A DNA stretch of 52,728 nt. It comes from Robiginitomaculum sp. (GTDB lineage Bacteria > Pseudomonadota > Alphaproteobacteria > Caulobacterales > Maricaulaceae). The position numbers were made by a program, and so were the translations under genes. The stretch spans positions 1 to 52,728 of the forward strand of contig WFTT01000036.1 in the NCBI GenBank assembly GCA_015485335.1. The letters run 5' to 3'. Shown here piece after piece: positions 1 to 52,728 of the stretch. The notes under the pieces were generated by a model. The model did not search any database. It worked only from the letters and a program-made list of their open reading frames with translations, and was not told where the DNA came from. The first letter of the stretch is position 1. Every line of letters starts with the position of its first letter.

Positions 1-2331
1 AAAAAACAATTAGCTGCTTTTACAGCATTCATAGCCATCAGTCTGATGTACCCATTAATTGCAATGGGGCAAAGCTTTCCCTCTTCCCTTAATCTTGCGG
101 GTCTAAACAACAGCAATGGGTTCATGCTGGATACCAAGATCAACGCCCAATTTAGCGGCAGCTCCATTGGAGATTTCAATGGCGATGGCATTGACGATAT
201 GGCTCTGGGGTTTCCCTTTCTGGGTAGCGCCGCCCTGCCTCAGCAAGGGACAATTGCCGTCATATTTGGAAAATCAGGTACATTTGAAAGCCCCTTAGCG
301 CTATCCTCCCTTGATGGGACAAATGGCTTTATTATCAATGGGGTCGGGGATTCACTGGCGGGCGTAAAAGTCAGCAAAATTGGGGATTTTAACGGTGATG
401 GCCTTGATGACTTTCTTATAGGGGCGCCATTTGCCGACCCTGGCTTTGTTGAAAACGGCACGATTAATGCCGGGGCGGTTTTTGTTGTTTTTGGAAAGAA
501 ATCTTCTTTTCACCCCACCCTAGAACTTACTGCTCTTGATGGTGCAAACGGCTTTGTCATAAATGGAGAACGCAATAGCGGCCTGTTAGGACGAGCCATA
601 GACGGTGCTGGCGATATCAACGACGATGGACTCAAAGATATCATAATTGGTGATACTGGCGCCTTCCCGGAAACCCTTGGGGGGGCCAAAGGAGCTGGCT
701 ATGTCATTTTTGGCAAAACCACAGGTTTTGCCGCTTCCATGGTACTGTCTTCGTTGGATGGTGTTAGTGGCTTTGTGGTAAACAGCAATGATGCCAAACT
801 GTTAGGCGGTGATGTGCTGGGGACTGGTGATCTTAATGGGGATGGCATTGATGATCTGGCCGTCAGCTCCTTTGACATGAGTACAAACTTACAGCCAGTT
901 GTTTTTGTAATATATGGCAAGACAGGCCCTTTTTCCGTCAACCAGAACTTGTCGATCAACGGCAGCAACAATGGCTTTGCCATTGCGGACGTGCCAGGCG
1001 GGCAGGAAAGCACCATCAGTATTGGGGCCTTGGGCGACATAAACGATGATGGCATCAATGATCTTGCCATTGGAGCCAGACTCCAGGATCCGGGCGGACT
1101 GGCAGATGCAGGGATCAGCTATATAATCTATGGCAGCTCGTCTCGCACTCCCCCTAGACTAGCAATCGATACCCTCTCGGCCAGTGACGGATTTTCAATC
1201 AATGGCATTGCCGCAAACGACCGGGCCGGCGCGCCTACTGGCGGGGGCGATATAAATGGCGACGGCATTGATGATATTATAATTGGCGCCCTGAATGCCG
1301 CTTCAAATAACAATGCCGAAGCAGGTGCTGTTTATGTGGTTTATGGCAAAAGATCACCCTTCGCAGACTCCATCGAACTGTCTTCTTTGGATGGAAATAA
1401 TGGCTTCACCCTGCTTGGCGCGGCCGCCAATGATCAGTCAGGGCGTTTTGTAAGTCGTTTAGGTGATTTGAACAATGATGGCATTGACGATTTCCTTATT
1501 GGCGGCACGGCCCGCTTTGGTTCTTACGTTGTTTTTGGTAGGGCCAATGCACACACCTTGGTCTCTTCCGTATTACCATCCGCCCGTTCCGGTTTCACCG
1601 GGGGATCAGCCATCACGGTCTTTGCTACGGTTATCAACGGAGGAACAGAACCGGCCCAAAATTGTAAAATAAAGATATCCCAAGACGCCCCGGTATCCAT
1701 GAATTTTCAAGAAACGGATGCAAGCAATGCGGCGGTTGGCAGCGCTGATCAGGCCTTCAATCTGGATGCAGGCCAGGCTAGAACGTTCATTTTATCATTC
1801 TCACCCAAATCGGTAAGCGTTGGCACCAATGTGTTTCCCGGTTTTGTATGCGACCATGCCAATACGGGGCTGGTTCATGGCGTAAACACTGTATTTATGT
1901 CGATTGGCGACGTTCCGGTACCTGATGTTTTGTCCATTGGCGCTACACCATCTGGAAATGGCATCCTCTCCGTTCCACAAAACGGCATTGGCTTCATGAC
2001 GGCATCAGCCGTTAATATTGGCGCCGGTGATACGCCTGCATCAAAAGACAGTGCAATCACCGTATCGGTGGATGATGGCGGAACCAGTCTACCATTAAAA
2101 CTGGAGCTATGTGAAACGGATCAACTCGCCACTTGTATCACACCGCGTAGTACGGCGGATGTGAGCACCACAATCGGGGCCAATGCCTCTTTCTTTGCGA
2201 TTTTCGCAACAGATCAGACCAATGGTGCCGGCATAGCTCTAGACCCGGCCAATGCACGTGTTTTTCTACGCTTTACGGATTCTTCTGGCACTGTGCGCTC
2301 GGTAACCAGTGCGGCCGCAACCGTGCCTTAA
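1..2331 (+). CDS. Exported FG-GAP (integrin-alpha-like) beta-propeller protein, 5' end missing
   Basis: The reading frame is open from the first base. The codons before the first ATG (position 46) encode KKQLAAFTAFIAISL, which runs into a hydrophobic segment ending near IAMGQS. This looks like a signal peptide whose initiator Met lies just upstream of the window, so the gene is partial. Seven Ca-binding FG-GAP loops of the form GDFNGDGIDD or GDINDDGIND recur about every 60 residues over the first ~500 residues, as expected for a seven-bladed propeller. Most are preceded by a repeated LSSLDG.NGF segment. The last ~250 residues are two Ig/CARDB-like beta domains with a few cysteines. It is probably secreted or on the cell surface, perhaps in adhesion or ligand binding; the ligand is unknown. 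Codon use is more A+T-rich than in the following genes. No partner gene is visible. Confidence 0.85.
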   Translation, partial: KKQLAAFTAFIAISLMYPLIAMGQSFPSSLNLAGLNNSNGFMLDTKINAQFSGSSIGDFNGDGIDDMALGFPFLGSAALPQQGTIAVIFGKSGTFESPLALSSLDGTNGFIINGVGDSLAGVKVSKIGDFNGDGLDDFLIGAPFADPGFVENGTINAGAVFVVFGKKSSFHPTLELTALDGANGFVINGERNSGLLGRAIDGAGDINDDGLKDIIIGDTGAFPETLGGAKGAGYVIFGKTTGFAASMVLSSLDGVSGFVVNSNDAKLLGGDVLGTGDLNGDGIDDLAVSSFDMSTNLQPVVFVIYGKTGPFSVNQNLSINGSNNGFAIADVPGGQESTISIGALGDINDDGINDLAIGARLQDPGGLADAGISYIIYGSSSRTPPRLAIDTLSASDGFSINGIAANDRAGAPTGGGDINGDGIDDIIIGALNAASNNNAEAGAVYVVYGKRSPFADSIELSSLDGNNGFTLLGAAANDQSGRFVSRLGDLNNDGIDDFLIGGTARFGSYVVFGRANAHTLVSSVLPSARSGFTGGSAITVFATVINGGTEPAQNCKIKISQDAPVSMNFQETDASNAAVGSADQAFNLDAGQARTFILSFSPKSVSVGTNVFPGFVCDHANTGLVHGVNTVFMSIGDVPVPDVLSIGATPSGNGILSVPQNGIGFMTASAVNIGAGDTPASKDSAITVSVDDGGTSLPLKLELCETDQLATCITPRSTADVSTTIGANASFFAIFATDQTNGAGIALDPANARVFLRFTDSSGTVRSVTSAAATVP

Positions 2332-2449
2332 ATTATCTCTACTTTTTGGTCACACCTTCAATAAATTTTGCAATAGCGATTGCCTCATCGCGCTGGCAAG
2401 GCTAGCCATAGGATCAGACAATGTGAGCCGCAGCTAGAAAGAGGTAAAA

Positions 2450-4078
2450 ATGCAAGGTTTGATGCAGGACTGGCCGTTAACGTGCGACAAGATCATTACC
2501 TATGCCAAGATCAATCATCCGAACCGCGAAATTGTCTCGCGTCAGGTGAGTGGTGCCATCACCCGCACCACCTATGGCGAGATCTATGACCGCGCCCGTT
2601 TGCTCTCCTCGGCGCTGGTCAAGCGAGGTATCAAGCTGGGCGATCGCATCGGCACCATGGCCTGGAACAATGCCCGGCACATGGAGGCCTGGTACGCCAT
2701 TATGGGCATTGGGGCCATTTGCCATACCCTGAACCCGCGCCTGTTTCCCGAGCAGCTCAAATACATTGTCAATCATGCGGGTGACCGGATGATCTTTACC
2801 GACCTGACCTTTGTGCCAACGCTCGAGGCGGTACAGGACGATCTGCCTGATGTGGAATGCTTTGTGATCATGTGTGATCGCAAGGAAATGCCCAAAACCA
2901 AATTACGTAATGCCATTTGTTATGAAGACCTGCTGGCCGAAGGCGATGGCAATGTGACCTGGGGCGACTTTGACGAAAACACCGCCTGTGGCCTTTGCTA
3001 TACCTCGGGCACCACAGGCAACCCCAAGGGAGTTCTGTATTCACACCGGTCAAACATGCTGATGGGCATGACTGCCTCCATGGGCGGGGCGATGAATGCG
3101 TCGAGCAATGACACCTGTCTGATGGTGGTGCCAATGTTCCACGCCAATGCCTGGGCACTGGCCTTTACCGCGCCCATGGTGGGCATGAAAATGGTCATGC
3201 CGGGGCCGATGATGGATGGCAAATCCATTTTCGAGCTGCTGAATGGCGAGCAATGCACTTTCAGCGCCGCCGTACCTACGGTGTGGTTGATGCTGCTCAA
3301 CTATCTGGAAGAAAACAAGAAAAAACTTCCCCATCTTAATCGCGTACTGATCGGCGGGTCGGCCTGTCCACGCGCCATAATGGAAACCTTTGACAAAGAA
3401 TATGGCGTGCAGGTGATCCATGCCTGGGGCATGACGGAAACTTCGCCCTTGGGCACAGTTTCGCATATCGAGCCGGAAATTGCCAATCTGCCGTATGAGG
3501 AACAGCTCTCTTATCGTTTGAAACAGGGCAAACCGCCTTTGATCGTGGAAATGAAAATTGTTGATGATGATGGCAATGAGCTGCCCCGCGACGGCGTGGC
3601 CAGCGGCGTTTTGAAAGTACGCGGCCCGGCCATCTCCAAGGCCTATTTTGGCGGCGAGGGCGGCGAAATTCTGGATGAAGATAACTGGTTTGATACCGGC
3701 GACGTGGCCAGCATTGACCCCCTTGGCTATATGCAGATCACCGATCGCTCGAAAGATGTGATCAAGTCCGGCGGGGAATGGATTTCCTCGATTGACCTTG
3801 AAAACGCCGCCATGGATCATCCCAAAGCCGCCGAATGCGCCGTCATTGGCCTGCCACACCCCAAATGGGACGAGCGCCCCTTGCTGATCGTGGTTCTGAA
3901 AAAAGGCAAAAAGGCCAAGGCCAAGGAATTTACCAAATTTCTCAAAGGCAAGATTGCCAAATGGTGGATGCCCGATGATGTGGTGTTTGTAAAAGAACTG
4001 CCCCATGGCCCCACCGGCAAAGTGTCCAAGCTGGAATTGCGTGAACAGTTCAAGGATTACAAACTGCCAACGGCGTAA
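2450..4078 (+). CDS. Acyl-CoA synthetase (AMP-forming, long/medium-chain fatty acid type)
   Basis: This 542-residue member of the ANL superfamily activates a carboxylic acid to its acyl-AMP and then to the CoA thioester. The ATP-binding P-loop YTSGTTGNPKGV is at about residues 184-195. The adenylate motif WGMTETSPLG, the hinge motif NWFDTGD...DRSKDVIKSGGEW and the C-terminal catalytic lysine region GPTGKVSK are all present, so the enzyme looks intact. Length and N-terminus match the fatty-acyl-CoA ligase (FadD3/AlkK-like) group. Start at ATG 2450 is supported by AGAGG six bases upstream; a second Met at 2462 is possible. Substrate chain length cannot be read from sequence. It stands alone, convergent with the nitrilase gene across a repeat-containing gap. 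Confidence 0.9.
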   Translation: MQGLMQDWPLTCDKIITYAKINHPNREIVSRQVSGAITRTTYGEIYDRARLLSSALVKRGIKLGDRIGTMAWNNARHMEAWYAIMGIGAICHTLNPRLFPEQLKYIVNHAGDRMIFTDLTFVPTLEAVQDDLPDVECFVIMCDRKEMPKTKLRNAICYEDLLAEGDGNVTWGDFDENTACGLCYTSGTTGNPKGVLYSHRSNMLMGMTASMGGAMNASSNDTCLMVVPMFHANAWALAFTAPMVGMKMVMPGPMMDGKSIFELLNGEQCTFSAAVPTVWLMLLNYLEENKKKLPHLNRVLIGGSACPRAIMETFDKEYGVQVIHAWGMTETSPLGTVSHIEPEIANLPYEEQLSYRLKQGKPPLIVEMKIVDDDGNELPRDGVASGVLKVRGPAISKAYFGGEGGEILDEDNWFDTGDVASIDPLGYMQITDRSKDVIKSGGEWISSIDLENAAMDHPKAAECAVIGLPHPKWDERPLLIVVLKKGKKAKAKEFTKFLKGKIAKWWMPDDVVFVKELPHGPTGKVSKLELREQFKDYKLPTA

Positions 4079-4102
4079 AGGGAGAAGAGGCGGCACGCCT
4101 CG

Positions 4103-4125
4103 CCCTTCGACAAGCTCAGGGTGAG
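4103..4125 (+). repeat. REP-like intergenic repeat (CCCTTCGACAAGCTCAGGG type)
   Basis: The 23-base element begins CCCTTCGACAAGCTCAGGG and continues TGAG. It has short inverted ends (CCCT/AGGG). Sequences of this form are familiar as dispersed intergenic repeats in many proteobacterial genomes. It lies just after the acyl-CoA synthetase stop, between convergent genes. Only one copy is present in the window, so its repeat status rests on recognition. Confidence 0.55.
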
Positions 4126-4201
4126 GGAGGGATCGGCGTTTCGGCATACCTTTTCCTCATCCAGTTCCTGTCGAAGGATGGAAAATATTCAATTTCGTGT
4201 C

Positions 4202-4259
4202 ACCCCGGACCTGATCCGGGGTCCAGAGGGGCATCACTATGGATACCGGCCTTCGCCGG
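4202..4259. repeat. REP-like double-hairpin element
   Basis: Two hairpins lie in tandem. ACCCCGGA (4202-4209) and TCCGGGGT (4215-4222) form a perfect 8-bp stem with loop CCTGA. CCGGC (4246-4250) and GCCGG (4255-4259) form a second stem with loop CTTC. The TGGATACCGGCCTTCGCCGG..ATGAC phrasing matches palindromic repeats widespread in alphaproteobacterial intergenic DNA. The element sits between the convergent acyl-CoA synthetase and nitrilase stops and may also terminate transcription. Confidence 0.6.
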
Positions 4260-4273
4260 GATGACGCCAAGCG

Positions 4274-5155
4274 TTAATCCTCCTCCACCACCACCACGTT
4301 TTGCGGCGCAGTGTTTACGTGCAGCGAAAATACGTCCGGGCGGGCGTAATGGCCGACGGTATCAAGATCATATTTTCCCCGGGTGATCAGGGATTTATCA
4401 AGGTCAGCGGTGAGGATCACATCTTCGCCAAACACCGGCCCGGCCAACAGATCGCCAAAGGGCGAGACAATGCAAGAGCCACCATTGATCGTGTCCGTAT
4501 GTTGCACGGCGCTAAGCACAAAGCAGCGCCCTTCAATGGCGATATGCTGCATCGTGGGCGTCCAGACCGGGCGATCATCCACCGTGGGGGCGCAGTAAAA
4601 TTCAACCCCTTGGGCATACATATGCGTGCGCGCCAGCGGCATATAATTTTCCCAGCAAATCAGCGCGCCGACCTTGCCCACATCCATGTTTTGCACGGAC
4701 AGAGTGGAACCATCCCCAAAGCCCCATATCAGGCGCTCCATGGCCGTGGGCATGAGTTTTTGGTGCTTGCCCGCCAAGGTGCCATCCTTGGCAAAATAGA
4801 GCGCCGTGCAATAAAGCGTCGCGCCGCCTTGCTCGATCACGCCGACCACCACATTGGTGTTCGCCTTGGCAACGGCTTTGCACATACGCGCCAGTTCAGA
4901 GCCATCCAGCGCCATGGCGCTGTCATAATAGCGTTGATAATCCGTGCGCCCCTTGGGCGTACGCGATCCAACCCGCGCGCCAAAATCCTCGCCCTTGGGA
5001 TAGCCGCCTATAAACGCCTCGGGGAAAACCACCAGTTCTGCCCCGGCCCGGGCCGCATCGCCAAGTAAGTCTTCAAATTTTTCCAGCGTGCGCGGCGTGT
5101 CGTAAAGGCAGCTTCCGGCCTGCACCACCGCCCCTTTAATGGTGGGATTGCTCAT
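4274..5155 (-). CDS. Nitrilase (carbon-nitrogen hydrolase superfamily)
   Basis: The protein has 293 residues. The catalytic triad of the nitrilase fold is visible: Glu46 in FPEAFIGG, Lys133 in HQKLMPT and Cys167 in ICWENYMPLA. The LICWENYMP signature is typical of branch 1 true nitrilases (nitrile to carboxylic acid plus ammonia) rather than amidases. Start ATG 5155 is chosen over the longer frame from 5200 because AAGGAA lies just upstream and the family N-terminus (KGAVVQAG) follows directly. It is divergent from the amidotransferase gene with a 76-base gap. Its neighbours (amidotransferase, alcohol dehydrogenase, glutamine synthetase homologue) suggest a role in nitrogen release from small organic compounds. 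The actual nitrile substrate is unknown. Confidence 0.9.
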   Translation of the reverse strand: MSNPTIKGAVVQAGSCLYDTPRTLEKFEDLLGDAARAGAELVVFPEAFIGGYPKGEDFGARVGSRTPKGRTDYQRYYDSAMALDGSELARMCKAVAKANTNVVVGVIEQGGATLYCTALYFAKDGTLAGKHQKLMPTAMERLIWGFGDGSTLSVQNMDVGKVGALICWENYMPLARTHMYAQGVEFYCAPTVDDRPVWTPTMQHIAIEGRCFVLSAVQHTDTINGGSCIVSPFGDLLAGPVFGEDVILTADLDKSLITRGKYDLDTVGHYARPDVFSLHVNTAPQNVVVVEED

Positions 5156-5231
5156 TTTGGGGTTTCCTTCTTTTGCCTCTTCTGACAATGCTTGAAGCAC
5201 GCATGATCCGCAAATGATTTAGAGAGATGAA

Positions 5232-6065
5232 ATGCCAAGACTGCTCATCATGGAAGGCAATACGCTGGCCCAACAGGCGCGTTCGGCGGCATTGGGCGTG
5301 CGTTCGGCCAGTGATGTTTATATCCATGCCATTGTCACGCATTTTAACGGCCTGACGCTGGATGTGATCCATGGTGCCGATCGGGGGCAAGACCTGCCCG
5401 CGGGGGCGAGCTATGCCGATTATGATGGTCTGGTGATCTCTGGCTCGGGCCTGCATGCCTATGATACTGATTTTGCGGTTACCAACCAGATTGATCTGGT
5501 GCGCGCCTTTGCGCAGACCGGCAAGCCCATCCTTGGCTCGTGCTGGGGATTGCAGATCGCGGTCATGGCGGCCGGCGGCTCGGTGGGCCTTAGCCCCAAT
5601 GGGCGCGAAGTCGGCGTGGCGCGCAATATCACCCTGAATGCAGTAGGGCGAGCGCATCCGATGTTTGCCGGCAAGCCGCCTGCCTTTGATGCCCTGTGCA
5701 TTCATTATGATGAAATCCTTACCCTGCCAGCGGACGCCATCTTGCTGTCCTCCAATGCCCACAGCCCGGTACAGGGGGCCATCATCCCCCTTGCGCAATC
5801 AGAAATTTGGGCGGTGCAATACCATCCCGAATATGATCTGGCGCAAATCGCCATGATGATGCGCCTATATGCGGACGATATGGTGGATCAGGGCTTTTTT
5901 ACCGATCCGGCCAATGGGAAAGATTATATCGCCAAAATCGAGCGGTTGCATAACTCCCCAAACGATTTCGCGCTGGCCTGGCAAATGGGCATGGGCAAAA
6001 CCATAACGGATGATCATCTGCGTCGGGCCGAGATCATCAACTGGATCAAAACCTGTATCCTATAA
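5232..6065 (+). CDS. Class I glutamine amidotransferase-like protein
   Basis: This 277-residue GATase1 domain protein has its nucleophile Cys104 in GSCWGLQI and its catalytic His198/Glu200 in VQYHPEYD, so the triad is complete. No synthetase domain is attached. Stand-alone GATase1 proteins of this type include GMP-synthase-like amidotransferases and gamma-glutamyl amide hydrolases (PuuD-like function). Next to a PuuA-like glutamine synthetase homologue and an alcohol dehydrogenase, hydrolysis of a gamma-glutamyl amide is the more attractive role; this is inference. A weak ribosome site (GAGAGATGAA) precedes ATG 5232. The last 6 bases overlap the convergent alcohol dehydrogenase gene. Confidence 0.85.
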   Translation: MPRLLIMEGNTLAQQARSAALGVRSASDVYIHAIVTHFNGLTLDVIHGADRGQDLPAGASYADYDGLVISGSGLHAYDTDFAVTNQIDLVRAFAQTGKPILGSCWGLQIAVMAAGGSVGLSPNGREVGVARNITLNAVGRAHPMFAGKPPAFDALCIHYDEILTLPADAILLSSNAHSPVQGAIIPLAQSEIWAVQYHPEYDLAQIAMMMRLYADDMVDQGFFTDPANGKDYIAKIERLHNSPNDFALAWQMGMGKTITDDHLRRAEIINWIKTCIL

Positions 6066-7223
6066 GGGCAAATCACCCGTATAGGCGGCCTCGAAAATGC
6101 GCCGCGCATCAGCCTCGGTCAGGGCCACCGGATTGGTGGGCGCGGTCGGATCCTTGGCCGCCATGGCGGCGATCAAATCGGCCTTGGCATCATCAATGCC
6201 AAATTCTTTTAACGTATGGGGCACCCCAAGGCTGGACCGCCAATCAATCACCCATTTCATAAAGCCATCAAAGCCGCCCTTAATGCCCAAAAACGCGGTC
6301 AGGCGCTGCATTTTATCTTCAATCGCCGGGCGATTAAAGACCAGCACATAGGGCATCACCACCGCATTGGTCATGCCGTGATGGGTGTCGTATAGCGCGC
6401 CAATGGGGTGAGCCAGCGAATGAATACCACCCAGCCCTTTTTGAAAGGCGATGGCCCCCATGCTGGCCGCCGCCAGCAGATGCGCCCGCGCCTCCAGATC
6501 GGTCCCGTCATCATAGGCGGTTTTCAGGGCGTCTTTGACCAGCCGCATCCCTTCCAGCGCGATGCCTTCGGACAAGGGGTGGAAGGTCGGGGCGCAAAAA
6601 GCCTCCAGACAATGCACAAAGGCATCCACCCCGGCCCCGGCAGTTAACATGGGCGGCAGACCGATGGTCAGTTCGGGATCCGAGATCACCGTGACCGGCA
6701 TCATTTTGGGATGGAAGATGATTTTCTTCTCGTGGCGCTCCTCATCCAAAATCACCGCGGCGCGGCCTACTTCGGAACCGGTGCCCGCCGTGGTGGGGAC
6801 GGCAATGACCGGGGCGATGGCATCGGCATTGGCGCGGCTCCACCAATCGCCAACATCTTCATAATCCCAAAGGGGGCGGGTTTGCCCTTGGGCAAAGGCG
6901 ATGGCCTTGCCGCAATCCAGCGCAGAGCCGCCACCAAAGGCGATCACCCCGTCATGATTGCCGGCGCGATAGGCGGCCACACCATCATCGACATTTTTGC
7001 CCGTGGGGTTGGGTTTCATATCGCTAAAAAGCGCCGCGCCCAGCCCGGCATTTTCACAGGCCGCCTGGGCATCCCTGATCATCGGCAAAGCCGCCAGACC
7101 CGGATCCGTGACCAGCAAAGGTCTGTTTATTCCAGCGCTCTTGGCTGCCGCTGGCAATTCTTCAATCCGCCCCGCCCCAAAACGCATTTCGGTAGGGTAG
7201 CTCCAATTGGCAAAAAGTTTCAT
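6060..7223 (-). CDS. Iron-containing alcohol dehydrogenase
   Basis: This 387-residue group III alcohol dehydrogenase oxidises an alcohol to an aldehyde, or the reverse, with NAD(P). The nucleotide motif GGGSALDCGKA is near residue 100. The metal-binding stretch contains HSLAHPIGALYDTHHG, which supplies the conserved histidines. The N-terminal FGAGRIEELP and the TTAGTGSEVGRAAVI segment are typical of the family. The start codon overlaps the stop of the upstream glutamine synthetase homologue (ATGA at 7220-7223), so the two are translationally coupled. This suggests one pathway in which a hydroxyl of the ligase product or substrate is oxidised. The substrate is not predictable from sequence. 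Confidence 0.92.
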   Translation of the reverse strand: MKLFANWSYPTEMRFGAGRIEELPAAAKSAGINRPLLVTDPGLAALPMIRDAQAACENAGLGAALFSDMKPNPTGKNVDDGVAAYRAGNHDGVIAFGGGSALDCGKAIAFAQGQTRPLWDYEDVGDWWSRANADAIAPVIAVPTTAGTGSEVGRAAVILDEERHEKKIIFHPKMMPVTVISDPELTIGLPPMLTAGAGVDAFVHCLEAFCAPTFHPLSEGIALEGMRLVKDALKTAYDDGTDLEARAHLLAAASMGAIAFQKGLGGIHSLAHPIGALYDTHHGMTNAVVMPYVLVFNRPAIEDKMQRLTAFLGIKGGFDGFMKWVIDWRSSLGVPHTLKEFGIDDAKADLIAAMAAKDPTAPTNPVALTEADARRIFEAAYTGDLPL

Positions 7224-8590
7224 GAACGTTCAAATCCGCGTTTTAAATCCCAATCCGTGACCATGCGGTCAGCTTCGCTTTGCTCCCACCGCGCCGCATG
7301 GACATAATGATCAATCACCGCCTCGCCAAAGGCGGCGCGCAGCATTTTTGAGCCATCCAGCGCGCTGGTGGCCTCGCGCAGGGTGCCCGGCACAGAGCGC
7401 AGATCCGCCTCCCCATAGGCATCGCCGACAAAGCCCGGCTCAAGCGTCATTTTCTTTTCAATCCCGTCTATGCCCGCCGCCAACAGCGCCGCCATGGCCA
7501 GATAGGGGTTCAGATCACCGCCGCCAATGCGGCATTCACAGCGAATGGCCTTACTCATCTCGCCAACCAGACGAAAACCGGCGGTGCGGTTATCACGCGA
7601 CCAGATGGCCCGGGTCGGCGCAAAGGTACCCGCGGCAAAGCGTTTATAGGAATTGATCATCGGGGCCAAAAACACCGTCATGGCGCTGGCGTGTTCCAAA
7701 AGCCCGGCCATGAAGGCGCGCATCAGATCCGACATGCCCAGATCACTGTTTTTATCCAAAAATAACGGCGTTTTAGCGCCCCTATCCCACAAGGACATGT
7801 GGATATGACAGGAATTGCCCGCCAGATCGGTGCGCCATTTGGGCATAAAGGTGATGGCCCGGCCATGTGCATGGGCCATTTCTTTCATACCGTTTTTCAT
7901 GATCACATGATTATCCGCCATGGTCAGCGCATCCCCATAGCGCACGTTCATTTCCTGTTGGCCCGGCCCCCATTCACCCTTGGAGTTTTCCACCGCAATC
8001 CCGGCCCCTTGCAGGCCGTTACGCATGGCGCGCAATAGCGGCTCTTCCTTGCTGCCCTGAAAAATATGATAGTCTTCGATATAGCGCCCGCTGGGTTCCA
8101 GGTCCTGAAACTGCTTGGCGCTGGCGCTCTCATAACTTTCATTGAATAGATAAAATTCCAGCTCGGTGGCCATCATGGCGCTCATGCCCATGGCCTCCAG
8201 ACGCGCCAGTTGTGCCTTGAGAATGGCCCGGGGGCTGACCGGCAAACCTTCGCCGGTATGATGATCCAGCACATCGCAAAGCACCAGAGCGGTGCCCTCC
8301 AGCCACGGAATGCGGCGTAAGGTAGAAAGGTCTGGCTTTAACACAAAATCGCCATAGCCCTTGTCCCAGCCAGTGCCCGCATAGCCCGGCACCAATTCCA
8401 TCTCCATGTCATTGGCCAGCAGATAGTCACAGGCATGGGTTTCCTCATACCCTCCATCGACAAAAAACTGCGCATGAAATCTTTTGCCCATCAGGCGGCC
8501 CTGCATATCGGCAAAACATACCAGAACCGTGTCGATCTGCCCGGCTTTCACCGCCTCTTTCAGGGCCTGCAAAGTTAGCGGTGCGCTCAT
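7220..8590 (-). CDS. Glutamine synthetase family protein (gamma-glutamylpolyamine/amine ligase type)
   Basis: This 456-residue protein has the glutamine synthetase fold: an N-terminal beta-grasp domain (QIDTVLVCFADMQGRLMGKR), then the catalytic domain with metal-binding MATELEFYLF, substrate/ATP loop AGNSCHIHMSLWD and GGGDLNPYLAMAALLAAG. The sequence style is that of the PuuA/GlnT-like group, which ligates glutamate to amines, not of housekeeping GlnA; the usual adenylylation-site Tyr segment is not evident. It is followed by an overlapping alcohol dehydrogenase gene and lies near a GATase1 protein, as in gamma-glutamylated amine pathways (PuuA/PuuD; ethanolamine and isopropylamine variants). 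The leader holds a strong -10 and a terminator-like hairpin, which suggests control by attenuation. Confidence 0.88.
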   Translation of the reverse strand: MSAPLTLQALKEAVKAGQIDTVLVCFADMQGRLMGKRFHAQFFVDGGYEETHACDYLLANDMEMELVPGYAGTGWDKGYGDFVLKPDLSTLRRIPWLEGTALVLCDVLDHHTGEGLPVSPRAILKAQLARLEAMGMSAMMATELEFYLFNESYESASAKQFQDLEPSGRYIEDYHIFQGSKEEPLLRAMRNGLQGAGIAVENSKGEWGPGQQEMNVRYGDALTMADNHVIMKNGMKEMAHAHGRAITFMPKWRTDLAGNSCHIHMSLWDRGAKTPLFLDKNSDLGMSDLMRAFMAGLLEHASAMTVFLAPMINSYKRFAAGTFAPTRAIWSRDNRTAGFRLVGEMSKAIRCECRIGGGDLNPYLAMAALLAAGIDGIEKKMTLEPGFVGDAYGEADLRSVPGTLREATSALDGSKMLRAAFGEAVIDHYVHAARWEQSEADRMVTDWDLKRGFERS

Positions 8591-8643
8591 GATATTTTCC
8601 CAAAAAAGTTAGCAATTCGGCCCAGTAAGAAGGCGTTTGATGC

Positions 8644-8666
8644 AAAAGGCGGGGATAAGCCCCGCC
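8644..8666 (-). terminator. Terminator-like hairpin in the leader of the glutamine synthetase homologue
   Basis: Read on the minus strand, GGCGGGG, loop CTTAT and CCCCGCC form a perfect 7-bp G+C stem followed directly by TTTT. It lies about 55 bases before the ATG at 8590 and downstream of a consensus -10, so it is inside the predicted 5' leader. A terminator there would allow premature termination (attenuator or riboswitch expression platform). Confidence 0.6.
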
Positions 8667-8743
8667 ACCTGCCCGGCAAAAGTTAGGCGCACTTGCAAAG
8701 GCGCACAAGGCCTTTCCTGCACGTCCGCACTTCATGCCTTTTT

Positions 8744-8749
8744 ATTATA
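8744..8749 (-). promoter_or_regulatory. -10 element (TATAAT) for the glutamine synthetase homologue
   Basis: The minus strand reads TATAAT exactly at 8749-8744. A TTGACA occurs upstream at 8765-8760, but only 10 bases away, so it cannot be the -35 of this -10. The hexamer at proper spacing is TGGCTC, a poor match, so the promoter may need an activator. The predicted leader is about 145 bases. Confidence 0.5.
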
Positions 8750-8936
8750 GGGTTCACCATGTCAAAGAGCCATGCGGAGATGAAAACCCACCCCGGCATG
8801 GTCCCAGTATACCCCGCCCGTTTATCCCGTGGATAAGGACGCCAAACCCAAGGGGCAAAGAGGGACAATCAGGGGCGTTTAAGGGATCGATATGGGATAA
8901 AATAAGCACCATTAGGGGCTGTCCGAGGGCCATTCA

Positions 8937-9039
8937 GAGGGGTAATTGACCCCTCATTGCCCCTCTTGCACATACCAAAACCGCCCCGTCATGGCCGGCA
9001 TCTTCAAGATGCGTTCATGAGGGGCGGTCTGGTTTTGGT
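8937..9039. terminator. Structured intergenic region after the cytochrome-barrel gene
   Basis: The 475-base gap 8591-9065 has no convincing gene. Its distal part holds nested inverted repeats. GAGGGG/CCCCTC flank TAATTGA (8937-8955). ACCAAAACCGCCCC (8974-8987) is complementary to GGGGC GG...GGTTTTGGT (9021-9039), with an inner hairpin GCATCTTCAAGATGC (8998-9012). On the minus strand this follows the stop at 9066 and probably ends that transcript, although the U-tract is poor. Confidence 0.5.
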
Positions 9040-9065
9040 CGTGTCATTAGACGACCGCTTGGCGC

Positions 9066-10481
9066 CTAGAACGCCAACCAGCTAAACAGGAATAACGTAT
9101 TGTTATCGCTGGCATTGCGGCCAAAGCCGTCATAGTTCTTCTTGCCGCCGTTAAACTTGTTATAGGCGGTGTATTGCAGCCCGACGCGGATATTGGACAA
9201 TGAATTGCCTGGCGAGCCCTCTTTGCCAAAGGGGGTACAGTCCGCCTGGAACACAAACCCGTTGGAATTGGGTTTGCCAACCCGGCTGCCATCAATTTCA
9301 AGGGGAGAGAATATGCCCACATCCTGACTGCCCGTGGTGTTGAAATACCCCAGAGTCAGGCCATAGGTATTCTTGTAATAATAGGCCGCATTCACATTAA
9401 AGCTGTTCAGGCTGTTTTTCAGATTAGCGGCATCCCCGGCGGCAAAATCCGCATTCAGGGTCTGGCGCTCATGGATATAGCGCGAATTGACCGATACCGA
9501 ATGATCACCATTAAAATACTGATAGGTGGCATCAAAACCAATATCGCTGAATTTGTTTTTCAGGCCACGTACCCGGTTGGGGAAAAGCTTGGTGACCATA
9601 CCAAAACTGCCAATGGAGAAGGAGGAATTGTCGCCTTCCTTGTTCAAGGCAATCCGCCAATAGGGGGCCAGACCACTCATCCGGCCAGCATCGGCACCGA
9701 TACCAAGGCTGCTCAACGTGTTCTCGGCAATGGTGGTGTATTGACCGGCTTCCAGATACAGCATGTCGTTATAATAGCCGTACACAGTGGTGCCAATCAC
9801 CTGGGTTGCCAGACCACCATCAATCATGGGGCCAGCCCCCGGTCCCGGGGCCAGTTCAGAGCCAGTAAAGGGAAAGCCCCAGCCCGGCGTGGAATTCCAT
9901 GGGTCCTGAATGGTAGGATTGTTATTCACCGAGACGCCAAGGATCAGATCATTACCGCCCAGCTGGGTCTCACGTGCATAGCGCACATCGGTATTATCCA
10001 ACGCCACAGCCCGGTCTATGCCGGAATAGGTGGTTTGGGAAAACACCCCCAGGCCCGGCGCGATCTTGCCCGCCAGAAAGAATGATGCCTCGTCCAGGGC
10101 AAAATTGTCATTCTCGCCAAAATGCGGTGGGGCCATGCCCCCGGGCACACCTTTCTTGGTGCTGTCAAAAGAGGCAATTACCATGCCCGAAACCGGTAAA
10201 TACCATTTCGGAGACGTGCCCATGGAATAGGCCAGCATTTTAAAGCGACGGCCAAACGCGTTGAGTTGCGGGCCAAACCCGCCAACATGACAGGCCGTAC
10301 ATGGCATGTCGGTTTGTCGGGCAAAGCTGGGCACCGCCTGGGCGCTGGTACTGGTCAGCGCCAATAGTAATAGGGCCGGACCTGCCGCCTGAAAAAATGA
10401 TTTTGCACAGCTCTTCAGATGGCCAGCCGGCTGGTGTGAAAATTGAGTAGATGAAGTTGTATGATATATTGAACGTGTCAT
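9066..10481 (-). CDS. Monohaem cytochrome-type outer-membrane beta-barrel protein
   Basis: The protein has 471 residues. An N-terminal signal peptide (LLLLALTSTSAQA) is followed at once by one c-type haem motif, CTACH, in PCTACHVGGFGPQLNAFGR. The remaining ~400 residues are alternating aromatic/polar beta-strand sequence ending in LFLFSWLAF, with a terminal Phe typical of outer-membrane barrels. No second haem motif is present. Start ATG 10481 is preferred because AGGAG lies 7 bases upstream; earlier Mets at 10487 and 10511 lack a well-placed site. It follows the nos operon on the same strand after a 136-base gap with a dyad, so it may be co-regulated. Electron transfer at the outer membrane or metal uptake is possible; the function is not known. 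Confidence 0.75.
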   Translation of the reverse strand: MTRSIYHTTSSTQFSHQPAGHLKSCAKSFFQAAGPALLLLALTSTSAQAVPSFARQTDMPCTACHVGGFGPQLNAFGRRFKMLAYSMGTSPKWYLPVSGMVIASFDSTKKGVPGGMAPPHFGENDNFALDEASFFLAGKIAPGLGVFSQTTYSGIDRAVALDNTDVRYARETQLGGNDLILGVSVNNNPTIQDPWNSTPGWGFPFTGSELAPGPGAGPMIDGGLATQVIGTTVYGYYNDMLYLEAGQYTTIAENTLSSLGIGADAGRMSGLAPYWRIALNKEGDNSSFSIGSFGMVTKLFPNRVRGLKNKFSDIGFDATYQYFNGDHSVSVNSRYIHERQTLNADFAAGDAANLKNSLNSFNVNAAYYYKNTYGLTLGYFNTTGSQDVGIFSPLEIDGSRVGKPNSNGFVFQADCTPFGKEGSPGNSLSNIRVGLQYTAYNKFNGGKKNYDGFGRNASDNNTLFLFSWLAF

Positions 10482-10529
10482 GACCATGCTCCTGCTTGGA
10501 TCGTTGAACACGCCTTAAACATAAATATT

Positions 10530-10546
10530 TTGTAATGTTCATACAA
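10530..10546. promoter_or_regulatory. Dyad (TTGTA-N7-TACAA) upstream of the cytochrome-barrel gene
   Basis: A 17-base inverted repeat, TTGTA, ATGTTCA, TACAA, lies about 50 bases upstream of the ATG at 10481 in an A+T-rich patch, a usual place for an operator. It does not match the Fnr spacing. The regulator is unknown. Confidence 0.35.
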
Positions 10547-10617
10547 TGACGAATCAACCATTGCGCGTCTTTGTCACATTGTGCGCGCGTGTCGCAGGAT
10601 ATGGACACAAAATGGCC

Positions 10618-11175
10618 TTATTGGGCGTAATAAGCGATCATCATTCGCAATTGACCCTTGTCCCAATCCGCCGCGCCGGTTATGCGGGCGCGCTCGCGCC
10701 CCTGTCGATCCAGGATCAGTGTGGTCGGCACCACAGTGGTGTTGGTGGCCGCCAGTATGGCTTTGTCATTGCCATGAAAAGCCGGCAGATTATCCAGCCC
10801 TTCGCGTTGCAGCCAGAGCGCCGGGGGCACCTGTCCCGGATGGTCCAGATTAAGGGTCAGCACCACAATATTTTCACCCGCTAGATCACTTTGCAGGCGG
10901 CTTAATGCCGGCATTTCACGGCGACAGGGCGGACACCACGTACCCCAGAGATTGAGGATCACCACTTGGCCGTGCCATTCGTCCAGAGTATGGGGTTTGC
11001 CCTTTTCATCCAAAAAGGAAAACGCCCCCAGATCACGGGGGGCCTCATGGCGTTGCAGACCCAATTGCACCCCGTTTCCACGCATTGCCATTTGCATAAA
11101 CACCTGGCGGGCCGTGAAAAAAATCACCAGGGCAGCAAGGATCAGGGCAAAGCCGATCAGCCCCTTGCGGATCAT
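10618..11175 (-). CDS. TlpA-like membrane-anchored thiol-disulfide oxidoreductase
   Basis: The protein has 185 residues. One N-terminal membrane anchor (LIGFALILAALVIFF) precedes a periplasmic thioredoxin-fold domain with the active site WCPPC in NLWGTWCPPCRREMPAL. Proteins of this type reduce disulfides or deliver reductant to apocytochromes c or copper-site cysteines in the periplasm. The start at 11175 overlaps the prenyltransferase stop as ATGA (11172-11175); the longer frame reading back to 11337 is only the antisense extension through that gene. As the last gene of the coupled nos run, it could keep CuA, Sco or cytochrome cysteines reduced. This role is inferred from context. Confidence 0.85.
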   Translation of the reverse strand: MIRKGLIGFALILAALVIFFTARQVFMQMAMRGNGVQLGLQRHEAPRDLGAFSFLDEKGKPHTLDEWHGQVVILNLWGTWCPPCRREMPALSRLQSDLAGENIVVLTLNLDHPGQVPPALWLQREGLDNLPAFHGNDKAILAATNTTVVPTTLILDRQGRERARITGAADWDKGQLRMMIAYYAQ

Positions 11176-12107
11176 CCGCCAACGCCCCGCGCGATAACAA
11201 AGCCGATCGCCAGCAGGAGGCACAGGCTGGCATGGGCAAGCAGCGTAAAGGGGATGGCCGGGATCAACTGGCCCCGGCGCAAGGCCCGAATGGCCAGTAC
11301 CGCCGGGATCAATGCCAACAGCGCCCCTTTGGGCCATAGCGGCAAGGGGGCGGCGATAAGGCCAAGAGCCCCAATAGCAAACAGCACGACCAGGCCATGG
11401 CGCGCCAGTGCCGCCCCCAGCCGTACCGGCAGAGTGTTTTTGCCCGCCTGTTTGTCGGCCTCAATATCGGGGATGGAATTCACCCACAAAATGGCCGCGG
11501 TAAAACTGCCCATCACCAGACCCAGCCACCAGGCTCCTGCGGGGATATGGCCAAGCAGCATATAGCTGACACCAATGGCGGGCAGCACCCCAAAGCAGAG
11601 CGCAATGGTCAGATCGCCCAGCCCCTTGGGAGCCAGACCACCGGGCATGGAATAAAGCGCGGCAAACACCCCGCCGGTTAGCCCGATATAGAGCAAAGTC
11701 GGCCCAATAATGGCGCTAAGGTAGAGCCCCATCAGCGCCCCTGCACCCATCAGGGCCATGCCCAAATTGCGCACCTCTTCGGCGCGCATCACGCCATTCT
11801 GAATAAAGCGACTGCCCCCGGTAAAAGGATAAATGCGGGCCTGATTGGCCGCATCGGTGCCATTTTTGGCATCAAAATAGTCATTCAGCGCATTGGCCCC
11901 CAAATGGATCAGTGCAATGTTAACGATCGCCGCCAGCACCAGTGGCAAAGAAAATGCCCCCGTGTGCAGATACCAGGCATAGGCAGAGGCGGCGATCACC
12001 GGCAAAACCGAGGCACTGAGAAAAGCGGGGCGCGTGGCGGCCACCCACATGGCCAGCACATTGCCGGTATTGCGGCGGTGATATAGCGCGATACTGGGTT
12101 CGGTCAT
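11172..12107 (-). CDS. UbiA-superfamily prenyltransferase, MenA-like
   Basis: This 311-residue polytopic membrane protein has about eight hydrophobic helices. The first Asp-rich motif is NALNDYFDAKNGTDAAN and the second is NSIPDIEADKQAGKNTLPVRLG, both intact; they bind the Mg-prenyl diphosphate. The GTD and GKNTL..RLG phrasing resembles 1,4-dihydroxy-2-naphthoate prenyltransferase (MenA) more than UbiA or haem O synthase. Its ATG overlaps the nosY stop by 4 bases and its stop overlaps the thioredoxin start, so it is an integral member of the nos transcript. A quinone-type prenyltransferase is not a standard nos gene. It could modify the quinone that feeds NosGH. The acceptor is unknown. Confidence 0.82.
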   Translation of the reverse strand: MTEPSIALYHRRNTGNVLAMWVAATRPAFLSASVLPVIAASAYAWYLHTGAFSLPLVLAAIVNIALIHLGANALNDYFDAKNGTDAANQARIYPFTGGSRFIQNGVMRAEEVRNLGMALMGAGALMGLYLSAIIGPTLLYIGLTGGVFAALYSMPGGLAPKGLGDLTIALCFGVLPAIGVSYMLLGHIPAGAWWLGLVMGSFTAAILWVNSIPDIEADKQAGKNTLPVRLGAALARHGLVVLFAIGALGLIAAPLPLWPKGALLALIPAVLAIRALRRGQLIPAIPFTLLAHASLCLLLAIGFVIARGVGG

Positions 12108-12931
12108 GGATAATCACCCCGTTTAAAGACAAGAAAACCGCCAAGCGCCAGCATAGCCCCCAGCCCAATGGGATAGAGCACAGAATAGAGCATAAAGCCC
12201 GTCCGGCCAAAAACATCCAAAATCAGATAGGCCGTTGGCCCCAGCATCAGCAATTGTGGATCAAACAGGATCATCGCTCCGCCGCGAAATACCTCCAGTG
12301 GATTTAAGAGCGCAATGGTCATGACCAGCTCTGGCGCGGCCTGTGCCCGGATCAACAGGCCCAGCAGGATGAGGTCCAAAAATAACAAGAGGGTCAGCCA
12401 GAGCAACAGCGCCGCGCTTTGCGCCATTTCGGTGGTGCGCGCCATGGCCGAGATCAAGAACCCAAAGCCCAAAAAGCAAAAACTGAGCACCAGCAGCAGA
12501 AGCGAATACCACGCCACCTGCCCCATGGGCACGGCGGCGCCCTTGAGGGCACCCCACAACACCGCGCCCAGCATAGCCACAAAAACCGGCAAGAAAATCA
12601 CCACAAAGCGGCCCACAAAACGGCCCCAATACCAGGCCCCCAGGGAAACCGGCAGGGAAAGCATATATTCATTCACCCCCGCCTCGCGATCCCCGGCCAG
12701 GGAACGCACCGTGGTGATCAACACAAACAGCGGCATAATCGCCATGGTCAGTTGGATATAGGTGACCAGCAGGCGCGACAGACCGGTAAAGCCGCGCACC
12801 CGCGATTCGCTGAGCCCGAAGACAAACAGGATCACCACAATCGCCCCAAAGATCAGCGCATAGAGCAAAAACCAGCGGGCGCGCAGGGATTCAGAAATAT
12901 CCAGCCGCGCCGTATGCAAAAACCCCTTCAT
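12104..12931 (-). CDS. nosY: NosY, ABC transporter permease of the nos maturation system
   Basis: This 275-residue integral membrane protein of the ABC-2 type has about six hydrophobic segments. It contains the typical early periplasmic/cytoplasmic loop RSLAGDREAGVNEYMLSLPVSLGAWYWGRF, quoted here only as a landmark beginning RSLAGDREAGVNEYML. In the NosDFY complex it forms the membrane part that couples ATP hydrolysis by NosF to the periplasmic NosD, for copper-site assembly in NosZ. Its ATG overlaps the nosL stop as ATGA. The NosF, NosL and NosD genes in the same run make the assignment firm. Confidence 0.93.
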   Translation of the reverse strand: MKGFLHTARLDISESLRARWFLLYALIFGAIVVILFVFGLSESRVRGFTGLSRLLVTYIQLTMAIMPLFVLITTVRSLAGDREAGVNEYMLSLPVSLGAWYWGRFVGRFVVIFLPVFVAMLGAVLWGALKGAAVPMGQVAWYSLLLLVLSFCFLGFGFLISAMARTTEMAQSAALLLWLTLLLFLDLILLGLLIRAQAAPELVMTIALLNPLEVFRGGAMILFDPQLLMLGPTAYLILDVFGRTGFMLYSVLYPIGLGAMLALGGFLVFKRGDYP

Positions 12932-13380
12932 TGACCCGATCCCATTTTCATATCCATGCCCATTTTGGGGCGCGCCAATACGGACCGGACCATGGCATCA
13001 AAATCCACGGCTTTGTCTGTTTTTTCGGCAATGGCCCCAAAGCCAAAATCCATCGGCGTGGTCTGATCGGCGACAAAATACGCGGTGCGTGCATCCAGCC
13101 AGCCTTGCCCATCGCGCATATTCATTACCCAGACCTCGGCCTGGGCGCCCGGGCCGCCATGGGCCTTCATCCATAAAACGGCACCGCCAATATCGTCAAA
13201 ACGGTGCAGCACACCATCTTTCCCACGCACTTCGGCGGCAAAATGCGGGTCCGAGATGATCATGCGGCATTGCTCGCATACATCGCGATCATAATGAATT
13301 GCTTGCGGCCCGGTTTTGGGACCACCACAGGCCCCAAGGCCCACCAGCATCATCACCAGAAGAGGGAAAAGCGCTTTCAT
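12928..13380 (-). CDS. nosL: NosL, copper-binding lipoprotein chaperone
   Basis: The protein has 150 residues with a lipoprotein signal peptide whose lipobox LGAC places the modified cysteine at residue 18. The copper-binding motif CEQCRMII follows at about residues 35-42, then the NosL-type stretch FDDIGGAVLWMK. NosL is an outer-membrane or periplasmic Cu(I) donor that passes copper to NosD/NosZ for CuZ assembly. The gene overlaps nosF and nosY by 4 bases at each end, so stoichiometric coupling is likely. A C-terminal Met-rich tail (KMGMDMKMGSG) may add copper ligands. Confidence 0.93.
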   Translation of the reverse strand: MKALFPLLVMMLVGLGACGGPKTGPQAIHYDRDVCEQCRMIISDPHFAAEVRGKDGVLHRFDDIGGAVLWMKAHGGPGAQAEVWVMNMRDGQGWLDARTAYFVADQTTPMDFGFGAIAEKTDKAVDFDAMVRSVLARPKMGMDMKMGSGQ

Positions 13381-14240
13381 GACGCGGCCTCCTTTTTATC
13401 CTGCAAGTGAATGTCGCACAGCAATCCCGCATAGCGGGTCAGCATGCCCAAAAAGCGAAGACGGTCTGGCCCGGCAATGCTGCCCTGCCACAAACAACCG
13501 CTTTTATCGGGGGCAAGGCCCCATTCAGCGACGGTTTTGGCAAAGGCCGCATCGGCACGTTTTATGGTCAGGGTACAGGCAAGGCGCGCCGTGGGGTCGG
13601 TGACATCCTCCACCCGGTCATCCAGCACCACCTTGCCCCGGTCCAGCTCGACCACCCGGTTAACCAGGGCGGCAACCTCTTCCAGCCGGTGCGAGGAAAT
13701 AATCATGGTGTGGTCCAGGCGCTCGCCCATCAGATCAAACAGAATCTGGCGCGCCTTGGGGTCCAGATTGGCCGTTGGTTCGTCCATAATAATGGTGCGG
13801 GCCGGACGGCCCATGGCAATGGCGATCAGGATTTTCTGTTTCTGACCACCCGAGAGCTTCACAAAGGGCCGATTGCTGATTTCATCCAGATCCAGCCCCA
13901 GGCGCGCCCCGATGGCACCCATGTCGGTGCTGTTCGCCCCGCAAATCTTGGCGGCATAGTCAAACAAAATCCCAACGGGTATTTTCAGGGGCGGCGGCAA
14001 TTGCGGTACAAAGCTGATATGGCGCAGCACATCAGTGCGATGCGCCCGGGGCGAGCGGCCATTGACCGATACCTGCCCCTCATAGACATATTCGCCCAAA
14101 AGGCATCGGATCAGCGTGGTCTTGCCCGCCCCGTTCGAGCCAATGAGCGCAATACGATCACCCGGCCGAATGGTCAGGTCCAATTGGTCCAGCACCCGGG
14201 TTTTGCCAAAGTTTTTGCTCAGACGGGAAAATTCAATCAC
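13377..14240 (-). CDS. nosF: NosF, ABC transporter ATPase of the nos maturation system
   Basis: This 287-residue ATP-binding cassette protein has Walker A GSNGAGKTT near residue 34, signature LSGGQKQK, Walker B TIIMDEPTANLDP and the switch His in IISSHR. It powers the NosY permease. The start codon is GTG at 14240, and its first base is shared with the last base of the nosH TAG stop (TAGTG), a translational re-initiation arrangement. The alternative of a later ATG would remove the first beta strand. The C-terminal ~70 residues are the variable regulatory part seen in NosF proteins. Confidence 0.93.
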   Translation of the reverse strand: MIEFSRLSKNFGKTRVLDQLDLTIRPGDRIALIGSNGAGKTTLIRCLLGEYVYEGQVSVNGRSPRAHRTDVLRHISFVPQLPPPLKIPVGILFDYAAKICGANSTDMGAIGARLGLDLDEISNRPFVKLSGGQKQKILIAIAMGRPARTIIMDEPTANLDPKARQILFDLMGERLDHTMIISSHRLEEVAALVNRVVELDRGKVVLDDRVEDVTDPTARLACTLTIKRADAAFAKTVAEWGLAPDKSGCLWQGSIAGPDRLRFLGMLTRYAGLLCDIHLQDKKEAAS

Positions 14241-15229
14241 TAGAGCAATCCCCCCAGACCCTTGACCTTGAAGGTCAGCGCGCCGGTGGGGCAGGCCTCA
14301 AGGCACATGCCGCACCGGGTGCAATCGGCCCCAATATCCATATTCACATCCGTGGCGCGGCCCTTGATGGTCATGTCCAGCACATGGGGCACCAGACAGA
14401 CCGCGCGGCATTCGCCCTCGTGCAGGCATTCGTTCAGATCGTAATGCACCACGGTGGGCGAAACTGATCCCACCAGAGAATAGGTGATGCCGATGGGGCA
14501 GACATAGCGGCACCAGAAGCGACGAATGAAAAACAACTCGATCAACAACAACAAACCTACCCAGGCGAGCGCCAGCGTAAGTCCATAGGTGAAGGCGCGA
14601 CTTAAGATGCCCACCGGATTGATAAATTCAAACACGGTAAAACTGGTGATAAAGGCCAAAGCGGCAAACACCACATACAGCACGGCGCGCATACCCCGAT
14701 GCAGCGGTATGTCCTTGGCCCATCCCCTTTCCACCAGTTTCAGATGCAGCATTTCCACCCATTCCGAGGCCAGATGATAGGGGCAGGCCCAGGAACAAAA
14801 TGCCCGGCCGCCGACCAACCACCACAGCACCGCCACGGTGACCATGCCAATGACCACATTGGTGAGGATGGTTTTTTGCGCGAGCGTAATCTGTATGCCC
14901 GAGTTCAGATCTGCCATGTGAAAGCCGACTAAACGCGAGGCGGTCAGCGCCCCTTCGACCAGTTGCACATCGAATTTATAGGACACCACAAACATCAGAT
15001 TGATCAAAATGATCGAGGCCCAGCGCCATTTGCGCCATTTATAACTGGGCTTTTTATCGGCCAGCTCCTCGCGGATTTTGGCCAGCCGCACCAGCCGCAC
15101 CTCCGGGGTTTTCTTATAGGCATGCAGGGCCTTGGCTTCTTCGGAATAGTCGCTTTTGGCCGGCTTGCCGGGGGCCGCCCCCAACATCACTTTTAACGAA
15201 TGCAGATAAGCTTTTAGCGCACGGGACAT
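14240..15229 (-). CDS. nosH: NosH, membrane ferredoxin-type quinol dehydrogenase subunit (NapH-like)
   Basis: The protein has 329 residues with about five transmembrane segments. The NapH/NosR-type double motif CSWACPYHL and CRYVCPIGI is in the membrane part, and a C-terminal 4Fe-4S motif CTRCGMCLEACPTGAL follows an additional Cys-rich stretch. With NosG it is thought to carry electrons from quinol to periplasmic cytochromes c feeding NosZ in clade II systems, replacing the NosR route. ATG 15229 shares its A with the nosG stop (TAATG); the frame reading up to 15310 is not needed. NapH of periplasmic nitrate reductase is the alternative name, but the nos context decides. Confidence 0.9.
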   Translation of the reverse strand: MSRALKAYLHSLKVMLGAAPGKPAKSDYSEEAKALHAYKKTPEVRLVRLAKIREELADKKPSYKWRKWRWASIILINLMFVVSYKFDVQLVEGALTASRLVGFHMADLNSGIQITLAQKTILTNVVIGMVTVAVLWWLVGGRAFCSWACPYHLASEWVEMLHLKLVERGWAKDIPLHRGMRAVLYVVFAALAFITSFTVFEFINPVGILSRAFTYGLTLALAWVGLLLLIELFFIRRFWCRYVCPIGITYSLVGSVSPTVVHYDLNECLHEGECRAVCLVPHVLDMTIKGRATDVNMDIGADCTRCGMCLEACPTGALTFKVKGLGGLL

Positions 15230-15999
15230 TACGCACTCTCCCGTTTGGCGGCAATGTCGATGGTGATGCTGGATGGCTCGGTCGGGCAGATCATTTCGCA
15301 CATGCCGCACCCGACGCAGACATCGGTATTGACCACCGGGGTGCGACGTTTGTCATTGGGATCATCACTTAGGGGCTGCATGGAAATGGCGTTTTTGATC
15401 GGGCATTCGCGCACACACAGATCACATATTTCCAGATCATAAGGATGATCGGCAATGGGAATGGGGTTCCACCGGTCCACCTCCACATAGCGGTGAATGC
15501 CGGGGAAATCTTCGCCCCGGGCGAGGCCGACAAAACCCTGGCCCTGGCGGGCGAGACAGGTGGTGGGGCTGGAAAGCCGCGCCAGACCCATCTGCACTTC
15601 TTCTTTTTTGTTGATCTTGTGGCTGAGCGAGCCGGTGGGACAGGCCAGAATGCACTGGGTGGCATCACAGGAAAAATCACAAGCCTGCGCCCGCGCATCA
15701 ATATAGGGCGTGCCAAGGCCAAAGCCGTCCATAATATCGGCCAGCTTGATGGCATTGACCGGGCAAACCTGTTCGCACTGACCGCATTTAATGCACGAGG
15801 CCAGAAACAAACGCTCGTCAAGGGCGCCGGGCGGCCGCAGACGCGTCTGGCCATTTTTGGCCACCGGCACATAACCGGCCAGCCCCACACCCGTTACCCC
15901 GGCCCCGGCCGCCATGGACAAAAGCAGGGTGCGCCTTTGCTTTTGCTTGCGCGAAAGGTGCTTTTTGGCTGGTTTCTTTTTCGCTTTTGGCTCAGTCAT
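15229..15999 (-). CDS. nosG: NosG, polyferredoxin (NapG-like)
   Basis: The protein has 256 residues. Four Fe-S cluster motifs are visible in order: CIKCGQCEQVCPVNAI, CDFSC....CILACPTGSL, CDLCVRECPIKNAI and CVGCGMCEMICPTEPSSI. A basic N-terminus (KQKQRRTLLLSMAAGAG) followed by a hydrophobic stretch may act as a Tat-like signal or anchor, but lacks the canonical SRRxFLK. With NosH it forms the proposed quinol-to-cytochrome electron path. ATG 15999 overlaps the nosD stop by 8 bases; an alternative Met at 16029 would give a larger overlap and a less typical N-terminus. The alternative label NapG is rejected because no nap genes are present. Confidence 0.9.
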   Translation of the reverse strand: MTEPKAKKKPAKKHLSRKQKQRRTLLLSMAAGAGVTGVGLAGYVPVAKNGQTRLRPPGALDERLFLASCIKCGQCEQVCPVNAIKLADIMDGFGLGTPYIDARAQACDFSCDATQCILACPTGSLSHKINKKEEVQMGLARLSSPTTCLARQGQGFVGLARGEDFPGIHRYVEVDRWNPIPIADHPYDLEICDLCVRECPIKNAISMQPLSDDPNDKRRTPVVNTDVCVGCGMCEMICPTEPSSITIDIAAKRESA

Positions 16000-17377
16000 C
16001 ACTTTTATCTTTATCTGTATAGAGACCAAAGGGGTCGAGACGCTTCATCGACGTGCCGGCCTTGTCGGCGCTGGTGGTCAGGCCAAAGGTGTGCAGGCGC
16101 ACCCCTTCATTGGCCTCGCCCTCGGCCAGGGTAAGGGGGGTAAAGGCCCGGCGGATGCGCGGCTGGTCATCTTCCAGCATGACCAGAGGATCGGTAAAGG
16201 GGGCCAGACGTTCCATAAAATCCAGAAAGCCCAAAGCCGGGGAACCTTTGAAAAAGGCGGCATTGGGCACATCCATCCATAAACGATCCGCATAAACATT
16301 CAGCCGATAGGGGGTATCGCCCAGCCCGTCTTTATTGCCGTCAAAGCCCTGATAATCATCCCAGTAATTGCCCTGCCAGACATTGTGATTGGCCCCGGCA
16401 AAGGTGCTGACACTGACGTGGCGGATATTGTTCATGAACCGATTGTCCTTGAACAGATTGCCGTGCCAGTCGTTCAGAAAACTGACCCCCACATCATTAA
16501 AGGCAATGGTGTTACGGTAGATCCGGTTGGTGGTATCGGGCTGGAACGGCGAAACATCCAGATAAAGGCCGGTGCCGTTATAGAGGATTTCATTGTCCAC
16601 AATGTCCAGATTGCTGGCCTCTTTGAAGCCAATGCCGATCCCGGCGGCCCCCTGGGCCTGGACAATGCGGTTTTTACGCACCACCACACTGTCGCTATAC
16701 ATCAGGAATATACCGGTAGAGTTTTTGGCAAAGGTATTGCCCTCGACCAGATTATAGCGCGAATACATGAAGTGCAGACCATAGCGGCCATTGCTGACCC
16801 GGTTATTGGCAATAATATTGTCGGCGGAATACCAGACCACAAAGTCGCGCGAATTGGTGATGGTGTTATCTTCGATCCGGTTGTTTTTGGAATACCACAG
16901 CCGGATGGCATCGCCGCGCACCCCCAGCCCGATGTCCGATTGCGAGGAAATCCGGTTACGCCGCAGCACGTTATTGTTGGACTGTTGCAGGCTGATCCCA
17001 AACAGGCATTCCTCGATCACATTGTCTTTGATGACATTGGAATTGCCATAAACCGCCACCCCGGCGTCGATGTCATTATGCTGGTCGCCCGAATTGACCA
17101 GACGCAGGTTTTGCACGCTCACCCCATTGCCGCGAATGGTGATCACCGCTCCCTCACCGCCGTTATCAATGGTCACCTTGCCCTGGCCATCCAGAGTAAT
17201 GGGTTTGGTAATCACCACCGGCCCGGCATAGGTGCCTGCCAGCGGCTGGACAATATCGCCGGGGCTGGCCGCATCGATCAATGGTTGTAGGGGCGGCAGG
17301 GGCACGGCCCCCATGGCCGAACCCGCCACCAGCAATGCGAGCGCGGTGATCACGGGAAGGAGAAACACACGCCCCAT
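15992..17377 (-). CDS. nosD: NosD, periplasmic copper-site assembly protein
   Basis: This protein of about 461 residues has a Sec signal peptide (LPVITALALLVAGSAMGA), a long right-handed parallel beta-helix (pectate-lyase-like repeats such as NVIKDNVIEECLFGI, NNRIEDNTITNS and NLVEGNTFAKNS) and the conserved end YWDDYQGFDGNKDGLGDTPY. NosD receives copper from NosL and works with NosFY to mature CuZ in NosZ. A GTG directly precedes the ATG at 17377, and AAAGGGA lies 7-10 bases upstream, so the start may be either. The nosB stop is 6 bases upstream. All expected family features are present. Confidence 0.94.
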   Translation of the reverse strand: MGRVFLLPVITALALLVAGSAMGAVPLPPLQPLIDAASPGDIVQPLAGTYAGPVVITKPITLDGQGKVTIDNGGEGAVITIRGNGVSVQNLRLVNSGDQHNDIDAGVAVYGNSNVIKDNVIEECLFGISLQQSNNNVLRRNRISSQSDIGLGVRGDAIRLWYSKNNRIEDNTITNSRDFVVWYSADNIIANNRVSNGRYGLHFMYSRYNLVEGNTFAKNSTGIFLMYSDSVVVRKNRIVQAQGAAGIGIGFKEASNLDIVDNEILYNGTGLYLDVSPFQPDTTNRIYRNTIAFNDVGVSFLNDWHGNLFKDNRFMNNIRHVSVSTFAGANHNVWQGNYWDDYQGFDGNKDGLGDTPYRLNVYADRLWMDVPNAAFFKGSPALGFLDFMERLAPFTDPLVMLEDDQPRIRRAFTPLTLAEGEANEGVRLHTFGLTTSADKAGTSMKRLDPFGLYTDKDKSDD

Positions 17378-17383
17378 CACCGT

Positions 17384-18682
17384 CTATCCCTTTGGTTCGT
17401 CCATTAGCTGTTTGCGCCGCAATAATAGCGCCAGACCGGTCATGGCAGACATCACCATCATCACCCCAAAGCCAATGGAGGGATAGGAGTGGGTGGTAAA
17501 TTGCGCCACTTTGCCCTCGCCGATCACCGTGGGCATGAAGGCCTTTAAGGTAAATGCCCCCATATCGTTCAGGCTGTGACCATACCACCAGAGCCATCCG
17601 GCATATTCCACCAGAAAGAAAAACGGCAGCATCAGCGGACCAATGGCCAGCAGATAATAAAACACAGAGCCGGTTTTGCGGGTCAGCAGCACCAGCGCGA
17701 TCATCACCAGCAAAATCCCCCAAAAGGCAATGGTGCCCACCGTGGACATGATCTTGACCAGCGGTTCGATCTCCTTGGGATTATTGAACCAGCGGCCCAG
17801 CCCTTTTTTGTAATTCCAGAACAGCACCTGTTTGCCGCTGCCGGTCCATTGTTCCCGGGCGCCCGGCGGACGACGATCCTGATCGGCATCAAAAGAGGCA
17901 TGCAGGATCGAGATATACAGATCCTTGCCCTTCAAATTACCGTTACCGGCCTCGGCCAAAATATCTTTTAGCAATTTGCCCGCATTGCCGGTATCGCCAG
18001 AGCCTGAATGCAGCCGTTCCAGCGTGGCCATCAGGCCGCCCTGGCCAGAGCGATCCAGACTATCCTTCAAATCATCGCGGCTCTGCATCGAGCTTTCACC
18101 GCTTTCCTCCAGCGATTTTTTAAGGCGCGCAATGATGGGGCTGATGTCTTCGCCGGTTTCCTCTTCACCCTGTCCCAGGGCCGTTACCATGGCAGACAGA
18201 TATTGATCGCTTTGGTATTTCACCCCGCCCGGCGCGTAATAGGCCATGGCCATCCAGATGGCGATGGCCCCAAAACCGACCGACAGGATAATCATACGGC
18301 GGCGTTCATCCTTAAAGGCAAACCCCACCAGCATCACCGCCATCATGCCCAGCAAAAACGGGGCAAAGAATTTTTCCAGCACCCCGCCAGAGGCAATGGG
18401 ATACATGCCGACAAAATGGTTGATGGCATCCATTTCGTGCACACAGTTCAGGGCGCTGGTTTGTTCGATCTCGGCCTTTTGATGCAGGGTACAGCCGTTA
18501 AAAACACCGTTTAGGTGAAAATTGATCCGCACCCCGTCGGGAAAGGCCTCTTTGGGATATTGGGGGGCCGACAAAGACACCCACCAGGCGGGCAAATAAT
18601 ACACCACCACCAACAGTACAGCCGCCCCAAAGGCCAGGATTTTCACCAGCCTGTCACGCTTTTCCTGCACAGAAATATCCAT
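17384..18682 (-). CDS. nosB: NosB-like membrane protein of clade II nos clusters
   Basis: This 432-residue integral membrane protein has an N-terminal helix (ILAFGAAVLLVVVYYLPAWW), a periplasmic segment with two cysteines, two further helices, and a large soluble loop (about residues 165-270) rich in Glu, Ser, Gly and Lys with ISPIIARLKKSLEESGESS. Four or so C-terminal helices follow. It matches the position and topology of NosB, the membrane protein of unknown function characteristic of clade II nos operons, lying between nosZ/cytochromes and nosD. GGGGAAA lies 8 bases before ATG 18682. A role in electron transfer or in assembly is possible. The gene name rests on context and general likeness. 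Confidence 0.75.
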   Translation of the reverse strand: MDISVQEKRDRLVKILAFGAAVLLVVVYYLPAWWVSLSAPQYPKEAFPDGVRINFHLNGVFNGCTLHQKAEIEQTSALNCVHEMDAINHFVGMYPIASGGVLEKFFAPFLLGMMAVMLVGFAFKDERRRMIILSVGFGAIAIWMAMAYYAPGGVKYQSDQYLSAMVTALGQGEEETGEDISPIIARLKKSLEESGESSMQSRDDLKDSLDRSGQGGLMATLERLHSGSGDTGNAGKLLKDILAEAGNGNLKGKDLYISILHASFDADQDRRPPGAREQWTGSGKQVLFWNYKKGLGRWFNNPKEIEPLVKIMSTVGTIAFWGILLVMIALVLLTRKTGSVFYYLLAIGPLMLPFFFLVEYAGWLWWYGHSLNDMGAFTLKAFMPTVIGEGKVAQFTTHSYPSIGFGVMMVMSAMTGLALLLRRKQLMDEPKG

Positions 18683-18701
18683 CGTCTTTCCCCATTAGAG
18701 C

Positions 18702-18728
18702 CACGCCCGGCCAAGATGGCCGGTCGTG
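18702..18728. promoter_or_regulatory. Intercistronic hairpin between the cytochrome c gene and nosB
   Basis: CACG-C-CCGGCC (18702-18712) pairs with GGCCGG-T-CGTG (18718-18728) around loop AAGAT, giving a 10-bp stem with one mismatch. On the minus strand it follows the cytochrome stop and is not followed by a U-tract, so mRNA processing or stability is likelier than full termination. The plus strand does have TTTTT after it. Confidence 0.5.
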
Positions 18729-18748
18729 TTTTTCGGTTTTAATAACCC

Positions 18749-19525
18749 TTAGTCGAAGTCCGGATTGTACCAGTCCGCACTGGGGGCCAGATCTTCGGCC
18801 GGTGGTTTCAGGCGGGAGACATAATCCACCACCGCCTTCATATCGGTGTCCGAGAACCCGGCAATCTGCTTGACCATATCCGGGTTGGCATTGCGCCGTT
18901 TTTTATCGCGAATCCATTCAAACTGACGCAGCAGATATTTGTAATGCTGGCCCTGGATACGCGGATAATATTTGGCATTATCGCCCTGGCCATTATCCCC
19001 ATGACAGCGCACGCAATTTTCCTTGTAGAGCTTGGCCCCCAGTTCCAGATTATCACCGGGACCGACGCCGGGCTCCGGATTCATGGGGATGCTCTGGATA
19101 TAGCGTGCTACCGCCGCAATGGCATAGGGGCCACCACCCACTTCGGGGGCTGCGTTTTCTATCTCTTTTGGCAGGGCAAAAGGATACATGGTCGGGTTAT
19201 CCCGGTTCAGCGCCCGGATATCCGATAATTGCTTGATGATCACATCTTCATGCTGGCCAGCCAGTTGCGGGAAGGTACCGTCCTTGGTGCCCCAGCCTTC
19301 GGGCAGATGGCAGGCCGAACACACCTCGAACACCGCCACGCCATCGGCGCGCACTTTTTCCAGCTCGGCCTTGGACATGGATTTGAACTGTTTGGTGAAG
19401 ACCAGCGCCTCATCCTGTTCCCCGCCGCCCTGATTCCACCCGGCCGGCTTGTCGGTAAAGGCGGCCAGACCAATGCTGAGGGCGATCACGCCCAGGGCCG
19501 TCATGCTTGCTTTGGAAAATTTCAT
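18749..19525 (-). CDS. Dihaem cytochrome c of the nos cluster (NosC-like, second)
   Basis: The protein has 258 residues with a Sec signal peptide (ALGVIALSIGLAAF) and two c-type haem motifs, CSACH near residue 69 and CVRCH in the second half. The spacing and the FSDTDMKAVVDYVSRL ending suggest two cytochrome-c4-like domains. It probably shuttles electrons in the periplasm from NosGH to NosZ. Start ATG 19525 is chosen because GGAG lies six bases upstream; Mets at 19528 and 19567 are alternatives. A perfect Fnr-type box lies 54 bases upstream, so this gene may head its own anaerobic transcription unit with nosBDGHFLY. Confidence 0.88.
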   Translation of the reverse strand: MKFSKASMTALGVIALSIGLAAFTDKPAGWNQGGGEQDEALVFTKQFKSMSKAELEKVRADGVAVFEVCSACHLPEGWGTKDGTFPQLAGQHEDVIIKQLSDIRALNRDNPTMYPFALPKEIENAAPEVGGGPYAIAAVARYIQSIPMNPEPGVGPGDNLELGAKLYKENCVRCHGDNGQGDNAKYYPRIQGQHYKYLLRQFEWIRDKKRRNANPDMVKQIAGFSDTDMKAVVDYVSRLKPPAEDLAPSADWYNPDFD

Positions 19526-19550
19526 CATGCTCTCCAACTTTAATATACTC

Positions 19551-19592
19551 ATGCTAGCCGATTTCACGGCGTCATTTATTGATTGGGATCAA
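19551..19592 (-). promoter_or_regulatory. Fnr-type box and -10 forming an internal nos promoter
   Basis: TTGAT-TGGG-ATCAA at 19579-19592 is a perfect Fnr consensus dyad. It covers the last codons of the first nos cytochrome gene. With the dyad centre at 19585.5, an activator at -41.5 puts transcription start near 19544. TAGCAT at 19556-19551 (4/6 to TATAAT) is then correctly placed as -10. The ATG at 19525 and its GGAG follow. Confidence 0.65.
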
Positions 19593-20280
19593 TTTGCGAC
19601 AAATAATCTGACAGGGCGCCGATCTCTTCATCGCTCAGTCGTTTCACAAACGGCAACATCATGCGCGAACGCCCATTGGTGCGCACCCCGTCGCGGATAT
19701 CGGTCATTTGCACCTGCAGATAGGCCGATTTCTGGCCGGCCAGGCGCGGATACCCTTTCAGCGGTTTATTGCCGTTCACCCCATGACAGGTCCGGCATTT
19801 GCCTTTTTTATAGGCCGCCTCGCCCGCCGCAATACGGTCTGCACTTAAGGCCGGGTCATGGACTTGCGGACCGGCGGGATCCAGTTTGGACAGCCAGTCA
19901 GCCAATATCTTGATCTCGTCATCGCTAATCCGCATCTCCCCATCAGAGGTGACCAGCGAGCCACGCATGCTTTCGGCGCGCGGATGTCCGGTAACCGGAT
20001 CATTGCTGCCCTGGCGTTTTTTATCCAGAATGTCCTTGACCTGGGTGCGGATATAAGCGGCATCCAGACCAGCAATATCGGGATATTCCTGAATCGCCCG
20101 CGCCCCGTTTCTGCCATGACAGGCCATGCAGGTTTTGCGCAAATAAAGGCGTTTGGCCGAAGGTGGCTTGGGGGCGGCGGCGGTTGCTTCCTGTGCCACG
20201 GCACCGCCAATTACCGGGGAAAACGCCAAAAGCGCCGGTATGGCCAGCGCCGCCATAACCATTGGTTTTAAAGTCCGCAT
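19576..20280 (-). CDS. Dihaem cytochrome c4-like protein of the nos cluster (NosC-like, first)
   Basis: The protein has 234 residues. A signal peptide (MVMAALAIPALLAFSPVIGG) precedes two haem motifs, CMACHGRNG and CRTCHGVNG. Each sits in a cytochrome-c4 type domain with a downstream P.(L/I)AG segment (EYPDIAGL, GYPRLAGQ) and a candidate distal Met in SRMMLPF. It is the gene directly after nosZ and probably the closest electron donor to NosZ's CuA. ATG 20280 has GAGGA upstream; the frame extends to 20478 only through sequence antisense to a hairpin and the nosZ end. Its 3' end contains the Fnr-type box that serves the next gene. Confidence 0.88.
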   Translation of the reverse strand: MRTLKPMVMAALAIPALLAFSPVIGGAVAQEATAAAPKPPSAKRLYLRKTCMACHGRNGARAIQEYPDIAGLDAAYIRTQVKDILDKKRQGSNDPVTGHPRAESMRGSLVTSDGEMRISDDEIKILADWLSKLDPAGPQVHDPALSADRIAAGEAAYKKGKCRTCHGVNGNKPLKGYPRLAGQKSAYLQVQMTDIRDGVRTNGRSRMMLPFVKRLSDEEIGALSDYLSQIDPNQ

Positions 20281-20312
20281 CGTCTTGATCCTCAGTTGTT
20301 GTTTGGGAATAG

Positions 20313-20338
20313 GAAGGGCAGACCACGGCCTGCCCTTC
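20313..20338. promoter_or_regulatory. Intercistronic hairpin downstream of nosZ
   Basis: GAAGGGCAG (20313-20321) and CTGCCCTTC (20330-20338) form a perfect 9-bp stem with an 8-base loop. It lies between the nosZ stop and the first cytochrome gene. There is only a weak T-rich tail (TTCC) on the minus strand, so it may act as a leaky terminator or a 3' stabiliser that raises nosZ mRNA over the rest of the operon. Confidence 0.55.
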
Positions 20339-20351
20339 ACCAGATTCCGGA

Positions 20352-22655
20352 CTAGTCTTTGGTTTCGACCAGTTTGGCCCCATGCTCTTCCAGATAGGTT
20401 TTGGCACGCAGACCAATGTCGGCGGTTTTCACCTGATACTGGAACCATTGCTGGGCCCAAAGGGTGGCGTTCTGCCAATCCTTGGCGACGGCATAGTCTT
20501 CGGACTTTTTCTTCGCATCGGCGGCAAAGTTCAGTTGGTCCGTGGCATCTTCCACCAGGGAAACCACCGGCGCAAAATCCTTGAAGTTCCGCGCGGTAAT
20601 ATACCCAACCACACTGTCGATAACCTCCTGGGTCTGGACATTGGTGGCCACCTGTTTGGAATAATCCGCCTCGGTATAGACCGTGCCCTGACTGGTTTTA
20701 CCGCTAGAGGCTTTCATACCTTTTGGCCGGACCAGCAGATAGCCTTGCATTTCCAAGTGCAGGGCCGAGCAGAACTCGGTGCAGTAATAGGGGAATACCC
20801 CGGCCTTGTCGGCGACAAAGGTTGCCGAAACCGTTTTGCCCGGCTCGACCGACAGGTTCACATTGGTGCCGTTAATGGCAAAGCCGTGGGTTTCATCCTG
20901 GGCGCGTTCCACATTGGTAAAGTGTACCGAAACCGTATCGCCTTGTTCCACCTCGATGATTTCCGGCGTGATGTGAGAACGGATCAGCGTGCCATAAACA
21001 TGGGTCACGCCATCTTTTTTCACAATTTTCTCACGGCCCGGACGGGTGCGATATTCTGATTTTTCATCCGTGCGACTGTTCCAGCCGGTGGAGTAACGAA
21101 TCTTGGGTTTCAGCTTGTCTGCCGCAATGGCCACCGCATAGTGCGGCTCGCCCAGTGGCACCGGCATATCGTAAAGCAATTCCATTTTATCGCCGGAAAT
21201 GTCGATCAACTGGTGATTTTGCGGATGCAATGGCCCCACCGGGTTAAAGCGGTCAATGGCCAGTTTGTTCAGCGCCACCAGATACTTGCCCTTTGGTTTG
21301 ACGCTGTCGCCTTCCATGGTCATCAAGTGGCCGACATTATAGTGAATGTGCAGGGTATCGAGCACCTTGCCTTTGCAATAATCCCATTTGGTCACCATGG
21401 AATCCACATAGATGGAGGTATAGACCGTACACGGTTTGGAATCATACTGGGTGTGTAATGGCCCCAGACCCACTTCGACCTGGGTGTGCAGGGATTTTTT
21501 CAAATCCAGTATTGGCACCCCGTACGGGTCTTTGCCGGCAAAGTCTTTCTTGTCGATCAGGGCCTTGATTTTCTTGAAATCGTAAACGCTGGCATGGGTG
21601 TCCAGCTTGCCTGAAACAATCAGATAACGCCCATCGGGGCTGACATCGATGCCGTGCGGGCTCTTGGCCTCGGGCAACATGAAAAGCACACCCTCCTTGA
21701 TGGCCGTTTTCATCATCAGGACCTGCATCCCGTTGACTTCCTTGCCCTTGCCAGCGGCGATCAGCTCAGCCGCTTTTTTCCAGTTGATAATGTGCAAAAA
21801 GTCTGTGTCTTTTTGCGAACACCCGGCCTCAAACGGTGGTCGCCCGCTTTCAATACCGCCGATATAGCGCTCGGTGCAGAACGAGTTGGTAAACGACCAG
21901 CCTTCACTGATCCCTTTACCAAAATCCGACAGATCCTGACTGTATGGTGGCAGCTCGACAGTGAAAGAGTTTTGCGGCTCAATACGACCGATTTCGCGGT
22001 TGAATTTCCAATAGGTGACTGCGCCACGATATTTTTGATTGAATTTGGACAACGGCACATATTTCTTGGAAAAAGGTGCCGGATATTGCGAAGCCTCAAT
22101 CACGTATTCCGTATTGGTGGAAACAAATGCTCCCCCATGTTCGGACTTCATGATCGGGTTGACGACAATCTGTTTGGTTTCGAAATCCTTCAGGTCAACA
22201 ACCGCCAGACGGGGGTTGTTCTTGTCATTGATAAACAGGTATTGGCCATCATATTCGCCATTGGTTTCCGAAATGGCCGGGTGGTGCGTATCACCAAACT
22301 TGATGTCCTTGCCATCAATGCGCCCTTGGGCCAGCACGGCCTTGGATTCATCATCAAAGCCATAACCCTGCCAGGGTTCGGGGGTGAACACACCAATATA
22401 TTTCAGGATCCGCATGGATGGGATGCCATAAACGATCAGTTGGCCGCTTTGGCCGCCGGAACTGAACGCCAGAAATTCATCGCGCCCGCCCGTAGGCACA
22501 TAGGTTTTGGCCGCCGCCAGAACGTCCTTGTCGGTCAGACCCCGGGCCTTCATGACGTCTTGTAGTGTATCATCGCCAAAGGCGGCACTGGATGCCGCCA
22601 TAGACAGGCCGACAACCGCCGAGCCCATGAGTAAATGCTTGGTAAAGTGTTGCAT
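20352..22655 (-). CDS. nosZ: NosZ, nitrous oxide reductase, clade II (Sec-exported), with C-terminal extension
   Basis: The protein has 767 residues and reduces N2O to N2 in the periplasm. The signal peptide (HLLMGSAVVGLSMAASSAAFG) is Sec-type with no twin-arginine motif, a hallmark of clade II. CuZ His-bearing segments are present: DTHHPAISETNGEYDG, EHGGAF, SPHGIDVSPDGRY, GPLHTQYD, HYNVGH and GEPHYAVA. The CuA motif is YYCTEFCSALHLEMQGY with Cys625, Cys629, His633 and Met636. About 120 helix-rich residues follow (about 647-767) without any CxxCH. ATG 22655 is preferred to ATG 22661 because GGAGG is 8 bases upstream of it but almost touches the other. Maturation genes follow in order. A Crp/Fnr-family box lies 145 bases upstream. 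Confidence 0.97.
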   Translation of the reverse strand: MQHFTKHLLMGSAVVGLSMAASSAAFGDDTLQDVMKARGLTDKDVLAAAKTYVPTGGRDEFLAFSSGGQSGQLIVYGIPSMRILKYIGVFTPEPWQGYGFDDESKAVLAQGRIDGKDIKFGDTHHPAISETNGEYDGQYLFINDKNNPRLAVVDLKDFETKQIVVNPIMKSEHGGAFVSTNTEYVIEASQYPAPFSKKYVPLSKFNQKYRGAVTYWKFNREIGRIEPQNSFTVELPPYSQDLSDFGKGISEGWSFTNSFCTERYIGGIESGRPPFEAGCSQKDTDFLHIINWKKAAELIAAGKGKEVNGMQVLMMKTAIKEGVLFMLPEAKSPHGIDVSPDGRYLIVSGKLDTHASVYDFKKIKALIDKKDFAGKDPYGVPILDLKKSLHTQVEVGLGPLHTQYDSKPCTVYTSIYVDSMVTKWDYCKGKVLDTLHIHYNVGHLMTMEGDSVKPKGKYLVALNKLAIDRFNPVGPLHPQNHQLIDISGDKMELLYDMPVPLGEPHYAVAIAADKLKPKIRYSTGWNSRTDEKSEYRTRPGREKIVKKDGVTHVYGTLIRSHITPEIIEVEQGDTVSVHFTNVERAQDETHGFAINGTNVNLSVEPGKTVSATFVADKAGVFPYYCTEFCSALHLEMQGYLLVRPKGMKASSGKTSQGTVYTEADYSKQVATNVQTQEVIDSVVGYITARNFKDFAPVVSLVEDATDQLNFAADAKKKSEDYAVAKDWQNATLWAQQWFQYQVKTADIGLRAKTYLEEHGAKLVETKD

Positions 22656-22749
22656 AGTCATCCCCTCCAGAAGGTGTGCCACAGCGACTTCCAGTGCCCT
22701 GTGCCGTAGAAACTTCTGATAGGTATCACCAGGCTTGGGGCGCTGATAA

Positions 22750-22779
22750 TGCGACAAAACTACTCTGCGACAAAACTAC
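22750..22779 (-). repeat. Tandem 14-bp direct repeat in the nosZ promoter region
   Basis: TGCGACAAAACTAC occurs at 22750-22763 and again at 22766-22779 (16-base period). On the minus strand each copy reads GTAGTTTTGTCGCA; the upstream copy contains TAGTTT at about the -10 position expected from the DNR-type box. It could be a duplicated promoter element or a regulator site. Confidence 0.5.
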
Positions 22780-22799
22780 CCAACCGAAGGTTTCATTCC

Positions 22800-22813
22800 T
22801 TGACCTTGGTCAA
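22800..22813. promoter_or_regulatory. Crp/Fnr-family box of DNR/NNR type between nosZ and sco
   Basis: TTGAC-CTTG-GTCAA is a perfect inverted repeat of the kind bound by nitric-oxide-responsive DNR/NnrR regulators (and tolerated by Fnr). Flanking CC/GG extends the dyad (22798-22815). Placed at -41.5 it fits a sco start near 22848 with TATGCG/GATATG as -10, and on the other strand a nosZ start near 22765. Confidence 0.7.
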
Positions 22814-22873
22814 GGCGCCCTTTTCATTAGGACGATATGCGATCAATACTTCATTTCAACAAGGGCTAGCAGG

Positions 22874-23560
22874 ATGATGTACTTCAGTCATAAATTATCT
22901 TTACGTACAATACGTACAATCGGTGTTGGGGTGGTTCTGACCCTGGTGCTGGCCGGGTGTACCCAACAGGGAGCCCCGCACGCCCAGGGCGTCGCCGACA
23001 GCCCCCCCGCCATGGCACAAAATACCCGTGGCGAAACACAAAACACCCCCATTGGCGGACGTTTCATTCTGCGCTCTCATACCGGAAAAGTGGTCACCGA
23101 TCAGGATTTTCAAGGACAGTTTCTGCTGATCAATTTTGGCTATACTACCTGCCCGGATGTCTGCCCCACCACACTGGTCAAGCTGGCCGAAGTGGACCAT
23201 CTTTTGGGTGATTTGGCAGACCAGGTACAGGTATTATTCATCAGTGTTGATCCGGATCGCGATACCCCACAGGTTCTCGAGGACTATGTCACCAGCTTTG
23301 ATCCTGCCTTTATCGGCCTGAGCGGCACCAGGGCGGCGATTGATTCGGTGACCGGCAAATACCACGTCAAATACGCCTTTGTCGGCCGCGATAACGACAC
23401 CGACACAGACTATACGGTCGACCATACCTCCTCGGTCTTTTTCATGGGGCCGCACGGCGAATATATTGGCCGGTTCAGCTATTCCACCCCCGCCGAAACC
23501 ATTGCCAAAAAGGTCAGTGAAACCATCAAGGCGACCCCGCCACCGGCCAAAGCCCCTTAG
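22874..23560 (+). CDS. SCO1/SenC-type copper chaperone lipoprotein
   Basis: The protein has 228 residues. A lipoprotein signal peptide (VVLTLVLAGC) is followed by a thioredoxin-fold domain with the copper site CPDVC in FGYTTCPDVCPTTLVKL and the third ligand His in VDHTSSVFFMGP. SCO proteins deliver copper to or reduce CuA centres. Adjacent and divergent to nosZ, this one probably serves the NosZ CuA site. ATG 22874 (or 22877) is preceded by AAGGG; the frame extends upstream to 22676 only through the promoter. Its stop overlaps the convergent ubiV stop by 4 bases, leaving no room for a terminator. Confidence 0.9.
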   Translation: MMYFSHKLSLRTIRTIGVGVVLTLVLAGCTQQGAPHAQGVADSPPAMAQNTRGETQNTPIGGRFILRSHTGKVVTDQDFQGQFLLINFGYTTCPDVCPTTLVKLAEVDHLLGDLADQVQVLFISVDPDRDTPQVLEDYVTSFDPAFIGLSGTRAAIDSVTGKYHVKYAFVGRDNDTDTDYTVDHTSSVFFMGPHGEYIGRFSYSTPAETIAKKVSETIKATPPPAKAP

Positions 23561-24462
23561 GTCGTCGGCGTGTGGCTCCAGTCGGCACCGGTTTTGCCAA
23601 ACATAAAGCCATTGCTATAGCGCGGGGAGATGGCCCGTTCTTCCAGCATGGACAGGGCTTCACCGGCGGAAATATTGCCATCACAGGCAGCGCGAAAGGT
23701 CTGTGCCACATGGACCATGTCTTCGCTATGGGGTGACAGCCTTAGCGAGGTGACCCCGGCCTGGCCAATGACGGTCACATCACCAACCAAATTGGCTCGG
23801 CTTTCCGACAGGGTCTGCACGCCATTAATGGCCAGAAACTTCTGATCATCCAGGGTATCCACCGCCAGACCGTCCATATCCTCCTCGCACACAAACAGGC
23901 ACGAATCCTTGCTGCGCCCGGCCAGACGCGCATGATAACAGCGCCCCGATATGGCCAGTGGCAAACGGCCATAGGCCCAGACCTCGATCCCCGCGCCGGC
24001 TTTTGCACCATGCCCGGCCAGGGTTGTCACCGTCTCTATGGGCAGTTCGGGGGGCAGACAGATATGGGTGGCCCCACGGGCCATCAACCAGCCCAGCGTG
24101 CCGGTATTATAGACGTTGACCAGCGGCCCCACGGAAAATTCCTGATCCTTTGCAAGATAGCGCATCATGGTCAAATCATTCACCTCGATGGCAAAGCCGG
24201 CCTCGGCCAGGTCAGACAGCATGGCCTGTTCCCGTTTCAGAGTGACCAGCCCCAGAGAGGCCAGCACCACGTCCTTGCCACCACGTTGTAACCGTTCGGC
24301 AATTTCGGGGATCAGGGCCTCGTAAAACGGCAGGCGTTTGGAACACACCACCTCGCCCAGTACCACCCGGTCTATTGGTGCCTCATCGGCTATGCGGGCA
24401 TAAAAATCCCGTATCAGGTCAGGCTTCCAGTGGAACATTAATGGCCCCAGAGTCAGTTGCAT
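23557..24462 (-). CDS. ubiV: UbiV, U32-family protein for O2-independent ubiquinone synthesis
   Basis: This 301-residue peptidase-U32-like protein begins MQLTLGPLMFHWKPDLIRDF, close to UbiV (YhbV). Conserved cysteines for its 4Fe-4S cluster are in LGEVVCSKR and in SGRCYHAR...DSCLFVCEED. With UbiU it carries out the hydroxylations of the ubiquinone ring without oxygen. ATG 24462 follows GGAG; the frame to 24507 is an extension into ubiU's end. Only 16 bases separate it from ubiU, so it is co-transcribed. It sits next to nos genes, as expected for a ubiquinone-dependent anaerobic respirer. Confidence 0.93.
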   Translation of the reverse strand: MQLTLGPLMFHWKPDLIRDFYARIADEAPIDRVVLGEVVCSKRLPFYEALIPEIAERLQRGGKDVVLASLGLVTLKREQAMLSDLAEAGFAIEVNDLTMMRYLAKDQEFSVGPLVNVYNTGTLGWLMARGATHICLPPELPIETVTTLAGHGAKAGAGIEVWAYGRLPLAISGRCYHARLAGRSKDSCLFVCEEDMDGLAVDTLDDQKFLAINGVQTLSESRANLVGDVTVIGQAGVTSLRLSPHSEDMVHVAQTFRAACDGNISAGEALSMLEERAISPRYSNGFMFGKTGADWSHTPTT

Positions 24463-24478
24463 GGCCGGCTCTCCTTTA

Positions 24479-25465
24479 TTAACGCCAGGTCTTGCGATAG
24501 GCGCCAACGGTGTTGTCCTGCCCCTCGCTCAGGTTTGCCAGGGCGCTGGGCGGAATGGGTTGGCCGGCGGCACAGGCCTCAACCGCCTGGCGAAAACTGC
24601 GAACCACGGCGGCAACATAGGCGCGGCTGCGCTGGCGACCTTCGATTTTCAGGGCGGTGACCCCGGCCTTGGCCATTTGCGGGATCAGGGTGGCGGCATC
24701 CAGACTGATGGCATCTTCAAACACATGGCCGGTGCGCGCGCCGGCGCTGAAACAGCCCTTGCACAGGGTTGGGTAAGGGGCGGGGGCGTCCTGGCCCACC
24801 TTGTCGATGGTAAACTCGCCCAGTTTTGAGACCAGTTCGCCGCCGCTTTGTTCGTACACCACATGGCTGGCCGGCGAGCATACCCCGTTCATATTGGGCG
24901 ATTGCCCGGTGGCATAGGAGGACAGCGAACAGCGCCCTTCTTCCATCACACACAGGCCGCCAAAGACAAACACTTCGGTTTCGGTATCAATTTCGCGATT
25001 AATCGCGGCGATTTCCGGCACGCTGAGCACCCGGGGCAACACCACCCGTTTGACGCCAAATTCTTCGGCATAAAAATTGATCACATCGGGATTGGCCGCC
25101 GCCGCCTGTACCGACAAATGCCGACGAAGCGAAGCGTGATGCTTGGCCGTGTGCGCCAACAGGCCGATATCGGCCAGAATCACCGCATCAACGCCGATGG
25201 TGTGCGCATCAGCCACCGCCCGGTGCCACAGGACCTCATTTCCCGCCTGGGGAAAAGTATTGATCGCCACCAGGACTTTGGCCCCGCGCTCATGGGCATA
25301 CTCAATCCCCGCCGCCATTTCTTCGCGGGAAAAGTTCAGGCCCGGAAAATTGCGTGCATTGGTCTCATCGGCAAAGCCGCAATAGACCGTATCGGCCCCG
25401 GCCCCAACCGCGGCGCGCAAAGAGGCCGGCGTACCGGCGGGACATACCAGTTCCAGCATGGTCAT
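24479..25465 (-). CDS. ubiU: UbiU, U32-family protein for O2-independent ubiquinone synthesis
   Basis: This 328-residue U32 protein begins MTMLELVCPAGTPASLRAAV and contains DETNARNFPGLNFS, both close to UbiU (YhbU). Candidate Fe-S ligands are in FGGLCVMEEGRC, NGVCSPASH and LCKGCFSAG, giving the four-cysteine set of the family. UbiU and UbiV form a heterodimer needed for anaerobic ring hydroxylation. ATG 25465 overlaps the ubiT stop as ATGA; ATG 25459 is an alternative start. True collagenase-type U32 peptidase activity is unlikely given the paired UbiU/UbiV context. Confidence 0.93.
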   Translation of the reverse strand: MTMLELVCPAGTPASLRAAVGAGADTVYCGFADETNARNFPGLNFSREEMAAGIEYAHERGAKVLVAINTFPQAGNEVLWHRAVADAHTIGVDAVILADIGLLAHTAKHHASLRRHLSVQAAAANPDVINFYAEEFGVKRVVLPRVLSVPEIAAINREIDTETEVFVFGGLCVMEEGRCSLSSYATGQSPNMNGVCSPASHVVYEQSGGELVSKLGEFTIDKVGQDAPAPYPTLCKGCFSAGARTGHVFEDAISLDAATLIPQMAKAGVTALKIEGRQRSRAYVAAVVRSFRQAVEACAAGQPIPPSALANLSEGQDNTVGAYRKTWR

Positions 25466-26016
25466 GACGTAAACTCCGCCCGGCGCAACGCGACCCCGGT
25501 TCGTTTTTGCAATTGACCCAACAGGGGCAGCATGCCCGGTTTGACATAACGCCCCACCGGCCCAAAGGCGGCCAGAAATTCTTCGAACAGGTCCAGTTCT
25601 GAATCATCAATGGCATTGCGCAACGCCAATACGGCCGCGGTATCCCCCTCCAGCGCGATATCGCGGGAAAAGAACAGCGCATCCCCGTCATAGGCCCCGT
25701 GAACCATGCCGATCAAGGCGGCCAGCGAACCGGCAATGCGCCCATCCCAGGGCCTGACCCGCCCGCGCCGATGCAGGGTAATCCGCGGGGCGTCGGGCAC
25801 CGGAAACACATGAAATACAAAGGGAAGGTCAACCGGGTCAATTTGAAAACACTTGCCCGCATGGGTGCCCAAACGCGCAAAAAGCGAGGGGTGACGACGC
25901 ACCATTTGCCGCGCCAGCCGGTTCATCACCATCGCCAATACGGGCAAAGGCAAAGGCCGCGCCAAAATACGTATGGCCGATGGCAATCGGGGAATGGTAC
26001 TGGATTGTGAAGACAT
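25462..26016 (-). CDS. ubiT: UbiT, SCP2-domain lipid-binding accessory factor
   Basis: This 184-residue protein of the SCP2 sterol-binding fold contains FHVFPVPDAPRITLHRRGRV and the SLAALIGMVHGAYDGDALFFSRDIALEGDT region (landmark: DALFFSRDIALEGDT) typical of UbiT (YhbT). It binds ubiquinone precursors and is essential for the anaerobic pathway. It is the first gene of ubiT-ubiU-ubiV. AGGA lies 8 bases before ATG 26016. The 189-base divergent promoter shared with the glycyl radical enzyme gene holds two dyads. Confidence 0.9.
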   Translation of the reverse strand: MSSQSSTIPRLPSAIRILARPLPLPVLAMVMNRLARQMVRRHPSLFARLGTHAGKCFQIDPVDLPFVFHVFPVPDAPRITLHRRGRVRPWDGRIAGSLAALIGMVHGAYDGDALFFSRDIALEGDTAAVLALRNAIDDSELDLFEEFLAAFGPVGRYVKPGMLPLLGQLQKRTGVALRRAEFTS

Positions 26017-26048
26017 GACGGCATCCTAGGGGGCCGCGCCTCCGAAGA

Positions 26049-26104
26049 TTTGAACCCTCAAACCCCGTCGCGGCTCTGCTCCCAGCATCGCCGACCTTGG
26101 TCAT
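26049..26104. promoter_or_regulatory. Dyads in the ubiT / glycyl radical enzyme divergent promoter
   Basis: CCGAC-CTTG-GTCAT (26091-26104) shares the 11-mer GACCTTGGTCA with the nosZ-sco box and matches TTGAC-N4-GTCAA at 7 of 10 arm positions. A second dyad, TTTGA-ACCC-TCAAA (26049-26062), is 33 bases before ubiT but its half-sites are 2 bases too close for Fnr. The region 26017-26205 holds no gene. A further dyad, TTGCA-TTT-TGCAA (26178-26190), lies just before the plus-strand ATG. Confidence 0.45.
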
Positions 26105-26205
26105 CAGCGCCAACCATAAAGCTTGCGACAAATGGTCCCAGCACGGTGCCTTCTGAACAGTGCCACCATCCGGTAATTTGCATTTTGCAATGGCAAGACT
26201 GGCCC

Positions 26206-28533
26206 ATGAATTACATAGATCCCAATCCACAACCACGTCTTCACCACGATTCCTGGGTACCATCTGCGACCGTCATGAAACTGCGGGCAGATCATGATGC
26301 CAGCACCCCAGGGTTGGGGGCCGAACGTGCCCTTCATTACACGGCATTTTACAAGGCATCACAGGAACCATCGGCCACATTGAAAAAAGCCAAGGCCCTG
26401 GCCGATCATCTGGCTCGGCGCACAATCCAGATCTGTGAGGGCGAAATGATTGTGGGGCACCATACTGAACACCGTATTGGTGCCATTTGCTATGCGGAAC
26501 TGGCCGGCGTTGCCATGCTGGAAGATATTTTCCGGTTCGAATCGAGCAAGACCACGCCCCTTTATGTGGACCCGGCTGCCAAGCGCAAGTTACTGCTGTC
26601 GGTTATTCCCTATTGGCTGCCCCGGCATTTGGCGGCCAGAGCCTTTCCGTTTGCCAAAAGCATCCGATATTTGAGCGAACAATTACAGGCGGAGCGCTTT
26701 ATTATTACGGAAACCGGCGGCGTTGCCCATTTCGTCCCCCATTACGAGGACATCATCACCCAGGGCACCGGAGGCCTGCGCGCGCGGGTAAAGGTCCGCC
26801 TGCAAGATCCGAACCTAACGCAGGAAGAACGCAACCAACTGAACGCCAATTTAATTGCCCTCAAGGCAGTAGAGACGTTTTCGGATCGCTATTTCCAACT
26901 GGCGCAGAAACAGGGCCGCCACGACATCGCCGATATATTGGAGCGCATCCCGAGACAGCCTGCCGCCAGCCTGCGCGAAGCCCTGCAGATGATCTGGTTC
27001 TTTCAGATGGTCATACAGATCGAATCTCTGGACCAGGGGATCAGCCTGGGGCGACTGGACCAGTATCTCTATCCACTTTACCAGAAAGAAATGGCCCAAG
27101 GCACCTTTGATCCGGATGCCTTTCGGGATATTTTTTGCGCATTTTGCCTGAAACTTTCAGAAGTCATCCCGCTTTTTTCCGGTCGGCTAACGGAAATGTT
27201 TGCGGGCTTGCCTAGCGGACAGGCAATCACCCTGGGTGGCATCGGGAAAGATGGTCAGGACGCAGCCAACCCGCTGACCTTTTTATTGCTGGATGTGATT
27301 GACCAGTTCAAAACCCGCCAGCCCAATTGGCATGCCCGGATCAGCAAAAACAGCGATAGCGCCTATGTGCGCCGGGTTTTCGAAGTGATCAGTCACGGCG
27401 GCGGTTCGCCTGCGGTTTATAATGATGATGTTATCATGCCAGCGCTGTCCAAACGTGTCGATAGGCCGGATCTGGTGTGGGATTATGCCACCATCGGCTG
27501 TGTAGAACCGGGCATTCCGGGCATCAGCTATAACTCGTCCGATGCAGTGTTGTTCAATTATGCCAGAATATTGGAAACCGTGCTGGGGCGAACCCAAGAC
27601 CATAATAACATCCACCAAATGTCCAATCTGATAGAGGCACTGGAAGCGGAGCTTCGCTCGGAAATTGCTACCCTGAAGGAATATCTGGACGCCATAGAGC
27701 GCGCCAATTGCAAAGACCATCCGGTGCCGTTTTCCTCGCTTACCGTTCAGGGTTGCATTGAACAGGCCCGCGACCTGACCGCCGGCGGTGCCCGCCTGAA
27801 CGCCAGCGGTATACAGGCCGTGGGACTGGCCGATCTGGCCAATTCGCTGGCCGCCATCGAAACCATGGTATTTGAACGCAAAGAAATGAGTCTGGGTGAG
27901 CTGGCCATGGCCTGTCAGCAAAATTTCGAACATGACCCGGCGTTAAAATCGAAACTTGCCGGTTTAGACAAATTCGGCAATGACAAGGCCAATGTGGACA
28001 CTCTGGCCCGCCAGATGCTGGCTTTGTTCGACCGAGTCATTTCCGAAAACGTCAACACCCGCGGCGGGCGCTGGATGCCGGGTGTATATTCCATGACCTG
28101 TCATCGTTCCATGGGCCGCAAAATGGCCGCCCTGCCTTCTGGACGAGCGGCCGGCGCCCCCATGGCCGATGGAATTGCGCCAACCGATGGCACGGATTGT
28201 CTGGGACCGACGGCCTCTTTGAATTCAGTGGCCAAACTGGATCCCATGCACACACCTAACGGGGTCAACCTGAACTTGAAATTTGATGCCAACACCGTCA
28301 AAGGCCCTGCCGGCGCCGCGCTCTTGCAAGGTCTGGTCAAAGGGTATTTTGATCAGGGCGGCATACAGGTACAGATCAATGTTCTGGATCCTGAAACACT
28401 GATCAAAGCGAAGAAAAACCCAGAAAATTTCAAAAACCTACTTGTGCGCATATCAGGTTACAGCGCCTATTTTGTGGACCTGACACCAGATTTGCAGGAT
28501 GAAATTATTGCCCGCACCCTACAGGCAGCCTAA
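26206..28533 (+). CDS. Glycyl radical enzyme of the PFL/dehydratase-lyase family, substrate unknown
   Basis: The protein has 775 residues. The thiyl-radical cysteine is Cys432 in ATIGCVEPGIPG, with the partner Glu434, as in dehydratase/C-X lyase-type glycyl radical enzymes (glycerol or diol dehydratase, choline lyase and relatives) rather than pyruvate formate-lyase. The radical glycine is Gly751 in VRISGYSAYF. The enzyme is therefore complete and strictly anaerobic. ATG 26206 has no clear ribosome site; the upstream frame to 26050 is promoter sequence. An activase gene follows after 3 bases. The reaction type cannot be decided by eye; no microcompartment genes or substrate transporter are adjacent. 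Confidence 0.9.
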   Translation: MNYIDPNPQPRLHHDSWVPSATVMKLRADHDASTPGLGAERALHYTAFYKASQEPSATLKKAKALADHLARRTIQICEGEMIVGHHTEHRIGAICYAELAGVAMLEDIFRFESSKTTPLYVDPAAKRKLLLSVIPYWLPRHLAARAFPFAKSIRYLSEQLQAERFIITETGGVAHFVPHYEDIITQGTGGLRARVKVRLQDPNLTQEERNQLNANLIALKAVETFSDRYFQLAQKQGRHDIADILERIPRQPAASLREALQMIWFFQMVIQIESLDQGISLGRLDQYLYPLYQKEMAQGTFDPDAFRDIFCAFCLKLSEVIPLFSGRLTEMFAGLPSGQAITLGGIGKDGQDAANPLTFLLLDVIDQFKTRQPNWHARISKNSDSAYVRRVFEVISHGGGSPAVYNDDVIMPALSKRVDRPDLVWDYATIGCVEPGIPGISYNSSDAVLFNYARILETVLGRTQDHNNIHQMSNLIEALEAELRSEIATLKEYLDAIERANCKDHPVPFSSLTVQGCIEQARDLTAGGARLNASGIQAVGLADLANSLAAIETMVFERKEMSLGELAMACQQNFEHDPALKSKLAGLDKFGNDKANVDTLARQMLALFDRVISENVNTRGGRWMPGVYSMTCHRSMGRKMAALPSGRAAGAPMADGIAPTDGTDCLGPTASLNSVAKLDPMHTPNGVNLNLKFDANTVKGPAGAALLQGLVKGYFDQGGIQVQINVLDPETLIKAKKNPENFKNLLVRISGYSAYFVDLTPDLQDEIIARTLQAA

Positions 28534-28536
28534 GCC

Positions 28537-29436
28537 GTGAAACCGCTAAGCGCCCCCATTTTCGACATACAGCGCTTTTCAATCCACGACGGGCCCGGAA
28601 TCCGTACCACAGTATTTTTCAAAGGTTGCAACCTGGCCTGTGACTGGTGCCAGAACCCAGAATCGCAAAGTGTTACGCCGTTGGTTTCTTTTTATGAAAA
28701 CCGGTGCGATCAGCATTTTGCCTGCGCCCGCGCCTGTCCCGAAAATGCCATTAGCAAGGACGGGTTTCGGATTGATTACGCGCGCTGCTCACGGTGCCTG
28801 CAATGCATAGAGGCCTGCCCAAACGGGGCCCTGCAACTGATCGGCAAGTCCCTTGGCCCGGCACAGCTTTTCGAACAATTGCTGGCCGATAAGGCCTATT
28901 ATGAAAGCAGTGATGGCGGCGTCACGTTTTCAGGCGGCGAGCCAACCCTGTATCCAGCCTTTATCGAGCGCGTGCTGGGGTTTTGTGAAGAACACAGCAT
29001 CCATACGACGCTGGAAACCTGTGGCACCTTTTCTCAAAAGCGCTGGACGTCGATCTTGCCCCGTTTGAACCTGATTTATTTTGACCTGAAAATCATAGAT
29101 GCAAAGCGCCACAAACAGGCAACCGGGTCGAGTAATCGGCGCATACTTGAAAATGCACGATATCTGACGACCAACGGTTATCCGGTTGAATTCCGTTTGC
29201 CATTGGTGCCGGGGCTTACCGATGATCCCGATAATCTGGAGAAAACTGCCGACTTTCTGAAAGCGTTGGGGCAATCCAAAATCCACCTGCTTGGTTATCA
29301 CAGGATGGGCGAAGCCAAGATCGATATCATTCAGGGAAAGCAGAAAAAACTGGGCCTGCAAAACTATGCAGCAGACAAACTGGCCGACGTCGCGCAATGG
29401 TTTGAACAACGCAGTATCGCCACGGCTGCAACCTGA
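28537..29436 (+). CDS. Glycyl radical enzyme activase (radical SAM)
   Basis: The protein has 299 residues and starts with GTG at 28537, 3 bases after the preceding stop. The radical SAM motif is Cys31-x3-Cys35-x2-Cys38 in KGCNLACDWCQNPE. A ferredoxin-like insert with CARACPENAI and CSRCLQCIEACPNGAL holds two additional 4Fe-4S clusters, as in the activases of dehydratase-type glycyl radical enzymes and unlike PflA, which lacks them. The SAM-binding SGGEPTL is present. It installs the glycyl radical on its neighbour using SAM and a flavodoxin or ferredoxin. Confidence 0.93.
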   Translation: MKPLSAPIFDIQRFSIHDGPGIRTTVFFKGCNLACDWCQNPESQSVTPLVSFYENRCDQHFACARACPENAISKDGFRIDYARCSRCLQCIEACPNGALQLIGKSLGPAQLFEQLLADKAYYESSDGGVTFSGGEPTLYPAFIERVLGFCEEHSIHTTLETCGTFSQKRWTSILPRLNLIYFDLKIIDAKRHKQATGSSNRRILENARYLTTNGYPVEFRLPLVPGLTDDPDNLEKTADFLKALGQSKIHLLGYHRMGEAKIDIIQGKQKKLGLQNYAADKLADVAQWFEQRSIATAAT

Positions 29437-29448
29437 CCGCCATATTGT

Positions 29449-29982
29449 TCAGAAAAAGAAATCCTTGATCAGACCGACAGCCGCCCAAAAAGCAAACCAG
29501 AGCACAATGAAACCAAAAATGCCCAACACCCCTTTGATGAAGCCAAAACCGTCCATCCAGACGATCCCTTTTTGCAGCGGGTCCGTGGGGCCAGCACCGG
29601 AAGCCGCCGCCTCGTTTTCATCCATTTCACGGGTGCCGGTAACCGGATAACGCTGCCGCTTAAAGGCTTCCAGCAAAGAAGGAGACGAAAATAACAGGAA
29701 TATAACAACCAGGAAAATCAGCTCACCCCGCGAAAGCCCTTTGCTGACCCCCATGATCAGCCCAATGGCCCCGGTGGCAATCAGGGCCGCGCCCAGATAA
29801 ACCCCACCAGAGCCCGCCGATGCCAAAGTCACGTTGTGGCCACAATTTGGACAGATAAAAACGCTTTCCGTTCCAAAGCCACTCAAGGTGCGCTTGGTCG
29901 AGATCATATTTGGATCACCACACACCCGACAACGCCGGGTATATAAGTCAGGAGGAAGTGCATCGTCTGTTGGAGTTGTCAT
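29449..29982 (-). CDS. Hypothetical membrane protein with N-terminal zinc ribbon
   Basis: The protein has 177 residues. Two CxxC knuckles (CRVCGDP and CPNCGHNV) form a likely zinc ribbon in the first 50 residues. Two hydrophobic helices follow in the middle (GGVYLGAALIATGAIGLIMG and ELIFLVVIFLLFSSPSLL), and one near the C-terminus (GFIVLWFAFWAAVGLI). No family name is recognised. It is convergent with the activase gene (12-base gap). No clear ribosome site precedes ATG 29982. Confidence 0.6.
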   Translation of the reverse strand: MTTPTDDALPPDLYTRRCRVCGDPNMISTKRTLSGFGTESVFICPNCGHNVTLASAGSGGVYLGAALIATGAIGLIMGVSKGLSRGELIFLVVIFLLFSSPSLLEAFKRQRYPVTGTREMDENEAAASGAGPTDPLQKGIVWMDGFGFIKGVLGIFGFIVLWFAFWAAVGLIKDFFF

Positions 29983-30281
29983 GCGTAAATTGCCGTGTCA
30001 TTTTGATTCTGGGGACAGATTAATCTAAGGCCGGCAATCACGAGCGGCAATGTATATTCATCTTTCTTCGCGTAGAAGGCCGGGGGGCAATGCTACAGCA
30101 CGAGATCGTGCTTCCTCTTGTTTTCGTATGGTTAAAACAATAAGCGCGCTCGCCCTGTTGAAAAAAACATAGGGGGGCGTAGAGGATTTTCTCAGTTGGT
30201 TCCGTCTCTGTCATGAATACAGAATTTGACATTCACAAAAGGCGGGTTGGGTGCCGGCCAAGACTGGGGACAAGTAGCATT
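29983..30281. other. Intergenic region before the glycosyltransferase operon
   Basis: About 300 bases without a credible gene. It holds a small hairpin GCACG-AGAT-CGTGC (30098-30111) followed on the plus strand by TTCCTCTTGTTTT, a possible weak terminator. The phrase CTGGGGACA occurs twice (30010-30018 and near 30265). No good -35/-10 pair was found by eye. Confidence 0.4.
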
Positions 30282-31595
30282 ATGTTTTTAGGTAAAGTCG
30301 AATTGCGGCCACATCGGGTTGCCTTGTTTACTGGCAATTACAATTATGTGATGGACGGACCAGCACGGGCGCTGAACCTGTTGGTCAAGTTCCTGGAACG
30401 CCAGGGCATGGAAGTTCGGGTTTATTCACCCACGTCGGACACCCCCGCCTTCAAGCCGACCGGCACGTTGATTTCGGTCCCCTCCATCGCTTTGCCAGGC
30501 CGCCGGGAATATCGCCTTGGCCTGGGCATGCCCGCAGCCATCAAAGAGGATCTGGAGGCCTTCAAACCCTCAATCTTTCATATTGCCTCGCCAGACCTTT
30601 TGGGTCATGCCGCGCTGAAACTTGCCCGAGAATGGGACATTCCGGTGGTGGCCTCCTACCACACACGGTTTGATACGTATTTGCGTTATTATGGGTTTGG
30701 CGTACTGGAACCTTTGCTAACCAAGGCCATTATCCGCTTTTACAATCAATGCGACCAGGTATTTGTACCCTCTGCCTCCATGGCCGAAGAATTGCATACA
30801 CAGGGCATTAACACTGATTTGAGAATTTGGAGTCGCGGCGTAGATCATGCCCTCTTTAATCCAAGCCAACGGGACAAGGCTTGGCGTCTGTCACATGACA
30901 TTCGGGACTCTGAGGTATTGATCACCTTCGTTGGGCGTCTGGTCTGGGAAAAAGGTTTGCAGTTTCTGGTGGATACGCTTGAGAGTTTACGGGCCCGGTG
31001 CGTGCCGTTTCACTGCTTGATTGTTGGCGAAGGGCCGGCAAGAGCCAAGCTGGAGAAAAAGCTGCCAGGGGCCATTTTCACCGGTCATCTAAGCGGCCAA
31101 GCGCTGGCGCGGGCCTATGCCTCTTCCGATATCTTCCTGAACCCCAGCGTTTCTGAAACCTTTGGCAACACCACCCTGGAGGCCATGGCCTGTGGCGTGC
31201 CCTCGGTCTGTGCCAATGCCACCGGCAGCCGTTCGCTGGTTACGCATAACCATACGGGCTTTCTAGCCAAGCCCAACGACAAGAATGATTTCGTACACTG
31301 GCTAGCAAAACTGGCGAAATCACCAAAATTGCGTACTGCATTTTCCAGGCATAGTGTTGAAAGTGCACAAGAGTTCGAGTGGGATGCCATCCTGAATGAC
31401 GTCATGAAAAATTACTATGACGCCATTGGTCAACAATTTGTTCTGGTCGAGTCTGACCTGCCCTCTGATGGGTTGGCGGCGGCTGAGCAGACATTGGCAA
31501 AACCGGGTTTTGATTACAATCGCTTGCGCTATAGAGGGACGTTGCAACACTCGTTTACCCCTCTGCAGGCAGCCAATATGGGGGGCGAATCATGA
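30282..31595 (+). CDS. GT4-family glycosyltransferase (GT-B fold)
   Basis: This protein of about 437 residues has the N-terminal acceptor domain starting HRVALFTGNYNYVMDGPARAL and the C-terminal nucleotide-sugar domain with FVGRLVWEKGLQFLVDTL, LIVGEGPARAKLE and NPSVSETFGNTTLEAMACGVP, where the E(x7)E motif lies in SETFGNTTLEA. The sequence style is that of mannosyl- or glucosyl-transferases acting on lipid acceptors. Start ATG 30282 (MFLGKVE) is preferred to 30213 because the latter has no ribosome site. The gene begins a run of seven coupled genes; its stop overlaps the next start as ATGA. Sugar and acceptor are unknown. Confidence 0.85.
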   Translation: MFLGKVELRPHRVALFTGNYNYVMDGPARALNLLVKFLERQGMEVRVYSPTSDTPAFKPTGTLISVPSIALPGRREYRLGLGMPAAIKEDLEAFKPSIFHIASPDLLGHAALKLAREWDIPVVASYHTRFDTYLRYYGFGVLEPLLTKAIIRFYNQCDQVFVPSASMAEELHTQGINTDLRIWSRGVDHALFNPSQRDKAWRLSHDIRDSEVLITFVGRLVWEKGLQFLVDTLESLRARCVPFHCLIVGEGPARAKLEKKLPGAIFTGHLSGQALARAYASSDIFLNPSVSETFGNTTLEAMACGVPSVCANATGSRSLVTHNHTGFLAKPNDKNDFVHWLAKLAKSPKLRTAFSRHSVESAQEFEWDAILNDVMKNYYDAIGQQFVLVESDLPSDGLAAAEQTLAKPGFDYNRLRYRGTLQHSFTPLQAANMGGES

Positions 31596-32818
31596 GAATC
31601 GTCGACATTGCAGAGTTCTATAGTGAGCAAGGCGGCGGTGTTCGCACGTATATTGAACAAAAACTGGAATACAGCGCCCGCAATGGCCATTACACCATGA
31701 TCATCGCCCCCGGGGCGGAAGATCGCGAAGACCATCGTCCCGGGGGCAAAATCATCTGGGTCAAAAGCCGACGCCTGCCGGTGGATCCACGGTATTTCCT
31801 GTTTTCTGACCCGGTACCGATTTACAAAATTCTGAACCGCGAAGCCCCCGATGTGGTCGAAGGTTCCTCGCCCTGGAAAGGTGGCTGGATCGCCGCCAAA
31901 TGGCGCGGCCCGGCGGTGCGCTCTTTCTTTGTCCATGCCGACCCGGTGGCCGCCTATCCGCAAACCTTTCTGGAACCGGTGTTTGGCAAAAAAATGGTTG
32001 AACAGATGTTTGCCTGGTTCTGGCGCTATCTGAACCGCCTCAGCGCCCATTACGATACCTCGGTGGTGGCTGGTAACTGGCTGGCAGACCGCTTTGCGGG
32101 ATATGGGCTTAGGCGGCCACAAGCGATTCCACTGGGCATTCAGCGCGAATTGTTCTCGCCGCTATTGCGCCGCGAATCCATCCGTCTGGATATGCTGGAC
32201 AAATGCGGCATTCAGGATCCCAATGCTAAATTGATGATCACCGTCAGCCGCCATCACCCGGAAAAACGCATTGGCACCATGATCAAGGCCGTCTCGCGCC
32301 TGAATCAGAAACGTCCCGATGACCAACAGGTGGGTCTGTTTATTATTGGCGATGGTCCGGATCGCAAACGGGTTGAACGTCTGGCCAAAAAGGCCCGCGG
32401 CATTCATGTCGGCGGGCAAATCAAGGACCGGCCACAATTGGCGCAGATGATGGCCAGTGCCGATGCCATGGTTCATGGTAGTTCGTCAGAAACCTTTGGC
32501 ATTGTGGTGGGCGAGGCCCTGTGCTCTGGCTTGCCGATCGTGGTGCCTGATATTGGCGGTGCCGCCGATTTTGCCCGACCAGAATATGCCGAAACCTATG
32601 CCGCCGGCCATATCGAAGGCTGTCAGCAAGCCATTACCCGCCTGTTGGCGCGCCCCCCCGAAGAATTGCGCCGCGCCGCCCTGAGTGGAGCGGCCAGCCA
32701 TGTGCACTCACCCGATGATCACTTCAAGGCCCTGTTTGAACATTATGCGGCGCTGACCCAGCGCCCCGAAGAACATGTGGAAGAGGTCTTCGAACCGGCG
32801 GCGAGTCTGGTATCATGA
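31592..32818 (+). CDS. GT4-family glycosyltransferase, second
   Basis: This 408-residue GT-B glycosyltransferase has an N-terminal acceptor domain (MRIVDIAEFYSEQGGGVRTY) and a donor domain with TVSRHHPEKRIGTMIKAV, LFIIGDGPDRKRVERLA and GSSSETFGIVVGEALCSGLP, an intact E(x7)E region. It overlaps its neighbours by 4 bases on both sides. It is related in architecture to the preceding gene but clearly divergent from it, so the two probably add successive sugars to one glycan or glycolipid. Confidence 0.85.
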   Translation: MRIVDIAEFYSEQGGGVRTYIEQKLEYSARNGHYTMIIAPGAEDREDHRPGGKIIWVKSRRLPVDPRYFLFSDPVPIYKILNREAPDVVEGSSPWKGGWIAAKWRGPAVRSFFVHADPVAAYPQTFLEPVFGKKMVEQMFAWFWRYLNRLSAHYDTSVVAGNWLADRFAGYGLRRPQAIPLGIQRELFSPLLRRESIRLDMLDKCGIQDPNAKLMITVSRHHPEKRIGTMIKAVSRLNQKRPDDQQVGLFIIGDGPDRKRVERLAKKARGIHVGGQIKDRPQLAQMMASADAMVHGSSSETFGIVVGEALCSGLPIVVPDIGGAADFARPEYAETYAAGHIEGCQQAITRLLARPPEELRRAALSGAASHVHSPDDHFKALFEHYAALTQRPEEHVEEVFEPAASLVS

Positions 32819-33612
32819 CACGCAAGACAGAGGATGCGAAATGGGCCGTTGTACTGCCCTATTATAACGAGGAAAATTATCTCGAAAACACTCTGCATTC
32901 CCTCTGCCGGCAATCCCTGCGCCCTGACCAGATGATCCTGGTGGACAATGCCTCTACGGACAATTCCACCGCCATCGCCCGCTCGGTGATGGCCCAATAT
33001 ACGCATATCAATGCCGTCTTTCTGCGCGAAGATCGGCCGGGGAAAATTCATGCCCTGCAAAGCGGGCTGGCTGCCGTGGAGGCGGAATACACCGCCACCT
33101 GTGATGCCGACACCTATTATCCACCCCATTATCTGGTGCTGGCCCACCTTTTGTTTGAGGGAAATCCATCAGCCAGCAGCGTTATGGCCATTGATATTTA
33201 CAGCGAAGTTCATTCCAGAAACGCACGCGCCAAACGACTGAAAACCTGGCTGGTATCCAAAATTCTACCGCGCCAGTGCCATACCGGCGGCTTTGGACAG
33301 ATGTTTCGCACAGAAAAACTGCGCCAATGCGGTGGCTTTAGCGCCCAGGCCTGGCCCTTTGTGCTGGAAGATCATGAAATTGTGCACCGAACCCTGAAAC
33401 ACGGTACCTCACTTTATCATCGTGACCTGTGGTGCCAGCCCTCGGAACGACGCACCAATGGATCCAGTGTCAATTGGCGCCTGCCCGAACAGATTTTATA
33501 CCACCTTACGCCCTGGCCGTTAAAAGACTGGTTTTTTTACTCCTTTTTGACAAAGAAACTGCACAGTCGGCAATTGGACAACAGCAAGCTACGGGAGCGT
33601 AGCTGGGTATGA
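32815..33612 (+). CDS. GT2-family glycosyltransferase
   Basis: This 265-residue GT-A fold enzyme has the N-terminal nucleotide motif VVLPYYNEENYLENTLHSL, substrate Asp in LVDNASTDNS and the DxD-type metal motif in TCDADTYYPP. A later LEDHEIVHRTL carries the ED acid/base-like motif of inverting GT2 enzymes. No membrane helices are evident, so it is cytoplasmic or peripheral. It overlaps both neighbours (ATGA). It is presumably the third transferase in the same glycan pathway. Confidence 0.87.
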   Translation: MTRKTEDAKWAVVLPYYNEENYLENTLHSLCRQSLRPDQMILVDNASTDNSTAIARSVMAQYTHINAVFLREDRPGKIHALQSGLAAVEAEYTATCDADTYYPPHYLVLAHLLFEGNPSASSVMAIDIYSEVHSRNARAKRLKTWLVSKILPRQCHTGGFGQMFRTEKLRQCGGFSAQAWPFVLEDHEIVHRTLKHGTSLYHRDLWCQPSERRTNGSSVNWRLPEQILYHLTPWPLKDWFFYSFLTKKLHSRQLDNSKLRERSWV

Positions 33613-34343
33613 AACAACTCCTGCTTAGCGTTCATGATGTGACCCCGCATCATTTTGAACGGCTAAAGGCGATCCATGCGTTCTTACAAGACCTTGGTGT
33701 CGGGCCGCGCTATGCCATGCTGGTGGTGCCCGATTTCTGGCGGCAATGGCCGCTGGAAGAGCACTCAGACTTTGCCAGCTGGATCCGTGATCGGGCCAAT
33801 GAGGGCGTGGAGATGATCCTGCACGGCTTTACCCATCGCGATGAAACCTCTCATCCATCAGCGTTCAAGAGCTGGAAAGCCCGCACCCTGACCGCCCGCG
33901 AGGGCGAATTTTATGGCCTGTCCCGCGATCAGGCCCAAGAGCGCCTGGAAAATGGCATTAAGGTGTTGCGCCAGGCCTGTGCGCTGGAAGTTCAGGGCTT
34001 TGTCGCCCCGGCCTGGCTCTATAGCGACGGGACGCGCGATGCCCTTGGCGCCCTTGGGTTTCGTTTTGCTGAAGACCATTGGCATGTCTGGTCCCCGGCC
34101 CGTCAGGCCACTTTGTGCCGCGGTCCGGTCATCAGCTATGCCAGCCGCAGTGAAAGCCGCATTCGTTCGTCCCTGTTCTGGTCAAAACTGGCCGACAGGC
34201 TGCTCAGGCCTTTGCCGGTATTGCGGCTGGCCATTCATCCCCACGATCTGGACAGCCAGCGTCTGGTCGAGGAAATCAGGCGCACCATTTCCCGCCAGCA
34301 ACAGCGCCGTAACCTGTGCCGCTATGCGGAGTTGGCGGCATGA
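33609..34343 (+). CDS. DUF2334-type polysaccharide deacetylase-like protein
   Basis: The protein has 244 residues. The N-terminal SVHDVTPHH supplies the metal-binding His-Asp typical of DUF2334 proteins, and ILHGFTHRDE is the second metal motif. FVAPAWLYS and LAIHPHDL correspond to the remaining deacetylase-fold motifs. It probably removes an acyl group from a sugar made by the adjacent transferases. There is no signal peptide, so it likely acts on a cytoplasmic lipid-linked intermediate. It overlaps the GT2 gene by 4 bases and the next gene by 4 bases. Confidence 0.82.
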   Translation: MKQLLLSVHDVTPHHFERLKAIHAFLQDLGVGPRYAMLVVPDFWRQWPLEEHSDFASWIRDRANEGVEMILHGFTHRDETSHPSAFKSWKARTLTAREGEFYGLSRDQAQERLENGIKVLRQACALEVQGFVAPAWLYSDGTRDALGALGFRFAEDHWHVWSPARQATLCRGPVISYASRSESRIRSSLFWSKLADRLLRPLPVLRLAIHPHDLDSQRLVEEIRRTISRQQQRRNLCRYAELAA

Positions 34344-35299
34344 TGCAGAAGATTAAAAATGCTGGTCAGAAGCTGCACGGAGTGTTTCATAAATTTTCCC
34401 AAAGCAAAGCGACCCTGTGGATCCGCCTTGGGTTTTTGCTGGCCGTTGGCATTTATCTGTATCTGGAAATCACCAAGATTGGTTGGGCCGAAGTATTGGC
34501 AGCCCTGCCGGCAAACCCGGCATTTTACCTGGTATTTGTGTTGATTTATCTGGCCCTGCCGCTTTTCGAAGTGGTGATTTATCAGCGATTGTGGAAACGC
34601 CCCTTATGGCGCTATACGCCGTTTTTCCTGCGCAAACAGGTCTATAATGCGGCCCTGATCGGCTATTCCGGCGAGGCCGTTTTTTGCTTTTGGGCACAAA
34701 ACAAGCTGGGCCTGCCCAGCCGCACGGCCCTGATGGCGATCAAGGATAACAACATCCTGTCGGCCATGGCCTCCAACAGCGCCACTATCTTGCTGGTGCT
34801 GGCCTTTATTGGCACCGGTCAGATCAGCTGGCTGAACACCTCAGGCAACAGCACCGGCCTGTATATCGGCTTTGGCGTGGGCTTTACCCTGCTCAGCAGT
34901 ATGGCGGTTTATTATTTTCGCAAAAAACTAATCGCCATGCCGGGCAAAGATGCCGTCTTTGTGCTGTCTATCCATGTGTTTCGGGTGTTTGCCGTCATGC
35001 TGTTACAGGCCCTGCAATGGAGCATCGTGATCCCCAACGCCCCCTTTACCGTCTGGCTGGCTTTTCTGACTGCGCAATTCCTTTTGACCCGCATTCCGTT
35101 CCTGCCCAATAAGGATCTGATGTTTCTGGGGCTAAGCCTCAGCCTTGGCGGTATGATCGATGCGCCCAGCGCCGTGGTCGCGGGCATGTTTCTGGCCTCA
35201 GGTGCTTTGATGCAGGCGGCCAATCTGGTTGTGTTCCTGGCGACCTCGTTGACCGATAATGTTACCAAGGCGGTGAAGCCAGAGGAGACGGTGGCGTGA
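34340..35299 (+). CDS. Polytopic membrane protein of the glycosyltransferase operon (hypothetical)
   Basis: The protein has 319 residues and about eight hydrophobic segments, beginning LWIRLGFLLAVGIYLYLE and including FYLVFVLIYLALPLFEVVIY. Its general layout resembles the lysylphosphatidylglycerol synthetase/UPF0104 membrane family, but no firm motif was recognised. ATG 34340 overlaps the deacetylase stop as ATGA; the frame to 34316 is not needed. Its own stop overlaps the GTG start of lptF (GTGA). Fixed between glycan-making enzymes and the Lpt permeases, it may help flip or modify the lipid-linked product. Confidence 0.7.
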   Translation: MMQKIKNAGQKLHGVFHKFSQSKATLWIRLGFLLAVGIYLYLEITKIGWAEVLAALPANPAFYLVFVLIYLALPLFEVVIYQRLWKRPLWRYTPFFLRKQVYNAALIGYSGEAVFCFWAQNKLGLPSRTALMAIKDNNILSAMASNSATILLVLAFIGTGQISWLNTSGNSTGLYIGFGVGFTLLSSMAVYYFRKKLIAMPGKDAVFVLSIHVFRVFAVMLLQALQWSIVIPNAPFTVWLAFLTAQFLLTRIPFLPNKDLMFLGLSLSLGGMIDAPSAVVAGMFLASGALMQAANLVVFLATSLTDNVTKAVKPEETVA

Positions 35300-36504
35300 A
35301 CCCGTTTTTTGGCCAGATCAATCGTTTTGTTCTGACCAGCATTCTGGTTCCGTTTTTTGGCACCATGGCGGTGGCCATTTTTTTGCTGACCACGGATCAG
35401 ATGCTGCGTCTGTTTAATTTTGTGGTCAATGAAAACGGCCCGATCAGCCTGGTGTTTATGATGCTGGGTAATCTGTTGCCTGAATATGTGGCCCTGTCTC
35501 TGCCGATCAGTTTTTTTATCGGCATACTGATTGCCTTTCGTCGACTTTCCCTGAATAGCGAACTGGAGGTCATTACCGGCAATGGGGTGGCCTTGCGCAA
35601 TCTGTTGCCGCCCATTTTGGCCTTTGGCTTTATCCTGGCCGCCGCCGATGCCTATATCGAAGGCACTATCAAGCCCCAAAGCCTATATCGTTATCAGCAA
35701 TTGGGTTTTATGGCGCAACAGCATATGTTCACCTCCAAACTGCGCCCGGGGGAATTTCTGCCCATATCAGACCGTCAGGTTTTGCGCTTTGCCACCATCG
35801 ACAAAACCGGACGACAGGGAAAACAGGCATTCTTTCGCACCTGTGATGAAGACAAGCCCTGTACGGTGATCACCGCCAAGGACGGTGTTTTTGCTACCGC
35901 CCGGAACAAGGGCCATCTGGTCCTGCATCTCAAAGATGGCCGCCAGTTGGTGTATTTGCTGGATGACGAGCATCCGATGTTTCTGGATTTTGATCGTCTG
36001 GATATTGATATCCCCCTGCCCGATCTGCCCGCATTTCGCAAACGCGCCGACATTGGCGAAGAGGCCACCAATGGCGAAATCCTGCGCGTATTGCGCGACC
36101 CCGAGGCCCAACACACAGAGCGCTTTCATAATTATCGCGCCAATCTGCACGGGCGGATCATTAACGCGCTCAGCTTTATTGCCCTGCCGTTTCTGGCCAT
36201 CGCCTTTGGTCTGACCAGCAAACGGCGCAATTCCTATGGCGGTGTCATTCTGGGTATTGGTTCATTGATCCTGTATCTCGAAGTGATCCAGTCGGCCACG
36301 GTCTGGGCCAAAGAGGCCACCTTGTCACCTTGGTTGGGCATGTGGCCGGTATTGGGACTTTTCACCCTGTCCAGCATGATATTGTTTGTTTATGTCTCTG
36401 AAATCCCGGGGGCACAGGTATTGGGGCAACTACGCCGGATATTCTTTGATTGCGTGAATGTCATCAAGCCCTATCTGTTGCCCCTGCAACGGAGGCGCGG
36501 ATAA
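35296..36504 (+). CDS. lptF: LptF, lipopolysaccharide export ABC permease
   Basis: This 402-residue LptF/LptG (YjgP/YjgQ) family protein has three N-terminal helices, a periplasmic beta-jellyroll (about residues 130-260) and three C-terminal helices. The start ILVPFFGTMAVAIFLLTTDQMLRLF and the LSLPISFFIGILIAFRRLS segment are typical; only parts are quoted here. Initiation is GTG at 35296, overlapping the upstream stop. With LptG and LptB it extracts LPS from the inner membrane. It is unusual to find it translationally coupled to glycosyltransferases; a family of Lpt-like exporters for a specific glycolipid is possible. Confidence 0.9.
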   Translation: MNPFFGQINRFVLTSILVPFFGTMAVAIFLLTTDQMLRLFNFVVNENGPISLVFMMLGNLLPEYVALSLPISFFIGILIAFRRLSLNSELEVITGNGVALRNLLPPILAFGFILAAADAYIEGTIKPQSLYRYQQLGFMAQQHMFTSKLRPGEFLPISDRQVLRFATIDKTGRQGKQAFFRTCDEDKPCTVITAKDGVFATARNKGHLVLHLKDGRQLVYLLDDEHPMFLDFDRLDIDIPLPDLPAFRKRADIGEEATNGEILRVLRDPEAQHTERFHNYRANLHGRIINALSFIALPFLAIAFGLTSKRRNSYGGVILGIGSLILYLEVIQSATVWAKEATLSPWLGMWPVLGLFTLSSMILFVYVSEIPGAQVLGQLRRIFFDCVNVIKPYLLPLQRRRG

Positions 36505-37580
36505 TGACCCTGCCGCTTCTGGACCGCTATATTGTTGGTCGACTGATGGTATTTACCTTTGCCATTCTGGTCTTGATCATCACCATTTTACAAATGCTGG
36601 ACCTGCTGTCCCAGGCAGACGAGATCATGGCCGCCCCCGGGGCCAGCCTGTCCAGCCTGGCCAAATACGCCTATCTGCGCGCCCCTGACTTTGTGGTGCG
36701 CTTTACCCCCTTTGCTGTCTTGCTGGCGGTATTGCTGAACCTGACCCAATTGGCCAGTTCCAGCGAAATCATTGCCATGCGCGCCGCCGGTATGTCGCCA
36801 ACCCATGTCCTGCGCCCCATGCTGATCGGGGCGGCCGGGATTGCCTTGTCCCATTTTGCCTTTCAGGAACTGGTCGCGGCCAAAACCTCCAGCCAGTTAC
36901 AGGTCTGGCAGGATCTGGATTACGCCCGGCTGCATTCCGGAGCCGATCAGGAAAACAGCAATATCTGGCTGTCTACCGAAGGATTAATCCTGAACGCCGG
37001 GACAGCTTCGCGTTTTGGTCCCAACATTCACATCACCAATATGGTTGTCTATCAGTTTGATGAAGATGGATTGTTGACCGGGGTGATCAAATCCAAAGAG
37101 GCTCAGCCCGGCACGCCTTCCTGGGTATTAAAAGACACCCTGCGATGCACCTCTGAAGACAGTGAATGGACCAAAGATGATCAGATCGGCTGGACGGCGC
37201 CGCTGGAAGCCAGCGAGTTTTTCCCCAATGCCCAGCCCAATTCCGTGCATCAATTGCACCGGGAGGTCACAAAAAGACGCCTTAGGAACGAACCCTCGGC
37301 CGCCTTAAGCACCAGCCTGTTTTCCCATTTTTCACGCCCCCTGTCTGATCTGATCATGCCCCTGATTGGTCTCTTTATTGGCTTTGCCCTGCCGCGCAGT
37401 GGCCAGTTTGCCAAACAATTACTGGTGGGATTAAGCATTGGATTTGTATTTTTTGCCCTAGACAGTTTTTTTATTGCTGTAGGCAATTCCGGGGCGGTAC
37501 CCGCCTTTGTCGCCGCCTTTGGCGCACCATTTCTGTTTGCTGCCTCTGGCGCCTATACGCTGATCAATCTGGAACGATAG
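36504..37580 (+). CDS. lptG: LptG, lipopolysaccharide export ABC permease
   Basis: The protein has 358 residues in the same family and topology as LptF. It starts MTLPLLDRYIVGRLMVFTF and contains LTQLASSSEIIAMRAAGMSP, the coupling-helix region characteristic of LptG, and ends in helices with PLIGLFIGFALPRSG. Start ATG 36504 shares its A with the lptF TAA stop (TAATG). It ends the glycosyltransferase-Lpt operon; an 89-base gap follows before the permease gene. Confidence 0.92.
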   Translation: MTLPLLDRYIVGRLMVFTFAILVLIITILQMLDLLSQADEIMAAPGASLSSLAKYAYLRAPDFVVRFTPFAVLLAVLLNLTQLASSSEIIAMRAAGMSPTHVLRPMLIGAAGIALSHFAFQELVAAKTSSQLQVWQDLDYARLHSGADQENSNIWLSTEGLILNAGTASRFGPNIHITNMVVYQFDEDGLLTGVIKSKEAQPGTPSWVLKDTLRCTSEDSEWTKDDQIGWTAPLEASEFFPNAQPNSVHQLHREVTKRRLRNEPSAALSTSLFSHFSRPLSDLIMPLIGLFIGFALPRSGQFAKQLLVGLSIGFVFFALDSFFIAVGNSGAVPAFVAAFGAPFLFAASGAYTLINLER

Positions 37581-37669
37581 GCTGGTAAGACAAAACAGTT
37601 TTTCCGAAAGGCTGGCAATTTTCTGAACGCCCCCTAATACTGGACAGGTAAATACGTAAAGGCCAAATC

Positions 37670-39154
37670 ATGTCCCAAAAGAAACACGGCAGTATTACTT
37701 ATACCCGCCCCGATGATGACTATTTTGAACAACGCCAGCTAAAACGCTATGCCGGGGTCTGGTCCTTGTGGGCCCTGGGGGTTGGGGCGGTGATTTCAGG
37801 ACATTTTTCCGGGTGGAATATTGGCCTTTCCGCCGGTGGCTGGGGCGGCATGTTTATCGCCACCATCATCATTACCGTGATGTATCTGGGCCTGACCTTT
37901 TCAATCGCAGAAATGAGCCCAGCGTTGCCTCATACCGGCGGGGCCTACTCCTTTGCCCGCACCGCCATGGGGCCGCTTGGCGGATTTATTACCGGGCTGG
38001 CGGAAAATGTTGAATTCGTACTGACCCCAGCGGTGATTGTATTTTTTATCTCGTCTTATCTGGCCGGCATCTTTGAAACCCCCGCCAGCGTTCTGCCGTT
38101 TTACTGGTTTTTGGGCTATGCCCTGTTTGTCACCCTGAATGTGGTCGGGGTAGAACTGTCCTTTAAAATCACCCTTATGGTAACCCTGGCGGCGCTGAGC
38201 TGTCTTTTGGTTTTCTGGGTATCAGCCATCCCCCATATCGATTTTGCCAAATGGGCGCTGGATATCGGCAGCAATGGCGAAAAGCTGGCCAATGGCCATG
38301 GCCCGTTCCTGCCCTTTGGCATTGGCGGTGTGTTTGCGGCCATGCCGTTTGCGGTGTGGCTGTTTCTGGCGATCGAACAATTACCATTGGCGGCCGAAGA
38401 ATCGGTGGACCCCAAACGCGATATGCCCCGGGGCATTATGGCGGGCATGCTGACCCTGATCATATCGGCCTTTGCCATTTTGTTTTTAAACGCCAGCCTT
38501 ACCGGCGTTGGCTCTCATGCACTGGGCCAGTCCGGCGAACCCTTGTTGGACGGATTTCGTGCCATTTACGGCAGCGGCATTGCCAAATTATTGGCCCTGG
38601 TAGCGGTGATCGGCCTGATTGCCTCGTTTCACACCATCATTTTTGCCAGTGGTCGCCAGATCTATTCCCTGTCCCGGGCCGGCTATTTTCCCCAGCCCCT
38701 ATCCATCACCCATGGATCGCGCAAGACCCCCCATGTGGCCATGATCTTTGGGGCCACGGTTGGCCTTAGCGTTATGATGCTGGTCTGGATTTTGGCCGGG
38801 GCCAAGCAAGGTGAACATATCATTGGCGGTACCTTGCTGAACATGGCGGTGTTTGGGGCCATGTTTTCTTATGTCCTGCAAGCCATATCATTTTTGATGT
38901 TGCGTAAAAACCGCCCCGACATGGTGCGCCCGTTCAAAAGCCCGCTGGGCCGGTTGGGCGCGGTGGCCACCATCATCATTGCGGTCATCACCCTGATCGC
39001 ACAATTGCTGGACCCCACCTATCGGCTGGGCGTTTTTGCGGTGGCGGTATGGTTTGCGCTGGGCATTACGTATTTTGTTCTTTATGGACGGCATCATCTG
39101 GTGCTCTCACCCGAAGAGCAATTTGCCATCGATAATGGTAAACCTGAGGCCTGA
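37670..39154 (+). CDS. APC-superfamily amino acid/ethanolamine-type permease
   Basis: This 494-residue integral membrane protein has about 12 hydrophobic helices. The first helix carries GVGAVISGHFSGWNIGLSAGG, which resembles the ethanolamine permease branch of the amino acid-polyamine-organocation superfamily, and the MSPALPHTGGAYSFARTAMG segment is typical. The substrate is probably a small amine or amino acid imported with H+ or Na+. It has its own promoter region (37581-37669). No partner enzyme is directly adjacent, but amine-related enzymes lie at 4-8.6 kb and 45.7-48 kb. Confidence 0.85.
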   Translation: MSQKKHGSITYTRPDDDYFEQRQLKRYAGVWSLWALGVGAVISGHFSGWNIGLSAGGWGGMFIATIIITVMYLGLTFSIAEMSPALPHTGGAYSFARTAMGPLGGFITGLAENVEFVLTPAVIVFFISSYLAGIFETPASVLPFYWFLGYALFVTLNVVGVELSFKITLMVTLAALSCLLVFWVSAIPHIDFAKWALDIGSNGEKLANGHGPFLPFGIGGVFAAMPFAVWLFLAIEQLPLAAEESVDPKRDMPRGIMAGMLTLIISAFAILFLNASLTGVGSHALGQSGEPLLDGFRAIYGSGIAKLLALVAVIGLIASFHTIIFASGRQIYSLSRAGYFPQPLSITHGSRKTPHVAMIFGATVGLSVMMLVWILAGAKQGEHIIGGTLLNMAVFGAMFSYVLQAISFLMLRKNRPDMVRPFKSPLGRLGAVATIIIAVITLIAQLLDPTYRLGVFAVAVWFALGITYFVLYGRHHLVLSPEEQFAIDNGKPEA

Positions 39155-39220
39155 TTGAAAACCAGCCCCCTTCTGCACTGACAAAAAAATCAAATTATTT
39201 CCTTTATTTTACAAAACCTC

Positions 39221-39255
39221 ACTTGCAAGTAATCACTTACTCACTAAATTAGTAA
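39221..39255. promoter_or_regulatory. Candidate TetR-family operators before the RND operon
   Basis: A perfect palindrome ACTTGCAAGT (39221-39230) is followed by an inverted repeat TTACT-N9-AGTAA (39237-39255), all in the A+T-rich leader 26-60 bases upstream of ATG 39281. Repeated ACTTnCAAGT/AGTAA elements like these are usual TetR/AcrR operators, and a TetR gene lies at the end of this operon. Confidence 0.5.
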
Positions 39256-39280
39256 CATGTTGGCTAGGTGAGGCAGGATT

Positions 39281-40444
39281 ATGGCAACCATCAGCAGGAA
39301 ATATATGCGCAAAATGGTGCCCGCACGCGCCATGGGCGATACCACAAAACGTCTTATTCGCGTGCTGGTCGGGGTTTTCTTACTGGCGACCACCGCCTTT
39401 GTGTTGGTGGCCAAGCTGAAAGCGCATAACGCCGTACCCCCACCGGCCAGTGAACGGCAAATGGTAGTCAAGGTGACCACCTTGTCCCCGCAAACCCTGG
39501 AATTCACGCGCGATTACAGTGCCCGTATCAGCGATGACAGCCGCGCCGTTTTGTCGGCCCGGCTAAGCACCACCGTCGCCGCGGTGTTTTTTCGCGAGGG
39601 AGAACGCGTCAAGGCCGGTGATCTGCTGGTATTGCTGGATACCCATGATACCCGTACCGAAATGCACCGGGCCAAGGCCGCGGTCGCCAAAATCGAAGCC
39701 GATATCGATTTTTTTAAAAAACAATTGCAAATCGATACCGCCCTGTTTGAAGGCGGCGCGATTTCGCAAACTGCGCTGGATGATACCCAACGCAAACTGA
39801 AAGGCCTGCGTGCCAGCATCAAACAACAACAAAGCGCCCTGAAACTGTCTGAACAAAAACTGGGTTATGGCAAGATATACGCCCCGGTATCCGGGCAGGT
39901 GCAACGGGTTTACATCAGCAAAGGCGAACAGGTTCTGCCCGGCAAGCCGGTGATGGAAATCATCGGTGATGCCAATTTCAAGGCCGTCATTGCGGTGCCT
40001 GAACGGGACATGCACGCCATTGCCCCGGGCACCCGGGCCTATATTGAACTTCCCGACGGTCATCAATGGCCCGGCCAGATAGACCGCATCTATCCCGCCC
40101 TTGATGAACGCACCCACACCGGCACCGCCGATATTTTGCTGGAACCGCAAATCAGTGCCCGTTTTTTTGCCGGCTCCATGACCCGCGCCAAACTGGTGAT
40201 GCAAACCTATGAAAATGCGCTGGCCGTCCCGGCCCAGGCCATCTTTACCCGCGATGGCACACAGGGGGTCTTTACCCAGACCGGCGGCATCGCCCATTGG
40301 ATCCCCGTTACCACCGGCAATAGCAATGGCAGGCTAACCATTATCAAAAGCGGCCTGAAAGCCGGCGCACAGGTAATCACCACGCCCTATCCGGGCCTGC
40401 ACGAAGGGGTCAGTATTCGTGTATTTGACGGCGTGCCCTCATGA
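39281..40444 (+). CDS. RND efflux periplasmic adaptor (membrane fusion protein)
   Basis: The protein has 387 residues. An N-terminal membrane anchor (LVGVFLLATTAFVLVAKL) is followed by the first lipoyl half (AVFFREGERVKAGDLLVLLD), an alpha-hairpin coiled coil (about residues 125-195), the second lipoyl half (YAPVSGQVQRVYISKGEQV) and a beta-barrel domain. It links the inner-membrane pump to the TolC-like channel. The stop overlaps the pump gene start as ATGA. Expression is probably under the TetR gene at 44870-45457. Confidence 0.93.
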   Translation: MATISRKYMRKMVPARAMGDTTKRLIRVLVGVFLLATTAFVLVAKLKAHNAVPPPASERQMVVKVTTLSPQTLEFTRDYSARISDDSRAVLSARLSTTVAAVFFREGERVKAGDLLVLLDTHDTRTEMHRAKAAVAKIEADIDFFKKQLQIDTALFEGGAISQTALDDTQRKLKGLRASIKQQQSALKLSEQKLGYGKIYAPVSGQVQRVYISKGEQVLPGKPVMEIIGDANFKAVIAVPERDMHAIAPGTRAYIELPDGHQWPGQIDRIYPALDERTHTGTADILLEPQISARFFAGSMTRAKLVMQTYENALAVPAQAIFTRDGTQGVFTQTGGIAHWIPVTTGNSNGRLTIIKSGLKAGAQVITTPYPGLHEGVSIRVFDGVPS

Positions 40445-43400
40445 GCTGGCCAAAGTTTTCACTCAAATATCGCTATACGATTTTTGCTGCCCTGATCGGC
40501 ATCACCATTTTGGGTGTGTTTGCCCGTCTGGCCATTCCGGTAAAACTGTTCCCCGATACCGATCCGCCGGTGATCACGGTGATCACCGCCTATCCCGGCG
40601 TAGCCGCCGCCGATATCGCCAAGAATGTCAGCAAAATCATCGAAGAAGAGGTTAGCGGCATTGATGGTATCAAGAAGGTCAGCTCCACCTCCCAGGTGGG
40701 CCTTTCCATCGTCAAGGCAGAGTTCCATTATACCAAGACCACCCAGAGCGCGACGCTGGATACCCAAAACGCGGTGGGGCGCATCCGATACAAGCTGCCC
40801 CCCAAAATCCGCGAGCCCCAGGTGCTCAGCTTTTCCTCCGCCGACAAACCCATTTTGACGTTTGCAGTCTCCAGCCCGTCTTTGTCTTTGCGTGATATTC
40901 GCGAATTGGCGGATAATGGCCTGAAAGACGCGTTCCAGCGCGTCGATGGCGTGGCCGCAGTGGATGTCTTTGGCGGTTACAAAAAACAGATGGAAGTTGC
41001 CCTGAACCGGGATCAGATGCGCCGCTATGGCGTCAGCATTGATCAGGTAAAGCGCACCTTGCAAAGCTGGAACCTTACCGCGTCCGGCGGCCGGGTGAAC
41101 AAAGGCACCCAGGAAGTGGTCATCCGCTTTGATCTCAGCCTGGAAACCCCCGAACAGGTGGAAAAAATTGCCTTGGCCAATATGAATGGCCGCAATATTT
41201 ATATCGGTGATGTCGCCAAGGTGCGCTTTTCCACCAAGGAAGAACGATCATCCTATCATTTTAACGGGAAAACCGCGATCGCGTTGCAGGTAATGAAGCG
41301 CAGCGAAGCCAACACCGTGGAAGTGGCCAAGGCAGTCAAAAAAACCTTGAGCGAGATCGAACAGAAATACCCGCTATTGACCATTGAAATCGCCGATGAT
41401 GATTCGGTTTTCACCTCTTTGGTGATCAACAATATGACCTCAACCGTGCTGATCGCATTGGTGTTGACCATTTTTGTGGTGCTGTTGTTTTTGGCAAATA
41501 TTCGCCAGGCCGCCATTATCGCCCTGTCCATCCCCATTTCGTTTCTGATGACCTTCATTCTGATGGATTTTGCTGGCATCGACCTGAACATGGTGACCAT
41601 GTCGGCCATTATCCTGTCCATTGGTCTGTTGGTGGATGACGGCATTGTGGTGTTGGAAAACATTAACCGTCATATCAAACAGGGCCAGCCCCCCTTCAAG
41701 GCAGCCCTGACCGGCACTGAAGAGATTTTTCTGGCCGATATGGCCGGCACCGTGACCACCATAGCGGTGTTGGTGCCATTAATGTTTCTGGGCGGATTTG
41801 TCGGCAAGCTTTTTGGGCCTTTGGCTTTGACCCTCAGCTTTGCGCTGGCCTCCTCCTTTCTGGTCTCGGTCACCCTGATCCCGCTGTTGTCGGCATTGTG
41901 GTTGCGTGATGATCACCAGAACCATTTGTTGGAACGGGTGCTATATCCGTTTCACGCTTTGTTGGATTACGTAAAGGGCGTGTATCTGGGCTGGTTGCGG
42001 ACGGCCTTGCGCTATCCCCGCCTGACCCTGGTGATTGGCGTTCTTTTGCTGGTACCCGGCGTGCGCATCATGACCTCTTTGGGCAGCGAGATGTTGCCCA
42101 AATTTGATGGCGGCAGCATTCAGGTCTCTTTGGACACCATTCCCGGCACCCCCCTGTCTGACACGTTGAACATCGTCGGCCAGATCGAAAAGAGCTTTTT
42201 GCACGAAGATGGCGTCATTTCGGTCAGCACCATGACCGGATACGAAGCCGGTGGGCGTTATCTGGGTTCCCGTGGGGCCATGGGGGTTAATCAGGCCGAA
42301 ATGACGGTCACCCTGACACCGCGCAATAAACGGGATCACTCTATCTGGGAAGTTATGGACCGGGTGCGCCAAAACACCAGCGCCATTCCCGGCATTACCT
42401 TGCTAGTTCTAAAAGAAAAAGGCGGCACCGCCCGTTCGACCACCGTGGCCCCGATTGATGTGCGCATTGCCGGGCCGGAACAGGAACAATTGGACGCGTT
42501 GGGACAACAGGTGATGGCCCTGGTACAAGCGGTGCCCGGCACCAAGAATGTTTATCGCAGCTGGTCCATTGATACCCCCGAAGCCAAAATTGTTATTGAC
42601 CAAGCCCGTGCCAATGAGCTGGGGCTGGATGGCACTGCCATCGCCAATGCGGCCTATGAGGCAGTCATCGGCGTGGTGGCCACGCCCTACCGCCAGGAGT
42701 TTGATCAGGATCTGGACATTTTTGTGCGCTATGTCGAGGGCGATCGCGATACCCTGAACGCCTTTTTGGATGTCAATCTCATGAGCCGGGATGGCATCAG
42801 CTATCCGGTGCGCGAAATCGGCCATATCGAAGAATATCTGGCACCGCGTATTGTCACCCGCGAAGATTACCAACGCACCCTGAGCGTGCTTGGCTATAAT
42901 TACGGCCGCCCCCTGTCCGGGGCCATCGGGGATATCCAGAAGGGCCTGACCTCGATCACCCCGCCGGAAGGCTATCAGATCGTCATTTCCGGCGAGCAGA
43001 CCGACTTTATGGAAGCCCAAAAACGCATGGTGCGAGCGCTTCTTCTGGGCATTCTGGCGGTCTATCTGGTGTTGGTGGCACAGTTCCGCTCGTTCAAACA
43101 CCCCCTGACCATTATGATGGCCATCCCCATGCAAATCACCGGCGTGGCGCTGGCGCTGTTACTGGCTGGAAAATATCTCTCTATGCCCGCTTTGCTGGGC
43201 ATCATTTTGCTGACCGGTACCGTGGTCAATAATGCCATTGTGCTGATTGATTATATCCTCGCCAGCCTGCGCGAAGGCGCAGCGTTAAACGACGCTTTGG
43301 TCAAGGCCGTATCGGTGCGTTACCGCCCCATTATGATGACCGCCTTTTCCGATATTGCCGGCATGTTGCCATTGGCCCTGGAACTGTCGGTCGGGGCGGA

Positions 43401-43548
43401 ACGTTTTTCCCCCATCGCCACCGTGGTCATTGGCGGCATTTTAGCAGCAACCCTGCTGACCCTGGTTTTCATCCCGGTTCTTTTTTCATTGTTTTACAAA
43501 GAAGCCGACATGAAAAAGGAGAAATATTATGAAGATAAACTGGCCTGA
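40441..43548 (+). CDS. RND-family efflux pump inner-membrane protein (AcrB/MexF-like)
   Basis: This 1035-residue protein is full length for a hydrophobe/amphiphile efflux RND pump. It has an N-terminal helix (YTIFAALIGITILGVFARL), a large periplasmic loop beginning IPVKLFPDTDPPVITV, and helix 4 with the proton-relay Asp pair in SIGLLVDDGIVVLENI. The second half repeats this layout and ends with GGILAATLLTLVFIPVLFSL. It exports drugs, bile-salt-like or lipophilic compounds with H+ exchange; the substrate is unknown. It overlaps the adaptor gene by 4 bases and tolC-like gene by 20 bases. Confidence 0.95.
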   Translation: MSWPKFSLKYRYTIFAALIGITILGVFARLAIPVKLFPDTDPPVITVITAYPGVAAADIAKNVSKIIEEEVSGIDGIKKVSSTSQVGLSIVKAEFHYTKTTQSATLDTQNAVGRIRYKLPPKIREPQVLSFSSADKPILTFAVSSPSLSLRDIRELADNGLKDAFQRVDGVAAVDVFGGYKKQMEVALNRDQMRRYGVSIDQVKRTLQSWNLTASGGRVNKGTQEVVIRFDLSLETPEQVEKIALANMNGRNIYIGDVAKVRFSTKEERSSYHFNGKTAIALQVMKRSEANTVEVAKAVKKTLSEIEQKYPLLTIEIADDDSVFTSLVINNMTSTVLIALVLTIFVVLLFLANIRQAAIIALSIPISFLMTFILMDFAGIDLNMVTMSAIILSIGLLVDDGIVVLENINRHIKQGQPPFKAALTGTEEIFLADMAGTVTTIAVLVPLMFLGGFVGKLFGPLALTLSFALASSFLVSVTLIPLLSALWLRDDHQNHLLERVLYPFHALLDYVKGVYLGWLRTALRYPRLTLVIGVLLLVPGVRIMTSLGSEMLPKFDGGSIQVSLDTIPGTPLSDTLNIVGQIEKSFLHEDGVISVSTMTGYEAGGRYLGSRGAMGVNQAEMTVTLTPRNKRDHSIWEVMDRVRQNTSAIPGITLLVLKEKGGTARSTTVAPIDVRIAGPEQEQLDALGQQVMALVQAVPGTKNVYRSWSIDTPEAKIVIDQARANELGLDGTAIANAAYEAVIGVVATPYRQEFDQDLDIFVRYVEGDRDTLNAFLDVNLMSRDGISYPVREIGHIEEYLAPRIVTREDYQRTLSVLGYNYGRPLSGAIGDIQKGLTSITPPEGYQIVISGEQTDFMEAQKRMVRALLLGILAVYLVLVAQFRSFKHPLTIMMAIPMQITGVALALLLAGKYLSMPALLGIILLTGTVVNNAIVLIDYILASLREGAALNDALVKAVSVRYRPIMMTAFSDIAGMLPLALELSVGAERFSPIATVVIGGILAATLLTLVFIPVLFSLFYKEADMKKEKYYEDKLA

Positions 43549-44863
43549 ACCCCTTCGCCTCAGTGCCATGATCGGCGCGCTTTTTCTGAGCCTGACTGCC
43601 CCAAGCCTGGCACAAGAAGCGCTGAGCGTGAATGCGGCCATAAAAACTGCCCTGCATAATAATCCCGGATATCAAAGCCTGGACATGGGGGTGGATATTG
43701 CCCATCTGGAACTGGACAAGGCCAAGGCAGGTCGGTTGCCAACTTTGGATCTGCGCGGCGGATACACCCGCTATTCCGACCCGATGATCGTAGTACCGAT
43801 TCACCAGACCGGCGTCTTTCCGGAACTGGACAAGGATATTTTCAGCGGCGGCCTGTACGCACAAATGCCGCTTTATGCCGGGGGACGCCTTAGCGCCTCC
43901 AATGCCATGGCCCGGGCAAAAATCGAAGGCACACAGCAACGAAAAGAAATCATGAAGCAGGACCTTATTTTTTCGGTGATGCAATACTATTCCGAACTGT
44001 TGATTATCGAGAAATTGCAACGGGCCTCGGACCAGCGCCTGGCCTTTTATACCCGGGAAAAAGACCGGATTGCCCTGTTGCTGGAAAAAGGCAAGGCCAC
44101 CAGGCTGGATCAGGCCAAGATCAATACCCAGCTGGAAAATGCGCGCCTTGAACGCATGCAACTGGATATGAGCTATGATCAAAACGCCGTTATGCTGGCC
44201 AGTTTGATGAGCGCAGAACTGCCATCTTCAACATCCCTGCAACGATTTAGTGTGGCCCCAAATACCTTGCCAGCCTCTCTGGATGTGGCGCTGGATATTA
44301 CCCGCCGGGAACACCCGGCCCTGTTGGAGGCCAAGACCCAGATGGATGTGGCGACCAGCAAAATGAAAATCGCCAAAGCCGCCAAACGTCCACAGGTCAG
44401 CGCCGTTGGCAATGCCCGCTCCATGACCGGCGGCGCCTTGGTGGCACAAAATGAATGGCAGGTAGGCGTGCAATTATCAATGCCGCTTTTTGATGGTAAA
44501 ATCCGGAAAAAATCCGTGCAACAGGCCCGTCTGGAACAGACCCAAACCCGCCTGGCCCTGAAAAACCTGATCAATCAGACCAAGGCAAACACCATCACCG
44601 CCTGGCAGTCCATGGCCGTTGCCAAAAACAGTGTGCGGGTATCCAGAACCGCACTGGACCAGGCCCGCGAGGCCTTGCGGATCGAAACTTTGCGTTATGA
44701 AAACGAACGTTCAACCGTCAATGATCTCACCCTGGCCGAGGCGGCGTTTTGGGAGGCGTCCTCTGCGCTGGCCCGGGCCGAAAATCTTTATGAGTTGAGC
44801 AAGGCCCAATTGCTGAGAACCATGGGAGTGCTAAACGCCGCCAGCATACAACCGGCGGCCTGA
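43529..44863 (+). CDS. TolC-family outer-membrane efflux channel
   Basis: The protein has 444 residues. A signal peptide (LSAMIGALFLSLTAPSLAQ) precedes two long alpha-hairpin coiled-coil repeats typical of TolC proteins (e.g., VNAAIKTALHNNPGYQSLDM and ALDITRREHPALLEAKTQMD). AAGGAG lies just upstream of ATG 43529, inside the end of the pump gene. It completes a tripartite export system with the two preceding genes. It is convergent with the tetR gene, only 6 bases apart. Confidence 0.92.
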   Translation: MKINWPEPLRLSAMIGALFLSLTAPSLAQEALSVNAAIKTALHNNPGYQSLDMGVDIAHLELDKAKAGRLPTLDLRGGYTRYSDPMIVVPIHQTGVFPELDKDIFSGGLYAQMPLYAGGRLSASNAMARAKIEGTQQRKEIMKQDLIFSVMQYYSELLIIEKLQRASDQRLAFYTREKDRIALLLEKGKATRLDQAKINTQLENARLERMQLDMSYDQNAVMLASLMSAELPSSTSLQRFSVAPNTLPASLDVALDITRREHPALLEAKTQMDVATSKMKIAKAAKRPQVSAVGNARSMTGGALVAQNEWQVGVQLSMPLFDGKIRKKSVQQARLEQTQTRLALKNLINQTKANTITAWQSMAVAKNSVRVSRTALDQAREALRIETLRYENERSTVNDLTLAEAAFWEASSALARAENLYELSKAQLLRTMGVLNAASIQPAA

Positions 44864-44869
44864 TTTTCC

Positions 44870-45457
44870 CTAATTCCGAATGGCGGCGTGGATAAACGCC
44901 CACAAGGGGGCCGCCTCATCCTGCAGGGTAAAATCAAAATCAAAAATTGACCAACGCATGATCAGACCCTGCATCAGGGCAGCCACCATACGGGCCGTTT
45001 CCTCGGCATCAATATCACGGCGAAAGCTGCCCTCGGCCTGGCCATCGCGGATCAAGGACGCCATCATATTATAATAATTCCCCATAACCATCTGTATGGC
45101 GCCTTTCAGCGCAATGGAATCATTGTGCAGGCGGTCTGAAAACAACAGACGCGGCAGGCCTTTATTGTCACTGATATAGTTCAATTGCGCGTGGATCAGG
45201 TTTTTCAGACGCTCATCCGCCGGGCCGGTCTCTGTAAAATAACCACCAATGGCGGCAAACATACCTTTGCCGATCTTTTCGATCGCGGCACCAAAAATAT
45301 CGTCGCAACTTTTGAAATGCCGAAATACGGTGGGTTGGGCAATCCCTACAATATTCGCTATGGCCTGGGCAGAAATATGACGAACCCCTTTGTTGGCGGC
45401 CAGAAAGATGGCGGCATCAACAATTTCCTGCTGTCGCGTACTGTGTGGTTTACCCAT
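44870..45457 (-). CDS. TetR-family transcriptional regulator
   Basis: The protein has 195 residues. The N-terminal DNA-binding domain has the recognition helix region AIANIVGIAQPTVFRHFKSCDD (landmark: IAQPTVFRHFKSC), and the variable C-terminal domain binds ligand. Its place convergent to the RND operon suggests it represses the pump through the operator-like repeats at 39221-39255, and perhaps its own promoter. It could instead act on the aminotransferase operon, whose promoter region it shares. Confidence 0.88.
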   Translation of the reverse strand: MGKPHSTRQQEIVDAAIFLAANKGVRHISAQAIANIVGIAQPTVFRHFKSCDDIFGAAIEKIGKGMFAAIGGYFTETGPADERLKNLIHAQLNYISDNKGLPRLLFSDRLHNDSIALKGAIQMVMGNYYNMMASLIRDGQAEGSFRRDIDAEETARMVAALMQGLIMRWSIFDFDFTLQDEAAPLWAFIHAAIRN

Positions 45458-45566
45458 GGTGAATTATGTCCATATTCAATAAAAACAAGCCCCTTAACCC
45501 TGACTCTAGGCGATAGTTTTGCGTTTAGAAAGCAATGTTTACGGCGATTGCATAGGCAAATCAGCG

Positions 45567-45578
45567 CACAATGTTGTG
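45567..45578. promoter_or_regulatory. Palindrome CACAA-TG-TTGTG in the tetR / aminotransferase divergent region
   Basis: A 12-base dyad, CACAATGTTGTG, lies between the divergent tetR and aminotransferase genes (45458-45705). A TATAAT at 45626-45631 could be the -10 for the plus-strand gene but no matching -35 was seen. The dyad could be an operator; the regulator is unknown. Confidence 0.35.
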
Positions 45579-45705
45579 ATTTCAAAAAACTGCCTGCCCG
45601 GCACCACCAATGGCCCTAAAAAGTCTATAATCATTCTAATTTCCCCTTGAAGTTTGGAAACATCCGTGAATTTCTGAACCCCTAGCCTTAACCAAAGAGA
45701 GCCCC

Positions 45706-48072
45706 ATGCCCTTTCCCACCATCCCTTCCCTGTCCACCAAAAAAGAGAAGGTTTTGCGCGACGTTTATGACCATCTGTATCCGGGCCGCATTGACCGCCT
45801 GTTGGAAGGAGGCATTGCCTTTGTGCCGGACCGGCGCGAGGGCTATCGATATTGGGACATGGACGGCCATGAGGTGTTCGATCTGCACCTGAACGGCGGC
45901 ACGTTTAATCTGGGTCATCGTAACCCAGACCTTGTGGCAGTGCTGCAAGATGCCATGGTTCATTACGACATTGGCAATCATCATTTTCCCTCCAAGCCCA
46001 AGGCGGATCTGGCCGATGCCCTGATTGCCGCCGCCCCCGGCGATATGCGCTATGTGGTGCTGACCGCCAGCGGCAGCGAAGCCAATGATGTGGCAATTAA
46101 ATCGGCGCGCTTTGCCACAAGACGGCGTAAAATCGTGGCGCTGGATGCGGGCTATCACGGGCGCACCGGACTTTCCGGGGCCGCCGGTGATGATGAAACC
46201 GCGCAGTTTTTCAATAGCCATTATCCGGACGAATTTATCAAAGTGCCGTTTAATGATTTGGCTGCTATGGAGGCGGCGTTATCGGCATGTGATGTGGCGC
46301 TGGTGCTGATGGAGCCGGTCCCCGCCACCTGCGGTTTTCCCTTGCCCAAAGATGATTATCTGCCCGGGGTGAAACGCCTGTGCGAGAAATACGGCACGCT
46401 GTTTCTGGCCGACGAGGTGCAGACCGGGCTTGGCCGCACCGGGCATGCCTGGGCCGTTGAGGTCTGGGGGGTAAAGCCCGACATGCTGGTCACCGGCAAG
46501 GGGCTATCCGGCGGGCTTTATCCCATTGCCGCTTTGGTGATGAGCGAAACCTGCGGCGCGTGGTTACAGGATAATGGCTGGGGCCATGTTTCCACTTTTG
46601 GCGGATCAGACCTTGGCTGTGTGGTGGCGCAAAAGGCCCTGGAGATGAGCATTGCGCCCCAAACCCTGAAGAATGTGAAGCAGCAGGCGGCCTATATCCG
46701 CAACGGGCTGGAGCGGATCAAGCCGAGATTTCCGTTTTTTACCGCCATTCGCCAAAAAGGACTGGTGATGGGCCTGCAATTTGCCGACAGCACCATGGCC
46801 TATGGCATGATGCGCGCCCTTTACGAGAACGGCATCTGGGCCATTGCCGCCGGGTTTGATGATCGGGTTTTACAGTTCAAGCCCGGCCTGTTGGTCGATC
46901 AGGTCTTTTGTGATGAATTGCTGGTACGCTTTGAAAATGCCTGTATCTGGTTGGTCAATAATCTGGGCGATCTGATTACCGGCGGTACGCCGGATGCGGA
47001 TGATCCAGAGGTCATGGCCGCCCGGGCATTGGCGCAAAAAGCGCTGGAAAACTGGGGCCTGGAAAACGCTGATATTTCCCTTTTAAAACACCGCGAAAAC
47101 ACGGTGTTCAAAATCACCTCCCCGGATGGCACCCGCTATGCCCTGCGGGTGCATCGCCATGGGTATCATACCGATGCGGCGCTAAAATCCGAGCTCGTAT
47201 GGATGCAGGCCCTGCAACAGGATGGCATTGATACCCCGGCGGTGACCCCCACCAAAACAGGTGATCTGTTTGTCACCATAGAGCATGAGGCCGTGGCCGA
47301 ACCGCGCCAATGCAGTCTTCTTTCCTGGGTGGAGGGCACGCCTTTTGACGATCTGGGCCGCGTGGAAAAGGGCATGCAGGCAGAGCTGGTCGAGCGCTAT
47401 CACCGCCTTGGCGCGCTGGCGGCAAAGCTGCACAATCAGGCACAAAACTGGACACCGCCAGAGGGCTTCACCCGCCAGAAATGGGATGAAGATGGTCTGT
47501 TGGGCGATGAGCCTCTTTGGGGGCGGTTCTGGGAACACCCGGTGCTTAGCGCCCATCAAAAAGACCAAATTCTCAAGGCACGTCTGGTCTTGCAAGGCCT
47601 GCTCACGCAGATCGGCAAAGACCCGGCGCATTATGGCCTGATCCACGCGGACTTCCTGCCCGAGAACATTCTGGTACATGAGGGTGATCTCTATCTGATC
47701 GATTTTGATGATAGCGGCTATGGTTGGCATTTGTTTGAAATGGCCACCTCACTTTTCCCCCAGGCTGATCAGCCATTTTTTGATGATCTGGTGGCGGCCT
47801 ATGTGGCCGGTTATCGTCAGCACCGGGCGCTGAGCGACGAGCATGTAGAGCTGTTACCCGCCTTTATCATGATCCGCGCCTTTACCTATCTTGGCTGGTT
47901 GAAAAGCCGGCAGGGCAGTATGAAAAATGCCGATCGGATTGCGCAGAAACTGGGCGAAGTGCTGGAGGAATATATCCCCGAACTGATGGCGGAACTGACC
48001 CGGCCACAGCGACTGGGGGTCGAGGTTTTGCATTTCATGACCAAGCTGAAAACCGCCATGGCGGGCCGTTAA
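45706..48072 (+). CDS. Fusion of class III aminotransferase/phospho-lyase and APH-type kinase
   Basis: This 788-residue two-domain protein has a PLP class III aminotransferase fold at about residues 1-430: PLP-binding Asp236 in FLADEVQTGLGRTG and catalytic Lys265 in VTGKGLSGG. An aminoglycoside-phosphotransferase/hydroxylysine-kinase-like domain follows at about 445-788: catalytic Asp649 and Asn654 in HADFLPENIL, metal Asp666/668 in IDFDDSG. Class III members related to this include ethanolamine-phosphate and phosphohydroxylysine phospho-lyases, which act after a kinase of this type, so one polypeptide could phosphorylate an amino alcohol and then eliminate phosphate and ammonia. In known fusions the kinase usually comes first; here it is last. 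Plain transaminase activity is the alternative. Confidence 0.88.
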   Translation: MPFPTIPSLSTKKEKVLRDVYDHLYPGRIDRLLEGGIAFVPDRREGYRYWDMDGHEVFDLHLNGGTFNLGHRNPDLVAVLQDAMVHYDIGNHHFPSKPKADLADALIAAAPGDMRYVVLTASGSEANDVAIKSARFATRRRKIVALDAGYHGRTGLSGAAGDDETAQFFNSHYPDEFIKVPFNDLAAMEAALSACDVALVLMEPVPATCGFPLPKDDYLPGVKRLCEKYGTLFLADEVQTGLGRTGHAWAVEVWGVKPDMLVTGKGLSGGLYPIAALVMSETCGAWLQDNGWGHVSTFGGSDLGCVVAQKALEMSIAPQTLKNVKQQAAYIRNGLERIKPRFPFFTAIRQKGLVMGLQFADSTMAYGMMRALYENGIWAIAAGFDDRVLQFKPGLLVDQVFCDELLVRFENACIWLVNNLGDLITGGTPDADDPEVMAARALAQKALENWGLENADISLLKHRENTVFKITSPDGTRYALRVHRHGYHTDAALKSELVWMQALQQDGIDTPAVTPTKTGDLFVTIEHEAVAEPRQCSLLSWVEGTPFDDLGRVEKGMQAELVERYHRLGALAAKLHNQAQNWTPPEGFTRQKWDEDGLLGDEPLWGRFWEHPVLSAHQKDQILKARLVLQGLLTQIGKDPAHYGLIHADFLPENILVHEGDLYLIDFDDSGYGWHLFEMATSLFPQADQPFFDDLVAAYVAGYRQHRALSDEHVELLPAFIMIRAFTYLGWLKSRQGSMKNADRIAQKLGEVLEEYIPELMAELTRPQRLGVEVLHFMTKLKTAMAGR

Positions 48073-48076
48073 TCCC

Positions 48077-49327
48077 ATGTGCGATACCCAGATCATCCAG
48101 CAAGGCGGCCACACCTATTTTGCCAAAAACAGTGATCGCGAAGCCAGCGAACCACAGGTGATGGTGCGCCGTGCCCCGGTGCACGGCGATACCGCCGCGA
48201 CGGTGCACACCACCTATATAACCGTGCCGCAGGTGCCGGATCGTTTTGGCCTGATCCTTTCCAAACCCCACTGGATCTGGGGTGCAGAAATGGGAGTGAA
48301 TGATCAGGGCGTGGTAATCGGCAATGAGGCGGTCTTTACCACGCAAATCATACGCAAAGGCGAAGCCCTTCTGGGCATGGACCTGTTGCGGCTCGGGCTC
48401 GAGCGTGGGGCCAATGCCCGCGCCGCCCTATCTGTGATCACCAATTTGCTGGAAACCCATGGACAAGGCGGCCCGGCGGGCTATCGCGACAAGGCGTTTC
48501 GTTATGATAACAGCTTTATCATCGCCGATGCCCATGAGGCCTGGATATTGGAAACCGCCGGGCGGCAATGGGCCGCCAAAAAAGTGGCTGGCTTTGGGGC
48601 CATCTCCAATTGCCTGAGCATCCACAAGGACCATGACCTGCACAGCGATGGTCTGCAAGACACCGATTTTGCAGAAAAATTTGATACCCGCTTTATGACT
48701 TTTATGGGCAAGGCGCGCCAGCGACAGGCGCTGAGCACGCAATGCCTAGGGGGGCTGGATCAGCACAAAACAGCGTCGCTGGCCGCCATGGCGGCAAACC
48801 TGCGCCGGCACCAGAGCGAGGATAAAAATTTTGCACGCCACACCAATGGCGATGTGTGTATGCACGCCGGTGGCCTGACCCGCCCCAGCCAGAGCTGTGG
48901 CTCGATGATTGTAAAACTTGGCCCCAACCAGTCACCGCAGGTGATGGTAACCGGCACCTCCGCGCCCTGCCTTTCCCTGTTCAAGCCGGTAAGTTTTGAT
49001 TTTGCACACCCCTCTTTTTTTGATCATGCCAAGGCGCAATCCGGAAAAGATAGCCTGTGGCATCACTACGAGCATGTGCACCGGCGCGCTTTGTTTGACC
49101 TTGGCTTTCGTAATGACCTTCTGATCTCGCGCGATGATATGGAAGGTAAAATGCTTTCGGTGTTTGAGGGAAAAATGACGTTTGAAAATGCCGATGCGCT
49201 GGCCCGGCACTGGCATGAAGACTGGTATGCAAAGGCCCGCCAGAAACCTGTGCGGTTTTCACCGCTTCGCCCTTATGACCGTTTCTGGAAAAAACTGAAC
49301 GCAAAAGACGAAATTATCGATCGCTAA
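48077..49327 (+). CDS. Secernin-like peptidase C69 family hydrolase
   Basis: The 416-residue protein begins MCDTQ, so removal of Met exposes Cys2 as an N-terminal nucleophile, as in C69 dipeptidases and secernins. Family landmarks are FAKNSDREASEPQV, WGAEMGVNDQGVVIGNEAV, NSFIIADAHEAWILETAGR and CMHAGG....QSCGSMI. It has no signal peptide and so is cytosolic. It starts 4 bases after the aminotransferase-kinase stop and is probably co-translated with it. It may release an amino acid or amine from a peptide or amide for its partner; this is inferred from adjacency. Confidence 0.87.
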   Translation: MCDTQIIQQGGHTYFAKNSDREASEPQVMVRRAPVHGDTAATVHTTYITVPQVPDRFGLILSKPHWIWGAEMGVNDQGVVIGNEAVFTTQIIRKGEALLGMDLLRLGLERGANARAALSVITNLLETHGQGGPAGYRDKAFRYDNSFIIADAHEAWILETAGRQWAAKKVAGFGAISNCLSIHKDHDLHSDGLQDTDFAEKFDTRFMTFMGKARQRQALSTQCLGGLDQHKTASLAAMAANLRRHQSEDKNFARHTNGDVCMHAGGLTRPSQSCGSMIVKLGPNQSPQVMVTGTSAPCLSLFKPVSFDFAHPSFFDHAKAQSGKDSLWHHYEHVHRRALFDLGFRNDLLISRDDMEGKMLSVFEGKMTFENADALARHWHEDWYAKARQKPVRFSPLRPYDRFWKKLNAKDEIIDR

Positions 49328-49385
49328 CGTTTTCACGGTCAGCAATATCAAATTACCGTTACCGACAGGGATTGTTTTTGCGCCG

Positions 49386-49399
49386 ACCTATGCATAGGT
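49386..49399. promoter_or_regulatory. 14-base perfect palindrome before the OYE gene
   Basis: ACCTATGCATAGGT is perfectly self-complementary and lies 61-75 bases upstream of ATG 49461, in the gap after the secernin gene. The position suits an operator for the flavoenzyme gene, as redox-sensing repressors often control such enzymes. No regulator gene is nearby. Confidence 0.5.
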
Positions 49400-49422
49400 T
49401 TGATTGCTCTCTTTTGTGTTCC

Positions 49423-49448
49423 CCCGGCGAATGTGCCGGGATTTTTTT
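49423..49448 (+). terminator. Rho-independent terminator just before the OYE gene
   Basis: CCCGGC, loop GAATGT, GCCGGG and then ATTTTTTT form a textbook terminator in the plus direction. It ends the aminotransferase-secernin transcript. Its T-run stops only 12 bases before the next ATG, so the OYE gene must either start inside or right after it, or be read through it. Confidence 0.85.
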
Positions 49449-49460
49449 GGATGACTTTCT

Positions 49461-50555
49461 ATGACCAGCCCTCTTTTCACGCCGTTTTCCTGCCTTGGCA
49501 TGGATTTGCCTAACCGTATCGTTATGGCCCCGATGACCCGCAGTTTTTCACCCAATGGGGTGCCCGGGCAAAATGTCGCCGACTATTATGCGCGCCGCGC
49601 CGCCACCGATGTGGGCCTGATCGTTACCGAGGGCACCACCGTGGATCGCCCGGGGGCCTCCAGCGATCCCAATGTGCCAGTTTTTCATGATGAAGCCCCG
49701 CTGGCAGGCTGGGCCAATGTGGTCTCGCACGTACACAAGGAAGGCGGCAAAATTGCCCCACAGCTCTGGCATACCGGCATGACCCGCAAGCCCGGCACCG
49801 GGCATCACCCCGATGGCGCCACCGACAGCCCGTCTGGCCTGACCCATAAAGGCAAGTTGGTCGCACCGGTACCCAGCGAAGCCGAAGTGGAAGACATGGT
49901 CGCCTCCTTTGCCCGCTCTGCTGCCCAGGCAGCAAAACTGGGTTTTGATGCCATCGAAATTCATGGCGCCCACGGCTATCTGGTTGATGAGTTTTTCTGG
50001 AATGTGATGAATGTACGCGAAGACCGCTATGGCGGTGGCCTGACTGAACGGGCGCGCTTTGCCGCCGAAATCATCAGTGAATGCCGCCGTGCCATCGGCA
50101 AGGACATGCCGATCATTCTGCGGTTTTCACAATGGAAACAACAGGATTACAACGCCCGGCTGGCCGAAACCCCGCAAGAGCTGGAAGCCTTTTTGAAAGT
50201 GTTTGTCGATGCCGGTGTGGATATTCTGCATTGCTCGCAACGCCGTTACTGGGAAAATGAATTTGAAGGCTCGGACCTGAATCTCGCCGGATGGGCCAAA
50301 AAACTCACCGGCCTGCCCACCATCACCGTTGGTTCGGTCGGGCTGTCCAGCGACTTTATCGGGGCATTTATGGGCGAAGGCTCCAAGGCATCATCACTGG
50401 ATGATATCGAAGCGCGTCTGGACAAGGGCGAGTTTGACCTGGTCGCCATTGGCCGAGCCTTGTTGCAAGACCCATACTGGGCGCAAAAGGTCAAAGAGGG
50501 CCGCCTTGACGAGTTGAAAAACTATGATGCCGCCGCCCTTAAAACCCTGTATTAA
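49461..50555 (+). CDS. Old Yellow Enzyme-family NADH:flavin oxidoreductase
   Basis: This 364-residue FMN-binding TIM barrel has the N-terminal NRIVMAPMTRSF, QLWHTGMTRKPG with the conserved His, and the HGAHGYLVDEFFWNVMNVRED segment with active-site His/Tyr. It reduces activated C=C bonds of enones or nitro compounds. No NemA-type iron-sulfur domain is attached. The ribosome site is poor (GGAT before TTTCT). A terminator and a palindrome sit immediately upstream, so expression is likely regulated apart from the upstream genes. Confidence 0.92.
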   Translation: MTSPLFTPFSCLGMDLPNRIVMAPMTRSFSPNGVPGQNVADYYARRAATDVGLIVTEGTTVDRPGASSDPNVPVFHDEAPLAGWANVVSHVHKEGGKIAPQLWHTGMTRKPGTGHHPDGATDSPSGLTHKGKLVAPVPSEAEVEDMVASFARSAAQAAKLGFDAIEIHGAHGYLVDEFFWNVMNVREDRYGGGLTERARFAAEIISECRRAIGKDMPIILRFSQWKQQDYNARLAETPQELEAFLKVFVDAGVDILHCSQRRYWENEFEGSDLNLAGWAKKLTGLPTITVGSVGLSSDFIGAFMGEGSKASSLDDIEARLDKGEFDLVAIGRALLQDPYWAQKVKEGRLDELKNYDAAALKTLY

Positions 50556-50612
50556 ATGAGACTTCCCCCATGGAGGGAATCCCCATTGCCCCTTGCATAA
50601 GAATTTGCTAAT

Positions 50613-50644
50613 ATTACAGGGTTGGGCCAATCGGGCCCTGTAAT
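50613..50644. promoter_or_regulatory. Inverted repeat ATTACAGGG / CCCTGTAAT before the DUF2892 gene
   Basis: ATTACAGGG (50613-50621) and CCCTGTAAT (50636-50644) are perfect 9-base inverted repeats around a 14-base loop. The run lies 18 bases before ATG 50662, with GGGGGG just before the start as ribosome site. It could be an operator, a leader hairpin or the terminator of the OYE gene. Confidence 0.45.
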
Positions 50645-50661
50645 TTAATTCGGGGGGAAAA

Positions 50662-50865
50662 ATGTCTGTAGAACGTCTGGTGTTTGCCATTGCCGGGATT
50701 TTCATTCTGGTCAGCTTGGTTTTATCACAAATGTATACGCCGTATTGGTTGCTTTTTACCGCCTTTGTCGGGGCCAATATGTTGCAGGCCTCCTTCACCG
50801 GCTTTTGCCCGCTGGCCAAAATTTTGCGCCTGTTTGGGGCCAAGCCCGGTACGGCCTTTAAATAA
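50662..50865 (+). CDS. DUF2892 (YgaP-type) small membrane protein
   Basis: This 67-residue protein starts with [18 protein letters not shown] and has two hydrophobic helices; the second segment reads [23 protein letters not shown], including the conserved F-x-G-x-C-P found in the membrane tail of rhodanese YgaP. Stand-alone DUF2892 proteins are thought to work with sulfurtransferases, and a rhodanese-domain gene follows at 50939. GGGGG lies 6-10 bases before the ATG. Confidence 0.8.
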
Positions 50866-50938
50866 TCCAGCCAACGGACCTGTGATCCTGATGGGGCGGC
50901 CCCTTGAGCGCATGAGGGCGGTTGTGTAAAACCGCGCC

Positions 50939-51865
50939 ATGACCAAAATTGTCGTTGCTGCCTTTTACAAGTTTGCCGCCCTGCCGGGGTTTGAAACCTA
51001 TCGGGAACCGTTATTGGAAACCGCCAAGGGTGGCGATGTTTTTGGCACCATCCTGTTGGCCCATGAGGGCATAAACGGCACCATTGCCGGGCCGCGCGCC
51101 GGGGTGGATGCCGTGTTGGCGCATCTGAAATCCTTTCCGGGTTGTGCGGATCTGGAATGGAAAGAATCCTATACCGGGGAAAACCCATTTTACCGCATGA
51201 AAGTGCGCCTGAAAAAAGAGATCGTCACCATGGGCGTGACCGGCATTGCGCCAGAGCAAAGCCACGAGCGCTATGTCCCGCCCGAGGAATGGAACGACGT
51301 CATCTCGGACCCAGAAACCCTGGTGATCGATACCCGCAATGATTACGAGGTCTCCATCGGCACGTTTGCCGGGGCAGTAAATCCCAAAACCACCTCGTTT
51401 CGTGAATTCCCGGATTGGTTTAGGGATTATCAGCGCAAGCATAATTACAAAAAAATCGCCATGTTCTGCACCGGCGGCATTCGCTGTGAAAAATCCACCG
51501 CGTTTTTACGGGCCGAAGGCATTGAAGACGTGGTGCACCTGCAAGGCGGCATTTTAAAATATCTGGAAACGGTGCCCGAAGAACAAAGCCTGTGGCATGG
51601 CGAATGTTTTGTCTTTGATAATCGGGTTTCGGTTGGTCATGATCTAAAGCCCGGCAGCTATGATATGTGCCATGCCTGTCGCCAACCCATTACCGAGGCA
51701 GACAAGCAATCCCCCCATTATACCAAAGGCGTTTCCTGCCCGGCCTGTTATGACCATCATGATGCAAAGCGCATCAAGGCCCTGCGTGAGCGGCAAAAAC
51801 AGGTCGATCTGGCGCAAAAACGCGGTGAGCGCCATATTGGCGCGGCCCAGCGCAAGGAAGCCTGA
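50939..51865 (+). CDS. trhO: TrhO, tRNA uridine(34) hydroxylase (rhodanese domain)
   Basis: This 308-residue protein of the YceA/TrhO family has an N-terminal TrhO domain (AFYKFAALPGFETYREPLLE), a rhodanese domain with active-site Cys in FCTGGIRCEKSTAF, and a C-terminal Cys-rich zinc-like part (CHACRQP and CPACYDHHD). It forms 5-hydroxyuridine at position 34 of tRNAs from prephenate-dependent or O2-dependent routes; this one is of the O2-using TrhO type. It stands after the DUF2892 gene and 6 bases before the GST gene. Confidence 0.93.
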   Translation: MTKIVVAAFYKFAALPGFETYREPLLETAKGGDVFGTILLAHEGINGTIAGPRAGVDAVLAHLKSFPGCADLEWKESYTGENPFYRMKVRLKKEIVTMGVTGIAPEQSHERYVPPEEWNDVISDPETLVIDTRNDYEVSIGTFAGAVNPKTTSFREFPDWFRDYQRKHNYKKIAMFCTGGIRCEKSTAFLRAEGIEDVVHLQGGILKYLETVPEEQSLWHGECFVFDNRVSVGHDLKPGSYDMCHACRQPITEADKQSPHYTKGVSCPACYDHHDAKRIKALRERQKQVDLAQKRGERHIGAAQRKEA

Positions 51866-51870
51866 GCGTT

Positions 51871-52509
51871 TTGGCAGCCTTGCCAATTCTTTATTCCTTT
51901 CGCCGGTGCCCCTATGCCATGCGCGCCCGCCTGGCCATCGCCATTAGCCAGCGGCCCGTGCAATTGCGCGAAGTGCGCCTGGCGGACAAGCCGGACGAGA
52001 TGATTGCCCTTAGCGATCATCCCACGGTGCCGCTATTGGTGGATCGGGGGAGCGTGGTCGAAGAAAGCCTGCGGGTGATGCACTGGGCGCTGTCGCAAAA
52101 CGATCCCGAAAACTGGCTGATCAGCGCCGATGACCCGTTGATTGCGCAAAACGATGGGCCGTTCAAGCATGATCTGGACCGCTATAAATATGCCAGCCGT
52201 TATGACGGCATTAACCCCATAGCGCACCGCGATGGCGGCCTGCGCCATTTGCATGCGCTGGAAGAACGGCTGGGCAAAGCCGCTTATCTTGGCGGCGCAA
52301 AACGCAGCTTTGTGGATATCGCGCTCTTTCCCTTTGTGCGCCAGTTTCGCATCCCCGACAAAGACTGGTTCGATGCCCTGCCTTTGCCACACCTGCACCA
52401 ATGGCTGAGCACCCTTACCGGGTCAGCGCTGTTTTTGGGCGTGATGGAAAAATACCCGGTCTGGAAAGACACCGGCGAAGCGTTTATTTTTCCGCCACCC
52501 GCCATCTAG
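51871..52509 (+). CDS. Glutathione S-transferase-like protein
   Basis: This 212-residue protein has the thioredoxin-like N-terminal domain (LYSFRRCPYAMRARLAIAIS) with CPYA, then VPLLVDRGSVVEESLRVMHW carrying the glutathione-binding ES pair. A helical C-terminal domain follows. Start is TTG at 51871, the only site keeping the first beta strand; AAGGA lies 12 bases upstream and the next in-frame Met (in CPYAM) would remove it. It is translationally coupled to trhO. Confidence 0.82.
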   Translation: MAALPILYSFRRCPYAMRARLAIAISQRPVQLREVRLADKPDEMIALSDHPTVPLLVDRGSVVEESLRVMHWALSQNDPENWLISADDPLIAQNDGPFKHDLDRYKYASRYDGINPIAHRDGGLRHLHALEERLGKAAYLGGAKRSFVDIALFPFVRQFRIPDKDWFDALPLPHLHQWLSTLTGSALFLGVMEKYPVWKDTGEAFIFPPPAI

Positions 52510-52728
52510 TCCAGATCATCCCAGTATAACAAGGCATTATAGACCAGCGCATGTTCGTGATGATTCAGATAGCGGTGCATGGGATTCCAGCCATAGAAAA
52601 TAGCCTGCCCATCGCCCACTTTCGTTCTGATGATCGCCGGGGCACCGTTTAGGGCCTTTTTGCCACTGAGCAGACCGCCGGACAGAACCAATGGGTGTTC
52701 TTTGGCGGCCTTGGCTTGTGCCTTTTTC
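52506..52728 (-). CDS. C-terminal fragment of an unidentified protein (partial)
   Basis: The frame is open from the window edge (last in-frame codon at 52727) to TAG at 52506, giving about 73 residues; no ATG is needed since the gene continues past the window. The sequence contains GDGQAIFYGWNPMHRYLNHHE and NALLYWDDLD. The G.G..I.YGW.P.(M)HR pattern resembles the C-terminal tail of some M14 zinc carboxypeptidases. It overlaps the GST gene end by 4 bases. Identity is tentative. Confidence 0.5.
   Translation of the reverse strand, partial: KKAQAKAAKEHPLVLSGGLLSGKKALNGAPAIIRTKVGDGQAIFYGWNPMHRYLNHHEHALVYNALLYWDDLD

Follow-up and report, generated by a model that had tools for sequence, protein, structure and literature searches.

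In the nos cluster studied here, a Crp/Fnr-type dyad at the end of the cytochrome gene nosC1 and a TAGCAT hexamer downstream of it probably make up a secondary promoter within the operon, dependent on an activator and specific to this lineage. We place the probability of this reading, which is drawn from sequence comparison, at roughly 0.55. A dimer of the Crp/Fnr family would bind at -41.5 and recruit RNA polymerase, and a transcript starting near position 19544 would carry nosC2 with the downstream maturation and electron-transfer genes, adding to read-through from the nosZ promoter. The same regulator probably reads both nos boxes and is most likely a fusion of a NIT domain with a Crp/Fnr protein, with nitrate or nitrite as its input. 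We infer binding, transcription, and the choice of regulator and signal at the nosC2 box from the comparisons below. Positions refer to the window, the whole 52,728-base stretch that was analyzed, which belongs to a 2.9-Mb draft genome of 146 contigs that is 98.97% complete (Table 1).

Table 1. Features of the nos region and of the candidate regulator gene; window positions unless a contig or locus is named
Feature	Position	Strand	Remark
nosZ, Sec-dependent nitrous-oxide reductase	20352..22661	-	TIGR04246 over cut-off
nosZ-upstream dyad TTGACCAAGGTCAA	22800..22813	-	TAGTTT 21 nt after it
nosC1, c-type cytochrome, two CXXCH motifs	19576..20280	-	ORF and motifs
Crp/Fnr-type dyad TTGATCCCAATCAA	19579..19592	-	overlaps nosC1 codons I-D-P-N-Q just 5′ of the stop
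Spacer from box to -10, 22 nt, containing the nosC1 stop codon	19557..19578	-	same length in sister species
Putative -10 hexamer TAGCAT	19551..19556	-	22 nt after box; identical in sister species
Predicted +1 (activator centered at -41.5)	19544	-	arithmetic from box center
GGAG, possible ribosome-binding site of nosC2	19532..19535	-	sequence
nosC2, c-type cytochrome, two CXXCH motifs; first gene of predicted internal transcript	18749..19525	-	
Remaining cluster on predicted transcript: nosB-like, nosD, nosG-like, nosH-like, nosF-like ATPase, nosL, nosY-like permease	12104..18682	-	
NIT-Crp gene	G000:C65 24669-26263 (= L006 1429-3024)	minus in L006	C-terminal Cys motif

The nos cluster and the predicted promoter

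We take the nosZ of the window, which is Sec-dependent, to be of clade II. NosD and NosH exceed the cut-offs of TIGR04247 and TIGR02163, respectively; NosL has a weak match, narrowly over the Pfam cut-off, and the nosB-like membrane protein has no family match and is named by position. Near the nos region lie an ORF for a pyruvate-formate-lyase-like glycyl radical enzyme (26050 to 28533; PF02901, PF01228) and, after it, a radical-SAM activase-like ORF (28537 to 29436). Close to nosZ are two Peptidase_U32 ORFs and an SCP2-domain ORF (23557 to 26016), presumably the UbiU/UbiV/UbiT set of oxygen-independent ubiquinone synthesis.

On the minus strand, from 19592 to 19579, TTGATCCCAATCAA reads TTGAT-CCCA-ATCAA, and it is the sole instance of TTGAT-N4-ATCAA with 0 mismatches in the window. 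The perfect box that the initial annotation had placed across the last nosC1 codons is there, and the promoter arithmetic is correct: an activator at -41.5 gives a start at 19544, TAGCAT, a 4/6 match to the -10 hexamer, falls at -10, and the nosC2 ATG at 19525 follows 19 nt on. From the end of the nosC1 ORF to this ATG, the measured gap is 50 nt. TATATT at 19547 to 19542 is a better hexamer, but it is not favored because the box would then fall near -50.5. A generic promoter scan of 18600 to 20500 returned no minus-strand site at the nosC1/nosC2 box, and in the same interval no minus-strand terminator able to split nosC2 from nosZ was found. On the plus strand, a sigma-70-like match (TTGATT-17-AATAAT, 9/12) at 19579 to 19607 overlaps the dyad; it is probably due to chance, since the scanned region has 2 such matches against 1.3 expected.

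Geometry also bears on what a protein bound at the box would do. Instead of activating, it could act as a roadblock or repressor that tunes the ratio of the nosZ-nosC1 transcript to the transcript from nosC2 onwards. The location of the box inside the operon would suit such a role, as would the boxes of the NIT-Crp gene itself, which lack a consistent activator geometry; against this, the -41.5/-10 arrangement suits activation, and no minus-strand -10 lies under the box. We consider a roadblock or repressor site very improbable.

Chance expectation for the box and the -10

The whole 2.9-Mb genome contains 8 strict dyads and 16 of the form TTGAY-N4-RTCAA. The motif is enriched, since a reversed control pattern gives 0 against the 8 strict dyads. 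Five of these 8, the nosC1 box included, lie inside ORFs. We then resampled nosC1 synonymously, with the peptide held and codons drawn from 11 window genes. In 20,000 draws, a strict box appeared in the last 60 nt in 6.5% and the wider TTGAY/RTCAA box in 10.1%; with synonymous resampling yielding a box this often, the nosC1 box alone is weak to modest evidence. TAnnnT with at least 4/6 -10 matches occupies 0.44% of window positions, both strands counted. Judged after the fact, box and -10 together look clearly better than chance. The box itself could still have arisen by chance; a box with a well-placed -10 is harder to get.

A coding coincidence would account for the dyad as follows: I-D-P-N-Q with A/T-ending codons spells it, the site is not a promoter, and nosC2 depends on read-through from nosZ for its expression. 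The resampling frequencies of 6.5 to 10.1% speak for this, and so do the [IVLF]-D-x-[ND]-Q peptides that yield this dyad within nosD in other loci, the lack of the dyad in two congeners, and the 5/8 strict genome sites within ORFs. Left unexplained are TAGCAT at exactly 22 nt and its retention, with the spacer length, in the sister species, as well as the frequent boxes at the nosC1/nosC2 boundary elsewhere. We regard coincidence as possible rather than probable.

Sister species and congeners

A close nosC2 is present in 4/18 genomes of the genus: that of the window, its sister species G012, G009, and G001. In the sister, the NosC2 protein is identical and 187/235 nosC1 third positions are identical. 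The sister's junction box, TTGACCCGAATCAA, reads TTGAC-CCGA-ATCAA; the 22-nt spacer length and TAGCAT are kept, with 6/22 spacer bases changed as counted by eye from the alignment and 10/16 identical over 19560 to 19575. The junction dyad is absent in G009 and G001, whose nosC2 is 83 to 85% identical, and is thus retained in one of the three congeners with a close nosC2. The peptide needs no dyad, because G001 encodes V-D-P-N-K there without one. Loss of the dyad by synonymous change in relatives, which the initial annotation had said would refute the promoter, is seen in part: the sister keeps TTGAY-N4-RTCAA, the spacer length, and TAGCAT, but it has one synonymous half-site change (GAT to GAC), and the two other congeners are without the dyad.

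Two further arguments were dropped. The leader, at 33/34 bases identical between window and sister, was considered as a conserved footprint and rejected, because 32% of 34-bp windows over 17384 to 22640 reach 33 or more and such identity is commonplace there. The absence of NIT-Crp in G009 and G001 (81% and 86% complete) was not used as a cause of the missing boxes, because G009 keeps a dyad between its formate dehydrogenase and moaA genes. Within 350 nt upstream of nosZ, G009 has no dyad.

The box upstream of nosZ had been assigned to a different, DNR-type class. That distinction did not survive comparison with the sister, whose orthologous nosZ site, TTGATCAAGATCAA, has the strict spelling TTGAT-CAAG-ATCAA and differs in both half-sites from TTGACCAAGGTCAA of the window. 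Between the same two genomes, the nosC2 site varies in the opposite direction. The contrast of Fnr and DNR boxes fails because the two spellings interchange at one orthologous site, and since the nosZ and nosC2 sites vary in opposite ways, both are compatible with a single regulator that reads TTGAY/RTCAA. The box TTGAT-N4-ATCAA is bound by FNR and DNR alike, according to the available text of PMC6152468.

The junction in other nos loci

A scan of named genomes with a NosC2 alignment gave 230 loci, of which we took the best 80. A cytochrome ORF preceded nosC2 in 72, giving 73 usable rows with the window; among the 8 loci dropped for want of that ORF, 2 (L142 and L172) have a box upstream of nosC2. 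In this set, TTGAY-N4-RTCAA is found at 24/27 nosC1-nosC2 junctions with a gap of at least 90 nt. At gaps below 90 nt, it is found at 2/46, the window and L096, which is the sister G012; short-gap junctions with a one-heme nosC1 have it in 0/8 cases. Each of five control dyads occurs at 0/27 long-gap junctions and at none of the short-gap ones, and the 413,777 bp of background sequence downstream of nosC2 contain 10 dyads. By title, the 24 boxed long-gap junctions belong to 19 entries named "Gammaproteobacteria bacterium", 2 gammaproteobacterial symbionts, 1 member of Chromatiales, and 2 given only as Pseudomonadota or Proteobacteria. The three without a box (L105, L108, and L109) are all alphaproteobacterial, so gap length is confounded with lineage. 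Clustering by NosC2 identity puts these 24 into 15 groups at 90%, 12 at 80%, and one at 70%. Judging from these loci, the nosC1/nosC2 boundary recurrently carries a Crp/Fnr-type box in other bacteria.

On a NosC2 tree made by a quick method with a midpoint root, the box label changes 6 times against a shuffled mean of 23.5. The window and L096 lie inside an 18-row alphaproteobacterial group that is otherwise without the box (SH-aLRT 99), and because of this nesting, the junction box in the window lineage looks like a separate, recent gain. In the window, a second Crp/Fnr-type box separates nosZ-nosC1 from the genes that begin with nosC2, the feature by which we recognize a split of nosZ from the accessory genes. 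Against a secondary promoter stand the single transcripts of other nos clusters and the lack of the box at the 44 other short-gap junctions.

The spacing of the -10 could be compared across these loci. We scored -10 similarity over offsets of 10 to 35 nt after the box. For 26 nosC2-upstream boxes of other loci, a set without window and sister, the highest similarity is at 22 nt, with a mean of 3.65/6, and the remaining offsets score 0.58 to 2.88. The nosZ-upstream boxes (n = 41, window and sister included), each being the final dyad located over 2,400 nt upstream of the nosC1 end, also peak at 22 nt, at 3.20, with other offsets at most 2.46. TAnnnT stands exactly at 22 nt after 13/41 nosZ boxes and after only 3/26 of the other junction boxes.

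TTGAY-N4-RTCAA was also seen at the 3′ end of nosD, shortly before nosG, at L099 8429, L100 8424, L101 8437, L102 8437, and L103 8436. Four of these loci are titled Hyphomicrobiales and one Anderseniella, and the peptide there is [IVL]-D-x-[ND]-Q in a variable linker. They are possibly another case of an internal box embedded in coding sequence.

A candidate regulator

Two proteins of the genome are over the cut-off for PF13545, with four weaker matches below it; the same two Crp/Fnr proteins, together with a 590-aa frame that has no PF13545 match over the cut-off, pass PF00027. One is a Crp-like protein of 229 aa with the recognition helix E-A-V-N-R. The other, of 531 aa, is the NIT-Crp fusion: it has a NIT domain (E 6e-38), a cNMP-binding domain, and HTH_Crp_2, and its helix is E-T-F-S-R. 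E-x-x-S-R is the Fnr-type contact set. Among the PDB relatives of the fusion's C-terminal part is DNR of P. aeruginosa (E 1.8e-27). Homologues of 525 to 572 aa were aligned from 15/18 congeneric genomes (15 of 16 parsed loci; G008a, L054, was left out as a wrong ORF), with the NIT domain itself confirmed for the window genome's protein only. The helix E-T-F-S-R is invariant in 15/15, as is C-x2-C-x7-C-x7-C at the C terminus. In a class-wide sample, a near-full-length match (E up to 1e-40) occurred in 1/384 other genomes, G701, at 41% identity. A search of mainly open-access literature found no published description of such a fusion.

TTGAY-N4-RTCAA occurs upstream of the NIT-Crp gene in 11/15 cases, in both spellings, in the 66 to 207 nt of upstream DNA seen. 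In the window's genome, the NIT-Crp gene and an MFS transporter ORF (PF07690) are divergent, with a box between them; beyond that ORF come a NarK-family gene (E 1.7e-78 to TIGR00886, below its cut-off) and narG, which exceeds the cut-off of TIGR01580. Another box of the genome separates moaA (over cut-off) from a formate-dehydrogenase-gamma-like gene (below cut-off), and another, with TAAAAT at 22 nt, between the gene of a NIT-domain chemoreceptor and a 412-aa ORF without a family match. The proposed NIT-Crp regulon thus has both the E-x-x-S-R helix and boxes at nitrate-respiration genes. The boxes of the NIT-Crp gene itself lack a -10 peak at 22 nt, whichever way they are read: the mean score there is 1.45 towards NIT-Crp (11 boxes) and 2.3 the other way (10 boxes; 2.6 at offset 13). 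At G000:C69 2444-2457 (L043), TTGATAAATATCAA sits where an ORF reaches its 3′ end; a DUF411 gene follows, and an NnrS gene is about 0.9 kb away. This 14-mer recurs in G012 and G006.

The initial annotation had named Fnr as the activator. Among the 18 congeneric genomes, 11 of them at least 90% complete, none has a protein over the cut-off of the Fnr model, a strict one that passes in only 1/14 control genomes. Neither of the two Crp/Fnr proteins found in the window's genome is a canonical Fnr. The NIT-Crp fusion takes the place of Fnr as the candidate, and on sequence grounds it is the likelier reader of the nos boxes. The promoter could be real and its reader an oxygen-sensing Fnr that the assembly lacks or that has diverged beyond the reach of the models. 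Room for such a protein would be left by the dyad, which matches the textbook Fnr/Anr/Dnr consensus, by the draft state of the assembly (146 contigs), by a model that recognizes so few controls, and by the four sub-cut-off PF13545 matches and the 590-aa frame with its cNMP-binding match. The completeness of 98.97%, the lack of a match to the Fnr model in all 18 congeners, and the restriction of over-cut-off proteins to NIT-Crp, the 229-aa E-A-V-N-R protein, and the 590-aa frame argue against it, and we think a hidden Fnr unlikely.

Discussion

The internal promoter of the initial annotation keeps its box, the position, the -10, and the leader, and a box at the same boundary recurs in other loci; Fnr as activator and a distinct class for the nosZ box fall away. 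The strict form of the claim, in which a canonical Fnr drives this promoter and DNR controls nosZ separately, is not supported. What we have is probably a promoter of an established kind that occupies an uncommon place and has an unusual regulator as its reader. More tentatively, in this Robiginitomaculum-like genus NIT-Crp, whose Cys motif may hold a metal or an iron-sulfur cluster, might have taken over the Fnr box and might integrate nitrate and a redox or gas signal. It would then drive nar, the molybdenum-cofactor/formate dehydrogenase genes, nosZ, and the internal nosC2 promoter, and the nosC2 box would be new in coding sequence, converging on a mainly gammaproteobacterial nosC1/nosC2 box.

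Bacteria with the NosZ type of the window consume N2O, and their regulation bears on N2O emission. The recurrent nosC1/nosC2 box implies that separate dosing of the catalytic subunit and of the maturation and electron-transfer genes is possible, and that boxes can arise inside coding ends. Should NIT-Crp be the reader of both boxes, nitrate or nitrite would gate N2O reduction in this organism, and not oxygen through Fnr.

In the search of mainly open-access literature, we found no paper on an internal nosC1/nosC2 promoter. The nos clusters of Pseudomonas stutzeri, Ensifer meliloti, and Paracoccus denitrificans are of clade I. In these three, nosZ and the genes from nosD onwards (nosDFY) are separate transcripts, as cited in the accessible text of PMC5582078; the split of the nosZ transcript is like the one proposed for the window, but the gene order is another. 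Single nos units are described there for P. aeruginosa and B. diazoefficiens, and the available part of PMC6152468 gives one polycistronic nos unit for Marinobacter.

Fnr/Anr/Dnr-type promoters have the dyad and the -41.5 geometry seen in the window, but the candidate reader in the window genome has an N-terminal NIT domain, and no canonical Fnr was found there. One structure match of NIT-Crp is NasR (PDB 4akk), which also places a NIT sensor in a one-component regulator; its output is ANTAR, whereas NIT-Crp has a DNR-like Crp/Fnr part.

Nitrosophilus labii belongs to Campylobacterota, a phylum other than that of the window. In strain HRV44, Crp/Fnr-type sites lie upstream of nosZ and of the accessory genes from nosB, from which separate units were inferred, and some sites overlap the predicted start (PMC11539149, accessible text). 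An exact TTGA-N6-TCAA has its first base 48 bases ahead of the predicted nosB start (PMC11539149). The same distance separates 19592 from 19544 in the window, and in both cases nosZ is of clade II. Unlike in the window, the N. labii site is upstream of nosB and not in the end of nosC1, and its regulators are Nss-type; the starts are predicted in N. labii too.
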